Part shown: positions 1-50,011 of the stretch, piece after piece
Numbering within the stretch: position 1 is the stretch's first letter
Layout: each line of letters opens with the position of its first letter
Origin: Elusimicrobia bacterium HGW-Elusimicrobia-1
GTDB lineage: Bacteria > Elusimicrobiota > Endomicrobiia > PHAN01
Direction: 5' to 3'
DNA length: 50,011 bases
NCBI GenBank assembly: GCA_002841695.1
Contig: PHAN01000010.1
Location: forward strand, 1-50,011
Notes under the pieces: model-generated
Databases searched by the model: none
The model's input: only the letters and a program-made list of their open reading frames with translations
What the model was told of the DNA's origin: nothing
Made by a program: the position numbers and the translations under genes

Positions 1-3
1 GAG

Positions 4-115
4 TATGAGATTCTTCGCGGAGTTTATCCTGAGGCATTATGAGATTCTTCGCTTCGCTCAGAATGACGCTTGCCGAAGGACTCAGAATGACGCTTGCCGA
101 AGGGCTCGCAATGAC
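4..115. repeat. Intergenic REP-like repeat cluster before dapA
   Basis: The stretch is built from short modules of the type gagattcttcgc, ctcagaatgacgc and tgccgaagg, two of which occur as a near-exact tandem of about 23 bases, and it ends in ctcgcaatgac. The same modules recur at about 16.3-16.5 kb and 18.6 kb, including an identical gagattcttcgcggag stretch at 16.4 kb. Such dispersed elements are known as intergenic REP/BIME-like DNA in many genomes. No gene is credible here; open frames through it are by-products of the repeat. Confidence 0.7.
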
Positions 116-168
116 AAATTACGGATTTTTTTAACAATCTCATTTAATTCCGCGTTCCGGAGGTTTTT

Positions 169-1047
169 ATGTTTGAGGGAAGTTGCGTAGCAATAGTGAC
201 GCCGTTTAAGAACGATTCCGTCGATTTTGACACCATCAAAAAACTCGTCGATTTTCATATCGCCAATTCCACGTCGTGGATACTTCCCTGCGGGACGACC
301 GGCGAATCCGCCACGCTTTCGCACGAGGAACACGAAGCCGTAATAGAGGCGGTGGTTAAAGCCGCCAAAGGGAAAATAAAGGTGGTGGCCGGCACCGGCT
401 CCAACAACACCGCCGAGAGCGTGCGCCTTACGAAGTTCGCCGAAAAAATCGGCGCGGATGCCGCGCTTCTCATCTCTCCCTATTACAACAAGCCGACTCA
501 GGCGGGTTTGCGCGCGCATTTCAAGGCGGTTGCATCGGCCGTGAAGTTCCCGATAATGCTCTATAATATTCAGTCGCGCACGGGTGTAAATATCGAGCCG
601 GAAACGGTCGAGGCGATAGTCGCCGACAACTCCAATGTCGTCGGAATAAAAGAGGCGTCTGGTTCTCTTGAACAGATGAGTAAAATCAAGATGCTCTCCG
701 GCCGTCTGGAATTACTTTCGGGCGACGATGCCCTTACCCTGCCTGTGCTGTCGATAGGCGGCGTGGGGGTGGTGTCGGTGGCGGCAAATATAATTCCCGC
801 CGATACCGCCGCGCTGGTAAAAAGTTTTCTTGCGGGCGATGTTAAAAAAGCGCGCGAGATACACTATAAAATGTTCCCGCTGGTAAAGTCGCTTTTCATA
901 GAGACCAATCCGATACCGGTAAAAACGGCCATGGAAATGATGGGACTTTGCGGCGGTTCGCTGCGGCTGCCTATGACGCCTATGTCGGACGCTAACAGGG
1001 AAAAACTCAAAAAAGCCGTGTCGGATTACGGACTTGTTCGCGGGTAA
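169..1047 (+). CDS. dapA: 4-hydroxy-tetrahydrodipicolinate synthase
   Basis: Cytosolic enzyme that condenses pyruvate with aspartate semialdehyde, the first committed step to diaminopimelate and lysine. The 292-aa length is typical of the family. Visible are the GTTGE pyruvate-binding motif (residues 42-46), the proton-relay Tyr132 in LYNIQ, an Arg-Thr-Gly at 137-139 and the Schiff-base Lys161 in GIKEASG. The start is supported by a good ribosome-binding site (ggagg, 5 bases before ATG). It opens a + strand run with a PPC-domain gene, dapB and dapL, which together form most of a lysine route. No lysine riboswitch is seen in the short, repeat-filled leader. Confidence 0.97.
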   Translation: MFEGSCVAIVTPFKNDSVDFDTIKKLVDFHIANSTSWILPCGTTGESATLSHEEHEAVIEAVVKAAKGKIKVVAGTGSNNTAESVRLTKFAEKIGADAALLISPYYNKPTQAGLRAHFKAVASAVKFPIMLYNIQSRTGVNIEPETVEAIVADNSNVVGIKEASGSLEQMSKIKMLSGRLELLSGDDALTLPVLSIGGVGVVSVAANIIPADTAALVKSFLAGDVKKAREIHYKMFPLVKSLFIETNPIPVKTAMEMMGLCGGSLRLPMTPMSDANREKLKKAVSDYGLVRG

Positions 1048-1071
1048 TTCGCCGGACGGGCGCGGCATAAT

Positions 1072-1521
1072 ATGAGATACACCGAGGGTAAAATCGGCAG
1101 GATATTCGTAGCCAGATTCGACGAAGGCGATGACCTGCTTGAAGGCATCAAACGTCTGGCCGAAAAGGAAAAAATTAAGGCGGCGAGTTTCAATCTTTTG
1201 GGAGCGCTCACCGGACAGAAACTGGTGGTCGGCTCAAAAATGTCGCGCGGCAAAAATATACCTGATTGGGCGGCGGCTTCCGGAGAATGGGAAGTTTTGG
1301 GCTTCGGCACGCTTTTTCGGCTCGACGGCAAACCGGCGATACATCTTCACACGGCTACCGGCAAGAAGGGAAAGATGCTCGTCGGCTGTCTGCGTGGCGG
1401 CGGCGGAGTTTATATTACCATTGAATGTGTAGTACAGGAAATTCTCGCCGGAGGGATTGCCAAAAAAAAGAGCTCCGCCGGACTTTCCCTTATTGATTTT
1501 AAGAGAGGAAAAAAATGCTGA
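1072..1521 (+). CDS. PPC/DUF296-domain protein
   Basis: A 149-aa protein that is essentially one PPC (DUF296) domain. It has the family's opening DEGDDLLEGIKRLAEKEKI, the LGAL turn and the IHLHTATG histidine strand near residues 84-92. In plants this domain sits next to AT-hooks; bacterial stand-alone versions have no settled function, and the His cluster suggests metal or ligand binding. The gene lies between dapA and dapB and overlaps dapB (its TGA falls inside the first codons of dapB), so translation is probably coupled. A role in sensing or tuning the lysine pathway is inference from position only. Confidence 0.85.
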   Translation: MRYTEGKIGRIFVARFDEGDDLLEGIKRLAEKEKIKAASFNLLGALTGQKLVVGSKMSRGKNIPDWAAASGEWEVLGFGTLFRLDGKPAIHLHTATGKKGKMLVGCLRGGGGVYITIECVVQEILAGGIAKKKSSAGLSLIDFKRGKKC

Positions 1522-2288
1522 AGATCGCCATAGCGGGCGTAAAGGGCAAGATGGGCGCCAGGATACTTGCTCTGGCCGAAGCGGATTCCGCCGTCGATGT
1601 TACGGGAGTGTTCGAGGCCGCGGCCAATTCCGCCGTCGGAGCCACGGTGGATTTCCGCTCAAAAAAACTCGTCATAGGAAATTCCGCCGCCGCGGCCATC
1701 GCGGGCGCGGATGCCCTCATAGATTTTACGTCGCCGGCATCGTCTCTGGCCAATATTGCCGCCGCCGTAACGTCCAAAAAAGCGGTAGTGCTGGGCACCA
1801 CCGGCTTTGATGCCGCAGCCGCGGAAAAAATCAAAGCCGCGTCCGTATCCGTCCCGATTGTTTTTTCTCCGAATATGTCCGTAGGAGTGAATCTGCTTTT
1901 TAAAATTGTCTCGGAAGTGGCTTCGGTCCTGAAAGATTACGATGCGGAGATTGTCGAACTCCACCATAACCAGAAAAAAGACGCTCCCTCCGGCACGGCC
2001 GCGAAACTTGCGGAATCGGTGATGTCCGTCGCGGCGAAGAAATTAATACACGGCCGCCAGGGGCTTACCGGCGCGCGTTCCAAAGACGAGCTGGGCGTGC
2101 ACGCCGTAAGAGCCGGCGATATAGTCGGCGAGCACACTGTGTATTTTGCCGGACCCGGCGAGCGTGTCGAGATAACCCATCGCGCGCACTCGCGGGATTG
2201 TTTCGCCGCCGGCGCGATTTCGGCGGCCAAGTGGTTGAGCGGACGCAAAGCCGGTCTTTATACGATGCGAGACGTTTTGGGCATTTGA
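1515..2288 (+). CDS. dapB: 4-hydroxy-tetrahydrodipicolinate reductase
   Basis: NAD(P)H-dependent reductase of the lysine/diaminopimelate pathway, cytosolic, 257 aa (normal length). The N-terminal nucleotide-binding loop GVKGKMGARI lies at residues 8-17. The catalytic signature VELHHNQKKDAPSGTA lies around residues 147-162 and contains the His150-His151 pair, Lys155 and the SGT substrate loop. GTTGF (94-98) is a second conserved cofactor contact. A gaggaaaa stretch precedes ATG 1515 inside the upstream gene. It works with the neighbouring dapA and dapL products; no dapD, dapE or dapF is in the window. Confidence 0.96.
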   Translation: MLKIAIAGVKGKMGARILALAEADSAVDVTGVFEAAANSAVGATVDFRSKKLVIGNSAAAAIAGADALIDFTSPASSLANIAAAVTSKKAVVLGTTGFDAAAAEKIKAASVSVPIVFSPNMSVGVNLLFKIVSEVASVLKDYDAEIVELHHNQKKDAPSGTAAKLAESVMSVAAKKLIHGRQGLTGARSKDELGVHAVRAGDIVGEHTVYFAGPGERVEITHRAHSRDCFAAGAISAAKWLSGRKAGLYTMRDVLGI

Positions 2289-2408
2289 AAAAAACGCGAT
2301 GATTGCGAGATTGCTTCGGTCGGTACGCCAATCACGCTTATGGCGGATTTCGCCAAGGGTGGAAACGGCGGAATGGTCGGGAGAATAGACGCGGAATGCT
2401 TGAAAAAT

Positions 2409-2456
2409 AAAATCCCCCTGTGCCCCCTTTATAAAGGGGGAAAGAGGGGGATTTAA
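2409..2456. repeat. Inverted repeat of the AATCCCCC/GGGGGATTT family, copy 1
   Basis: Two arms, aaaatccccctgtg and ccccctttat, face ataaaggggg and agggggattt, forming a nearly perfect 46-48 bp hairpin. A second copy lies at 44186-44235. It sits in the gap between dapB and the next gene, just before that gene's start, so it might also affect readthrough. The rest of this 177-base gap shows nothing else clear. Confidence 0.75.
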
Positions 2457-2465
2457 TAAGTAAAT

Positions 2466-2861
2466 ATGAACATTACCGAAAAAATCAAATCTATCTTCGA
2501 TAAAATTATCCCGACCGCTCCGGAAGAATCCGACAAGGATTACTGGGTATATCTGGCCGGCAACGTCGTGCTGACTCTGTTTTTCATCAATATATTTTTC
2601 TGGCTTTTATGGACGCTTATCGTTTATAAAGGCGGGATATTCATAAAAATCATCCCGGCTCTCCGGGCGCTTTTCACGTCGAAAACAATCGCCGATTTCG
2701 GTTACGAAGGATACCCGTTTGAAATGGGCGTGTTCGACGGATGGCCGGAGAACATCGTCGCTCTTGCGTTTACTTTGATTTTTATCGAACTTTGCCGCAG
2801 AGTGTATTTGAAAACTCTCAGACGGGATTCCGCGCCCGCCGGAAAGGATAGCAACGGATGA
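2466..2861 (+). CDS. Small inner-membrane protein of unknown function
   Basis: The 131 aa contain two clear hydrophobic segments at about residues 28-52 and 98-116, joined by a loop with a Tyr-Pro-Phe and a Phe-Asp-Gly-Trp-Pro motif, and a charged C-terminal tail. No catalytic motif is recognised. The 3' end overlaps the dapL start (ATGA), so it appears to be part of the same transcript as the lysine genes. The start codon has only a weak ribosome-binding site, because the G-rich arm of the adjacent repeat occupies that region. Its function is unknown. Confidence 0.75.
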   Translation: MNITEKIKSIFDKIIPTAPEESDKDYWVYLAGNVVLTLFFINIFFWLLWTLIVYKGGIFIKIIPALRALFTSKTIADFGYEGYPFEMGVFDGWPENIVALAFTLIFIELCRRVYLKTLRRDSAPAGKDSNG

Positions 2862-4021
2862 AACCCGAATATTCGGAAAAATTAAAGGCGCTTCCGCCTT
2901 ATCTCTTTGTTGAAATTGATCGACGGAAAAAGGCCGCCATTGATCGCGGCGCCGACATAATATCTTTTGGCGTGGGCGATCCGGACATGCCGACGCCCCG
3001 GCACATAGTCGAGGCGGGAAAACTCGCGCTCGAAAATCCAAAGAATCACCAATACCCTTTCGGCTCCGGTCTTATGACTTTTCGCGAAGCGGTGGCGCGC
3101 TGGTACCGTTCGCGTTTCGGCGTTGAACTGAATCCCGCCAACGAAATTCACTCGCTCATCGGCTCCAAAGAAGGAATAGGGCACATTCATCTTGCTTTCG
3201 TTAATCCGGGCGATGTCGTGCTGATTCCGGAGCCGGGTTATCCCGTCTACAACACCGGAACGATTTTCGCCGGAGGCGAGCCGTGTTTTATGCCGCTCCT
3301 TGAAAAAAACGGCTTTCTTCCGGATTTTTCCGCCATCAGCGAGGAGAAACTGCAACGCGCGAAGCTGATGTTTTTGAATTATCCCAACAACCCGACCGCC
3401 GCCGTCGCCGATAGAAAGTTTTACGAGTCGGCCATCGAACTGGCCAAAAAATATTCGATAATTATCGCCGCGGACGCCGCGTATTCCGAAATATTTTACG
3501 ATTCGCCGCCGATCAGTTTTCTTGAAATCGACGGCGCCAAAGAGGTCGGCGTCGAGTTTCATTCGTTGTCGAAAACCTACAATATGACCGGCTGGCGTCT
3601 GGGCTGGGCGGCCGGCAACGCCGACGTGATAAAGGGTCTTGCGTCCGTTAAGGACAATTATGATTCGGGAGTTTTTCAGGCGGTTCAGGAGGCCGGCGTG
3701 TGCGCTTTGTCGTCGTCGCAGAAATGCGTCGACGATGCCCGCAAGACCTACGCGGAGCGACGCGATACGCTGGTCGACGGATTAAGAAAACTCGGCTGGG
3801 CGGTAAAGCCGCCGTCGGCGACTTTTTACGTCTGGGCGAAAGTGCCGCCGACGTATAAATCCGGCGCTGTCGTTGCCAAACTTCTCGACGAAGCCGCCAT
3901 AGTGACCACGCCCGGCAACGGTCTGGGCGCTTCCGGCGAGGGATACGTGCGCTTTGCGCTGACGGTGCCGGTCCCGCGCATAAAAGAGGCGCTTGAACGG
4001 ATGGCCAAAATTAAGTGGTGA
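2858..4021 (+). CDS. dapL: LL-diaminopimelate aminotransferase
   Basis: PLP-dependent class I/II aminotransferase, 387 aa. It has the N-terminal signature GVGDPDMPTP (residues 39-48), the SKEGI helix start, the NYPNNPTAA cofactor loop, and the SLSKTYNMTGWRLGW block that holds the PLP lysine. Family members convert tetrahydrodipicolinate directly to LL-diaminopimelate, bypassing the succinylase/acetylase steps. Sitting two genes after dapB makes that assignment the natural one, and no dapD or dapE is present. The start overlaps the upstream stop by 4 bases. The paralogue at 5.3 kb shows that two such enzymes are encoded here, so which one is the true DapL cannot be proved from sequence alone. 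Confidence 0.88.
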   Translation: MKPEYSEKLKALPPYLFVEIDRRKKAAIDRGADIISFGVGDPDMPTPRHIVEAGKLALENPKNHQYPFGSGLMTFREAVARWYRSRFGVELNPANEIHSLIGSKEGIGHIHLAFVNPGDVVLIPEPGYPVYNTGTIFAGGEPCFMPLLEKNGFLPDFSAISEEKLQRAKLMFLNYPNNPTAAVADRKFYESAIELAKKYSIIIAADAAYSEIFYDSPPISFLEIDGAKEVGVEFHSLSKTYNMTGWRLGWAAGNADVIKGLASVKDNYDSGVFQAVQEAGVCALSSSQKCVDDARKTYAERRDTLVDGLRKLGWAVKPPSATFYVWAKVPPTYKSGAVVAKLLDEAAIVTTPGNGLGASGEGYVRFALTVPVPRIKEALERMAKIKW

Positions 4022-4536
4022 GCGTTGTCTGGGCGGCGCTCGGCTCCAATGTCGGCGACCGCATGAAAAATCTTGAGCGCGCCGCCGCGGAATTGTCCGC
4101 GCGCGGCATAAAGATTTTGAAAGTGTCGCGCGTGTACGAAACGCGCGAATTTACCGGCGACAAACAGAGACCTTATTACAACGCTGTCGCCGCGCTTGGA
4201 GTATCGGCGTCGCCGACGGGGCTACTGAGAATTTTTAAGGCGATAGAAAAAAAGCTCGGTCGCAGGAAGTCGCGCCGCCGTGGCCGCCCTCGTCCCATAG
4301 ACCTGGACATACTTTTTTACGCGGACGCGCGCATATCGTCGAAGAAACTTGAAGTGCCGCATCCGCGGATGATCCAGAGAGATTTTGTGCTCCATCCGCT
4401 CGCGGAATTGACGGGCCGGCGGAAACTGCCGGTTTTCGGAAAAACCGCCTCCGAATTATTGTCGGCGGTCGAGCCGGCAAAACGCACCATAAAGCGCGCC
4501 GCGGGATTTTTGAAGTCGTATGGAGGAAGAAAATGA
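4015..4536 (+). CDS. folK: 2-amino-4-hydroxy-6-hydroxymethyldihydropteridine pyrophosphokinase
   Basis: Cytosolic folate-synthesis enzyme that transfers pyrophosphate from ATP to hydroxymethyl-dihydropterin. The protein of about 173 aa shows ALGSNVGDR at the N-terminus, the basic loop GRRKSRRRGRPRPIDLDIL with the conserved RPIDLDIL block, and VPHPRM followed by RDFVLHPLAEL. These are all hallmark HPPK elements. It starts with GTG (4015 or 4018), overlapping the end of dapL by up to 7 bases, and its end overlaps the next ATG. No other folate gene is in the window. Confidence 0.95.
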   Translation: MVSVVWAALGSNVGDRMKNLERAAAELSARGIKILKVSRVYETREFTGDKQRPYYNAVAALGVSASPTGLLRIFKAIEKKLGRRKSRRRGRPRPIDLDILFYADARISSKKLEVPHPRMIQRDFVLHPLAELTGRRKLPVFGKTASELLSAVEPAKRTIKRAAGFLKSYGGRK

Positions 4537-4805
4537 AGAAGAACCGGTTTATCAAGGACATCGCGGAGCGGTCGCAGGAGCCCGCGGGCAAAACGGACAG
4601 AATAATAAAAAATTTCGTCTCGGCGCTCGTCGATAATCTTAAAAAAGGCGAAGTCGTTTCTCTGTCGGGATTGGGGTCGTTCAGAGTCAAATCGCGCAAG
4701 GCGCGCCCGGCCAGGAATCTTAAGACCAACGAAGTCATCTCCGTGCCGGCGGGAAAGAAGGTCTATTTCCGTCCCACAAAACTTCTTAAAAAAGCCATAC
4801 AGTGA
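4533..4805 (+). CDS. HU/IHF-family DNA-bending protein
   Basis: A 90-aa basic protein with the full HU fold: two N-terminal helices, the GEVVSLSGLGSF strand-turn, the DNA-binding arm, and FRPTKLLKKAI at the C-terminus. The arm has the sequence RPARNLKTNEVISVPA in place of the usual RxxRNPxTG. Proteins of this family bend DNA as dimers and organise the nucleoid. An agg-aagaaa ribosome-binding site precedes ATG 4533, overlapping the folK end. Whether it is HU or IHF-like cannot be told. Confidence 0.92.
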   Translation: MKKNRFIKDIAERSQEPAGKTDRIIKNFVSALVDNLKKGEVVSLSGLGSFRVKSRKARPARNLKTNEVISVPAGKKVYFRPTKLLKKAIQ

Positions 4806-4839
4806 CATTATGAGATTGTTGAAAAAGTCCCCTTTGGTC

Positions 4840-4998
4840 GTCATTGCGAGCGCTGCCCCACTCTTGTCATTGCGAGGTCAAGGGCTTGCCCTTGACCGTG
4901 GCAATCTTACAATAAGCGAGATTGCTTCGTCGTTCATCAAGTGCAAGCACTTGATGACTCCTCGCAATGACAAATGGGCGAGAGCGGTCTCGCAATGA
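4840..4998. repeat. REP-like cluster with nested perfect palindromes
   Basis: Several copies of cattgcgag / ctcgcaatg frame two perfect palindromes. One is at 4876-4897 (10-base arms, centre tt). The other is at 4934-4957 (11-base arms tcatcaagtgc / gcacttgatga, centre aa). The cluster fills the gap between the HU gene and the next membrane-protein gene. It contains open frames, but their sequence is repeat-derived and they are not considered genes. Confidence 0.75.
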
Positions 4999-5011
4999 CA
5001 AAAATATTTTT

Positions 5012-5311
5012 ATGAACGTAAATTTGGTCTCGTATAATCTGAAAGTTTCTTCCGTTGTTTTTAAGGTTTGGGGCGCCGTAGCCGCCCTCAAGGGAATTTA
5101 CGACATGGTTGCCGGCGAGCCGGAGGCGAATATGTTTTCCGCCGAGAAATGGCAGTTCGTGACCTACGAACAGTGGCTCAGATGGGGCGGTTTCGAGTTG
5201 ACCTACGGATTATTCTGCGCGGCTTTCGGATATTTTCTTTATGCCGTCGCTTCCTCCGTAAAAACTCCGGACATATCTCCGGGAGCGAAATCGGAAGCCG
5301 TGAAGTCATAA
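5012..5311 (+). CDS. Small predicted membrane protein
   Basis: A 99-aa product with two hydrophobic stretches (about residues 13-30 and 62-82) separated by a polar loop rich in Trp, Glu and Gly. Reading could start further upstream, but that would translate the repeat cluster, so ATG 5012 is preferred. No strong ribosome-binding site is visible. The stop lies 9 bases before the start of the aminotransferase gene, suggesting co-transcription. I do not recognise the family. Confidence 0.6.
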   Translation: MNVNLVSYNLKVSSVVFKVWGAVAALKGIYDMVAGEPEANMFSAEKWQFVTYEQWLRWGGFELTYGLFCAAFGYFLYAVASSVKTPDISPGAKSEAVKS

Positions 5312-5320
5312 GAGGCGCTT

Positions 5321-6511
5321 ATGATAAAAGTGAAACCGTCTAAAATTCTCTCTGAGCTTCCTCCGTATCTTTTCGCAAGGATAAACGAGATTAAGCTGGA
5401 GGCCATAGCCAAGAAACTCGATGTAATCGACCTAGGCATGGGCAATCCCGACTTGCCGACGCCCGCGCATATTGTGGAGCGTTTGTGTGATTCCGTGCGA
5501 AACCATCCCAATACACACCGCTATCCGCAGGCCAAAGGCATGCCGCGTTTCCGTCGGGCGGTTTCGGGGTGGATGGAAAACAGATTCGGCGAGCGTTTTA
5601 ATCCGGCCACCGAAGTCCTGGCGCTTATCGGCTCCAAAGAAGCCATAGCGCACCTCTGCATGGCGTACCTCGACCCGGGCGATGTCGCGTTGGTTTGCGA
5701 CCCCGCCTATATGGTTCATTTCAACGGTGTGATGCTGGCGCGCGGCAAGATTCACGCAATGCCGCTTCTTGAAGAAAACGCTTATCTGCCGGATTTCGGC
5801 AAGATTCCCAAAAAAGTTCTTGCGCGCTCCAAGATAATGTTTCTTAATTATCCCAACAACCCGACGGGCGCCGTCGCTCCCGAAGAGTTTCTCAGGGAGG
5901 CCGTGAAGTTTTGCGCCAAAAACAACATCCTTCTGGTTTACGACAACGCATATTCGGAGATAACTTTCGACGGATACGTCGCGCCGTCCATATTTCAGAT
6001 ACCCGGCGCTCGCGGCGCCGCGGTGGAATTTCATTCGTTCTCCAAAACTTTCAATATGGCCGGATGGCGCGTCGGCTGGGGCGTCGGCGACGAAAAACTT
6101 ATAAAGCCGCTGGAAAAATTCAAGTCGTTTCTGGACTACGGCGTTCCGACTTTCGTGCAATTGGCGGCCGCCTGCGCGCTTGAGTCGTCGCAGGATGCGG
6201 TCAGAAAGCAGTGCGGGATTTATCAGGCCAGACGCGACAAGATGGTCGAGGGACTCAACAAAATCGGCTGGCCGGTCGAATCGCCCAATGCCACTATGTA
6301 TCTCTGGATGCGGCTGCCCGAAGGTTTCAGGTCGATGGGCTCTTTGGAGTTTTGCGGCAAACTCTTAAGGCAGACCGGCGTGGTGCTGGCTCCGGGCGTG
6401 GGATTCGGGAAACACGGAGAAGGTTATGTGCGTATGGCTCTTGTGACGCACAGCAACCGTTTTCACGACGCCTTGCTGCGTTTCAAAAAAGTTCTGAAAA
6501 CGGGATTCTAA
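5321..6511 (+). CDS. Class I aminotransferase, DapL/AlaC-like
   Basis: A 396-aa PLP enzyme, clearly paralogous to the dapL product at 2.9 kb. It has GMGNPDLPTP, SKEAIAHL, NYPNNPTGAV and SFSKTFNMAGWRVGW, where the lysine binds PLP. It lies directly before hom (homoserine dehydrogenase), so it may act on an amino acid of the aspartate family or as an alanine-type transaminase. It could equally be the genuine LL-diaminopimelate aminotransferase. The substrate is undetermined. The cgctt-ATG junction has only a modest ribosome-binding site (agaggcgctt). Confidence 0.85.
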   Translation: MIKVKPSKILSELPPYLFARINEIKLEAIAKKLDVIDLGMGNPDLPTPAHIVERLCDSVRNHPNTHRYPQAKGMPRFRRAVSGWMENRFGERFNPATEVLALIGSKEAIAHLCMAYLDPGDVALVCDPAYMVHFNGVMLARGKIHAMPLLEENAYLPDFGKIPKKVLARSKIMFLNYPNNPTGAVAPEEFLREAVKFCAKNNILLVYDNAYSEITFDGYVAPSIFQIPGARGAAVEFHSFSKTFNMAGWRVGWGVGDEKLIKPLEKFKSFLDYGVPTFVQLAAACALESSQDAVRKQCGIYQARRDKMVEGLNKIGWPVESPNATMYLWMRLPEGFRSMGSLEFCGKLLRQTGVVLAPGVGFGKHGEGYVRMALVTHSNRFHDALLRFKKVLKTGF

Positions 6512-6567
6512 TTTTTCGCCGCGCCGGATTGCCGGCGGAGAGCGGGCGGAACCTTCGGGGTAAAAAA

Positions 6568-7872
6568 ATGAAAAAAATATCCATAGGACTTATCGGGTCG
6601 GGCGTTGTAGGCGGAGGAGTGCTCGAAATATTTTCCAAACATTCCGCATCCATATCGCGAAGGATAGGCGCAAAAGCGAAAATCGCCGCCGTATGCGATG
6701 TCTCCCCGCGCAATGTGCCGGCGGCTTACAGAAAAGTTTTTGTCGCCGATTGGCGCAAGATAGTCGCGGACCCCGGCATCGACCTTGTCGTCGAGCTTAT
6801 AGGCGGATACGAACCCGCCGCCACGATAATTCTTAAATCATTGTCGTCGGGTAAAAGCGTGGTCACCGCCAATAAAGCGGTGCTTGCCGCCCGCTGGGGC
6901 GATGTTTTTTCGGCCGCGCGGCGGAACTCCAAGCTTGTGTATTTTGAGGCCGCCGTCGGCGGAGCCATTCCCGTGGTGCAGGCCATTAACGAGGGGCTGG
7001 CCGCCAACAGGATAACTTCAATTTCAGGCATCTTAAACGGCACGTCGAACTATATGCTCAGCGCCATGCACACCGACGGGATATCGTTCGCGGCGGCGCT
7101 TAAAAACGCGCAGGCCGCCGGCTTTGCCGAGGCGGATCCTTCGTGCGACGTCAAAGGCATCGACACCGCCAACAAACTGGCGATACTTACCTCGATAGCC
7201 CTCGGCGCGCAGGTAAAGTTGCGGGATGTGTCCGTGGAAGGCATAGAAGGCGTGTCGGCCGTCGACGTAGCGTGTCTGAAAAATGAATTCGGACGGGTAA
7301 TAAAACTTATCGGAAAGACCGTCATAATGCCCGACGGCGGCGTGGACATCACGGTTCGTCCGAGAGTAATATCGCCGACGCATCCTTTCGGAAACGTGAA
7401 CTGGGAATATAATGCCGCGCTTATAAGCGGGGATTCCGCCGGAGACCTTATGTTTTACGGCAAAGGCGCGGGACGTCTTCCCGCGGCTTCCGCGGTTGTC
7501 AGCGACATTATTTTCCTGTCTCGCCAGATAGTCAGCAAAAGCGCCGGCGTTATGCCGTACGTAGAGTATGACCCGTCGAAAAAAGTACGCATATTGACGT
7601 CGTCCGCGCGCGAAGGTTACTACTATCTGCGGTTTACCGTCTCGGATAAACCCGGAGTTCTTGCAAAAATCGCGGCAGCTTTGGCGGCGCGCGGGGTTTC
7701 TATCGCTTCCGTATATCAGAACGAGGCGCCGTCCGGCAAAAACCCGGGCGGAGCTGCGATAATAATAATTACGCACAAGGCCAACGAGGCCGCTCTTTAT
7801 TCGGCGCTCGAAGCGATATCGCGGCTGCGCATTGTAAGAAAGAAAACAGTAGTATATCCGATGGAAGGGTAA
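6568..7872 (+). CDS. hom: Homoserine dehydrogenase with ACT domain
   Basis: Catalyses NAD(P)H-dependent reduction of aspartate semialdehyde to homoserine, the branch toward threonine and methionine. From ATG 6568 the protein has 434 aa: the Rossmann start GLIGSGVVGGGV, TANKAVLA, the catalytic-domain signature ISGILNGTSNYML, and a C-terminal ACT domain beginning about LRFTVSDKPGVLAKI that usually senses threonine. The frame is open far upstream into the aminotransferase gene, but the family start and gene order place the N-terminus at MKKISIGL. The branch point with dapA (same substrate) lies on the same strand 6 kb upstream. Confidence 0.95.
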   Translation: MKKISIGLIGSGVVGGGVLEIFSKHSASISRRIGAKAKIAAVCDVSPRNVPAAYRKVFVADWRKIVADPGIDLVVELIGGYEPAATIILKSLSSGKSVVTANKAVLAARWGDVFSAARRNSKLVYFEAAVGGAIPVVQAINEGLAANRITSISGILNGTSNYMLSAMHTDGISFAAALKNAQAAGFAEADPSCDVKGIDTANKLAILTSIALGAQVKLRDVSVEGIEGVSAVDVACLKNEFGRVIKLIGKTVIMPDGGVDITVRPRVISPTHPFGNVNWEYNAALISGDSAGDLMFYGKGAGRLPAASAVVSDIIFLSRQIVSKSAGVMPYVEYDPSKKVRILTSSAREGYYYLRFTVSDKPGVLAKIAAALAARGVSIASVYQNEAPSGKNPGGAAIIIITHKANEAALYSALEAISRLRIVRKKTVVYPMEG

Positions 7873-7879
7873 ATCATCC

Positions 7880-7951
7880 GCCGCCTTAGCTCAGCGGTAG
7901 AGCAACGGTTTTGTAAACCGTAGGTCCCCGGTTCGAATCCGGGAGGCGGCT
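7880..7951 (+). tRNA. tRNA-Thr (anticodon TGT)
   Basis: Complete cloverleaf. The acceptor stem GCCGCCT pairs with AGGCGGC. The D-arm is agctcagcggtagagc. The anticodon stem acggt/accgt encloses loop tttgtaa with anticodon TGT (reads ACA). The T-arm contains the standard gttcgaatcc. The discriminator is T at 7951 and CCA is not encoded. It lies 7 bases after the hom stop and 25 bases before proA, so it may be processed from the operon transcript. Confidence 0.97.
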
Positions 7952-7975
7952 TTTGTTTTTTTAAGGAGTGAAGTT

Positions 7976-9232
7976 ATGGACATAAAAAAAGAGATAGTAT
8001 CTATGGCGCGCGCCGCCAAAGACGCGTCGAGAATTATGGCGGGTATGTCCTCGTCGAGAAAAAAAGAAATTCTTGCGGCGATGGCTTCTGCCGTCGAAAA
8101 AGAAAAAGACGAGATACTCTTCGAGAATTCCATAGACGTCGACGCCGCCGGCGAAGCGGGGCTGTCGAAAGCGCTTATAGACCGCCTCAGATTAGACGAC
8201 AAAAGAATATCCGCTCTGGCTTCATCCATAAGAGAAATCGCCGCTTTGGGCGACCCCGTGGGCGAAGTAATATCCGAATGGACGCGCCCGTCGGGCATAA
8301 GAATAAAAAAAGTCCGCGTTCCTTTGGGCGTGGTGGGAATGATATACGAATCCCGACCCAACGTGACGGCCGACGCCGCGGCGCTGTGCCTGAAATCCGG
8401 CAACTCCGTTATACTCCGCGGCGGTTCCGAAGCGATAAACTCGAACCACGCGATAGTGCGCACAATTTTAAAGGCGGGATACGATGCCGGTCTGCCCGAA
8501 GGCGCCGTGCAATTCGTGGAAACCGCCGACCGCGCCGCGGTTCTGGAACTCATAAAACTCGACGGCCTTGTGGACTTGATAATACCGCGCGGTTCCGAAC
8601 AGATGATAAGATTCGTCAGGGAGCACGCCGTGGTTCCGGTGCTCGCGCACGGCAAGGGTTTGTGTCACACCTACGTCGATAAAGCGGCGGATTTGGCTAT
8701 GGCCGCCAAAATCGCATTCAACGCCAAATGTCAGCGCCCCGGAGTTTGTAACGCTATGGAAACGCTGCTTGTGCATAAGGACATCGCCAGGGATTTTTTA
8801 CCCGGGATTTGCGAGAATTATTCCAAGGCCGGAGTCGAGGTTCGCGGCTGCGCCGTAACGTCGTCGATATTTCCCGACGCGGTGAAAGCGACCGACGAGG
8901 ATTGGTCCACGGAATATCTGGATTTGAAAGTGTCGGTAAAAGTCGTGGATTCTCTTGAAGCGGCCATAGCGCATATAAACGTTTACGGCTCCGGACATTC
9001 CGAGGCGATAATAACCTCCGACGAGGCCGCCGCCAAAAAATTTCTCGCCGAAGTCGACGCCGCAGCGGTCTTTCATAACGCATCCACGCGACTGCACGAC
9101 GGAAGCGTGTTCGGATTGGGCGCTGAAATCGGCATATCCACTCAGAAATTGCACGCGCGCGGAACAATGGGCGCGCGCGAATTGACGACAACGAAATTTC
9201 TGGTTTACGGCAACGGCAATATCAGGGAATGA
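7976..9232 (+). CDS. proA: Glutamate-5-semialdehyde dehydrogenase (gamma-glutamyl phosphate reductase)
   Basis: Second enzyme of proline synthesis, reducing gamma-glutamyl phosphate with NADPH. The 418-aa length is typical. Seen are GVVGMIYESRPNVT (118-131), the Rossmann-side loop SGNSVILRGGSEA, the catalytic segment KCQRPGVCNAMETLLVH with Cys258, and a C-terminal GLGAEIGIST followed by HARGTMG. A gaag-type ribosome-binding site (aaggag) lies 7 bases before ATG. No proB is in the window, so glutamate 5-kinase must be encoded elsewhere. The gene overlaps the following gene by 4 bases. Confidence 0.97.
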   Translation: MDIKKEIVSMARAAKDASRIMAGMSSSRKKEILAAMASAVEKEKDEILFENSIDVDAAGEAGLSKALIDRLRLDDKRISALASSIREIAALGDPVGEVISEWTRPSGIRIKKVRVPLGVVGMIYESRPNVTADAAALCLKSGNSVILRGGSEAINSNHAIVRTILKAGYDAGLPEGAVQFVETADRAAVLELIKLDGLVDLIIPRGSEQMIRFVREHAVVPVLAHGKGLCHTYVDKAADLAMAAKIAFNAKCQRPGVCNAMETLLVHKDIARDFLPGICENYSKAGVEVRGCAVTSSIFPDAVKATDEDWSTEYLDLKVSVKVVDSLEAAIAHINVYGSGHSEAIITSDEAAAKKFLAEVDAAAVFHNASTRLHDGSVFGLGAEIGISTQKLHARGTMGARELTTTKFLVYGNGNIRE

Positions 9233-10389
9233 ACGGTCAGATGAGGATAGGAATTTTCGGGGGTTCGTTCGACCCTCCGCACAACGGACACTTGCGAGTC
9301 GCCATTGCCGCCGCCGACGAACTATCGCTGGACAAACTGTTTTTCGTGCCCGCGCTTGCGCCTCCCCACGCCATATCCAAGACACTGACCCCGCCGGACA
9401 TCAGGATGAAAATGCTCCGCGAACTATCAAGGCGCGACGAGAGATTTTACATCGACGATTATGAACTGCGCCGACGCGGTCCGACGTACACCTATGAGAC
9501 GATAAAACGGTTTCGGAAACGCTTTCCGCGCGCGGAGGTCTTTTTTGTGCTGGGCTCCGATTCCCTCGCCGACATCCCTCGCTGGAAAAAAGGCGCGCAA
9601 CTTCCCGATATGTGCCGTTTCGCCGTCGCCTTACGGCCGCAAAGCGGCGTCGCCGCGCTTATCGACAAGGCCGTCAAACTTAAAGTCAGGCCGCCGGCCG
9701 TATCGTCGACGGCCATCCGCCGCGCCGCGCCGTTTACCGGCGGATTTTTGTCCGGAAAAGTTCCCGCGGCCGTCGCGCGGATTATTCTCGACAACTATTT
9801 ATATGTCGACGAAGCCGTCGCGGCTTATCTTAAAAAGCGGCTTGACAACGCCAAATACCGGCACACTCTGGGCGTGGCCGCGACAGCCGTCGCATTGGCG
9901 GCAAAACACGGCGCCGACCCCCGACGCGCGCGGCTGGCCGCGCTCATACACGATATGGGACGCGTGATGCCGTCGGCGAAATATCCGTCGTACTTAGCGC
10001 CAGCGCCGCGCCCGGCCGGAATGCCGTCGGCGGAAACGGCAGCGGCGAATCCGTTTCTTCTTCATTCTTTCGTTTCGGCGCGACTGGCGCAGAAAATATT
10101 CGGCATCAAAGACAGAGTAGTTCTTAACGCGGCCGCTCATCACACTCTTGGTTGTCCGTCGAAGTCGTCGACCGTTTACGACGATATAATCTACGTCGCC
10201 GACGCCGTGGCTCCGGACAGAAGATTTCAGGGCGTCGCGCGCCTTCGCCGCGAGGCGTTCGGCGATTTGAGCCGCGCCGTATTTCTTTGCGCGTTGATGA
10301 AACTCGGCTATGTGCTGAAAAAAGAAAAATATCTTGCGCCGGAGGGTGTTGCGGTTTACAACTCCCGTCTTAAAAAAATAAAAAAATGA
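9229..10389 (+). CDS. nadD: Fusion of nicotinate-nucleotide adenylyltransferase and YqeK-type HD hydrolase
   Basis: Two domains in one 386-aa chain. Residues about 5-195 form NadD, which makes deamido-NAD from nicotinate mononucleotide and ATP: nucleotidyl-transferase motif GGSFDPPHNGH (11-21), LGSDSLADIPRW, and the SSTAIR motif (159-164). Residues about 197-386 form a YqeK-like HD domain: RHTLG (211-215), HDMG (241-244) and AAHHTLG near 305. Its relatives cleave diadenosine tetraphosphate. The two are often adjacent genes (nadD-yqeK), and here they are fused. ATG 9229 overlaps the proA stop; ATG 9241 is an alternative start. NAD synthesis and Ap4A removal would be coupled in the cytosol. Confidence 0.93.
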   Translation: MNGQMRIGIFGGSFDPPHNGHLRVAIAAADELSLDKLFFVPALAPPHAISKTLTPPDIRMKMLRELSRRDERFYIDDYELRRRGPTYTYETIKRFRKRFPRAEVFFVLGSDSLADIPRWKKGAQLPDMCRFAVALRPQSGVAALIDKAVKLKVRPPAVSSTAIRRAAPFTGGFLSGKVPAAVARIILDNYLYVDEAVAAYLKKRLDNAKYRHTLGVAATAVALAAKHGADPRRARLAALIHDMGRVMPSAKYPSYLAPAPRPAGMPSAETAAANPFLLHSFVSARLAQKIFGIKDRVVLNAAAHHTLGCPSKSSTVYDDIIYVADAVAPDRRFQGVARLRREAFGDLSRAVFLCALMKLGYVLKKEKYLAPEGVAVYNSRLKKIKK

Positions 10390-11540
10390 GACAAAACCTT
10401 TCCCGCTATGCCCTGGCGTTTTTTGCCCTCATCATGGGTGTTTCCATAATAATGACCGGGCGGGATCCCGTCGCGCTCGCGCTTGCGTTGAGGGGCGATA
10501 AGCGGATTAATATTCTTCTTATGGGTATGGACGCGGTGGAATCGTCGAAACATACCGATACGCTGATGCTCCTGAATTATTCCGTCAGGGAGCAAATGCT
10601 CAATGTTATATCCATTCCGCGCGATACCCTGGTAAGATACGAAGGCGGCCGCGCCAGAAGGATTAACGAAGTATATCCGATGATCCGCAAAAAAACTTCC
10701 ACCGACGCGGAGGCGGCCGCCGAGTTTTTGAACTTCGTCAACAATAATCTTTTTCGCGGACGGCTCGAAATCCGGCATTACGTTCAGGTCGATTATGAAT
10801 TTTTTACGCGCCTTGTGGATATGCTGGGCAAAATACGCGTGGAAATAACCGAGCCGATGAAGTACGACGATTTTGCCGGCAAACTGCATATAGATTTTTC
10901 CACGGGAATACATCATCTCGACGGAAAAGACGCTCTCAAATACATAAGATACCGCGGGAAAGGCAGCGACATAAGAAGAATTTCGCGGCAGCAAAAATTT
11001 CTCATAGATTGGCTCAAAAGCGCCAGAAAGCCGCTGGTTCTTGTAAGATTTCCAAACATAATATCGGCCTTCAGGCGCGGCACCAACACAAACATAGGAT
11101 TATGGGGCGTATCGAGCTTAATGTTCGAGTTCAGAAGTTTTGACACGGCGAATATCAGATTTTTCACGCTGCCGGGCAAATTTTATTCGTATTACTGGCA
11201 GTACGACCCGCAATCCGCCGAAGAGCAAATATTTCGGGTCATAGGAACGCACGCGCCGAGGCAGACCACATACCTGGCGGATGTTTGGAACGCCTCCGGC
11301 AAACCCGGGGCCGCCCGCGCCGCCCGCGATGCGCTTATAAAATCCGGATTCAACGTAATCGAATGGGGAAATTATTCCGTCTATCAGCAGCGAACGGTCA
11401 TAAAAAATATGTGCGAGGAAGTGTCGGCGGGGCTTGTGGCCCGCAACGCTTTGGGCTGCGGCGATATAATCAACCGCTACGACGCTGCCAGAAACGTAGA
11501 TGTATCCGTCATTATCGGTGAAGATTATGAGTCGCAATGA
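10386..11540 (+). CDS. LytR-CpsA-Psr (LCP) family protein with LytR_C domain
   Basis: 384 aa with an N-terminal signal-anchor helix (about residues 7-25), then the LCP core: INILLMGMD, HTDTLMLL, ISIPRDTLV with the conserved Arg-Asp, and RYRGKGSDIRRISRQQ. A C-terminal LytR_C-type segment (DVWNASGKPGAARAARDAL) follows. LCP enzymes attach polyisoprenyl-linked glycopolymers to the cell envelope from the outer face of the membrane. They are best known in Gram-positives but also occur in Gram-negative lineages. The start overlaps the previous stop (ATGA), and rsfS follows after 33 bases. The product's polymer substrate is unknown. Confidence 0.9.
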   Translation: MRQNLSRYALAFFALIMGVSIIMTGRDPVALALALRGDKRINILLMGMDAVESSKHTDTLMLLNYSVREQMLNVISIPRDTLVRYEGGRARRINEVYPMIRKKTSTDAEAAAEFLNFVNNNLFRGRLEIRHYVQVDYEFFTRLVDMLGKIRVEITEPMKYDDFAGKLHIDFSTGIHHLDGKDALKYIRYRGKGSDIRRISRQQKFLIDWLKSARKPLVLVRFPNIISAFRRGTNTNIGLWGVSSLMFEFRSFDTANIRFFTLPGKFYSYYWQYDPQSAEEQIFRVIGTHAPRQTTYLADVWNASGKPGAARAARDALIKSGFNVIEWGNYSVYQQRTVIKNMCEEVSAGLVARNALGCGDIINRYDAARNVDVSVIIGEDYESQ

Positions 11541-11573
11541 CGGATGTCAAATATTTTACTCGGAGGAAAACGC

Positions 11574-12008
11574 ATGAAATCTACAACCCTTGCCGGAAAA
11601 ATAGCCGAAATACTCGATTCAAAAAAAGCCGTCGACACGGCGGTGTTCAATGTTTCGAGATTTACAATCGTGGCGGAATATTTCGTGGTGGCTACCGCGA
11701 CTTCGGACACTCATGGCCGAGCCCTTCTCGACGAAGTGGAAAGAGTCCTTGCCGCCGACGGCATTAAGGCGCTTCGTGTCGAGGGGAAGACGGCCGGTTC
11801 ATGGACGGCGGCGGACTTCGGCGGCGTTATACTTCATATTATGTCCGGAAAATATCGCGCCGAAGTGGCTTTGGAGAAACTGTATGCGGACGCAAAGAAA
11901 ATAGTCCGGCGCGAGCCGCCGGCAAAAAAAATGCCTAAGGCGAAAGCCAACAAAAAGAATGTTAAAAAAAGATCTGAAAGAAAAAATATCGCGGCGCCTC
12001 GCGGATAA
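11574..12008 (+). CDS. rsfS: Ribosomal silencing factor RsfS
   Basis: 144 aa from ATG 11574, chosen because cggaggaaaa lies just upstream and because the family begins here. The core matches RsfS/Iojap: DTAVFNVSRFTIVAEYFVVATATS, then VEGKTAGSWTAADFGGVILHIM and YRAEVALEKLYADA. RsfS binds ribosomal protein L14 and blocks subunit joining when nutrients are scarce. The tail is unusually basic (PPAKKMPKAKANKK) and its last 50 bases overlap the argS start, so the tail is partly a by-product of the overlap. Gene order with nadD and yqeK is the common bacterial arrangement. Confidence 0.93.
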   Translation: MKSTTLAGKIAEILDSKKAVDTAVFNVSRFTIVAEYFVVATATSDTHGRALLDEVERVLAADGIKALRVEGKTAGSWTAADFGGVILHIMSGKYRAEVALEKLYADAKKIVRREPPAKKMPKAKANKKNVKKRSERKNIAAPRG

Positions 12009-13566
12009 ATACGGCGTCCTGCCGGAATTCGCCGTCTCCACTCCGCCTTCCGGCGTGGGCGGGGATTATGCGGTGAATCTGCCTATGATACTGGCCAAGA
12101 AAGCCGGAGTCAATCCAAAGCAGCTTGCCGCGGACATAGCCGTCGAGCTTTCGTCGCTGCCGGAAATAAAGCGGGCGTCCGCGCTCGGCGGTTTCGTTAA
12201 TATTGAAATTGAAAACGACTATTTATTCGGAGTTGTCGGCCGTTTCGATGAGCCCTCGCCGTCAGAGCCGAAAAGAATATTGATAGAGTTCGTCTCGTCC
12301 AATCCTACGGGGCCGCTGCACATAGGCCACGGCCGCTGCGCGGCCATAGGCGATTCTCTTGCGCGGCTTTACGAGTACCTGGGCGCTAAAGTCGAACGGG
12401 AATATTATGTAAACGACGCGGGCAATCAGATTAAAATACTCTCAGCGTCGGTCGCGGCCCGTATTCGTGAACTCGACGGTCGCGGTTCGCCTTCGGATTT
12501 TCCGGAAAATGGATACAAAGGCGAATATATCTATGACATAGCGCGAAAGGCCGTCGCGGCGGGAGTCGTAGACCCGGGAATTTTTGCCCGCGATATCATA
12601 ATGGAAGAAACCCGCGACGACCTTGCGGGATTTAGAGTAAAGATGGACACTTATTTCAGCGAGACGTCGCTGCTGCCCAGGGTAGATGCAATGCTGCGCG
12701 ACTTTATTTCGCGCGGTCTGGCATACGAAAACGACGGGGCTCTCTGGTTTTCCGCGCTTTCGGAAACATCGGCCGAAGTCGACGGGGAAAAAGAGGAACG
12801 GGTTTTAAGAAAGCGCACGGGCGAGCTCACTTATTTCGCGTCGGACATCGCCTACCACGCCGACAAATATTCGCGCGGATACGACGAAATCATCGACGTG
12901 TGGGGAGCCGACCATCACGGTTACGTGGCAAGAATCAAAAATTCCGTCAAGGCGCTCGGGCTCGACGCGTCGAAACTGAAAATTATTCTCTATCAGCTGG
13001 TTTCTCTGAAACGCGCCGGCAAGAAAGTGGCTATGTCGACGCGCGCCGGCGAGTTCGTCACTCTCAGGGAGATAGTCGGGGAAGTCGGCGCCGACGCGGC
13101 CAGATTTTTTCTTTTGGCAAGGGCTCCGGCGTCACCGGTGGAGTTCGACGTGGACTTGGCAAAAAAGCACTCGTCGGAGAATCCGGTTTTTTACGTGCAA
13201 TACGCCCACGCGCGGATCTCGTCGGTTTTTGCAGAAGCCGCCCGACGCGGATACCGCGTGCCGGCGGAGGGAAAAACAATCGACCTTGCCTGTTTGAGCG
13301 GCGACGAGGCCGAGCGCGATCTTGCCAAATCCATAGCGACACTCGGCGACACATTCGAGCTTTGCGCGCGCGAATACACCGCGCATCACATAACGGCGCA
13401 TCTTCTTGAAATCGCCCGTCGTCTTCATAATTTTTATGAAAAATGCCGTGTGCTTTCCGACGACAAAGATATGGCCGCGTCGCGTCTGGACCTGTTGTCG
13501 GCGGCGCGGCGGGCAATAAAACTGGGGCTGTCTGTTTTGGGAGTCGAAGCGCCGGATAAAATGTAG
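11959..13566 (+). CDS. argS: Arginyl-tRNA synthetase
   Basis: Class I aminoacyl-tRNA synthetase, 535 aa. The N-terminal Add1 domain (1-100) contains SGVGGDYAVNLPMILAKKAG. It is followed by the FVSSNPTGPLHIGHGR active site with HIGH at 121-124, YVNDAGNQI, WGADHHGYVARIKN, and an AMSTRAGEF segment where other synthetases carry KMSKS, as is common for ArgRS. The C-terminal DALR anticodon-binding domain ends the protein. The length is at the short end for the family. The 50-base overlap with rsfS in another frame is notable and implies coupled translation. Confidence 0.96.
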   Translation: MLKKDLKEKISRRLADKYGVLPEFAVSTPPSGVGGDYAVNLPMILAKKAGVNPKQLAADIAVELSSLPEIKRASALGGFVNIEIENDYLFGVVGRFDEPSPSEPKRILIEFVSSNPTGPLHIGHGRCAAIGDSLARLYEYLGAKVEREYYVNDAGNQIKILSASVAARIRELDGRGSPSDFPENGYKGEYIYDIARKAVAAGVVDPGIFARDIIMEETRDDLAGFRVKMDTYFSETSLLPRVDAMLRDFISRGLAYENDGALWFSALSETSAEVDGEKEERVLRKRTGELTYFASDIAYHADKYSRGYDEIIDVWGADHHGYVARIKNSVKALGLDASKLKIILYQLVSLKRAGKKVAMSTRAGEFVTLREIVGEVGADAARFFLLARAPASPVEFDVDLAKKHSSENPVFYVQYAHARISSVFAEAARRGYRVPAEGKTIDLACLSGDEAERDLAKSIATLGDTFELCAREYTAHHITAHLLEIARRLHNFYEKCRVLSDDKDMAASRLDLLSAARRAIKLGLSVLGVEAPDKM

Positions 13567-13584
13567 AAGTCGGCAGTAATAAAG

Positions 13585-13660
13585 ACAGTGTATAGTGTAT
13601 AGTGGTTAGTGAATAGTAAAAAGATACTAACCTCTATCCACTAGTCACTATTCACTTATC
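13585..13660. repeat. Imperfect long inverted repeat between argS and the phosphorylase gene
   Basis: The left part (gtgtatagtggttagtgaatag) and the right part (ctatccactagtcactattcac) are nearly complementary and give a long imperfect hairpin. The unit agtgaatagt / actattcac is a common dispersed intergenic repeat motif. A related fragment (gtggttggtggatagtgg) occurs at about 18.47 kb. It could act as a transcription barrier, but lacks a T-run. Confidence 0.55.
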
Positions 13661-13674
13661 TTACTGGAGGAACA

Positions 13675-16266
13675 ATGGTTGACATCTTCAATGAAGCCGA
13701 TGAGCGTCTTAAAGTAAAAACATACCGCGATTGCACGGTAACGCCCAATCTTCCCGAGAAACTTCTGCCGCTGGCCGAGCTCTCGTCGAATCTTTGGTGG
13801 GTATGGAACTCGCAGGCCGTGGAGCTTTTCCGCCGCATGGACCGCGATCTCTGGGAAAAAGTTTATCACAATCCCATAAAACTCCTCGGTATGATTTCTC
13901 AGGACAAGCTTCAGACGCTTGCCTCCGATAATAGTTTTATATCGCATATGGAGCGCGCGCACACCGATTACACGCGTTACATGAAACTCGATACTTGGTT
14001 CCGGAGCGCTTATCCGAAAGCGTCGGATTTTTTAGTTGCGTATTTTTCGGCGGAATTCGGTTTGTGCGAATCCCTCCCGATATACGCGGGCGGTCTGGGA
14101 ATTCTGTCGGGCGACCACCTGAAATCTTCGGGCGACCTGGGTATACCCCTTGTGGGCGTGGGTCTTCTGTACCGCTACGGTTATTTTCATCAGTACTTAA
14201 ATATCGACGGATGGCAGCAGGAAGAAATGGTTGAAAACCATTTCACCAAGATGGCCACCGAGCGGGTCCGCGGTTCCGACGGCAAACAGCTGAAAATTTC
14301 GGTTGAACTCCCGTCGGGCGAAGTCCGCGCGCAACTGTGGCGCGTTAAAGTCGGCCGCGCGGAACTCATACTTCTTGACACTGATTTCGACGGCAACACG
14401 CCCGAAGGCCGCAAACTCACGTACGAACTCTACGGCGGCGATCTTGAAATGAGAATTTCGCAGGAAATATTGCTGGGTATAGGCGGAGTCAGAGCGCTGG
14501 CGGCCATGGGATACAAACCCACGGTTTATCATATGAATGAAGGCCACGCCGCTTTTCTCTCCGTCGAGCGCATAGCCATGTTGATGCGGGATAACGGTCT
14601 GGATTACGCCGCCGCCCGCGAGGCCGTGGCGTCTTCCAACGTGTTTACCACGCACACACCCGTTCCGGCGGGAAACGATCTCTTCCCGCAGGAACTGATA
14701 GAAAAATATCTTGAGCCGTACTACGAAAATCTTGGCATGTCCAAAGACAGTTTCATGTCGCTCGGACGCGTGAATCCGTCGGACGCCAAGGAAGGTTTCT
14801 CCATGCCGGCTCTCGCGCTGCGGCTGTCGGCTTTTGCCAACGGCGTTTCGCGCCTGCACGGCGCGGTGTCCCGCAAAATGTGGCAGGCCATCTGGCCGGG
14901 CCTTAATCGCGCCGAAGTTCCGATAACACATATAACAAATGGTATCCACGCCAACACCTGGATATCTTACGAAATGGCTTCGCTGTTCGACCGATACATC
15001 GGTTCCGTCTGGAAAGACGAGCCGGCGAATATGAAGATATGGGAGAGTGTCTCGGAAATCCCCGACGCCGAAATATGGAGAAGTCACGAGCGACGCCGCG
15101 AACGCCTTGTGGAATTTGTGCGCGCCCGTCTTAAAAAACAGCTTGAGCGGCGGGGAGTTTCCCAAAGAGAAGTACAGGCCGCCGATGAAGTCCTCGACCC
15201 CGAGGCACTTACCATCGGGTTTGCGCGGAGATTCGCCACATATAAAAGGGCGACTCTCATATTCCGCGACATCGAGCGGCTTAAACAAATTTTCAACCGC
15301 AAGGATATGCCGGTGCAGTTGATTGTCGCCGGAAAAGCGCATCCGCGCGACGCCGAAGGCAAGGAACTCATAAAGCAGCTTATACATCTTGCGCGCGACC
15401 CCGACCTCAGGGGCAGGATAGTTTTTATCGAAGATTACGATATGAACGTGGCGCACTACCTTGTTCAGGGCGTCGACGTATGGCTGAACAACCCCCGCCG
15501 TCCGCTGGAGGCGTCGGGCACGAGCGGAATGAAAGCCGCCGTAAACGGAGTGCTCAATTTGAGTATTCTCGACGGATGGTGGTGCGAAGGTTACGACGGC
15601 AACAACGGCTGGGCCATCGGCCGCGGCGAAGATTACGAGGACCCCGAAGCGCAGGACGAAGTGGAGAGCAAGGCGGTTTATGATTTATTTGAAAAAGAAC
15701 TCGCCCCTCTTTTCTACACCCGCGGTCACGGAGGGCTGCCAAGAGGATGGATCAGGAAAATGAAGGACTCCATGAGATCCATCTGTCCGGTGTTCAACAC
15801 CAACAGAATGCTTAAAGAATACACCGAGAGGTTCTACATCAACGCGCATTTGGATTATGTCGATCTTGCCGCCGGCGGTTACTCCGCGGCCAAGGCGCGC
15901 GCCGGATGGCTTGCCGGAGTTCATCGTTATTGGAAGGACGTGTCCATATCCGCGGCCGAGGACACTATTAACGGAGAACTAAAAATCGGCGACGAGTTCG
16001 AGATAACCGCACGAGTCCGGGCGGGATCTCTGAAACCGGAAGATCTGCGGGTCGAGGCCCTTTGGGGATATGTCGATTCCAGAGGCGGGTTCGACGCGCC
16101 GAGGGTCAACGTTATGACAGCGGAGGGAAAATCCGGCGACCAGATTGTCTACAAAATAAAAGTCCGCGCCGACCGTATAGGCCATTGCGGGTATGCCCTG
16201 CGTATTATGCCTAATTCGGATAGGCCGCACATTCGCTATGCGCCCGGACTGATTATTTGGAAGTAG
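13675..16266 (+). CDS. glgP: Alpha-glucan (glycogen) phosphorylase with DUF3417 N-terminus
   Basis: 863-aa PLP enzyme that releases glucose 1-phosphate from alpha-1,4-glucans. It belongs to the subgroup with an N-terminal DUF3417 module (LPLAELSSNLWWVWN, residues 24-38). The core carries YFSAEFGLCESLPIYAGGLG, HLNEGH-like YHMNEGHAAFLSVER, TTHTPVPAGND and ITHITNGIH. The PLP-lysine block is EASGTSGMKAAVNG, followed by LDGWWCEGYDG. A strong ribosome-binding site (ctggaggaac) precedes the ATG. It is monocistronic here; the bidirectional terminator at 16.55 kb lies downstream after a repeat cluster. Storage-polysaccharide use is the likely role. Confidence 0.94.
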   Translation: MVDIFNEADERLKVKTYRDCTVTPNLPEKLLPLAELSSNLWWVWNSQAVELFRRMDRDLWEKVYHNPIKLLGMISQDKLQTLASDNSFISHMERAHTDYTRYMKLDTWFRSAYPKASDFLVAYFSAEFGLCESLPIYAGGLGILSGDHLKSSGDLGIPLVGVGLLYRYGYFHQYLNIDGWQQEEMVENHFTKMATERVRGSDGKQLKISVELPSGEVRAQLWRVKVGRAELILLDTDFDGNTPEGRKLTYELYGGDLEMRISQEILLGIGGVRALAAMGYKPTVYHMNEGHAAFLSVERIAMLMRDNGLDYAAAREAVASSNVFTTHTPVPAGNDLFPQELIEKYLEPYYENLGMSKDSFMSLGRVNPSDAKEGFSMPALALRLSAFANGVSRLHGAVSRKMWQAIWPGLNRAEVPITHITNGIHANTWISYEMASLFDRYIGSVWKDEPANMKIWESVSEIPDAEIWRSHERRRERLVEFVRARLKKQLERRGVSQREVQAADEVLDPEALTIGFARRFATYKRATLIFRDIERLKQIFNRKDMPVQLIVAGKAHPRDAEGKELIKQLIHLARDPDLRGRIVFIEDYDMNVAHYLVQGVDVWLNNPRRPLEASGTSGMKAAVNGVLNLSILDGWWCEGYDGNNGWAIGRGEDYEDPEAQDEVESKAVYDLFEKELAPLFYTRGHGGLPRGWIRKMKDSMRSICPVFNTNRMLKEYTERFYINAHLDYVDLAAGGYSAAKARAGWLAGVHRYWKDVSISAAEDTINGELKIGDEFEITARVRAGSLKPEDLRVEALWGYVDSRGGFDAPRVNVMTAEGKSGDQIVYKIKVRADRIGHCGYALRIMPNSDRPHIRYAPGLIIWK

Positions 16267-16284
16267 AATATCGCAAGATACTTA

Positions 16285-16507
16285 TTTGGTCATTGCAAGC
16301 CCGTCGCCGTCTGTCACCCTGAGCGAAGCGAAGGGTCTCGGTTTCCTGCTCCAACTTCCTGAAGGGTCACGTAACTTGTAACGAGATTCGAAAAACTGAG
16401 ATTCTTCGCGGAGTTTATCCTGAGGCGACAGAGATTCTTCGCTACGCTCAGAATGACGCTCGCCGAAGGATTCAGAATGACAAAAGCGAGCGGGAAGCTT
16501 GCAATGA
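16285..16507. repeat. REP-like repeat cluster after the phosphorylase gene
   Basis: Modules gtcaccctgagcgaagcgaagg, gagattcttcgcggagtttatc, cttcgctacgctcagaatgacgc and a final ttgcaatgac repeat the elements at the left edge of the window in the same order for about 85 bases (16397-16481). Together with the terminator that follows, this accounts for the 335 bases between the phosphorylase stop and the next gene. No gene is seen. Confidence 0.75.
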
Positions 16508-16529
16508 CAACGGTTTTTGTTACGGTTAC

Positions 16530-16570
16530 AAATAAAAAGCCCCCCGAAATAAACGGGGGACTTTTTATTT
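16530..16570. terminator. Bidirectional intrinsic terminator
   Basis: Arms aaataaaaag-cccccg and cgggggactttttattt around a 7-base loop form a strong hairpin with A-runs on the left and T-runs on the right. It can end transcription of the + strand phosphorylase gene and of the - strand HTH-kamA operon, which converge here. Confidence 0.85.
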
Positions 16571-16601
16571 GTTGCTTTGCGAAAGAGTTTTCGCAAACTG
16601 C

Positions 16602-16844
16602 TTATTTTTTTTTGCCTTTCTTTCCTCTTCTTACCATTTTGGCTCTGGAAACGTTGCCTTTTTTGTCGAGGAAATAGAGGTAGCCCGGGTCTTTTTTCAC
16701 GCCGACTTTCTCGACGAGTTCGGGCTTGCCGCCCTTTTTGCCGCCTCTGGCCATTTTGGCTCTGGCTACGTCGCCTCTTTTGTCAATGTAATAGAGGAAA
16801 CCCTCTGCTCTTTTGACACCTACTTTTGCGATTAATTCTGCCAT
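16602..16844 (-). CDS. Small basic protein made of two 40-residue repeats
   Basis: 80 aa consisting of two near-identical halves. Residues 1-40 contain KVGVKRAEGFLYYIDKRGDV and 41-80 contain KVGVKKDPGYLYFLDKKGNV, each followed by an ARAKM or SRAKM segment and a Gly/Lys-rich linker. The ribosome-binding site aggaggtgag is among the best in the window. The gene begins 3 bases after the kamA stop, so it is co-transcribed with it. The pattern of aromatic and charged residues suggests two small beta-hairpin units that may bind RNA, DNA or a protein. I do not know a function; a link with lysine aminomutase is inference from the operon. Confidence 0.8.
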   Translation of the reverse strand: MAELIAKVGVKRAEGFLYYIDKRGDVARAKMARGGKKGGKPELVEKVGVKKDPGYLYFLDKKGNVSRAKMVRRGKKGKKK

Positions 16845-16847
16845 TCT

Positions 16848-18014
16848 TTACTCACCTCCTTTTTTCGCGAGTTTAAGTTCTTGATTGATTTCTTCTTCCG
16901 TCGGCACGGGCCCCGACTGCTGGGGATACACAAACACCCTGCCCTGGTAGTTTTTCAATATGACGGCTCTTTTGTTTTTGGATATTACGTAATCGGGGGC
17001 CACGGGAATTTTGCCGCCGCCGCCCGGAGCGTCTATGACGAACGACGGAACTGCGTAACCTGTGGTGTGGCCTCTCATCGCCTCTATGATGCGAAGACCC
17101 GACTGTAGCGGCGTGCGGAAATGATCCGTTCCGGGCGCAAGGTCGCACTGGTAAATGTAGTACGGACGCACGCGGATGGACAGAAGTTTGTGCATCAGTT
17201 CCGTCATAATAGCCGGTTTGTCGTTTATACCTTTAAGAAGAACTGTCTGCGAGCCGAGGGGAATGCCGGCTTCCGCAAGCATTGCGCAGGCGTCGCGCAC
17301 TTCGGGAGTGATTTCTTTGGGATGATTGAAGTGTATGCTCATAAAAAGCGGATGATGTTTTTTGAGTGTGTCGCAGAGATTTTTTGTTATCCGCTGGGGG
17401 ATGGTCACCGGCGCCCGTGTTCCTATTCTTACTATTTCAACGTGAGGCACGGAACGTATGCGCGATATTATGGCGTCGAGCCGTTCGTCGCTTAAAAGAA
17501 GCGGGTCGCCGCCGGAAATCAGCACGTCGCGGACTTCCGTGTGCTCTTTTATGTACGCGATTGCGGTTTCGAGATTTTCATCGGTAAGCGAGGCTTCCGA
17601 CGCGCCGACAATTCTTCTTCTGGTGCAGTGACGGCAGTACATCGCGCAGGCGTCGGTAACGAGAAACAAAACTCTGTCGGGATATCTGTGAACCAGACCC
17701 GGAGCGACCGTGTCGTGCTCTTCGCCGCACGGATCCGACAATTCGTGCACGCTGGTCTGGAATTCTTCGACGGCGGGGATGGCCTGTTTTCTTATGGGGC
17801 AGTTCGGATTGTTTTTGTCCATCAGGCCGGCGAAATACGGAGTAATCGCCATTTTCAGCCGCCCTTTGGAATAACCAATGGCTCTTTTTTCCGAGACGCT
17901 CAGATTGATGTACTTGGAAACTTCGTCCAGAGAGGTAATTCTTTTTTTAAGCTGTTCTTTCCACGCGGCGTTTTGATCGGACGCCGTACTCGGTGGTTTT
18001 TCTGTCTCAGCCAT
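16848..18014 (-). CDS. kamA: L-lysine 2,3-aminomutase
   Basis: Radical SAM/PLP enzyme that converts L-lysine to L-beta-lysine. It has the iron-sulfur motif CAMYCRHC (Cys123, 127, 130), followed by TRRR and SGGDPLLL. The PLP-binding lysine lies in DAPGGGGKIP near residue 325. The ATG at 18014 has a clear aggag 5-6 bases upstream and gives 388 aa; a GTG start at 18050 is possible but poorly supported. The family also includes EpmB, which modifies EF-P, but the extended N- and C-terminal parts fit KamA better. Products could feed lysine fermentation or beta-lysine osmolyte synthesis. No ablB or other kam genes are nearby. Confidence 0.92.
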   Translation of the reverse strand: MAETEKPPSTASDQNAAWKEQLKKRITSLDEVSKYINLSVSEKRAIGYSKGRLKMAITPYFAGLMDKNNPNCPIRKQAIPAVEEFQTSVHELSDPCGEEHDTVAPGLVHRYPDRVLFLVTDACAMYCRHCTRRRIVGASEASLTDENLETAIAYIKEHTEVRDVLISGGDPLLLSDERLDAIISRIRSVPHVEIVRIGTRAPVTIPQRITKNLCDTLKKHHPLFMSIHFNHPKEITPEVRDACAMLAEAGIPLGSQTVLLKGINDKPAIMTELMHKLLSIRVRPYYIYQCDLAPGTDHFRTPLQSGLRIIEAMRGHTTGYAVPSFVIDAPGGGGKIPVAPDYVISKNKRAVILKNYQGRVFVYPQQSGPVPTEEEINQELKLAKKGGE

Positions 18015-18066
18015 CGGTTCTCCTGATTTTTTAGGTTCCGTGTTTTTCACTTTTTTGACTGTCCGT

Positions 18067-18327
18067 TTATTTTTGTTCGAGGTTGTTATTCGCGAAAAGC
18101 GATATATCGGTTTCTTCTTTTTTCGTTATTATTTTTTCTTTGAGCCAGTTGTCTACAACATCTTTTGAAAATCTGTATTGCCTGCCTATTTTTGAGGCGG
18201 GTATCTTTTTTGCGCGTATCAAAGCGTATATTTTGGACTTTCCGATACCGAGGTACTCGGAGAGTTCCTTTATGTCCATTATCTCTTTTATGTCTTTAGT
18301 ATGCTGTTGGGCCTGCGTGCTTTCCAT
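18067..18327 (-). CDS. Excisionase-type HTH DNA-binding protein
   Basis: 86 aa with a MerR-like/AlpA-type winged helix-turn-helix. KELSEYLGIGKSKIYALIRAKKIP is followed by ASKIGRQYRFSKDVVDNWL, the usual form of the excisionase-family domain. Flanking tails are polar. The ribosome-binding site (taggtgat) supports the start at 18327. It is the first gene after a perfect consensus promoter and 52 bases before kamA. It may regulate its own operon or be a leftover of a mobile element adopted as a regulator; both are inference. Confidence 0.85.
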   Translation of the reverse strand: MESTQAQQHTKDIKEIMDIKELSEYLGIGKSKIYALIRAKKIPASKIGRQYRFSKDVVDNWLKEKIITKKEETDISLFANNNLEQK

Positions 18328-18368
18328 ATTTTATCACCTACTTTCAAGTTCTCTCGTTTAGTATCGTA

Positions 18369-18397
18369 ATTATACAAAATTTACCATCGCGTGTCAA
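18369..18397 (-). promoter_or_regulatory. Perfect sigma-70 promoter of the HTH-kamA operon
   Basis: Read on the - strand: TTGACA (18397-18392), a 17-base spacer, then TATAAT (18374-18369). Both hexamers match the consensus exactly and the spacing is optimal. Transcription would begin near 18362, about 35 bases before the HTH gene. No clear operator palindrome is seen in the spacer. Confidence 0.9.
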
Positions 18398-18516
18398 GTT
18401 TTAGTAAAAATTATTTTCCAAAGTTTGCCGCTTGGCGTTGTTAAGTGTTATATTTTAGCAAGAAAGAAAAGTGGTGGTTGGTGGATAGTGGCTCGTCGGG
18501 TCGAAAAGGCGGTTTA

Positions 18517-18652
18517 GCCACGTAGTGGCGACCTTGGTCGCCCGCAGATAGAGAGAGGATGAAAAATCTCGACATTGCCAAATTGTCATTCTGAAGAATC
18601 GGCGTCATAATTTAGAAACAAGATCCTTCGCTACGCTCAGGATGACAGGGGA
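18517..18652. repeat. Palindromes and REP-like repeat in the promoter-distal gap
   Basis: Two small perfect palindromes lie next to each other: 18517-18529 (gccac-gta-gtggc) and 18528-18541 (gcgacc-tt-ggtcgc). They are followed at 18586-18652 by the repeat type gtcattctgaag ... gatccttcgctacgctcaggatgac. The gap 18328-18733 thus holds the operon promoter, these repeats and the hppA terminator, and no gene. Confidence 0.65.
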
Positions 18653-18674
18653 AAACAAGTCGCCAAACAAAAAA

Positions 18675-18717
18675 AGGGTTCCGCACGACGACATCGTGCG
18701 GAACCCTTAATTACTAC
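18675..18717 (-). terminator. Intrinsic terminator of hppA
   Basis: On the - strand aagggttccgcacga is followed by a short loop and its complement tcgtgcggaaccctt, then a run of T (ttttttt). The stem is 15 bp and nearly perfect. It lies 17 bases after the hppA stop. Confidence 0.92.
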
Positions 18718-18733
18718 GTTTACGCGCCGGATT

Positions 18734-20788
18734 TTATTTTAACATTCCCAGAAAGTAAACGTTTAATTTTATTATTATCGGCGCGAAGACCAGCGCGACG
18801 ACAGACATAAGTTTCAGAAGTATGTTCAGGGACGGTCCCGAAGTGTCCTTGAAAGGATCGCCAATCGTATCTCCGATGACGGTCGCTTTGTGGACGTCGG
18901 AACCTTTTCCGCCGAGGTTGCCCTCTTCCACGTATTTCTTGGCGTTGTCCCACGCGCCTCCGGCATTGGCAAGAAGAATCGCCAAAGGAACTCCGGCCAC
19001 CAGAGATCCCACCAGAAACCCTCCCAGGCCGTCTGCGCCAAGCGCCGTACCCACGATTATCGGAAGAGCCACCGCCATTACGCCGGGCAGTATCATTTCT
19101 TTCAGCGCGCCTTTCGTGGTTATGTCGACGCACTTGGCGGAATCGGGCATTACTTTTCCTTCCATCAGTCCGGGAATTTCCTTGAACTGTCTGCGGACTT
19201 CCTCCACCACGGAGAAGGCCGCTCGGCCCACTGCGAGCATTGTGTAGGCGCAGAAGACAAACGGCACCATGCCGCCTATGAACATCCCCGCGACGACCTT
19301 CGCCGACAGGGCGTTGATTATGTTGATTCCGACGGTCTGCGAGTACGCCGTAAAAAGCGCCAGCGCAGTCAGCGCCGCCGAGCCGATGGCGAAACCTTTT
19401 CCTATGGCCGCCGTAGTATTTCCGACGGCATCAAGCCGTTCCGCGCGTTTGCGGACTTCGCTGCCCATATGAGCCATCTCGGCTATTCCCGCCGCGTTGT
19501 CGGCTATGGGGCCGTAAGCGTCGACGGCGACAGTCATTCCCGTGATGGAAAGCATGCCTATGGCCGACAGAGCCACGCCGAAGATGCCGGCGAACTTATA
19601 CGCCAGCACCGTTGCTGCGGCTATGGCAATAACGGGAATCGCGGTGGATTTCAGAGACACTGCGAAACCGTGTATTATACAGGTCGCCGCGCCCGTCGTT
19701 GCGGCCTTGGCTATTTCCTGCACTACTTTGCCCGAGGTATAATATTCGGCGGCAAAGCCCACTATGAGTCCCGCCACAAGTCCCACGAGGGTCGCCCAAA
19801 ACGCGAAGATATTTCCGTACCACACTTTTGTCAGGAAGAACGCTCCGACCAGAAGCAGCGCGGCGGTGACTAACATGCCGGTGCGAAGAGCCGCCTGCGG
19901 ATCCGTTTTCTCGTCGGTGCGGACAAAATAAACTCCGACCGCCGCCGCGATTATGCCCCACGCCGAGATAAGAATCGCCAGTAGTCCTCCGTTTATGTCT
20001 ATAAGAGGATTCGGCGCTACGGCTATTACAAGAGCCGATATTATGGCGCCGATGTATGACTCAAAAAGATCCGCGCCCATTCCGGCCACGTCGCCTACGT
20101 TATCGCCCACGTTGTCGGCGATGACGGCGGGATTGCGGGGGTCGTCTTCGGGTATTCCGGCCTCGACTTTACCGACGAGGTCGGCTCCGACGTCGGCGGC
20201 CTTTGTGTAGATTCCTCCGCCCACGCGCGCAAACAAAGCCACAGACGACGCGCCAAGAGAAAATCCGACTATGGACTGCACCGCTTCGGTTATTTTAGCG
20301 GCAAGATCCGCCTTGCCCGAGAGAAATATAAAGTAAAGAAGAACCGATAAAAATCCGAAAAGACCCACGCTGACTACGGAAATGCCCATTACCGCGCCGC
20401 CGGGAAACGCCACGCCGAGCGCTTCGTTGAAGCTTTTGGAAGCCGCCTGCGCGGTACGCGCGTTGGACCTTGTGGCTATCTGCATTCCTATCCATCCGGC
20501 CAGAATGGAACATACGGCTCCGACGATAAAAGCAAGAGCCGTCTTCTTGGCCACGAATATAAACAGAATCATCGCCACCAGAAAAACAAAAAACGCGATG
20601 GACTTGTATTCCCTTGAGAGGAATGCCATCGCGCCTTTGTGAATCTCGCCGGAGATCTCTTTCATTCTGTCGGTTCCCTCGTCCTTGGAGAGTATCTTTT
20701 TGGAAAGATAACCCACAAAAACGAGCCCCGATGCCGCCACTATGAGAGATACCCACAAACTTGTCAAACCGCCGAAAATGCCTACCAT
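18734..20788 (-). CDS. hppA: Membrane-bound pyrophosphatase, predicted K+-dependent ion pump
   Basis: Integral membrane protein of about 684 aa and some 16 membrane helices. It couples hydrolysis of pyrophosphate to export of H+ or Na+. The signature DVGADLVGKVEAG is present, as are the catalytic Asp-rich loops DDPRNPAVIADNVGDNVGD and VIGDTIGDPFKDT. The GNTTAA motif carries Ala where K+-independent enzymes carry Lys, so the pump is predicted to need K+. K+-dependent members are often Na+ pumps, but the ion cannot be fixed by eye. ATG 20788 is chosen because aggagg lies 9 bases upstream; a GTG two codons earlier is too close. A TATAAT-like element lies at 20859-20854. Confidence 0.95.
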   Translation of the reverse strand: MVGIFGGLTSLWVSLIVAASGLVFVGYLSKKILSKDEGTDRMKEISGEIHKGAMAFLSREYKSIAFFVFLVAMILFIFVAKKTALAFIVGAVCSILAGWIGMQIATRSNARTAQAASKSFNEALGVAFPGGAVMGISVVSVGLFGFLSVLLYFIFLSGKADLAAKITEAVQSIVGFSLGASSVALFARVGGGIYTKAADVGADLVGKVEAGIPEDDPRNPAVIADNVGDNVGDVAGMGADLFESYIGAIISALVIAVAPNPLIDINGGLLAILISAWGIIAAAVGVYFVRTDEKTDPQAALRTGMLVTAALLLVGAFFLTKVWYGNIFAFWATLVGLVAGLIVGFAAEYYTSGKVVQEIAKAATTGAATCIIHGFAVSLKSTAIPVIAIAAATVLAYKFAGIFGVALSAIGMLSITGMTVAVDAYGPIADNAAGIAEMAHMGSEVRKRAERLDAVGNTTAAIGKGFAIGSAALTALALFTAYSQTVGINIINALSAKVVAGMFIGGMVPFVFCAYTMLAVGRAAFSVVEEVRRQFKEIPGLMEGKVMPDSAKCVDITTKGALKEMILPGVMAVALPIIVGTALGADGLGGFLVGSLVAGVPLAILLANAGGAWDNAKKYVEEGNLGGKGSDVHKATVIGDTIGDPFKDTSGPSLNILLKLMSVVALVFAPIIIKLNVYFLGMLK

Positions 20789-20879
20789 ATGCACGTCCCT
20801 CCTGTTGGATGTAACAAACGCGTATTTTCCGACTGCCCCCCCGTCAGGGGAATATTATATATAAAAAGGAAAGCAAAAT

Positions 20880-21827
20880 CTATTTTACCACACCGCCACT
20901 ATAAGGAACTGTGGGACTTTTGCCATTTTTTAACAGTAGCTTTAACTCTTTGGTGTCAATTGAGATTTTGTATATATTAAGCGGGGCGTTATCCCCGTTT
21001 ATCCGTGTTTCTTCCTCTGTCACGCCTTCAAAAATAATTTCTCTTTCATTCATCCAGCGGGGGTTTTGCGCATAAAGGTTATCAGGCGATATGTGCCGCA
21101 GGTTTCCTGATTTTGTGTCATACAGAACTATCACAGTCAGCTGTTCTGTGAGACCTTCCATTCCTTTCCCGCTTACGTCGGGAGGATCTATTAACAAATA
21201 TCTTTCGTCTTTTGACGGCAAAAATTTTGTCGCGCCGCTGATGGAGTATTTAGAATTCAGAATGTCAGTGATTTTTTGTCCGGTCGTCACTTCGCCATTA
21301 AGATTTATTTTATATAGATATTCCATATCGTGGAAATAAATGTGTTTTCCGTCAGGCGCCCACACAGGAGAGCGGAAAATGGTGCGATGTGCTTTTATTT
21401 CTTTTGTGAGTATATAAAAATCGCTATCCTGACTGGTTGCTATTCCGATGTGCCAGCGGTTATTATTCCAGTGATTAAACGCTATTTGTCTGCCGTCCGG
21501 CGACCATGTAGGTCCGTAATTATTATTACCGGGGATGGAGGTTAAAATTTTAATTTCTCCTGTTTTTATGTCAACAATGCCAATTTTTCTGCCCATAGAA
21601 GGGTAATCTTTGGGACTATCGCAGGTAAACGCCACTTTATCTCCGTTTGGAGATATTTGTGGATGGTATCCTTCGCAAAGATATTTGGATTTAATTTCTT
21701 TGTTGTAAAAATTTATCCAGATGAAGCCTTCTCCTTTTTCATAGACCATTAATAGTTGCTTATCTTCTGTGGCATACAGCGCGGTTAACATTGATAACAG
21801 TATAGTTGTAAGGAATTTTTTTTTCAT
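20880..21827 (-). CDS. Secreted TolB-like beta-propeller protein
   Basis: 315 aa starting at MKKKFLTTILL, a clear signal peptide ending around TALYA. Several WD40-like/TolB-type blades follow: HPQISPNGDKVAFTCDSP, GPTWSPDGRQIAFNHW and PVWAPDGKHIYFHD, each with the usual SPDGxxIAF-like core. Such proteins are periplasmic and mediate protein contacts. The ATG overlaps the stop of the NlpC/P60-like gene by 4 bases, so the two are translationally coupled. Base composition is visibly richer in A+T than the neighbours, hinting at a later arrival. The function within this pair is unknown. Confidence 0.8.
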   Translation of the reverse strand: MKKKFLTTILLSMLTALYATEDKQLLMVYEKGEGFIWINFYNKEIKSKYLCEGYHPQISPNGDKVAFTCDSPKDYPSMGRKIGIVDIKTGEIKILTSIPGNNNYGPTWSPDGRQIAFNHWNNNRWHIGIATSQDSDFYILTKEIKAHRTIFRSPVWAPDGKHIYFHDMEYLYKINLNGEVTTGQKITDILNSKYSISGATKFLPSKDERYLLIDPPDVSGKGMEGLTEQLTVIVLYDTKSGNLRHISPDNLYAQNPRWMNEREIIFEGVTEEETRINGDNAPLNIYKISIDTKELKLLLKNGKSPTVPYSGGVVK

Positions 21828-22894
21828 GGTCTGCCGCCCCCTGCGAAATGCCATTCGCCATACATGTTTTTACTTCCCTCTCTGCCGTCAGTATTCATAT
21901 ATGCGGGTTTTACCCCCTTTTTGAAAGTGGAATCTATGAATTCAATATTTCCGTTTTTGTTGGTAACTATATATCCGACATGTTTAATGGCGTCTGTGTT
22001 ATCCTTAAAAAATATCAGATCACCTTCCTTCAAATCATATCGCAATGGAATTATAGCGGCGCGTTTTTCAAAATAATTATACTGTTCTTGTGCCGTGCGT
22101 GGCAAAAAAGGGTATATTGTTTGAGTTGTTTTAGAACAATCGTATTTGGAGTAGGGCTTACCGACGAGATATTCTGCTATTTGCGTCGGATTTTTTGAAG
22201 GCAGCTGTTTCTTGAATTCAGAAAAAATATACTCCAGTAACGAATGAACTTTCTCAGGATAAATCAGTCCTTCTTTTTCAATGGTTGAGCAAGGAGAGTG
22301 TGGTCTGCAATACTGGCATTTGCAGTAATGTATGATGCGGCTGTGATTTCTTCTTGTTACTTCGCAAATTGCAGAGTGGATTGGTGTGTTTGCCGCAGGT
22401 AGAGCGGAATAATTAAAGATATCACCCGTTAATACAAAATCATTTATCTGGGTAGCGAGGCAGATTTTTTCTTTATTTTGGTTTATAAAAAATATTGCAT
22501 TTTCTCCGAGAAATTCGCCTTTGGCGGTGGCGCAACCCATATTTCTTAATATTTTTTTGCTCTCGGTTAAAAAGAGCGAGGATGATAGTAGTGTGTCTGG
22601 GGCAATAACTTGTTGTGGTTGCTCTGATGTGTGATGGTAATTATCCAGAGATTGTTTTGCAATCTGTCCATTTGGGTATTCAGTGATTTGCAAATCAGCC
22701 CGATAATCATATTTTGCAGTTTGAGGATTTGAGATGTCCTCCGAAAAGTTTGGGTCATCAGGCGTTAATGCGAGCAGGGGCGGGTAGCGGTTTTTATGCC
22801 CCAGCCATATAGTCAGGGTATCAAAATTTATTTCCCGCGGACGGTACTCTTCCCACTCGTCAGGCAGAATTGAGGATAAAAACTTTTCGTCCAT
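21824..22894 (-). CDS. NlpC/P60-like cysteine peptidase with Cys-rich insert
   Basis: 356 aa. The C-terminal third resembles NlpC/P60: YLVGKPYSKYDCSKT with the likely nucleophile Cys253, KEGDLIFF, and KHVGYIV with His305. This arrangement fits Cys-His hydrolases that cut peptidoglycan stems or other amides. The N-terminal 200 residues are not recognised and carry a compact Cys cluster (Cys191, 193, 196 and 202) that could bind zinc. No signal peptide is visible. The ribosome-binding site is aaagggg. The A+T-rich gene pairs with the following secreted propeller gene. It may be an envelope enzyme with its partner or an effector-like protein; this is unproven. Confidence 0.7.
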   Translation of the reverse strand: MDEKFLSSILPDEWEEYRPREINFDTLTIWLGHKNRYPPLLALTPDDPNFSEDISNPQTAKYDYRADLQITEYPNGQIAKQSLDNYHHTSEQPQQVIAPDTLLSSSLFLTESKKILRNMGCATAKGEFLGENAIFFINQNKEKICLATQINDFVLTGDIFNYSALPAANTPIHSAICEVTRRNHSRIIHYCKCQYCRPHSPCSTIEKEGLIYPEKVHSLLEYIFSEFKKQLPSKNPTQIAEYLVGKPYSKYDCSKTTQTIYPFLPRTAQEQYNYFEKRAAIIPLRYDLKEGDLIFFKDNTDAIKHVGYIVTNKNGNIEFIDSTFKKGVKPAYMNTDGREGSKNMYGEWHFAGGGRP

Positions 22895-22941
22895 TTCCCC
22901 TTTTTACAAAGGAAGGTTAAGAATAGTAAATGATTTGTGGA

Positions 22942-23349
22942 TTACTCTTGCTTCGTCAAAGCCCGGTTTACAGCTATCATTATACCCATACTCGAGCCGG
23001 TCGCTCCCGTCACTGTGTCCACTTTGGGATTCTGGGCTTTTACAATGCGTTCCGTGGTATCAGGCGCCTCATAGCCCTTGCCGGCAAATTGTTCTTTAAT
23101 CGTAACACTCTTGATGCGGTGTTTTTTTATCTCGACGGCTACCCTGACATTGACCAGAAAATCCTTGAACGAGCCCTCGTAAACTCCGTCGGGAATTTTG
23201 GCGAGATTGGTTTTGGTTATTTTGTTGTATTCGGCCAGCACGTTCGCCGTCATTTTGTTGTAGCGAATGCGAAACCCTATGAAACCCGCCGCCGCAACGG
23301 CAATAATAATTCCCAGCACAATCGCAGTTACCTTGAGCGTTTTGCTCAT
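22942..23349 (-). CDS. Membrane-anchored FMN-binding domain protein
   Basis: 135 aa with one N-terminal transmembrane helix (about residues 6-27) and a single FMN_bind domain. The domain ends with DTVTGATGSS (111-120), the counterpart of the SGATxT/S motif where ApbE attaches FMN in NqrC/RnfG proteins. Here the acceptor position would be a Ser. DGVYEGS (54-60) is the usual domain opening. Such small proteins carry electrons outside the membrane. No Rnf or Nqr genes and no apbE are nearby, so the redox partner is unknown. The ribosome-binding site ggaga supports the start. Confidence 0.85.
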   Translation of the reverse strand: MSKTLKVTAIVLGIIIAVAAAGFIGFRIRYNKMTANVLAEYNKITKTNLAKIPDGVYEGSFKDFLVNVRVAVEIKKHRIKSVTIKEQFAGKGYEAPDTTERIVKAQNPKVDTVTGATGSSMGIMIAVNRALTKQE

Positions 23350-23443
23350 ACATATTTCTCCATAATTTTGATATTTTGAAATGACATTTCAGCCAACGTT
23401 TTATCCCCGTAATGGTTTCGTTTATTAAATAACCGTCGGAGGT

Positions 23444-24103
23444 CTATTTTTTATCTTCAATCTTCGCCAGCCGCTCGGAAAGATTTTCCTGTTCTTTGGC
23501 GATGATTCTGAGCGCTTCCGCGATGGGGTCGGGGAGTTGCCCGTGCTGGAGCATGTCCAATTCTTCGGGAGAAAATCCCACGCCCACCCGCGCCGGCACG
23601 CCTACGGCGGTGGCCTTGGCGGGTACGTCTCTTACGACGACGGAACCCGCGCCTATCATGGCGTTTTCACCTATGTTGATGGCTCCAAGAACAATCGCGC
23701 CCGCCCCTATGACCACGTGATTGCCGACGGTGGGATGACGTTTCTTTTTTTCAAGCGACGTGCCGCCCAGCACCACGCCCTGATACAGCAAAACGTCGTC
23801 GCCTATTTCGGATGTCTCGCCTATTACAACGCCCATTCCGTGGTCTATGAAAAATCTCCGTCCTATCGTCGCGCCCGGGTGTATCTCTATGCCGGTCAAA
23901 AATCGCGATATGTGGGATACCAGCCGCGCGGGGAATTTAAGTCCGTGCCGCCACAGAAAGTGCGCGAAGCGGTGCAGAAGAATGGCGTGAAGCCCCGGGT
24001 AGCAAGTCAGGACTTCGACGACGCCCCTGGCCGCGGGGTCTTTGCGGAATACTGTCCGGACGTCTTCTTTGAGACGGAAATATGCTCTTGAAAATATGTT
24101 CAT
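23444..24103 (-). CDS. cysE: Serine O-acetyltransferase
   Basis: Makes O-acetylserine from serine and acetyl-CoA for cysteine synthesis. 219 aa from ATG 24103, which has an aagga ribosome-binding site. The left-handed beta-helix repeats run through [50 protein letters not shown] and [12 protein letters not shown]. The catalytic His is in DHG. The short N-terminal helical part (about 65 residues) is of the compact EpsC/CysE type. It is divergent from valS, with a 73-base gap that must hold both promoters. No cysK is adjacent. Confidence 0.93.
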
Positions 24104-24176
24104 AATAAAGATTCCTTGTCGATATTTTGAGAACATCTCGTGAAAATTATATCAATTTGATAAAATTATCCGCGAT

Positions 24177-26894
24177 ATGGAAATGCCTAAGGCGTACGAA
24201 TCCTCGGGGGTGGAAGACGCGATTTACGGGTTTTGGCTCGACGGAAAATATTTTTCTTCCCGCCCCGACTCCTCGAAAAAGCCGTTTACTATCGTCATCC
24301 CTCCTCCCAATGTCACCGGTTCCCTGCATATGGGACACGCGCTAAACAACACTTTGCAGGACGCCCTCATAAGGTACAAGCGCCTGGCGGGATTTAACAC
24401 TTGCTGGGTTCCCGGCACCGACCACGGCGGCATCGCCACGCAAAACGTCGTCGAAAAACTGCTTCTTGCCGAGGGAAAAAGCAAGAACGATTTAGGCAGG
24501 GAAAAGTTCATTGAAAAGATGTGGAAATGGAGAGGATCCACCGGCGACACGATTCTCGAACAACTCAAAAAACTCGGCTGCTCGCTCGACTTTGATAGAA
24601 CGAGATTTACAATGGACGAGGACTGCTCCCGCGCGGTGCGACACGCGTTTGCGCGGCTTTTCGACAAGGGGCTGATTTACAGAGGGAAACGCCTTGTCAA
24701 CTGGTGTCCGCGTTGTATGACCGCGCTCTCGGATATTGAGGTGGAACACGAGGAAGAAATAGGCAAACTCTGGCACATAAAATATCCGCTTTCGTCCGGC
24801 GCGGAATTTCTGATAGTGGCAACGACACGGCCGGAAACGATGCTCGGCGACACCGCCGTGGCGGTTAATCCCGCCGACGAGAGATACAAAAAGCTCGTCG
24901 GCAAGACGATAAAACTTCCGCTTGCGGGGCGGGAAATAAAAATAGTGACCGACGAAGCCGTCGACGCGGCTTTCGGCACCGGCGCGGTCAAGGTCACGCC
25001 CGCTCACGACCCCACGGACTTTGAAATAGGCGCGCGGCACGGTCTTGAAAAAATAGTGGTCATAGGTTTCGACGGAAAAATGACCGGCGCGGCGGGAAAA
25101 TACGCGGGGCTCGACCGCTACGCCGCGCGAAAAGAGATACTCAAAGATCTTGAAGCCGAAGGGCTTCTTATGGAAACCGCCGCCCACCCGCATTCCGTCG
25201 GCGCGTGCTACCGCTGCGCCACGACGATAGAGCCGCTGATTTCCGAGCAATGGTTTATGAAAGTCGGCGAAATGTCGCGCCGGGCCGTCGAGGCGTCGCG
25301 CGCCGGCAAAGTGAAATTCTATCCCGCCTCGTGGGAAAAACCATACGTCCTGTGGCTGGAAAATCTGCGCGACTGGTGCATTTCCCGTCAGATATGGTGG
25401 GGACATCGCATACCTGTTTACTACTGCAAAAATGATTCATCCGAAGAAAAATCCGCTTGTCCGCCGTTTGCGTCGGTCGAGCAGCCGGTAAAATGTCCGC
25501 ATTGCGGCGGCGCGAAAATCCGGCAGGATACCGATGTGCTCGACACGTGGTTTTCGTCGGCGTTGTGGCCTTTCTCGGTTTTCGGATGGCCCGACGAGAC
25601 GCCCGACTTGAAATACTATTACCCCACCGCGGTTCTTGTCACGGGCCACGAAATACTTTATTTATGGGTGGCGCGGATGGTTCAGTTCGGCCTTGAATTT
25701 ATGGGAGCCGAGCCGTTTTCCGACGTGTATATCCACGGCATAGTGCGCGACAAGCACGGCAAAAAAATGTCGAAGTCGCTCGGCAACGTCATTGACCCGC
25801 TCGATATCATCAAAAAGTACGGCGCCGACGCTTTGCGCTTTGCGATGATTTCATCGGCCACGGCCGGCAGGGACATTCAACTTTCCGACGATTCTTTCGT
25901 GGGCGCGCGCAACTTCGCCAACAAACTCTACAACGCTTCGCGGTATATTCTGATGAACCTCGAAAAGTATCCGCTCGACGGCATTTCGCTCGACGGGTCG
26001 CGGCTCGAGGAAACCGATAAATGGATATTAAGCGAGTGCGCCGCTGCGGCCCGTCTGTCGCGCGGAAGCTACGAGACGTACGAGCTCGACAAGGTCGCCC
26101 GCGCCGTCTATGACTTCACGTGGAATAAATTTTGCGACTGGTATATCGAGTTCAGCAAGGAGCGGCTTTACGGAAACGACGAAGCCGCAAGGGCGACGGC
26201 CCTCAAGGTTCTTGTCAGGGTGCTCGCCGACATTCTGAAAATAATTCACCCCATAATGCCGTTCGTCACGGAATCTCTCTGGCGCAATTTAAGAGAGCGG
26301 CTTTCGGGCGCGGATTCCGCCGAAATATCGAAAAAATTTCCTCAAAGCATAATGGATGCAACCTACCCTTCCGCGACGGCTCCGTCGGAAGTAGGGACAG
26401 GTCGCGACCTGTCCCTACCTAATGCCGCCGTTAACGTGGATTTTATCGTCGAGGTAGTTACGGCGGTGCGGCAGTTGCGGGAAGAAATGAAAGTATCCGC
26501 CGCTCAGAAAATAGATCTTCTTGTCCGCGCGTCAGACGGCGCCGCTGCCGAGCGCTTCAAAAGCAGTTCCGCTTATATCGAAAAGCTTGCGCGCGTCGGC
26601 AAAATCGAAACGGGTGTCTCGACACAGCCCCGCGCTTGCGCCTGCGCGGTCGTCGGAAGCGCCGAGATATTCGTGCCTCTGGAAGGCGTAATAGATGTAG
26701 ACAAGGAAAAAGCGCGCCTGACCGCCGAGCTCTCAAAAATCGAGGGCATAGCGCGTGCGCTTTCGGCGAAAATGGCAAACGAAAAGTTTTTGTCCAAGGC
26801 CCCGCCCTCGGAAGTCGAGGGTTCCCGCGCCAAACTGTCCGACTTCTCCTCGAAAATAGAAAAACTCAAGGTCAATATCAAATATCTCGGTTGA
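24177..26894 (+). CDS. valS: Valyl-tRNA synthetase
   Basis: Class I synthetase of 905 aa. Seen are PPPNVTGSLHMGHALNN with HMGH at 51-54, the editing domain (TRPETMLGDTAVAVNP, DGKMTG), KHGKKMSKSLGNVIDP with KMSKS near 531, the anticodon-binding helices, and a C-terminal coiled coil (VDKEKARLTAELSKIEG). The junction between the anticodon domain and the tail, about residues 730-747, is encoded by a palindromic repeat that stays in frame (see the repeat at 26367-26418). The start has no strong ribosome-binding site; ATG 24183 is an alternative. Confidence 0.96.
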   Translation: MEMPKAYESSGVEDAIYGFWLDGKYFSSRPDSSKKPFTIVIPPPNVTGSLHMGHALNNTLQDALIRYKRLAGFNTCWVPGTDHGGIATQNVVEKLLLAEGKSKNDLGREKFIEKMWKWRGSTGDTILEQLKKLGCSLDFDRTRFTMDEDCSRAVRHAFARLFDKGLIYRGKRLVNWCPRCMTALSDIEVEHEEEIGKLWHIKYPLSSGAEFLIVATTRPETMLGDTAVAVNPADERYKKLVGKTIKLPLAGREIKIVTDEAVDAAFGTGAVKVTPAHDPTDFEIGARHGLEKIVVIGFDGKMTGAAGKYAGLDRYAARKEILKDLEAEGLLMETAAHPHSVGACYRCATTIEPLISEQWFMKVGEMSRRAVEASRAGKVKFYPASWEKPYVLWLENLRDWCISRQIWWGHRIPVYYCKNDSSEEKSACPPFASVEQPVKCPHCGGAKIRQDTDVLDTWFSSALWPFSVFGWPDETPDLKYYYPTAVLVTGHEILYLWVARMVQFGLEFMGAEPFSDVYIHGIVRDKHGKKMSKSLGNVIDPLDIIKKYGADALRFAMISSATAGRDIQLSDDSFVGARNFANKLYNASRYILMNLEKYPLDGISLDGSRLEETDKWILSECAAAARLSRGSYETYELDKVARAVYDFTWNKFCDWYIEFSKERLYGNDEAARATALKVLVRVLADILKIIHPIMPFVTESLWRNLRERLSGADSAEISKKFPQSIMDATYPSATAPSEVGTGRDLSLPNAAVNVDFIVEVVTAVRQLREEMKVSAAQKIDLLVRASDGAAAERFKSSSAYIEKLARVGKIETGVSTQPRACACAVVGSAEIFVPLEGVIDVDKEKARLTAELSKIEGIARALSAKMANEKFLSKAPPSEVEGSRAKLSDFSSKIEKLKVNIKYLG
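26367..26418. repeat. Palindromic element inserted in frame inside valS
   Basis: Bases 26391-26418 form a perfect 28-bp palindrome whose half is gtagggacaggtcg. It is preceded by a second, bulged hairpin (cttccgcgacg / cgtcggaag). Elements of this appearance usually lie between genes. Here the open frame continues through it as TAPSEVGTGRDLSLP, in a linker of the synthetase that tolerates insertions. Confidence 0.8.
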
Positions 26895-26905
26895 AAAACG
26901 ATCCG

Positions 26906-27643
26906 TTGTCGCGGGTCGCAGGAGACGCGCCCATGAATAAAATACGCCCCATCAAATTTGAGACGGGATTTCTTAAAAAAGTGCCCACGGCGGTAATGAT
27001 TTCGATGGGTAACACAAAGGTTCTCTGCGTAGCCGCTATCGAGCAAAACAAAGTTCCGCCCCACTGCGAAGGCGACGGCACCGGATGGCTTTCCGGCGAA
27101 TACGGATTCCTGCCCAATGCCGGCGGAAAGCGCACATCGCGTCAGCGTTCGAACTCTGCGGGCCGCACCAAGGAAATATCCAGGATAATCGGGCGCTCGC
27201 TGCGCGCGGCCTTCGACCTTAAAAAAATCGCGCCGCACACGATAACCGTCGACTGCGACGTAATTCAAGCCGACGGCGGCACGCGCACAGCCGCGATAAA
27301 CGGCGGTTTCGTCTCGGCGATGATTCTTTTCAACGAACTCGTCAAAGCGGGCGTGTACCCGCGGATTCCGCTTAAGAATTTCGTCGCCGCGGTTTCCGTC
27401 GGCATTACCGGCGGGCGGAAAGTGCTGGATCTGTCGGCCAAGGACGATAACAACGCCGATTCCGACATCAATGTAGTTATGACGGCCTCCGGCAAATACG
27501 TCGAGGTGCAGGGCTCGGCCGAAGGACGGGCGTTTTCCAAGGCGGAGTTTTCCGCGCTTCTTAAGATGGCCTCCGGCGGCGTCAAAAAAATAATCGCCGC
27601 GCAGAAACGGGCGCTCAAAGGCCGCGGAATATGCTTGAAATAG
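26906..27643 (+). CDS. rph: Ribonuclease PH
   Basis: Phosphorolytic 3'-5' exoribonuclease that trims tRNA precursors. The core shows GNTKVLCVAA, GDGTGWLSGEYGFLP, RTKEISRIIGRSLRA, DCDVIQADGGTRTAAI and AVSVGITGG. Homologues start with a short Arg-x-x-Gly motif before IRPI. That motif is encoded here only if translation starts at TTG 26906 (245 aa). ATG 26933 has a good ggag ribosome-binding site but would remove the Arg (236 aa). I prefer the longer form on homology, and keep the ATG as a real alternative. The gene follows valS by 11 bases and overlaps the next gene. Confidence 0.93.
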   Translation: MSRVAGDAPMNKIRPIKFETGFLKKVPTAVMISMGNTKVLCVAAIEQNKVPPHCEGDGTGWLSGEYGFLPNAGGKRTSRQRSNSAGRTKEISRIIGRSLRAAFDLKKIAPHTITVDCDVIQADGGTRTAAINGGFVSAMILFNELVKAGVYPRIPLKNFVAAVSVGITGGRKVLDLSAKDDNNADSDINVVMTASGKYVEVQGSAEGRAFSKAEFSALLKMASGGVKKIIAAQKRALKGRGICLK

Positions 27644-28233
27644 TGGTAGCCACTAAAAACCCCGACAAAGTCCGCGAAATCCGAAAACTTTTGGCGGCCC
27701 TGCCGCTGAGGTTGTCGGCCTATGGCGGACGATCCCCGGCCGAAACCGGCAAAACCCTCGCGGCGAATGCCGCCATAAAGGCGAAGGCGGCCGCCCGCGC
27801 CGCAAAAAAGTGGGCCATCGCCGACGATACCGGCCTGGAAGTTCCGTCGCTTAAAGGACGTCCTGGCGTGCGCTCCGCGCGCTTTGCCGGTCCCCGCGCC
27901 ACATACTCCGACAATGTAAAAAAACTCCTGCGGCTTATGCGCGGAGTTCCGTCGGGCAAACGAAAAGCGGCTTTCAGGACGGTCGTCTGCGTCGCTTCGC
28001 CCGACGGCAAAATCTATTTCGCCGAGGGCCGCTGCGCGGGAAAGATTTCCCTGTCCGTCGACGGTAAAAACGGTTTCGGCTATGACCCTGTTTTTTATCA
28101 CCCGCCCTCGAAAAAAACCTTCGCGCGGATGACCCTGGCCGCAAAAAATAAAGTGTCGCACCGCGCGCGGGCGTTTCGCAAAGCATCGCGGATTATCAAA
28201 AGAATCAGCCCTTGCGCGTGCGTCGGTAAATAA
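27631..28233 (+). CDS. rdgB: XTP/dITP diphosphatase (RdgB/HAM1)
   Basis: Cleans the nucleotide pool of dITP, XTP and related bases, releasing pyrophosphate. The 200-aa protein opens with VVATKNPDKVREIRKLL. It continues with NAAIKAKAAARAAKKWAIAD, the catalytic DDTGLEVPSLKGRPGVRSARF, and GFGYDPVF, and ends with the SHRARAFRKA helix. All family landmarks are present. It overlaps rph by 13 bases, the frequent rph-rdgB order, and is clearly in the valS-rph transcript. Confidence 0.95.
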   Translation: MLEIVVATKNPDKVREIRKLLAALPLRLSAYGGRSPAETGKTLAANAAIKAKAAARAAKKWAIADDTGLEVPSLKGRPGVRSARFAGPRATYSDNVKKLLRLMRGVPSGKRKAAFRTVVCVASPDGKIYFAEGRCAGKISLSVDGKNGFGYDPVFYHPPSKKTFARMTLAAKNKVSHRARAFRKASRIIKRISPCACVGK

Positions 28234-28252
28234 TGTTGTAACGGGAGGTTGT

Positions 28253-28678
28253 ATGAAAAACCCGCTGAAGTTTGCGGCTTTTTGTTTTGTAATTTGCGCT
28301 CTGTCGGTCGGCGCTTACGCCAAAGACCGCGGCGAGGCGGGTGTTGTTTTGGGCAATCCGTCGGGGTTCTCCGGCAAGTTTTTTTTGTCGGACAAAAATG
28401 CCGTGGACGTCGTCGTGGGTTTGGACAGAGGCATGTCCTTGCACGCGGACTATCTATGGCACGATTTTGAAGCGTTCAAAGTGAACGAAGGATCCATGCC
28501 TTTTTTTTACGGCGTCGGCGTTCTGATAACGGAAAAAGGTCTTTTCGCGCAAGGCAAAATCGGGCTTGAATATCTGTTTGAAACGAATCCTCTGGGCATA
28601 TTCATAGAGGTGGCGCCTGCCTTCGGGCCGGATTTCAGATTTCAGGGCGGTCTGGGAGTAAGATACAGATTAAAATAG
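28253..28678 (+). CDS. Small predicted outer-membrane beta-barrel protein
   Basis: 141 aa with a signal peptide (MKNPLKFAAFCF to about GAYA). A Gly- and aromatic-rich mature part follows with alternating strands: GVVLGNPSGFSGKFFLSD, LHADYLWHDF, FFYGVGVLI, LFETNPLGIFIEVAPAFG and a terminal GLGVRYRLK. This pattern recalls the small barrel family that includes Borrelia BAPKO_0422 (DUF3996). The good ggaggt ribosome-binding site supports the start. It is the last gene of the valS-rph-rdgB run. A Gram-negative envelope is implied if the barrel assignment holds. Confidence 0.75.
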   Translation: MKNPLKFAAFCFVICALSVGAYAKDRGEAGVVLGNPSGFSGKFFLSDKNAVDVVVGLDRGMSLHADYLWHDFEAFKVNEGSMPFFYGVGVLITEKGLFAQGKIGLEYLFETNPLGIFIEVAPAFGPDFRFQGGLGVRYRLK

Positions 28679-28772
28679 ATGTTCGGAGGATGGAGTAATT
28701 ATTGAAACGACCGGCCGTCCGGGTGGATGTGCCGCGTGTCGCGGGGCCGTCCGTGAAGCATCTCTCTGCGGA

Positions 28773-30503
28773 TTATCTTCCCAGTCGAAGTATATGTGTG
28801 TAAACGTCGTCGGGCCTCACCGGCATTGGCGAACGTTTGTTGATTTGCCGCAGTGATTCGCTCACCTTCGAGAAAAATTCTTTTCTCGGTTTGAATAGCT
28901 TCCTGTAAATCGTCGCGAGTGTTCCTGATAATCCGAAAGTGGAAAGCATTATGGTGTACTTCAGAATAAATTTTCTTACGCGCGCCGGCAAAAGCATATA
29001 TATCGCCGCGTATTTGTAACGGTTGGCTTTTTTGCGCCGCAATGTCCTTATCAACCCGTGTTTTTTGATGTATGCGACGATCAATTCAAGAAAAATGTAA
29101 TGCTTCCAGTAAGCGGTTTCTTCTTTTTGATAGTCGGTAAAATTCAAATAATGTTTTATATTGTTGGCGTCCACCCCGTATAATCCCTCGATATATCTTT
29201 CCTCATCGTCGAGAGACGAGCCGATAAGTCCCGCGCTTCTTGCGTATTCATAACCCGGCGTTCCCGGAACGGCCTGAAAATAATTTATGCATATCTCGTA
29301 GGGCATATTGGTGTCGTCGGGTATGACCTTTGCGAGGTTTCCGATAGTTTCCGCAATTGTTTCCTCTGTTTCTCCCGGCATTCCTATAAGAAGCAGCATT
29401 GTCGTGAGTATACCGTGTCTGAAGCACAAATTTATGGCGTTGAGATTTTTCTCGACGGTGGTTCTTTTTTCCATCACGTCGAGCATTTTTTGAGAGCAGG
29501 ATTCTATGCCCAAACTGATGGACACACATCCCGCGTCCTTCCATTTTTTTATGACGTCTTCGTCAATGATATCCACCCTTGCGCCGCCCAGCGACCAGTT
29601 TACTCTGCGGTTTTTCAGATAGTCGACGATGATGCCGGCCGCTTTTTTGTCCGACCCGAAGTTTTCTCCGTAGAAATTAATGAGCCCGATGTCGCGATTT
29701 TTCAGAAGATATTCGATATGTTCTATGACGCTTTGCGGATCGAATGATTTGTATCCTCTTATAAATCTGTGACAGAAGGTGCATTTTCCGACGCAGCCCT
29801 TGCTTGCCGCTATGTCCGCTTTTCTTTTTTCGACATTTCCGGGAAAGAACAATCCGAAGAAGCCGGGCAGCTCGTATTTGTTGACGGAGGCGGTAATATT
29901 GCGGTATTCGGTTATTTTGGGAAACAGCGCCTCTACGTCGATGAATTTAGACATAAGTTCATAATTCATTTGCAGGAGTTCGTTCTTGCCGCCCTCGGCA
30001 TAGCCGGTGAAATAAGGTATTCCGTCCGATAGAAAAACAAGCCCCTTGATTCCCGCGAAAACCCGCATATCCGTCAATTTGAAATCCGTCTCTTTGAGTT
30101 TGGCTATCAACTCGCTGAATGTCGGTTCGGATTCGCCCGTTACGCAAAAATCTATTTTCGTGCGCTGCGCGACGATAGATGCTATGGCCGACATCTGTCC
30201 GCCCAGAACCTGCGCGATGTCCGGAAAATATTTTTTAAGAAAAATCGAAAGTTTTTTCAGGTAGGCGTACGAGTGTGTCAGAACCGCGCTGAAACCGATG
30301 ATGCGCGGTTTGACGGCGTCGATCCTGTTTTTTATTTCGTCGAAACCGAGAAATTCGGTTTCAAGGTTGATAAACGTTGTGTCGCATCCCAGCGACGGAT
30401 CCAGTCCCTCGATGACTCTGGACACGCCGATAGGAACGGATTCCGACGTGAAACCGCCGGGCACGGTGAAAATTACTATTTTGACGGCTCGCGTTTCGTT
30501 CAT
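28773..30503 (-). CDS. B12-binding domain radical SAM protein
   Basis: 576 aa. Residues about 8-150 form a cobalamin-binding-like Rossmann domain (PRIIGFSAVLTHSYAYLKKL, VLGGQMSA, CVTGESEPTFSEL). The radical SAM centre CVGKCTFC (Cys237, 241, 244) follows with SLGIESCSQKMLDVMEKRTT and LIGMPGETEETIAETI. The C-terminal 150 residues are basic and helical. Enzymes of this build carry out methylation or rearrangement in lipid, cofactor or antibiotic synthesis; the substrate here cannot be told. It lies immediately downstream of the tRNA-His gene, on the same strand, as the last core gene before the island. Confidence 0.88.
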   Translation of the reverse strand: MNETRAVKIVIFTVPGGFTSESVPIGVSRVIEGLDPSLGCDTTFINLETEFLGFDEIKNRIDAVKPRIIGFSAVLTHSYAYLKKLSIFLKKYFPDIAQVLGGQMSAIASIVAQRTKIDFCVTGESEPTFSELIAKLKETDFKLTDMRVFAGIKGLVFLSDGIPYFTGYAEGGKNELLQMNYELMSKFIDVEALFPKITEYRNITASVNKYELPGFFGLFFPGNVEKRKADIAASKGCVGKCTFCHRFIRGYKSFDPQSVIEHIEYLLKNRDIGLINFYGENFGSDKKAAGIIVDYLKNRRVNWSLGGARVDIIDEDVIKKWKDAGCVSISLGIESCSQKMLDVMEKRTTVEKNLNAINLCFRHGILTTMLLLIGMPGETEETIAETIGNLAKVIPDDTNMPYEICINYFQAVPGTPGYEYARSAGLIGSSLDDEERYIEGLYGVDANNIKHYLNFTDYQKEETAYWKHYIFLELIVAYIKKHGLIRTLRRKKANRYKYAAIYMLLPARVRKFILKYTIMLSTFGLSGTLATIYRKLFKPRKEFFSKVSESLRQINKRSPMPVRPDDVYTHILRLGR

Positions 30504-30594
30504 TGATTTTTTTGTGCTCCCGCGCCGTACAGTATATAAAATTATACGCGGGGAATACTTCGGAGGATGTGGTGCATTGTGTGCGGGGGGAAAA

Positions 30595-30671
30595 TGGGGT
30601 GGCTAACGGGACTCGAACCCGCAACATCTGGATCCACAGTCCAGTGCTCTAACCATTGAGCTATAGCCACC
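30595..30671 (-). tRNA. tRNA-His (anticodon GTG), island attachment site
   Basis: Read on the - strand: G-1 at 30671, acceptor GTGGCTA pairing with TAGCCAC, anticodon loop ctgtgga with GTG (34-36), T-loop gttcgagtcc, C73 opposite G-1 as expected for tRNA-His, and an encoded CCA at 30597-30595. It is intact. The integrase gene runs through the whole tRNA and stops in its acceptor stem, so the tRNA gene is at the element boundary. Confidence 0.97.
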
Positions 30672-31766
30672 GTTTTTTACGCTGTTTTCCGACGACAAAA
30701 CCGCTTCGTTTAACCCCTCGTTTTTGGGGGTGGTTTCGAGCGCCGGTGTCCAAAAAGTGTCCAACTGCTTATTTAAAAGTTCAATCGCCTGCCGCTTGAA
30801 GTTGGGCGACAGGTGAGAATACCTCAAAGTCATCGTCAGGGTCTTATGCCCCAAAAGTTCTTTGACCGTCATAATGTCTGCGCCCGCCATAACAAGGTGA
30901 CTTGCGAAAGTATGACGCAAATCGTGGAACCGGAAATTATTTATGCCCGCTTTTTTGACGAGTTGAGAAAACCAGTGAGAAATAGTAAATCTCCGGTATC
31001 TTTCGCCGCTTAAATTGCCGAAAACATACGGGTAGTTGTCGCTGTTTCGCGCTCGCCGATTTTTCAGGACATCCGCCAGCGCATCGCTTACCGGGATATA
31101 GCGCATCTCGCCGTTTTTCGTATTCTTTACGGTGACTAACTTTCTTGCGAGGTCAACGTCGGCCCATTCAAGATTTGTTATTTCGCTCAGTCGCATACCG
31201 GTGTTCACCGCAAAAATGATTATTGATTTGACCGGCTCACGGCATCCGTCCAAAAGAAGTTTCAACTCATCCTTCTCCAGAAACCGCACCCGCTGATTGT
31301 TCTCTTTGAAAAACTTCACTTTCTTCACCGGATTTTCCGTCGCTTTGCCCCACTCTATCGCTTTTGTAAACATACCCTTCATACAAGCGAGTTCGTGGTT
31401 GACCGTGCACGGCGTGACGCCGTCGTCCAAACGCTTTGCTTTATAATCCTCTATCATCCGGGGTTTTATTTCCGAAAGATATTTCCCCTCAAAAAGGCAG
31501 TTAAGCCTTTTCACAGAAACGACATCGCGCTCCCATGATTTTTTGTTTACTTTGGAGTAGCGTCCGAGATATTCTTCGGCCATTTCCTCGAAGCGGATTC
31601 TGGGCTGACTTCGCACGTCCAGATATTTGTTCTCGGCGATTTCCACTTTTCTTTTCGCCAGAACCTGATCGGCAAGTTTTTTGCTCGCGCCGATTTTCTC
31701 CCTTTTGCGACGGCCCCGGACATAATAATCTATAAACCAGTTACCGTCTTTCCTCGTGAGTCCCAT
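30603..31766 (-). CDS. int: Tyrosine recombinase (phage-type integrase)
   Basis: 387 aa. It has an N-terminal arm-binding Arm_DNA-bind-like part (DGNWFIDYYVRGRRKREKIG), a SAM-like core-binding domain (about 60-150), and a catalytic domain with Arg192 (NTGMRLSEI), His281 and Arg284 (HDLRHTFASH), His307 (LLGHKTL) and Tyr316 (LRYSHLS). The pentad is complete, so the enzyme should be active. The last 22 codons and the TAG stop come from the tRNA-His gene. A gaggag ribosome-binding site lies 8 bases before ATG 31766. It is the last gene of a three-gene run (unknown protein, HTH, int). It acts on tRNA-His as its likely attB. Confidence 0.95.
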   Translation of the reverse strand: MGLTRKDGNWFIDYYVRGRRKREKIGASKKLADQVLAKRKVEIAENKYLDVRSQPRIRFEEMAEEYLGRYSKVNKKSWERDVVSVKRLNCLFEGKYLSEIKPRMIEDYKAKRLDDGVTPCTVNHELACMKGMFTKAIEWGKATENPVKKVKFFKENNQRVRFLEKDELKLLLDGCREPVKSIIIFAVNTGMRLSEITNLEWADVDLARKLVTVKNTKNGEMRYIPVSDALADVLKNRRARNSDNYPYVFGNLSGERYRRFTISHWFSQLVKKAGINNFRFHDLRHTFASHLVMAGADIMTVKELLGHKTLTMTLRYSHLSPNFKRQAIELLNKQLDTFWTPALETTPKNEGLNEAVLSSENSVKNGGYSSMVRALDCGSRCCGFESR

Positions 31767-31789
31767 TTGTGCCGCTCCTCGAACATATT

Positions 31790-31999
31790 CTACAAAATGT
31801 CGCTCGATAAATCAATTTTACTGTTTTCCGGAATCTTTTTATCTTCAATCCATCGCTCCAAATCTTTTATGTCGAAGAGCGTCCGCCGTCCGCACTTGAC
31901 AAACGGTACCCTCCGCTGACACACCCATGAGTAGAGAGTGTTCTTTTTCAATCCCGTGTATTCGGCGGCTTCGTCTATATTGAACAGTCGTTTTTCCAT
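31790..31999 (-). CDS. Excisionase/AlpA-like HTH protein
   Basis: 69 aa from ATG 31999 (an in-frame TTG at 32023 would add 8 residues). A MerR-type fold is evident: RLFNIDEAAEYTGLKKNTLY, then SWVCQRRVPFVKCGRRTLFD and DLERWIEDKK. Proteins of this kind next to integrases direct excision or regulate the integrase. It lies 23 bases before int and 4 bases after the upstream stop, so one transcript is likely. It is only a distant relative of the HTH gene at 18.1-18.3 kb. Confidence 0.85.
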   Translation of the reverse strand: MEKRLFNIDEAAEYTGLKKNTLYSWVCQRRVPFVKCGRRTLFDIKDLERWIEDKKIPENSKIDLSSDIL

Positions 32000-32003
32000 C
32001 GTT

Positions 32004-32375
32004 TTATTTTCCCGGAGCGTCAAGACATTCCATGATATCGTCCGGCTTGTACATTTTTTTCACTTTGATTCCGGTTATTTTACCGTAGAGAATATTGACG
32101 ACTATTTCACCGAAAAAATCCGCGCCCAGAAAACTCCCGACGAACTCGAGATAAGTTTCGATGGACATCTCTTCTTTTGCCTCGGGCACACTGTAAGGCA
32201 GGACTTTTTTCGTCGTCTCTATATAGACGATATTTCCGCAAGTCAGTTTCGCCAAAACATTGCCCATGAGCCCGCGCCCGCAAAACCGGATCAACGCGTT
32301 TTTAAATTCCTTCTCCCGTGGTTTCAGGAACAGATTAAAGACGTTTTTCTTCACGACGCTCATCCGGTCGCTCAT
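32004..32375 (-). CDS. Unknown protein, first gene of the integrase operon
   Basis: 123 aa if started at ATG 32375 (MSDRMSVVKK). An upstream GTG at 32435 would begin inside an intrinsic terminator hairpin and is unlikely; ATG 32363 is another option. The sequence is mixed alpha/beta with VYIETTKKVLPYSVPE and SIETYLEFVGSFLG, and has no recognised motif or membrane segment. It lies between a structured leader with terminator and the HTH-int pair, and is probably expressed only when the terminator is read through. It may be an element-specific regulator; that is inference. Confidence 0.6.
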   Translation of the reverse strand: MSDRMSVVKKNVFNLFLKPREKEFKNALIRFCGRGLMGNVLAKLTCGNIVYIETTKKVLPYSVPEAKEEMSIETYLEFVGSFLGADFFGEIVVNILYGKITGIKVKKMYKPDDIMECLDAPGK

Positions 32376-32424
32376 CGGGTATATCTCTGCCGGGCCGGGC
32401 TTTTCCGCCCCTCTCGCATAAACT

Positions 32425-32473
32425 AAAAAAGGCACTTACCGGTCAAGCTTAAAACTTGACCAATAAGTGCCTT
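32425..32473 (-). terminator. Intrinsic terminator ahead of the integrase operon
   Basis: On the - strand: aaggcactta, a small internal mismatch, ggtcaag, a loop, then cttgacc and taagtgcctt, followed by TTTT. The two-part stem covers 17 bp. Its direction matches the promoter at 32.6 kb and not any + strand gene, so it ends or attenuates a transcript of about 157 nt. Confidence 0.88.
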
Positions 32474-32582
32474 GGGCATCCCCCACAAGCACTTGGGGCG
32501 ATATCACTGCGTTACTTGCGACCGCCGCGCCTCGCAAATCCGGGCGCCTGCGGCGATGCGATTGCTTTTCAATCCGCATCTG
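32425..32582 (-). ncRNA. Candidate structured small RNA or attenuator leader
   Basis: Bounded by a good promoter upstream and an intrinsic terminator at its end. The - strand sequence can fold into three hairpins before the terminator. The first is gatgcggattg with caatcgcatc. The second is a G+C-rich stem of cgccgc...gcc with ggc...gcggcg. The third is ccccaag with cttgtgggg. It is strikingly G+C-rich next to an A+T-rich flank. No start codon with a ribosome-binding site is apparent inside. It does not resemble tRNA, SRP RNA or tmRNA. It could be an independent RNA of the island or the riboregulator of the following operon. Confidence 0.5.
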
Positions 32583-32588
32583 CCGGTG

Positions 32589-32618
32589 ATTCTACCTAAA
32601 TATCTCGGGCGTTGTCAA
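32589..32618 (-). promoter_or_regulatory. Promoter of the small RNA / integrase operon
   Basis: On the - strand: TTGACA (32618-32613), an 18-base spacer, then TAGAAT (32594-32589). The -35 is perfect and the -10 matches five of six positions. The predicted start is near 32582. Confidence 0.7.
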
Positions 32619-33102
32619 GTGACGGATTATATTCGGATGATTTGATATTTTTCATTTGCCCGCTCGTTAGAATTTTATAGAATTACAACTCACCTCTATA
32701 AAAGCAGACATGCCCCCAATGCTCGTTGCCTAAACGTGTACGACGAGGCTTTTAGTGATCCGGTATTTTTCATTAGTTTACTTTGGGCAAGCACTATTCG
32801 AAAAACGGTGAAAAATATCTTTTCAATAACGCGCCACAATTAGCGTTATACTATCACAAAAAGCGTAGTATAACTATAATAAACCGATTAGTAAGACGGA
32901 AGAAGTGCGGCCAGCAATTGATGATTTGTTGCTAAACTTCAGTGAACGGCGGGCACCCAATGAAGCACGCCCTCATACCGTCTTGATTTGAACTCATCTC
33001 CAACCGAGTTGTATACGTAACATATAAGTTACATACCGAAAGATGGTATCCCATTGTGCACTTCTCCTTTTCGAAAAAAACGCTTAAAATACAAAAGCGC
33101 TT
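32619..33102. other. A+T-rich non-coding stretch of the island
   Basis: No convincing gene. It contains an inverted repeat gttatact / agtataac (32845-32852 and 32867-32874, 14-base loop) and a weaker one (gtaac/gttac) near 33.02 kb. A short open segment without a start (around 32.88-32.99 kb, reading EVRPAIDDLLLNFSERRAP) may be the remnant of a gene. The division between this stretch and the G+C-rich RNA candidate is sharp. Confidence 0.5.
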
Positions 33103-33273
33103 ATGGCAATTGCCATGAAAAAGAACCTGACGATAAAACCGGGCAAGGTGAAATTCCGCAAAAAATGGAAGCGCATCCCCGTCGAAAAAGTCATCAGGCC
33201 TAAAAAAGAAAAACTCTCCTTGCGCAACAGACGGGATACGAAAATAAAACTCCGCAAAGGGGTTTATGAATAG
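33103..33273 (+). CDS. Small very basic protein (56 aa), possible gene
   Basis: Open frame of 56 codons (or 52 from ATG 33115). It is dominated by Lys and Arg, for example KPGKVKFRKKWKRIPVEKVI and LSLRNRRDTKIKLRKG. The composition resembles small nucleic-acid-binding or ribosome-associated proteins. No clear ribosome-binding site is visible, and the stop lies about 20 bases before the decayed cutA fragment. It may be real or fortuitous. Confidence 0.4.
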   Translation: MAIAMKKNLTIKPGKVKFRKKWKRIPVEKVIRPKKEKLSLRNRRDTKIKLRKGVYE

Positions 33274-33293
33274 TCCGGAAATGGCCGGTTCGA

Positions 33294-33376
33294 GCGTCGA
33301 AAAACTCCATTTCTACGAAAAAAATCCCCGTCCGCGCGAACGCCGCCTTCGAGGCGCGGATAAAATCCGAGACAAG
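33294..33376 (+). pseudogene. Decayed 3' fragment of a second cutA
   Basis: Translated in two frames this short stretch gives SVEKLHFYE and then KIPVRANAAFEARIKSET. These match the intact cutA product at 35.2-35.5 kb (AVEKLHPYE ... KIPVRANAAFEGWIESET). About 13 bases, corresponding to the segment between the two blocks, are missing and cause a frameshift. Only the last third of the gene is left. Confidence 0.85.
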
Positions 33377-33427
33377 ACATTTTGCCGCCCGCACTCCGGC
33401 GGGAAATAATACAGGAGAATATCCACA

Positions 33428-33814
33428 ATGAAAGTTTTCTTGAAAAAATATTTGCTTTATCTCGTGCGCTGGCAACTCTCGACGCCGATTCTGGCATTTT
33501 GCATTGTATGGTTTGCCGCCTTTGGAACGACCCTCGCTTCGGTAATCGCCAATATTATAGGCGGGCTGATATTCTTCTGGGTTGACAGATGGATATTCAG
33601 GAAGACGAATATCCTCAAAGGAGAGGTTTGGGAAGTTCAACAGGACATTGTCTGTGTGGATTGCGGAAAACCCGCCGATAGGGGCTATCGACTTGTAAAG
33701 GCGTACAACTACGACAGGACGAATGATAAGAGGCCGGAGTTCAGATGTCATGAGTGTTCCCGGCGACAATACGACGAGCAATTTGGAAAGAGAGCCGGAA
33801 TCGCTGAAAGATAA
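33428..33814 (+). CDS. Small membrane protein with zinc-ribbon tail
   Basis: 128 aa. Two hydrophobic helices (about 16-34 and 36-52) span the N-terminal half. The C-terminal half has CVDCG (77-81) and CHEC (106-109), together a likely zinc ribbon facing the cytosol. A caggaga ribosome-binding site supports ATG 33428. A long open frame on the opposite strand is its shadow. I do not recognise the family. It sits between two cutA copies, in front of a DUF1016 nuclease gene. Confidence 0.7.
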   Translation: MKVFLKKYLLYLVRWQLSTPILAFCIVWFAAFGTTLASVIANIIGGLIFFWVDRWIFRKTNILKGEVWEVQQDIVCVDCGKPADRGYRLVKAYNYDRTNDKRPEFRCHECSRRQYDEQFGKRAGIAER

Positions 33815-33965
33815 TTTGAAAAAATAATTTTGCCACTCGTCGGAGTATTGTTTATAGTTAAAGAAAAGAGGGAATAATCCTTGCCGCGGCATATCTAATT
33901 TTATACAATTAAACGCCTGCGCCTCACTCGGGAAACGGGCTTTCGAACAGACCGGGGGACAACCA

Positions 33966-35120
33966 ATGGACAAGGAAATAATGAAAAACAATCCGGCCGC
34001 GGATTACGGCGCGGCTCTTAAGGATATCGCCGCGCTTATCGGCGAGGCCAGAAGGTTCGCCGCCAGGTCGGTCAACGCCGTTATGACCGCCACATACTGG
34101 GAGATAGGCAGAAGAATCGTCGAGTTGGAGCAGGGCGGAAAAGAGCGGGCTGGCTACGGCGAGGAGTTGCTGAGCAAACTTGCGGACGATTTGACCAAGC
34201 GGTTCGGCAGGGGCTTCGGCGCGGATAACCTTCAAAGGATGCGCGCTTTCTATCTATTCTACCCGTCAGATAAAATTTACGCGACACTGTCGCGTAAATC
34301 CGCCGAAGAGAAGTTTTTGCCGGAAAAATCCGCGACGCCGTCGCGTATATCTGATGGAACAAGAAAGTCGCTCTCACTTTCGCTGCATCAAATATCCCTG
34401 TGTTTTTCATTGCCATGGTCGGCATATGTCCGGCTCCTGGCGGTAAAAGAGGAACTCGCCCGCGACTTCTACGAAAAAGAGGCCCTGCGCGGCGGCTGGT
34501 CCGTCCGTCAACTGGACAGGCAGATAAACTCGATGTTTTACGAGCGCATGGCGCTCTCTAAGAAAAAAGCGGAGATGCTTAAAAAAGGCGCAACCGCAAA
34601 ATCCGAAGATACCGTAACTCCCGAAGAAGAAATAAAAGACCCCTGCGTGTTGGAGTTTCTGAATCTGAAAGACGAATATTCCGAGAGCGACCTTGAAGAG
34701 GCGCTAATCCGGCATCTCGAAAAGTTTCTGCTTGAACTCGGCGGGGACTTCGCTTTCGTCGGCAGGCAGAAGCGTCTTAGAATCGGCAACGAATGGTACA
34801 GGGTCGACCTGATTTTCTTTCATCGTAAACTGCGGTGTCTTGTGATAGTCGACTTGAAAATCGGCAAATTCACCCACGCCGATGCCGGTCAGATGCATAT
34901 GTATCTGAACTACGCCAGCGAGCACTGGGCTAACCCCGGCGAAAATCCTCCGGTGGGTCTCATACTCTGCGCCCAGAAAGACGAAGCGGTGGCAAAATAT
35001 TCTCTCAAGGACTTGCCCAACAAAGTCCTCGCTGCCGAATACAAAATGACACTGCCCGATGAAAAACTTCTCGCCGAAGAGATTGAAAAGACGAGGAAAA
35101 TGATGGAGGGGCGGGAATGA
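33966..35120 (+). CDS. DUF1016/YhcG family PD-(D/E)xK nuclease-like protein
   Basis: 384 aa. The N-terminal DUF1016 helical domain has NAVMTATYWEIGRRIVELEQ, GYGEELLSKLADDL and RGFGADNLQRMRAFYL. The C-terminal nuclease part has LVIVDLKIGKFTHADAGQM, the D-x-K strand of PD-(D/E)xK folds. Relatives occur widely in defence islands and next to restriction systems, and their exact role is unsettled. Between the domains (about residues 103-140) an extra segment is encoded by two palindromes that keep the frame. A tRNA-independent ribosome-binding site is weak (gggggacaacc). Confidence 0.88.
   Translation: MDKEIMKNNPAADYGAALKDIAALIGEARRFAARSVNAVMTATYWEIGRRIVELEQGGKERAGYGEELLSKLADDLTKRFGRGFGADNLQRMRAFYLFYPSDKIYATLSRKSAEEKFLPEKSATPSRISDGTRKSLSLSLHQISLCFSLPWSAYVRLLAVKEELARDFYEKEALRGGWSVRQLDRQINSMFYERMALSKKKAEMLKKGATAKSEDTVTPEEEIKDPCVLEFLNLKDEYSESDLEEALIRHLEKFLLELGGDFAFVGRQKRLRIGNEWYRVDLIFFHRKLRCLVIVDLKIGKFTHADAGQMHMYLNYASEHWANPGENPPVGLILCAQKDEAVAKYSLKDLPNKVLAAEYKMTLPDEKLLAEEIEKTRKMMEGRE
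34276..34345. repeat. Two palindromes inside the DUF1016 gene
   Basis: 34276-34298 has 11-base perfect arms (tttacgcgaca / tgtcgcgtaaa) around one base. 34331-34345 has cgcgac-gcc-gtcgcg. They share the core cgcgac and flank about 32 bases, translating as a low-complexity linker in the protein. Confidence 0.75.
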
Positions 35121-35166
35121 GGCAGGGAGAACAGAAGTTGGTTAAAATAGCCCGGTAGAATATCTT

Positions 35167-35475
35167 ATGGGCTTCATAATAATTTATATCACCAACCCCG
35201 ACGTGAAAACCTCCAAGAAAATCGCCTCACACCTCCTCAAGAAACGACTCATCGCCTGCGCCAACTTCTTTCCGATAGAAAGTTCCTATTGGTGGAAAGG
35301 AAAAATCGAAACCGCCCGCGAAGTCGTCGCCATCGTCAAGACGAAAACCTCCAACTGGCCGAAAGTAAAATCCGCCGTCGAGAAACTCCATCCCTACGAG
35401 ACGCCATGCATAATGAAAATCCCGGTCCGGGCGAACGCCGCTTTTGAGGGGTGGATTGAGTCGGAGACGAGATAG
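35167..35475 (+). CDS. cutA: Divalent-cation tolerance protein CutA
   Basis: 102 aa, the usual CutA length. It shows IIYITNPDVKTSKKIASHLL, RLIACANFFPIESSYWWKGKI and EVVAIVKT, and ends with VEKLHPYETPCI plus PVRANAAFEGWI. The trimeric ferredoxin-like fold is well known; copper tolerance was the first phenotype, though its real role is debated. It is an ordinary chromosomal gene embedded in an island, and a decayed copy lies 1.8 kb upstream on the same strand. Confidence 0.95.
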   Translation: MGFIIIYITNPDVKTSKKIASHLLKKRLIACANFFPIESSYWWKGKIETAREVVAIVKTKTSNWPKVKSAVEKLHPYETPCIMKIPVRANAAFEGWIESETR

Positions 35476-35630
35476 GTTAAATATGGGGAAGTGTCACATA
35501 TTTAACCGCCCGAAACACGGCGGCACACCTCTGATTTTCCGTCTTTGTGTTCCTTAGAAAAAAACCGGTATTTTTTTGTATACTACCCTTGACCCATCCA
35601 CTCACCACAAAAACCAAAAGGCGGGACCTT

Positions 35631-37562
35631 ATGAGCGACAAAAAAAGCACCAAGAAAAACCGTTCCGCGATGAACGGCCTCTCTCCCGACATTAAAACCG
35701 AAAAAATCTCTCAATTAAAACAAATCCTCCCCGAAATATTCTCCGAAGACAAAGTAGACCCAGACAAACTCAAACTTGCACTCGGCGACTCGCTCGACAC
35801 CGACGATGAGCGCTACCACCTCGACTGGGCGGGCAAGTCCGAGGCATTCAGAGCCATACAGACGCCCACATCCGCCACCCTCGCGCCCGCCCCCGAAGAG
35901 TCCGTCAACTTCGACGCCACTCAAAATGTTTTTATCGAGGGAGAAAACCTCGAAGTCCTCAAAACCCTCCAGAAATCCTACCACGGCAAAATCAAGATGA
36001 TTTACATAGACCCGCCCTACAACACAGGCAACGACAGTTTCATTTATCCCGACAAATTTTCCGAGTCAAAAGACGAATATCTCAAACGGATAGAAGACAA
36101 AGACGAGTCCGGCTATCTCTTAAAAGAAGGGTTCTTCCGCAAGAACTCCAAAGAAAACGGTCATTATCACTCGAACTGGCTCTCGATGCTCTACCCGCGG
36201 CTTTTCCTCGCCCGCAATCTCCTGCGCGACGACGGCGTAATATTCGTCTCCATAGACGACAACGAAGTCCACAACCTCCGCCTAATGATGAACGAGATTT
36301 TCGGCGAGGAGAATTTTATATCTCAGTTTATATGGAATTCATCAACCGGTGGTGGAATAAGAAGTAAGTATGTTAATCAGAGTCACGAATACTCCGTTTG
36401 TTATGCAAAGAATATAGATAATTTGCCGATGTTTTATGCTGAATTATCGTTAGAAGCCGTCAAACAGTACAACAAAAAGGATAAAAAAGGCATTTACCGA
36501 GAAAAAGATTTCGCGTGGAGAAATGAAGGGAATAACCCCAATCAAAAATATTTCATTACTTGTCCGGATGGAAGTATGGCAAAACCTAAGGAAGGTTATT
36601 TATTTAGATTTATAAAAGAAACATTTGAAGCAGCGTTGAAAAAAGACATGGTTGTTTTTAAAGAAACTAACACAAGCCCTCTAATAGATAAAAATGACAA
36701 TAAAGCAAGGTATAACATTTACATTAAAAAATATTTGGGCGATGGCACTGGGGCGCCTACATCTTTAGTCCCCAAAGATATTGTGGGTATATCCAATATC
36801 GGAACAGAAGAGATAAAAGATTTATTTGATAAAGATGTTTTTAATAACCCCAAATCTACGAGATATCTTAAATATTTAATAAAAGTGGGATCAAAAAATG
36901 AAGAACTTATCCTCGACTTCTTTGCAGGCTCTGGCACCACCGCCCACGCAGTTCTCGACCTGAACAAAGAAGACGGAGGAAACAGAAAGTTCATCTGCGT
37001 TCAACTCCCCGAAAAAACCGACGAGGACTCGGAAGCATACAAAGCCGGCTACAAAACTATCGCCGACATATCCAAAGAGCGCATCCGCCGAGTCATCAAA
37101 AAAATAAAAGAAGAAGAAAAGCAATTGAAACTCGACAAGAAAGAACTGGATTTGGGCTTCAAAGTATTCAAACTCCAGCCCTCAAACTTTAAACTCTGGC
37201 GCGGCGACACAATCGAAAACGGCGCCGATCTCGAAAAGCAATTAGACAACTTCAAATATCCCGTCAAGCCCGCAGCCGTCCAAACGAACATCCTCTGGGA
37301 ACTCATAATCAAATCCGGCTACGACCTCACAACCAGAATCGAAAAAAAGAAAACCGCCGACGGCAAACCCTACTACTCCATAGCCGACGGAGAAACCATA
37401 ATCGCCCTCGACAAACTCGACGCCAAAACCGTAAAAGAAATCATAAAACAAACCCCGAAAAAACTCATCACCCTCGACACATCCTTCGACGACAATGACC
37501 AACTCAAGACCAACACGGCTCTGCAACTAAAGGATGCGGAGATTGAGTTTAGGGTGGTGTGA
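35631..37562 (+). CDS. mod: Type III restriction-modification methyltransferase (Mod)
   Basis: 643 aa from ATG 35631 (a longer in-frame start at 35547 is less likely). N6-adenine methyltransferase with the beta-class order: YIDPPYNTGND (motif IV, DPPY at 127-130) before LDFFAGSGTTAHAV (motif I, about 430). Between them lies the target-recognition region (about 235-420). It is encoded by visibly A+T-rich DNA, while both flanks are G+C-balanced, so this part was probably exchanged. Mod recognises a short asymmetric site, protects it by methylation and guides the Res subunit encoded at 41.2 kb. The C-terminus LKDAEIEFRVV is duplicated downstream. Confidence 0.96.
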   Translation: MSDKKSTKKNRSAMNGLSPDIKTEKISQLKQILPEIFSEDKVDPDKLKLALGDSLDTDDERYHLDWAGKSEAFRAIQTPTSATLAPAPEESVNFDATQNVFIEGENLEVLKTLQKSYHGKIKMIYIDPPYNTGNDSFIYPDKFSESKDEYLKRIEDKDESGYLLKEGFFRKNSKENGHYHSNWLSMLYPRLFLARNLLRDDGVIFVSIDDNEVHNLRLMMNEIFGEENFISQFIWNSSTGGGIRSKYVNQSHEYSVCYAKNIDNLPMFYAELSLEAVKQYNKKDKKGIYREKDFAWRNEGNNPNQKYFITCPDGSMAKPKEGYLFRFIKETFEAALKKDMVVFKETNTSPLIDKNDNKARYNIYIKKYLGDGTGAPTSLVPKDIVGISNIGTEEIKDLFDKDVFNNPKSTRYLKYLIKVGSKNEELILDFFAGSGTTAHAVLDLNKEDGGNRKFICVQLPEKTDEDSEAYKAGYKTIADISKERIRRVIKKIKEEEKQLKLDKKELDLGFKVFKLQPSNFKLWRGDTIENGADLEKQLDNFKYPVKPAAVQTNILWELIIKSGYDLTTRIEKKKTADGKPYYSIADGETIIALDKLDAKTVKEIIKQTPKKLITLDTSFDDNDQLKTNTALQLKDAEIEFRVV

Positions 37563-37599
37563 AACAAATCCTTACAAATAGCAATATTGAGTGGCAAAA

Positions 37600-38640
37600 A
37601 TGAAAGTGAAAGACATTAAAAAAATTTTAAGTCGTCTTTTAACAGATGAATTAAGATACAGAAGTTTTGATTATGGTACTTTTGATGAGTATTCTAAAAA
37701 ATATAAGCCCCTGTACGAGTTTACCATCAGTTTTCACGGAACGCCTAAAATACAAGAAAATCCTCAGCAATATAATCCCATAGGTTGTAATTATGAGGGA
37801 TTGAATAAATTATATTCGCAAGTTAATGAAAGACAAAAAAACGTTATTATTAAATATTTAGAGGCCAGTTTAAATTTTGATGTGGCAACTGGTTATCATA
37901 AGTTGCTCTTGGCATTTTTAATTCGAAACCATTTTTGCGATTTGGTTTTAAGCAAAATACTCAATAAAAAACATAATAATTTAGATGTTCAAGCTATCAA
38001 CGATTTGGTGTTCATTGTAAGGTTTGAGCACAATAAGTTACCAGATAAATTTCTGAAGATATTGGCTAAATATATAAACAAAAGAAACAATATAGCAGAC
38101 GTAAAATTGAAGGAATCGCTACGGATTTTGGGGCTTGTCATAGATCAGATAGAACATTTTAGAATTATTCATTTCTTGGTAGAAGATGAAAACTATGAAA
38201 TAGTCAAAGATGCAGAAAAAGTGTTGTCTTATTTTGAAAAGTACAAATTTAAAAAAGATTTTACTGAGGCATTAAAGGAAATTGAAAAACGAATAAATAG
38301 CCTTGGCACTAAATTCGATTTCAAGCATTCGTGCGATTTAATTAGAAGCTTGTTGGAGAATTTTAATGTGGAGTTGGCTGAGAAGATATCCATAAAAACT
38401 AAAGTTCCACCTTCTATAGGAACCAAAAATAGAAATCAAGAAGCATTAAACTATTTGGTTAAAAATGGAGTCAATTTCCTCGCACAAAAAGAAATTGATT
38501 TATGTAGTAAACTTTATGGGTTGCTTTCAGATAAATCCGGACACAGGCTTTTTTCAGACAAAGAGTATGCGCGGGTAGCTAAAAACTATACGCTTGAATG
38601 GTGCTATATGTGTCTGACAATTTTGGATAAGTATTTATAA
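37600..38640 (+). CDS. A+T-rich cargo gene with abortive-infection-like C-terminus
   Basis: About 346 aa (ATG 37600; GTG 37591 possible). The first 250 residues are helical and unrecognised. The last 60 (LLSDKSGHRLFSDKEYARVA, then a helix ending in TILDKYL) resemble the C-terminal domain of abortive-infection-type proteins, where a short segment before a closing helix carries Ser/His and E-Y-A-R. The DNA is much richer in A+T than mod and res. It lies between mod and a second, decayed mod 3' end, which shows that it was inserted. A defence role is plausible but unproven. Confidence 0.6.
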   Translation: MKVKDIKKILSRLLTDELRYRSFDYGTFDEYSKKYKPLYEFTISFHGTPKIQENPQQYNPIGCNYEGLNKLYSQVNERQKNVIIKYLEASLNFDVATGYHKLLLAFLIRNHFCDLVLSKILNKKHNNLDVQAINDLVFIVRFEHNKLPDKFLKILAKYINKRNNIADVKLKESLRILGLVIDQIEHFRIIHFLVEDENYEIVKDAEKVLSYFEKYKFKKDFTEALKEIEKRINSLGTKFDFKHSCDLIRSLLENFNVELAEKISIKTKVPPSIGTKNRNQEALNYLVKNGVNFLAQKEIDLCSKLYGLLSDKSGHRLFSDKEYARVAKNYTLEWCYMCLTILDKYL

Positions 38641-38705
38641 CAATTCGATAGAATATTCGAGAGCGGTTTTGATGCTTCCATAGAGCGGTTCCTATTTTCT
38701 GCATA

Positions 38706-38741
38706 CTTAAAGACGTGAGTGTGGAGTTTCGGGTGGTGTGA
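38706..38741 (+). pseudogene. Remnant of a second mod 3' end
   Basis: The 36 bases read LKDVSVEFRVV and stop; the functional mod gene ends in LKDAEIEFRVV at 37527-37562. Eight of eleven residues and both stop contexts (gggtggtgtga) agree. It is the trace of an earlier or displaced mod terminus and brackets the A+T-rich gene. Confidence 0.8.
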
Positions 38742-38766
38742 ATAACATAGAAACAAGTGAGGAGAA

Positions 38767-39600
38767 ATGGTCCGCCGCTATTACAGCTTAAGAACCAAAC
38801 CCGGGAGCATCACCCTTGAGGAACTCTACCGCAAGATTCAGAATCTGTATCTCATGTTTCGCAATAAGGATTATTTCAAAAAGAAAGCCGGTATCACAGA
38901 GTTTCATTTTCCCGATACAATTCAACACGAAGCGGCGGTCGCCCTTACTTTTCAACCATTCCCTATTGCAAAGTGGTCATCGGATGACATCACAGAAGAC
39001 CATATTTTTGACACCCTTGAATTCCTCTATGACTATGCTTCCAAACCAGGGGAATTGACTGATATGACGACGGACACAGGATATAACTACCGCGATTACG
39101 GTGATTATGATGACGAAGCAGGGCAAAAAGAATTCAGGGATAAGGTCAATGCGTTTCTCGCCGACTACAAGACCGGATTTGAGTTGACCAAAGACGGCAT
39201 TGTTTTGGCGTTGGGAACAGGCGGACTTCAACATATATTGGATGCAGAAATCATTCCTTACGATGAGATAAATGTTGATAGCAAGGTTCGAAATGCAATT
39301 TCAAAATGGCGGAACCGCCATTTGTCCCTGTCAGAAAAAAAGAACGCCATACAAGAACTTGCCGATGTGTTTGAGTGGCTCAAAGATACCCAAAATCTCG
39401 GCAGTGTATTGAAGATAAAGGATGAATCGATGATATTTAACATTGCAAACAATTTTGGTATTCGCCACCACAATTCGCTACAAAAAACAAACTATGACCA
39501 TACGATTTGGTACTCATGGATATTCCATTTCTATTTAGCGACTTACCACGCCACTATTCGACTATTGCTCAAGAAAGAAAAGTCTAAATTAAAAGTATAA
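38767..39600 (+). CDS. HEPN-like protein embedded in the type III R-M locus
   Basis: 277 aa, cytosolic. The N-terminal part contains SITLEELYRKIQNLYLMF and an acidic Asp-Tyr-rich loop. The C-terminal half is helical and carries NNFGIRHHNSLQKTNYDH, followed by an aromatic helix with an LATYHA segment. The R-H-H-N plus downstream His resembles HEPN ribonuclease signatures, though the fold assignment is tentative. The start has gaggag very close by. It is placed between mod and res without a frame overlap, so it is probably co-expressed with them. Confidence 0.6.
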   Translation: MVRRYYSLRTKPGSITLEELYRKIQNLYLMFRNKDYFKKKAGITEFHFPDTIQHEAAVALTFQPFPIAKWSSDDITEDHIFDTLEFLYDYASKPGELTDMTTDTGYNYRDYGDYDDEAGQKEFRDKVNAFLADYKTGFELTKDGIVLALGTGGLQHILDAEIIPYDEINVDSKVRNAISKWRNRHLSLSEKKNAIQELADVFEWLKDTQNLGSVLKIKDESMIFNIANNFGIRHHNSLQKTNYDHTIWYSWIFHFYLATYHATIRLLLKKEKSKLKV

Positions 39601-39649
39601 TTTATGAAACTCCATTCCGACCTAAACAGTAAAATAATAAAAACATAGA

Positions 39650-41134
39650 ATGGCCAAACACCACATCTTCATCAGTGGCTCACAGAAGGAACTCGGCGCG
39701 GAGCGGCGGGCGGTGAAGGATTCCATCCTCGGCGATGTTCTTCTTTCCGAATATTTCGACGTCTTCCTGTTCGAAGACGCTCCGGCGAAGGGCCGCCCGG
39801 ACGAGACGGCATATCTCGACGAAGTCCGCAAGAGCGATATTTATATCGGCATTCTCGGCGACAGATACGGCGCCGCCGGCAAGAATAAAATCTCTCCGAC
39901 GGAAACGGAGTTTCACGCGGCAAAAGCCGGCGACAAAGACATACTCATTTATATCAAAGGCGCGGGCGCCAAGGACAAGAACCGCGAATTGGGCGTACAG
40001 AAACTTATCAAAGAAATCAAGAATCCCGCGGCGGGATATTGTTATCGCCGGTTTGATTCCGTCGAAGAACTGACAGGGCTTGTTTACGAAAGTTTGATTA
40101 ACTTCTTAAAGGAAAAAGGCGACATTGGCCGCGCCGAGTTCGACCGCCGCATCTGTGACGGCGCCGGATTTGCCGATATAGACGATGAAAAAGTCAAATG
40201 GTTTTTGAATGTCGCCCGCCGGATGAGGAATTTCCCGCTGGGGTTGAACTCCACTACGCAGGAAGTTTTCACTCATCTGAAACTTTTCAAGGACGGCAAA
40301 CTCACCAACGCCGCGGTTTTGCTGTTCGGCAAAGAGCCGAGGAAGTTTTTCGATCAGGCCAACGTCAAATGTATTCAGTTGCCGAGCACCGAGGTCGAAA
40401 AACCTTTCGTGTCATATCAGATTTACGACGGGAATCTTTTTGAGCAGGTGGACAAAGCCGTCGGCTTCGTGCTGGACATTCTCAAGTTCCCCGTGATTCA
40501 GCAGGAGCACACTACGGCGGTCGCCCGTCCCCGCGAAATACCGGTTTTTGCGATCCGCGAGGCGATAGTCAACGCCGTCGCCCACCGCGACTATAACGCC
40601 AAATCGTCGGTTCAGGTTATGGTCTTTCTCGACCGTGTGGAAATCTGGAATTCCGGCTCATTGCCCATTCACCTTAAAATAGACGACCTCAAAAAACCGC
40701 ACGGCTCTCACCCGTCAAACCCGCTATTCGCTTCGGCGATGTATCTTGCCGACTACATTCAGCAGGCGGGCTCCGGGACTTTGGAGATGCTCAAGCAATG
40801 CAAAGAGCACGGCCTTCCCGAGCCGCAGTTCGTGTCGGTGCGGAATCTTGAGTTTAAAACCATTTTGGCAAGGGATTTATTCACGGAAGACGCTTTGTCG
40901 CGGATGGGTTTGAACGAGCGGCAGTTGAAAGCGGTCAAGTATGTCAAGCAAAATGGGCGCATCACGAATACCGAGTATCAACGAGTTTTGACGGTCAGTA
41001 AACGACAGGCGACAAATGACCTTAATGAACTTGAGAAAAAAGAAATACTAAGTCGTTTCGGTAAAACCGGCAGAGGGACATTTTACACCCTAAGGGGCAC
41101 TAAAGGGGCAAAAGGGGCACCAAAGGGGCATTAA
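39650..41134 (+). CDS. DUF4062 - HATPase - winged-helix protein
   Basis: 494 aa in three parts. Residues 1-90 form a DUF4062 domain (HHIFISGSQKELGAERRAVK, SDIYIGILGDRYG). A central part (about 200-380) has the RecG-related HATPase_c_4 type ATP-binding fold with REAIVNAVAHRDY, VEIWNSGSLP and QQAGSGTLEML. A C-terminal winged helix (about 415-480) follows: TNTEYQRVLTVSKRQATNDL. The tail is encoded by a tandem repeat and reads KGAKGAPKGH. Such proteins occur in defence islands as putative regulators or sensors. It sits just before res. Confidence 0.85.
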   Translation: MAKHHIFISGSQKELGAERRAVKDSILGDVLLSEYFDVFLFEDAPAKGRPDETAYLDEVRKSDIYIGILGDRYGAAGKNKISPTETEFHAAKAGDKDILIYIKGAGAKDKNRELGVQKLIKEIKNPAAGYCYRRFDSVEELTGLVYESLINFLKEKGDIGRAEFDRRICDGAGFADIDDEKVKWFLNVARRMRNFPLGLNSTTQEVFTHLKLFKDGKLTNAAVLLFGKEPRKFFDQANVKCIQLPSTEVEKPFVSYQIYDGNLFEQVDKAVGFVLDILKFPVIQQEHTTAVARPREIPVFAIREAIVNAVAHRDYNAKSSVQVMVFLDRVEIWNSGSLPIHLKIDDLKKPHGSHPSNPLFASAMYLADYIQQAGSGTLEMLKQCKEHGLPEPQFVSVRNLEFKTILARDLFTEDALSRMGLNERQLKAVKYVKQNGRITNTEYQRVLTVSKRQATNDLNELEKKEILSRFGKTGRGTFYTLRGTKGAKGAPKGH

Positions 41135-41140
41135 AGGGGC
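41092..41140. repeat. Tandem aaaggggca repeat across a stop codon
   Basis: Five imperfect units of 10-11 bases (taaggggcac, taaaggggca, aaaggggcac, caaaggggca, ttaaaggggc) run through the last codons of the HATPase gene and over its TAA. Slippage here would change the C-terminal tail and move the stop. Confidence 0.8.
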
Positions 41141-41175
41141 AATTTTGCATTTCAATAAGTGAACCGCAACCAATC

Positions 41176-41239
41176 TTGCGTCTCGCTTTTGGCTCAGAAT
41201 GAGACGCAAATAGTTTTGTTAATATTTAGTGAGACGCAA
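41176..41239 (+). promoter_or_regulatory. Triple GAGACGCAA site before res
   Basis: Three exact copies of a 9-base word: ttgcgtctc (inverse) at 41176-41184, gagacgcaa at 41201-41209 and at 41231-41239. The third copy ends 2 bases before the res start codon, in the place of a ribosome-binding site. The first two form an inverted repeat with a 16-base gap. It looks like an operator for a dimeric repressor of res, or a site for the Mod protein. Confidence 0.6.
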
Positions 41240-41241
41240 GA

Positions 41242-43893
41242 ATGAAACTCCACTTCGACCCGAACCAGCGATACCAGATTGAGGCGATAAACTCTGTCGT
41301 CGACATCTTCGAGGGCCAGCCGCTAAACAAGAGCGATTTTGAGTTTTCGCTCAAACCCGCCGCGGGCGGACTTTTCTTCGGCGAAAACGGCGTCGGCAAC
41401 AACCTTATTCTCTCCGAAAAACAGATTCTCGAAAACCTCCGTGTCGTTCAGGCAAAAAACGGCATCAGGCAGTCGAAGGAACTCGACGGGATGAACTTTT
41501 CCGTCGAGATGGAAACCGGAACCGGCAAGACATACGTCTATCTGAGAACCATTTACGAACTAAATAAAAACTACGGCTTCAAGAAGTTCATAATAGTCGT
41601 GCCGAGCGTCGCCATTAGGGAGGGCGCGCTCAAAAACCTTGAAATCACCGAGGAACACTTCCGCTCTCTCTACGGCAAAACCCCGGCCAATTACGAGGTC
41701 TACGACGCCGCCAAGGTGTCGGGCATAAGAAACTTCGCGCTCAGCAATTCCGTTCAGATTCTCGTCATAAACATCGATTCATTCGCCAAAGATATAAACA
41801 TAATGAACCGCCCCAACGATAAACTCAACGGAAGAAAACCCGTGGAGTTTCTACAGTCGGTCCGGCCTGTCGTCATCGTGGACGAGCCGCAGAATATGGA
41901 GACCCAAATAAGAAAGGCCGCCATAGCGAACCTGAACCCTTGCTGCACTCTCCGCTATTCGGCCACGCACACCAATCTTTACAATCTCGTTTACAGTTTG
42001 AATCCCGTCAACGCCTACGATATGGGTCTCGTCAAACAAATCGAGGTGGACTCGGTTCTGACGGAGAATGATTTCAATCGTGCGTTCGTTCAACTTGAAA
42101 GCGTCTCCTCGACGAAAACCAGGACATCGGCGAAAATACGCATAGACATTAACGGCAAAAAAGGCGTTGAGCGAAAAATCGTGACCGCAAAAGTCGGCGA
42201 CGACCTTTATGAATTATCGAACAAAAGAGAGAACTACAAAACCGGCTATATCGTCAACGAAATAGATGTTTCCAATCAATGCGTAACCTTTTCGAGCGGC
42301 GATATGCTTCGCGTGGGCGACTCGCGCGGCGGTCTGCGCGACGAAGTGATGAAAGAGCAGATGCGAAAGACCGTCGAAGAGCATTTTCAGAAGGAAAGAA
42401 AGTACAAAGAAAAAGGTGTCAAGGTACTTTCGCTTTTCTTTATAGACCGCGTGGCAAACTACCGCGCCTACGACGACGCCGGCAATTCTCAAAAGGGAAA
42501 GTTCGCGCTATGGTTTGAAGAAATATACAAGGCGCTCGCCGAAAAAGAAGCGTTCAAGGGTGTGATTCCATTTGACGCCGGCAAAGTCCATAACGGATAT
42601 TTCGCCCAGGACAAAAAGGGGATTTTCAAGGACTCGTCGGAAAACCGCGAAACGCAGGCCGACGACAACGCCTATCATTTGATAATGAAGGACAAAGAAA
42701 AACTCCTCGACCCCGCTAATTCTTTGAGGTTCATATTCAGTCACTCGGCATTGAGAGAGGGCTGGGACAACCCGAATGTATTTCAGATTTGCACGCTCAA
42801 CGAAACCCGCTCGGAGCTAAAAAAACGTCAGGAAATCGGCCGCGGTTTGCGGCTCTGTGTCAACCAGAACGGCGACAGGATACTCGACAAGAACGTCAAC
42901 ATTCTGACCGTAGTGGCGAACGAAAGTTACGACGACTTCGCGTCCAAACTCCAGAAGGAAATCCAGGAAGATTGCGGCGTGGAGTTTACCGGCAGATTGA
43001 AAGACAAGCGTGACAGAAAAAAGGTTTCGCTGCGGAAGGGTTACGAAGCCGACGCAAGGTTTATCGAACTCTGGAACAAAATCAAGCACAAGACGACTTA
43101 TAATGTCGAATATGAAACCGCCGAACTGATTAAGAGGGCTTCGTCGGCGATAAACAAGATGCCGGCGGCGCGCGCTCCCGTCATAAAAAGTGTTAAAACA
43201 CATTTGGAGATGCTTCGTGAAGGTGTCGGCGGAAAGCAGGTCGGCATAAGCATAAGAGAAGCGTACGACACAAGTATCGAGGTGCCCGACATTCTCGGAT
43301 ATATTCAGGGTAAAACCGACCTCACGCGCTCGACGATACTCGATATTTTGAAAAAATCCGGACGCCTCGGCGACGCGCTCAAAAACCCGCAGTTGTTTCT
43401 CGATATGACCGTCGCCGAAATCAAAAACATTCTCAACGAAATGATGGTCGACGGCATCAAATACGAGAAAATCGGCGGTCAGGAATACTCGATGATGTTA
43501 TTCAAGGACGTCGAAATAGAAAGTTACATAGGAAATCTTTACAAAGTCAAGAATCAAGACAAGACCATCGCCGACCACATAGAAATCAGTTCTATGTCGG
43601 AAATAGAAAGAAAGTTTGCCGAGGACTGCGAGAACACCGAAAACGTGGAGTTTTTCTTCAAACTTCCGCGCGGCTTCAAAATAAAGACGCCGCTCGGCGA
43701 TTACACCCCCGACTGGGCGTTGATTTTCAAAAACGAAAAGAAACTCTACTTCGTCGCCGAGACCAAGGGCTCGCTCGACAAAATAGACCTTCGCGGCGGA
43801 GAAAACCTCAAAATCAAATGCGGCGCGGCGCACTTCAAAGAACTCCCCGGCGTGACTTTCAAAACGGCGACGAAACTTGAGGATTTGCTCTGA
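41242..43893 (+). CDS. res: Type III restriction enzyme, Res subunit
   Basis: 883 aa. Superfamily 2 helicase: METGTGKTYVY (Walker A, 93-97), IVDEPQNME (motif II near 214), RYSATHTN, and QEIGRGLRLCVN (motif VI near 530). A C-terminal PD-(D/E)xK nuclease follows, with TPDWALIF (about 822-830) and VAETKG (about 838-843). It forms a complex with Mod and cuts DNA at a distance from two inverted unmethylated sites. All motors and nuclease residues are intact. The start lacks a classical ribosome-binding site because gagacgcaag occupies the position. Three genes and 3.7 kb separate it from mod, which is unusual. Confidence 0.96.
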   Translation: MKLHFDPNQRYQIEAINSVVDIFEGQPLNKSDFEFSLKPAAGGLFFGENGVGNNLILSEKQILENLRVVQAKNGIRQSKELDGMNFSVEMETGTGKTYVYLRTIYELNKNYGFKKFIIVVPSVAIREGALKNLEITEEHFRSLYGKTPANYEVYDAAKVSGIRNFALSNSVQILVINIDSFAKDINIMNRPNDKLNGRKPVEFLQSVRPVVIVDEPQNMETQIRKAAIANLNPCCTLRYSATHTNLYNLVYSLNPVNAYDMGLVKQIEVDSVLTENDFNRAFVQLESVSSTKTRTSAKIRIDINGKKGVERKIVTAKVGDDLYELSNKRENYKTGYIVNEIDVSNQCVTFSSGDMLRVGDSRGGLRDEVMKEQMRKTVEEHFQKERKYKEKGVKVLSLFFIDRVANYRAYDDAGNSQKGKFALWFEEIYKALAEKEAFKGVIPFDAGKVHNGYFAQDKKGIFKDSSENRETQADDNAYHLIMKDKEKLLDPANSLRFIFSHSALREGWDNPNVFQICTLNETRSELKKRQEIGRGLRLCVNQNGDRILDKNVNILTVVANESYDDFASKLQKEIQEDCGVEFTGRLKDKRDRKKVSLRKGYEADARFIELWNKIKHKTTYNVEYETAELIKRASSAINKMPAARAPVIKSVKTHLEMLREGVGGKQVGISIREAYDTSIEVPDILGYIQGKTDLTRSTILDILKKSGRLGDALKNPQLFLDMTVAEIKNILNEMMVDGIKYEKIGGQEYSMMLFKDVEIESYIGNLYKVKNQDKTIADHIEISSMSEIERKFAEDCENTENVEFFFKLPRGFKIKTPLGDYTPDWALIFKNEKKLYFVAETKGSLDKIDLRGGENLKIKCGAAHFKELPGVTFKTATKLEDLL

Positions 43894-43926
43894 TGTGTGA
43901 AAGAATCTAAGGCGGAGGTGGAAGAA

Positions 43927-44058
43927 ATGGCAAAACTTGGAAGGTCAATTAAAGGTCACGCAGCTCTTAAAAGAAAAGCCAAAAAAATGGGCATAATAAT
44001 CTCGAAAGGGAAATTCGGCAGAGTCGCCAGTTTCCACGCACCAAGAAAAAAGAAATAG
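43927..44058 (+). CDS. 43-residue basic protein after res
   Basis: Short open frame with an excellent ribosome-binding site (ggcggaggtgg, 6 bases before ATG). The product begins MAKLGRSIKGHAALKRKAKK and ends with FHAPRKKK; about a third of residues are Lys or Arg. It lies 33 bases after res and could be co-transcribed with it. No family is recognised; nucleic-acid binding would fit the charge. Confidence 0.65.
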   Translation: MAKLGRSIKGHAALKRKAKKMGIIISKGKFGRVASFHAPRKKK

Positions 44059-44185
44059 ATTATTTACACTATTCGAATATTTCCAAAGCGTTATGCCCGA
44101 TTGCGTATGCCATTGTAGCCGCCGGGAATAGGCCTGATTTTGCCCTTGTAACGGACGAATCATTTGGGAAAATCCTTGCCATCTC

Positions 44186-44235
44186 AAATCCCCCCTCATT
44201 CCCCCTTTAATAAAGAGGGACAAGCGAGGGATTTT
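44186..44235. repeat. Inverted repeat of the AATCCCCC/GGGGGATTT family, copy 2
   Basis: Left arm aaatcccccctcattccccc, centre tttaataaag, right arm agggacaagcgagggatttt. It matches the copy at 2409-2456 in order and spacing with small changes, so it spans both core and island. It interrupts an open segment (44.06-44.19 kb, reading AYAIVAAGNRPDFALVTD) that may be another gene remnant. Confidence 0.7.
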
Positions 44236-44253
44236 CTACAAAGCCCAGAAAAA

Positions 44254-44397
44254 CAGGTAAAAGTTAAAAAATACGAACACCAAATTGACCAGATGGTTTA
44301 TAAATTATACGACATAACCGAAGATGAAAAAAATTGTAGCAGGATAAAATATGTTTTGTGGGCGATAATTGGTAAGCAAGAGAAGAAAAAAAGTTAA
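44254..44397 (+). pseudogene. Tail of a restriction-type DNA methyltransferase
   Basis: The frame reads QVKVKKYEHQIDQMVYKLYD then ITEDEKNCSRI. The segment IDQMVYKLYDITEDE is the characteristic C-terminal end of Eco57I/TaqI-like N6-adenine methyltransferases. Nothing upstream of it belongs to such an enzyme; the repeat at 44186-44235 precedes it directly. It is therefore a remnant, although a small functional peptide cannot be excluded. Confidence 0.6.
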
Positions 44398-44440
44398 GTC
44401 TGATTGCGCAAATAACATATAAAGCAAAGGAAGATTTGTT

Positions 44441-45895
44441 ATGGTTGATATAAAACAAATGAAAAAATATGTTCAAAAATATTCTGTTGAGCGTAATCAG
44501 CCCTGCTTATGTGGGAGTGGCAAGAAATATAAAAAATGCTGTGAGCCGTATATTGATGAAAGACAAAAAAATATTTCCAAAACTCCTGATTATGATGATT
44601 TAGCTATTAAATACTTAAATAAGAAACAATATGCTGAGGCAGAACTATATTTTAGAGCACATTTAACGCAATATATAATATGGTATAACGAGCAAACAAA
44701 ACCTTTTTATAAAGAAGAACCTGAGGCCGCAAAAGATATCTATCTAATCGATATTGATGCAATCAATGAAATTGCTGATTTTCTTGTTAAAGCATTGTAT
44801 CGGCAAAATAAAATCAAAGAAATACACCATTTATATGAGAACTTAGTTGATATTATTGATAACTCTGTATATCGTTTTTATATTGATACGCAAAGGGCAT
44901 ATTGGCTTGATTATGACAAAATGAATGATAAAGCAGTACTAATTATGGATGGATATTTAAACAAAGAACTTGATGAAATACCATTGACGTATCTCGGTAT
45001 AAAGTCATTAGTGTTTTATTTGTATTTTTTACATTTGAGATTACCAGCTGTCACTTCTTTCAAAATATTAGATAAATTACTCAGAGTAGCTGAAGACTAT
45101 TACTCTATGTTATATTTTTTAACTCAAAAGGCAAGGATTGCTTTCATGCATAATGATACTAATTTGGCTAAAACAAGCGCTGAACAACTCTTAAAAGAAT
45201 TACGGAAAATTTCATCTGCGGATATAAGTAATTCACGAGAAGTGTATGCTTTATTGCCCGATACATACCAAATGGTTGCCATAATTCTTAATGATGATAA
45301 ATACTATCGAAGTCTAATAGAGATATGTGAGCAGAATATTCTAAGATATCGGGAAGATAAGAAATTTTTAGCATCTCAATACCATGCAATAGGGCAAGCA
45401 TATACTAGTTTAAAAAAACTTGATAAAGCCAAAGAATCTATTTTAAAGTCACTAGCATTAGATAAAAGAGATGAATACCAATTAGACCTTGTAAAAGTAT
45501 TTTTGAAATTGGAAGAACAAAAAAGTGCATTAAAAGTACTTAATGAAATTAAGTACGATAAATTAGAAGAGAATTTAAAGATTGATTATTTATCGTACTT
45601 TGTTGATGTGGCTTTAACAAATAAGGACAAAAATATTGCTGTCCAAACCGAGAAGAAATTAGCAAATTTACGAATAGTCATTCCATATTTTCAGATGATG
45701 ACAAATGATTTTCGTTCCTTGCTATTAGATTTTATTTGTGGTAAATATGGAAATGATACGTTGATTATTCGCTTGAAAAAATTTGCTGCAAGAAACTTAA
45801 TATTACAACCCAACTTCTTTGGAATTGGTATTAACCTCAATGAAATATTGGTGCCTAAAGATAAAGGGGAAAATGGGAACGCTTTACATTTTTAG
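44441..45895 (+). CDS. SEC-C motif protein with TPR-like repeats
   Basis: 484 aa, A+T-rich. Residues 19-34 form a SEC-C zinc motif (NQPCLCGSGKKYKKCC; Cys22, 24, 33 and 34). The rest is helical with tetratricopeptide-like units, clearest near 315-375 (YHAIGQAYTSLKKLDKAKES, VFLKLEEQKSALKVLNEI). SEC-C domains bind SecB or other partners and are common fusions in defence and stress proteins. A kaggaag-type ribosome-binding site (aaaggaagattt) supports ATG 44441. It stands alone between a methyltransferase remnant and the cassette array. Its task is unknown. Confidence 0.75.
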   Translation: MVDIKQMKKYVQKYSVERNQPCLCGSGKKYKKCCEPYIDERQKNISKTPDYDDLAIKYLNKKQYAEAELYFRAHLTQYIIWYNEQTKPFYKEEPEAAKDIYLIDIDAINEIADFLVKALYRQNKIKEIHHLYENLVDIIDNSVYRFYIDTQRAYWLDYDKMNDKAVLIMDGYLNKELDEIPLTYLGIKSLVFYLYFLHLRLPAVTSFKILDKLLRVAEDYYSMLYFLTQKARIAFMHNDTNLAKTSAEQLLKELRKISSADISNSREVYALLPDTYQMVAIILNDDKYYRSLIEICEQNILRYREDKKFLASQYHAIGQAYTSLKKLDKAKESILKSLALDKRDEYQLDLVKVFLKLEEQKSALKVLNEIKYDKLEENLKIDYLSYFVDVALTNKDKNIAVQTEKKLANLRIVIPYFQMMTNDFRSLLLDFICGKYGNDTLIIRLKKFAARNLILQPNFFGIGINLNEILVPKDKGENGNALHF

Positions 45896-46042
45896 ATTTG
45901 AAAACTTGAAAAAATAATTTTGAGAAAATATTATTAAAAATCACTTAAAATATGATCCAACTTCCAAATACCAATTTATTTATCGGTAATATAAATGATC
46001 TTCGCAATGCAAACGATCAAGATTGGGCTTTCGTAGTCCGCT

Positions 46043-46070
46043 TTTACTTCTTATACGGACTGCATAATAT
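46043..46070 (+). promoter_or_regulatory. Possible promoter at the left edge of the cassette array
   Basis: tttact, a 16-base spacer and taatat lie just before the first cassette boundary (gttaggc at 46073). A stem gtccg/cggac overlaps the spacer. Integron arrays need an external promoter for promoterless cassettes, so the position is suitable, but the hexamers are only moderate. The preceding gap (45896-46042) is A+T-rich and holds nothing else clear. Confidence 0.25.
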
Positions 46071-46095
46071 ATGTTAGGCGTATCAAGGAGCCAGT

Positions 46096-46800
46096 GTGCC
46101 GAACACCAGAGCTGAAGCCTTGCGTGAGATACTTGACGATCTTGCAGCCTTTGAACTTGACCTAAACGCCTACTACGGCGATGCCGAACCCCAAGGCGTT
46201 TACGACAGCGTTCTCTCGGGCAAGATCAACAGCCTGCGCGCGTTCTGCCAAACACTGGGCTGGTCCGAACTTGTGGCCCATATGCAAGGTATGACACCGC
46301 TTCAATGTAACGCCGTTGAGTCCTTGGGCCGTATCAAGGGGTTCGTCATTCCAGAGGCACGCAGACTGCTCGCGGTATCCGACATTGAGAGCCCGCCTAG
46401 CCCAACACAGTGGTTCTGGCAGTTCGTGCATCCAAGAATATGCGCTCTCGCGCGTCCACGATATGAGGCCGGGTTCTTCGGCGACGCAGTCGAAGCGTCG
46501 TTCAAGGAGGTCAATGACGCCGTGAAGCGCATTGTCCGCGAGTCCGATGGACGAGAGTTGGACGGCGCCAGTCTAATGAGCACAGCCTTCTCGCCACAGA
46601 ATCCGGTCATTCGCCTTACGGAGCTATTGACCGAGACGGACCGCGGCATCCAACAGGGATACATGCAGATAATGGCCGGGTCCATGACGGGCATCCGCAA
46701 TCCGAAGGCTCACGAAAACCTGAATCCAGATAGCTCGAAGGCGTTACATATGATCTGCTTGGCAAGTCTGCTCATGCACAAGATTGACGAACGCATCTGA
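46096..46800 (+). CDS. TIGR02391-family protein (cassette 1)
   Basis: 234 aa with GTG start and an aaggag ribosome-binding site. The C-terminal half fits the TIGR02391 (Ymh) family: FKEVNDAVKRIVRES, MSTAFSPQNPVIRL, GYMQIMAGSMTGIRNPKAHE. The latter motif resembles a HEPN-type R-N-x-x-A-H. Family members occur in phages and defence islands and their role is not established. The gene is G+C-rich, unlike the A+T-rich gene before it, as expected for an independently acquired cassette. It ends 22 bases before the attC R'' box. Confidence 0.75.
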   Translation: MPNTRAEALREILDDLAAFELDLNAYYGDAEPQGVYDSVLSGKINSLRAFCQTLGWSELVAHMQGMTPLQCNAVESLGRIKGFVIPEARRLLAVSDIESPPSPTQWFWQFVHPRICALARPRYEAGFFGDAVEASFKEVNDAVKRIVRESDGRELDGASLMSTAFSPQNPVIRLTELLTETDRGIQQGYMQIMAGSMTGIRNPKAHENLNPDSSKALHMICLASLLMHKIDERI

Positions 46801-46822
46801 GGGCGTGCCAAGTGAAAGATAC

Positions 46823-46891
46823 GCCTAACCCTTCCATCGAGCGGACAGCCCGCGGCAAGCCGCGGTCTGCCGCTCATGTCAAACGTTCGGG
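46823..46891 (+). other. attC site of cassette 1
   Basis: R'' box GCCTAAC (46823-46829) and R' box GTTCGGG (46885-46891). Between them gagcggacagcccgcggc pairs with gccgcggtctgccgctc, leaving single unpaired bases on one arm, which is the folded-strand signal used by integron integrases. The boundary lies between G46885 and T46886. Confidence 0.85.
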
Positions 46892-46900
46892 ATACTAATA

Positions 46901-47410
46901 ATGAAAAGAATTCTGTTGTCTATCTTGCTCATCGGTGTCGCAACCCCATGTTTTGCCAAGGCGTACTATGCTGGAAAGAAGGAGATGATACAGAAAGCCG
47001 AAGTCATTGCCATCGTCAATATCACAAAGGTACAAGAGACAGAAAAGAAGGGGAATCACTGGACATACCGCCAGAAAGTATTAGGCACCGTGGAGCGTTG
47101 CCTGAAGGGGAATGCAAAAGGAGAGATCGAAATCTACGGGATGGAAACTTTCATCTGTGCCCAGTGTCGTTATGAGGCGGGACGATTCATCCTCTTCCTC
47201 CGGAGGGAAAAAGGGTTCTGGGTGGGCTCTAACTGGCATCTTGGTATTCGCTCAATTGCAAAAGATCAGGTTCAGTGGTTCAAGGGTGGTGAGAACCGTT
47301 TCGAGATGATGGGAACGCCTCTTGCTGACGTCGTTGACGAAATTGGCGCTGTCGTGAAAGAGCAGAAAAAGGGAACGCCTAACAAACCGGATGCAGGCGA
47401 CGGCAAATAG
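46901..47410 (+). CDS. Secreted protein of unknown function (cassette 2)
   Basis: 169 aa with a signal peptide (MKRILLSILLIGVATPCFA). The mature part holds AEVIAIVNITKVQETEK, VERCLKGNAKGEIEIYG and FICAQCRYEAGRFILFL with a Cys-x-x-Cys. This resembles small secreted domains of mixed beta type, but no enzyme motif is seen. The last ten codons and stop lie inside attC2, a common feature of cassette genes. It is the only gene of its cassette, 14 bases after the boundary. Confidence 0.75.
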   Translation: MKRILLSILLIGVATPCFAKAYYAGKKEMIQKAEVIAIVNITKVQETEKKGNHWTYRQKVLGTVERCLKGNAKGEIEIYGMETFICAQCRYEAGRFILFLRREKGFWVGSNWHLGIRSIAKDQVQWFKGGENRFEMMGTPLADVVDEIGAVVKEQKKGTPNKPDAGDGK

Positions 47411-47435
47411 CCGCGCCTGATCCGCAACGTTAGTC
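47377..47435 (+). other. attC site of cassette 2
   Basis: R'' GCCTAAC (47377-47383), R' GTTAGTC (47429-47435), 59 bases in total. The arms ggatgcaggcgacggc and gccgcgcctgatcc pair with two unpaired bases (a G and an A) on the left arm, the classical 59-base-element design. It overlaps the end of the secreted-protein gene. Confidence 0.9.
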
Positions 47436-47446
47436 TCGGGAAAAAT

Positions 47447-48220
47447 ATGAAACTGAACCCCGGTCACTTTATGCTTGCCGTCATTACGGCGATGTTTATA
47501 GCCGTAAACGCCAAAGCGGATCTTGAAGAACTTGATCCCGATGTGCAAGATAGACAACTTGCCATGGCCGAGGAGTTGTACATTAAAAAAGACGTAAATG
47601 GCCTGCTAAAACTCCTTAGAGATTCACACCTCTTCATCAAGACGGATGTTGCACTCAAGTTGGGACGACTTGGTGCAAGAGAATCCTTGGCGAACCTTCG
47701 GGAATACGACGAACACTACTCTCGCTTTGCATGTATGCCATCCGGCGAGTTTGGCGTCGCAATCATTCTCATTGAAAATAAAACTCCGGACAGCCAAAAG
47801 AAAGCCCTGCTTGCCATCGCCACGGAAACTGGTAACAAGACAAAGCACACACACAGCGTTATCAACGCAGCAGGAAGAGAACTCAGCAGGTTCGAGGGCG
47901 ATGATGTTATTAGCGCATTAGCGGATGTCAATACATATGGTGCTCAACATACAGTGCTTACGCTTCAATGCAAAAAGTTATCTACGTCAGATGCCATTGC
48001 AAAATGCATTACTGTCTTGGAAACTCACCAGACCCCACAGAAAGCCGAAGCTGCTCAATATCTTCTTGCAACTTTTGGCAGCAAAGCAGAATTGCCAGTC
48101 CAAGCACTGAAGGCCCGAATGGAAAAGAAAATAAACCCCACGGATCCGACTTTCACAATACCCAAGACGATAATAAATCGTTGCAATCGTATTCTGGAAA
48201 AGATTAAAGAGAAAGAATAG
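47447..48220 (+). CDS. Exported HEAT-like repeat protein (cassette 3)
   Basis: 257 aa with a signal peptide (MKLNPGHFMLAVITAMFI to about NAKA) and a helical mature part. Repeating units such as IKTDVALKLGRLGARESLAN and HQTPQKAEAAQYLLATFGSK suggest HEAT-like helices. A gggaaa ribosome-binding site is present. No known domain can be named. It belongs to the cassette starting at 47430 and ends next to the weak attC3. Confidence 0.7.
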   Translation: MKLNPGHFMLAVITAMFIAVNAKADLEELDPDVQDRQLAMAEELYIKKDVNGLLKLLRDSHLFIKTDVALKLGRLGARESLANLREYDEHYSRFACMPSGEFGVAIILIENKTPDSQKKALLAIATETGNKTKHTHSVINAAGRELSRFEGDDVISALADVNTYGAQHTVLTLQCKKLSTSDAIAKCITVLETHQTPQKAEAAQYLLATFGSKAELPVQALKARMEKKINPTDPTFTIPKTIINRCNRILEKIKEKE

Positions 48221-48286
48221 GTTAACCAATTACTGCACCCGAGCAAAATCGCAAGCGGTTTGGACAGGCGAGTTCTATCGTTAGTA
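48220..48286 (+). other. Degenerate attC site of cassette 3
   Basis: R' GTTAGTA at 48280-48286 is clear. The R'' counterpart (ggttaac at 48220-48226) departs from the RYYYAAC rule, and the internal hairpin is weak (actgcacc with ggcgagt). It is placed by position between two cassette genes and by the downstream gene starting 7 bases after it. Confidence 0.5.
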
Positions 48287-48292
48287 ACTCCA

Positions 48293-48973
48293 ATGGAAAC
48301 GAAGACACAAGCTTTGAATCGGCTATTCACTAGATGGATACGGACCTATCCGCAAACGGCCCACGACGGATTTCATCGAGATGGAATTATTGCCGAGAGG
48401 GAGTTCGCACGGCAACCTAACCGTATCCTTTTCGTTCTTGCCGAACCCAATAGCACCGGCGGTCGCTTCGTTCGTTATCGAGGCGCTGATCTTCGAAAAG
48501 TCTTTGGGGAGGAAAAACTTAACAAACCCTTAACACGGAATCTTGGGCTTTGGACTCAAATGCTTCTGGATGGCTCATCAAGATATCACGTCTTGAGCCC
48601 CAGCAAGTCGCAGGTTCAAATTCGGCGGATCGCGATAATGAATCTTAAGAAATTTAGCGGTTCAGGCAAGGCGGATTATGCTGGCATTGGCCTTCATGCT
48701 TGGCATGATCGTGCTTTCATTCGGCGACAGGTTGCCATAATTTCTCCGAACCTTATCATAACTTGCGGCGAGAGAATTCATAAGGTTTTCGGTGCTGTAA
48801 TGCATGATAATCGGTTCTGGTCAACTGAAACCAGTTGGAAATGGAACGTGGCGCCAGTTGAGAATGTTCAACATCCAGCGACGCGCGGTAGAAATACTCT
48901 CCCAGCATTTCGTCGTTTACGCGAAATCGCCCGCAAAAATCGGGTGCTAACAACGTGTTCCAGCCGACTGTAA
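48293..48973 (+). CDS. Uracil-DNA glycosylase-like protein (cassette 4)
   Basis: 226 aa from ATG 48293. It contains ILFVLAEPNSTG, IAIMNLKKFSG, SPNLIITCGERIHKVFG and VQHPATRG. In order and spacing these match the substrate-loop, Asn-Lys, P-x-x-I-x-x-G and H-P-[ST] landmarks of uracil-DNA glycosylase-like enzymes. Activity is not proven because the pattern is loose. The C-terminal residues (TTCSSRL) are encoded by the start of attC4. It is the last intact cassette gene. Confidence 0.55.
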   Translation: METKTQALNRLFTRWIRTYPQTAHDGFHRDGIIAEREFARQPNRILFVLAEPNSTGGRFVRYRGADLRKVFGEEKLNKPLTRNLGLWTQMLLDGSSRYHVLSPSKSQVQIRRIAIMNLKKFSGSGKADYAGIGLHAWHDRAFIRRQVAIISPNLIITCGERIHKVFGAVMHDNRFWSTETSWKWNVAPVENVQHPATRGRNTLPAFRRLREIARKNRVLTTCSSRL

Positions 48974-48975
48974 AA
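48945..48975 (+). other. Truncated attC site of cassette 4
   Basis: TGCTAAC (48945-48951) followed by aacgtgttccagccgactg is the left half of a standard attC. The right half and the R' box are missing, because sequence with an IS end begins at 48976. Confidence 0.65.
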
Positions 48976-49185
48976 TGTAATTGAAAACTGCCTCCCTGAA
49001 GGTAAAGTTGCCCTTACCCATGGAGTAAAATACTCCCGATTGAAGCGGCAATACGTGCGGCGGGAGGAAGGATGGATAGGATACAGGAATTTGGGCAGCT
49101 AAAACACGAGAGTCAGCCCGGCTTGAAACGGCATTTGATTCTGCTATAATCGTCAATGGCCGGGCGGGGTCAGTTTTCGATTACA
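48976..49185. mobile_element. 210-bp IS-end-flanked remnant or miniature element
   Basis: The left end tgtaattgaaaactgcctcc and the reverse complement of the right end tgtaatcgaaaactgacccc agree in 17 of 21 positions and resemble ends of IS21-type elements. There is no transposase inside. A 25-codon open frame (49072-49149) with a good ggaggaagg ribosome-binding site may be a transposase-gene beginning or a chance frame. No target-site duplication is evident. Confidence 0.65.
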
Positions 49186-49454
49186 ACGGGGGCAAGATTC
49201 GGTTACATTGTACACTGGTATTCATTCTCCACTATGAACTCCAAATACAAATCAATGCAGCGTAGCAGCACTGCTCTGCTGTGCTCAATCGGATGAAAGA
49301 AAAAAGCCCTAAAGGACGAGAGTGCACCCGATTTGTCCGACAAAAGCGACTGCCGAGTTAATGGCAGTTATAAGCAATGCGCAGAAACAAATAAAAGAAA
49401 GCTTGAAGAATCTGCAAAAGTAATCTCGGGGTATGGGCAAGAAGGAGGATGATG
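49186..49454. other. Non-coding gap between IS remnant and last gene
   Basis: Nothing convincing apart from a small inverted repeat actgcc / ggcagt (49349-49354 and 49363-49368) and the ribosome-binding site of the next gene (aaggagg, 49442-49448). The missing right half of attC4 is not found here. Confidence 0.5.
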
Positions 49455-49985
49455 ATGGGTTCAACACGATACCACACAAGTCAATCTGCCGAATTTTTTG
49501 TTTACTCACAATTGCACAGATTAGAACTCAATGCTGTAATTACTTTAGGAAATGCAAAGGCCGTAGACATATTAGTTTATACACAAAGTAAAGAAACCCT
49601 AAAATTCGATGTTAAAGGGCTGAAAGTTAATAATTATTTTCTCGGCCTTAATGATTCAATCTGTGATAAATGTTTCTTTTACTGTTTTGTAATCCTCGGT
49701 AAAGATCCCACAGTCATGCCTATTGTCGGCATTGTGCCGTCCGATAAGTTGAAATTAATCTGTAATTATTGGAAAAGCAAAAACACTAAAAAAGACTATT
49801 CTGTACCTTCAAAGACAATATCTTATCTTCTGGCTAAAGAGTACGAGAAGGCGGCAGATTATATAATGAATGTTGTAAAATCAGACCAGGGATTCAAGGA
49901 AAATAAAGTTCTGTATGACCATATAAAAAACAAGGTGATTGTAAAAGATTTGGCACTAAAGTATAATAGTGTCAATGAAACTTGA
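49455..49985 (+). CDS. Small PD-(D/E)xK-like nuclease candidate
   Basis: 176 aa from ATG 49455 (two earlier ATGs are too close to the aaggagg ribosome-binding site). The N-terminal part has a helix with Glu13 (SAEFFVYSQL), then AVDILVY with Asp38 and LKFDVKG with Asp52-x-Lys54. This E...D...D-x-K order is typical of PD-(D/E)xK folds. The remainder contains a Cys-x-x-Cys (DKCFFYC region), a VGIVPSDKLKLI strand-helix and a charged tail. It may be a restriction-like nuclease of the island, complete within the window. Confidence in the fold is moderate. Confidence 0.5.
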   Translation: MGSTRYHTSQSAEFFVYSQLHRLELNAVITLGNAKAVDILVYTQSKETLKFDVKGLKVNNYFLGLNDSICDKCFFYCFVILGKDPTVMPIVGIVPSDKLKLICNYWKSKNTKKDYSVPSKTISYLLAKEYEKAADYIMNVVKSDQGFKENKVLYDHIKNKVIVKDLALKYNSVNET

Positions 49986-50011
49986 AACCTTTGAGTTCGT
50001 CGGAAAAAGCG

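Follow-up and report, generated by a model that had tools for sequence, protein, structure and literature searches.

The substrate of an integron integrase is the bottom strand of an attC site in its folded form, which is recombined with attI or with another site; new cassettes join an integron array at its proximal end. The hairpins formed by attC sites are characterised by extrahelical single bases and an unpaired central spacer (PMC2727003). Clusters of at least two attC sites that lack an integron integrase are designated CALINs according to the IntegronFinder definition (PMC9024848); their attC sites are spaced by less than 4 kb (PMC9668308). Such clusters have already been described in many phyla, MAGs included (PMC9024848, PMC9668308). 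Sedentary integron arrays contain similar attC sites and mobile ones contain mixed attC sites (PMC8352920). Integrons are further found on integrative mobilizable elements like SGI1 (PMC2297512).

The window, i.e. the whole stretch of DNA that was analysed, comprises 50,011 bp and is identical to the complete contig C10 of a 2.06 Mb genome (96.9% complete, 25 contigs). The array within it is real and can be traced well, and it belongs to a known kind rather than to a new system. With a probability of about 0.9, it is a CALIN of four integron cassettes that form part of the cargo of an integrated, probably mobilizable island. Four foreign genes would then stand in a row because they are integron cassettes riding, without an integrase, on an island in a tRNA gene. 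Similar to described CALINs, the array contains two attC sites 0.5 kb apart and same-strand genes, and it lacks an integrase. It differs from them in its location, an integrated element that encodes a MobF relaxase, and in two more sites, which are decayed or have been cut by an insertion sequence. The class 1 mobile integron of Comamonas testosteroni (NZ_CP043574) contains a dfrB9 cassette whose attC is 88% identical to attC1; in contrast, intI1, attI1 and resistance genes are missing here, and the cassette genes are of unknown or defence-like type. A relative of the cassette 4 protein (29% identity) is encoded between VCR sites in the superintegron of Vibrio sp. HDW18, whereas the attC sites of the array are short (59-69 bp, compared to about 127 bp for VCRs) and unlike each other. 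SGI1-type elements also are integrated islands with a recombinase and with cassettes as cargo. However, the target here is tRNA-His, the relaxase is of the MobF type, the cargo includes a type III restriction-modification locus, and there is no integron integrase or resistance gene. The features of island and array are compiled in Table 1.

Table 1. Features of the tRNA-His island and of the cassette array. Positions refer to contig C10 unless C1 is indicated.
Feature	Position	Strand	Remarks
tRNA-His	30595-30670		
Island, left part (continues at C1:1-5753)	30630-50011		45-bp tRNA-His repeat at edge
Tyrosine recombinase of island	30603-31766	-	Phage_integrase, not integron integrase; runs into tRNA-His
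DUF1016/YhcG PDDEXK nuclease	33966-35120	+	PADLOC candidate PDC-S02
Type III restriction-modification locus	35547-43893	+	Mod 35547-37562, Res 41242-43893
DUF4062 gene between Mod and Res	39650-41134	+	
Left junction of array	46073	+	G of G^TTAGGC; cassette 1 starts at 46074
Cassette 1	46074-46885	+	812 bp, 57% GC; ORF 46096-46800
attC1	46823-46891	+	R'' GCCTAAC, L'' CATcGAGCGGaCAG, L' CTGCCGCTCATG, R' GTTCGGG
Cassette 2	46886-47429	+	544 bp; ORF 46901-47410, 169 aa
attC2	47377-47435	+	R'' GCCTAAC, L'' CGGATgCAGGCGaCGGC, L' GCCGCGCCTGATCCG, R' GTTAGTC
Cassette 3	47430-48280	+	851 bp; ORF 47447-48220, 257 aa
attC3, degenerate	48220-48286	+	GGTTAAC ... GTTAGTA; attC-like spacing and bulge, weak stem
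Cassette 4, 3' end cut	48281-48968	+	ORF 48293-48973, 226 aa
attC4, 5' half only (R'' and L'')	48945-48968	+	R'' TGCTAAC, spacer AACGT, GTTcCAGCCGAC
Insertion-sequence remnant	48969-49214		facing ends TGTAAAATGTAA.. / ..TTACATTGTACA
MobF relaxase	C1:716-3373	-	TrwC PF08751 179 bits; NF041492 170 bits vs. cut-off 100

For the detection of attC sites, a covariance model (R1) was constructed in the present analysis; it comprises 48 positions with 16 pairs and differs from the published attC model. It was deduced from 14 attC cores of other organisms, namely from plasmid integrons and from integrase-bearing genomes of the host's phylum, and sequences of the window were excluded. These cut cores were used instead of a full-length MAFFT alignment of attC sites, which was dropped because the terminal loops vary and make it useless as a basis for the model. 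Applying R1 to the whole genome yielded two matches beyond chance, attC1 with 34.8 bits (E 3.3e-5 genome-wide) and attC2 with 22.1 bits (window-wide E 0.0018), and none further up to E 10. The next-best match in the window reached 8.9 bits. Taken alone, attC2 falls short of genome-wide significance (E 0.074), yet it is located 0.5 kb from attC1. Thus, the two or more significant hits that the preliminary description had named as support for an attC array were obtained. An independent box-and-stem scanner ranked attC2 first in the window with a score of 18.7, compared to 12.3 for the runner-up. When the gaps were shuffled 300 times each, the layout score was equalled in no case for attC1 and attC2, and three times for attC3. 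In class member G326, which served as a positive control, R1 found five attC sites next to the integron integrase (26-30 bits); it also detected the attC array of class member G246. As a negative control, R1 was applied to 96 genomes of the class: 91 gave no match, and five did at E <=0.1 under stricter filters. The congener G330 has no R1 attC match.

The R'' (RYYYAAC) and R' (GTTRRRY) boxes that surround an attC hairpin are present in attC1 and attC2. The bottom strands of both sites form a stem with single unpaired bases and an unpaired central spacer, and the R''-L'' arm of attC1 carries two unpaired bases. Compared to shuffled sequences, folding gave z -5.25 for attC1 and z -6.09 for attC2 (0 of 200 shuffles). 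These are the two sites in which perfect hairpin arms with unpaired bases had been noticed beforehand. The other two sites are weaker than the heading of the preliminary description, which speaks of real attC sites, implies: attC3 is degenerate and attC4 is halved. No site precedes cassette 1. For attC3, R1 gave 7.4 bits and folding gave z +0.71, which is no better than shuffles; extrahelical bases and an unpaired spacer are not clearly present. Only attC1 and attC2 are beyond doubt, and attC3 is near chance by energy. The left flank of cassette 1 was also considered as an attC and rejected (8.9 bits with R1, z -0.99, bare G^TT junction).

The four same-strand genes of the preliminary description were found as ORFs at 46096-48973, in a segment extending from 46073 to 48968. 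The borders of the cassettes fall at the G^TT within the R' boxes (46073, 46885, 47429, 48280). If cassette 1 is closed to a circle, its ends GATACGCCTAAC and GTTAGGCGTATC are complementary in 12 of 12 positions, and each of the two 12-mers occurs once in the window. The R' box of attC1 is GTTCGGG in place and GTTAGGC in the circle. The stop codon of the cassette 2 ORF falls within attC2. In cassette 4, the last codon and the stop of the ORF extend into the end of the insertion sequence, and the remaining attC4 half pairs, with one G-T, with the R' box GTTAGTA at the start of this cassette. The right end of the insertion sequence recurs at C1:426-522 and, over about 30 bp, beside an rve-type (IS3-like) transposase gene on contig C5. 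Because the end is shared with this element, a first classification as IS21-like was dropped. On the opposite side of the array, the left flank of cassette 1 is AT-rich (27% GC), similar to the neighbouring island gene. The left junction GCATAAtatatGTTAGGC displays weakly facing boxes (GCATAA-tatatg-TTAGGC), which would suit an attI and a genomic site alike. Upstream, promoter-like sites do not exceed the chance level (2 found, 1.1 expected).

That the cassette proteins mostly lack a known function, as had been stated, holds for cassettes 2 and 3. Their products have N-termini that resemble signal peptides when read from the sequence; the cassette 2 protein belongs to no family, and the cassette 3 protein shows weak HEAT similarity. 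In contrast, the cassette 1 protein matches TIGR02391/PF09509 (Ymh, HEPN superfamily), with 94 bits for PF09509 vs. a cut-off of 25. It also contains the Rx4-6H motif of HEPN proteins in the form R-x4-H (RNPKAH), so that both hallmarks of HEPN/Ymh membership are present. Matching PADLOC models are PD-Lambda-3_B and Aga_HEPN. Ymh (PF09509) is among the HEPN families with a conserved Rx4-6H motif and occurs in an operon with restriction-modification genes (PMC3710099). Most likely, cassette 1 encodes a predicted HEPN RNase that acts in defence or as a toxin. According to Darracq 2025, Getz 2025 and Kieffer 2025, as cited in PMC12444791, anti-phage cassettes are common in integron cargo.

The cassette 4 protein reached 15 bits with the uracil-DNA glycosylase (UDG) family of Pfam, and because this is below the gathering score of 24.3, membership is not claimed. 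A four-sequence profile of its relatives matched the solved UDG structure 4zbx (E 0.00027 over 73 positions), which hints at a remote similarity to the UDG superfamily. Queries of solved structures with the single sequences of cassettes 1, 2 and 4 gave no match, and a structure predicted from the single cassette 4 sequence was set aside (mean pLDDT 32).

Relatives of two cassettes were found next to attC sites in other genomes. The cassette 1 protein is 78% identical to a protein of the Syntrophaceae MAG L047, in which the HEPN motif is kept and an attC-like site (16.9 bits) directly follows the gene. Another relative, in the Desulfobacteraceae MAG L048, is likewise followed by an attC-like site (11.2 bits with R1, 16.2 with the scanner). 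For cassette 4, the VCR sites on both sides of the HDW18 relative were identified by means of the scanner and by reading of the sequence, because R1 does not detect such long sites. A truncated relative in class member G328 (56% identity over 77 residues) is immediately preceded by an attC (20.1 bits), and a relative in genome G185 of the host's phylum lies directly behind an attC-like site. Cassettes 2 and 3 gave no relatives when 341 genomes of the phylum and 72,556 plasmids were searched. Among plasmids, attC2 and the attC4 half had no match; viral contigs were searched with cassettes 1, 3 and 4, the left flank and the attC4 half, again with no match. An occurrence of the same four genes in fixed order and lacking attC sites, which had been named as evidence against an array, was sought in relatives and not found. 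From this distribution it follows that the four genes are no conserved operon of the lineage and that two of them (cassettes 1 and 4) are from families that spread in the form of cassettes.

The arms of attC1 share 39-40 of 44 bases with a family of proteobacterial cassettes, with 40 of 44 for dfrB9, aac(6')-Ib and a Methylibium cassette, compared to 20-28 of 44 for the attC sites of the host's class (G246, G326, G328). Judged by these arms, the cassette with attC1, at least, is probably foreign to the class. The second site, attC2, is unlike attC1 and unlike all other attC sites compared. The few sequences available suggest that the array is of the mixed-attC kind.

The left 30 kb of C10 are collinear chromosome, and the array is therefore no binning error. 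It had been described as chromosomal; the array is, however, not simply chromosomal but rides on a mobilizable island at tRNA-His. A stretch of 45 bp from the 5' half of tRNA-His (30630-30674) recurs at C1:5754-5798. In the congener G330, valS, rdgB, tRNA-His, tRNA-Arg and HD-GYP are located on one contig and tRNA-His adjoins tRNA-Arg. Here, valS, rdgB and tRNA-His are on C10, whereas tRNA-Arg and HD-GYP are on C1. A radical-SAM gene left of tRNA-His has no ortholog in G330 and was rejected as a synteny marker; valS-rdgB and HD-GYP were used instead. From the repeat and the uninterrupted site of G330 it follows that an island was inserted whose length, with C10:30675-50011 and C1:1-5753, amounts to at least 25.1 kb, and the same evidence suggests that C10 and C1 are joined via this island. 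Further content of the island includes a SEC-C/TPR gene left of 46073, on the same strand as the cassettes, and a 479-aa protein without family on C1. A recombinase, terminal direct repeats and an uninterrupted site in a relative, by which integrative mobilizable elements are recognised, are all found, and so is a relaxase. The island is thus integrated and probably mobilizable.

In the assembled genome (2.06 Mb, 96.9% complete), no integron integrase was found over the cut-off of the TIGR02249 profile; the best matches were other tyrosine recombinases with at most 81 bits, compared to a cut-off of 265. For this reason, the array was classified as a CALIN, with no integron integrase adjoining attC1 and attC2 in the assembled 2.06 Mb and with the C10-C1 gap unseen. 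This result supports the view of the preliminary description that the array was built by an integrase encoded outside the window, be it as a CALIN or as the far end of an integron. Because the gap between the island halves is unseen, an integrase could hide there, and the array might be the end of a complete integron whose intI and attI lie in the gap or stood beside 46073 until recently. Completeness of 96.9% in 25 contigs and the end of C10 at 1 kb from the array would allow for this, class members G246 and G326 do carry an integrase over the cut-off, and the left junction resembles a simple site of facing boxes such as attI1 (GCCCTAAaacaaaGTTAG in L011). However, the box resemblance to attI1 amounts to just 5/7, no integrase passes the cut-off in this genome, and instead of intI and attI the left neighbour is the SEC-C/TPR gene, not a divergent intI. 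Moreover, intI and attI belong on the proximal side of the array, whereas the gap is found towards its distal end, where the array is cut. A complete integron is therefore improbable.

It is possible, albeit doubtful, that the island had already reached the present host when it received the cassettes, with an integron integrase in the cell acting at a non-attI genomic (attG-type) site. Loot et al. 2024 (as cited in PMC12901181) described the insertion of cassettes at attG, and the array is preceded by no recognisable attI but by a flank as AT-rich as the neighbouring island gene. Against this stand the proteobacterial rather than class-specific type of attC1 and the finding that neither the host genome nor the congener G330 contains an integrase over the cut-off. 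An ordinary operon of small genes, with terminator-like inverted repeats in its gaps and no integron involved, would agree with the presence of just two strong sites and with genes 1-4 being on one strand. This explanation is already refuted by the attC matches and the relatives: R'' and R' boxes, spacers and unpaired bases occur in attC order with a 34.8-bit match, attC1 closely resembles a class 1 integron attC, the relatives sit in true cassette arrays, and the gene order is not conserved in them.

For the preferred reading, a CALIN carried by the island, the following course of events is plausible. In each circular cassette, the folded bottom strand of the attC would have been recognised by an integron integrase, with recombination taking place within the R' box; the integrase may have acted in trans, or it once adjoined the array and was later lost. 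The cassettes would have been added singly at the left end, with cassette 4 being the first and oldest, which was then presumably truncated by the insertion sequence. The island, with its own recombinase and MobF relaxase, may have brought the cassettes or acquired them en route. Without an integrase, the cassettes cannot be shuffled from within. However, attC1 and attC2 look intact and could be mobilised by an incoming integron integrase.

The array leaves the understanding of integrons unchanged. It adds four cassette genes, among them the secreted-type cassettes 2 and 3, which have no relative in the searched data, and the relatives of its cassettes reach other phyla. One speculative and rather unlikely generalisation is that relaxase-bearing tRNA islands serve as integrase-free carriers of cassettes, including defence genes, between phyla and beyond the range of the source integrons. 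The array itself is a well-anchored example of cassettes found outside an integron: they lie near restriction genes on a mobilizable island, and one of them, a likely HEPN defence gene, fits the recent notion that integrons store anti-phage genes.

The edge of the island lies at tRNA-His, which is entered by the island's recombinase gene (30595-31766 for the two together); the final codons of this gene are tRNA sequence. The 45-bp repeat, one copy of which is found on contig C1 of the same genome (L063; 5754-5798), corresponds to the 5' half of tRNA-His, in contrast to the usual 3' end. Close to the facing ends of contig C10 (the window) and C1, positions 49934-49960 and 50-76, respectively, form a 27-bp inverted near-copy. 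This is perhaps the repeat that interrupted the assembly between the two contigs.

Adjoining the insertion-sequence end on C1 (340-460), GCGTGGATTGAAACG occurs twice, 60 bp apart, and the two copies resemble a pair of CRISPR repeats that has decayed. In the window, the copy of this insertion-sequence remnant contains GGCTTGAAACGGC (49100-49125).

In G246, a genome of the same class, the integron integrase and a class-type attC array are located on separate contigs (C16 and C23; L083 and L101). Contig C20 (L095) of G328, a same-class genome that is 100% complete, carries two attC sites and a relative of cassette 4 that ends early, after approximately 80 residues. An integron integrase of G328 was not among the matches listed in the phylum search at E 1e-40.

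Further open reading frames of the window and of C1
Feature	Contig	Position	Strand	Remarks
ORF	C10	37591-38640		No Pfam family; AT-rich; between Mod and DUF4062 gene, type III restriction locus
ORF	C10	38767-39600		No Pfam family; between Mod and DUF4062 gene, type III restriction locus
479-aa protein	C1 (L063)	3436-4875	-	Adjoins relaxase

The 479-aa protein matched no entry in Pfam or NCBIfam; its position beside the relaxase suggests a candidate plasmid replication protein.
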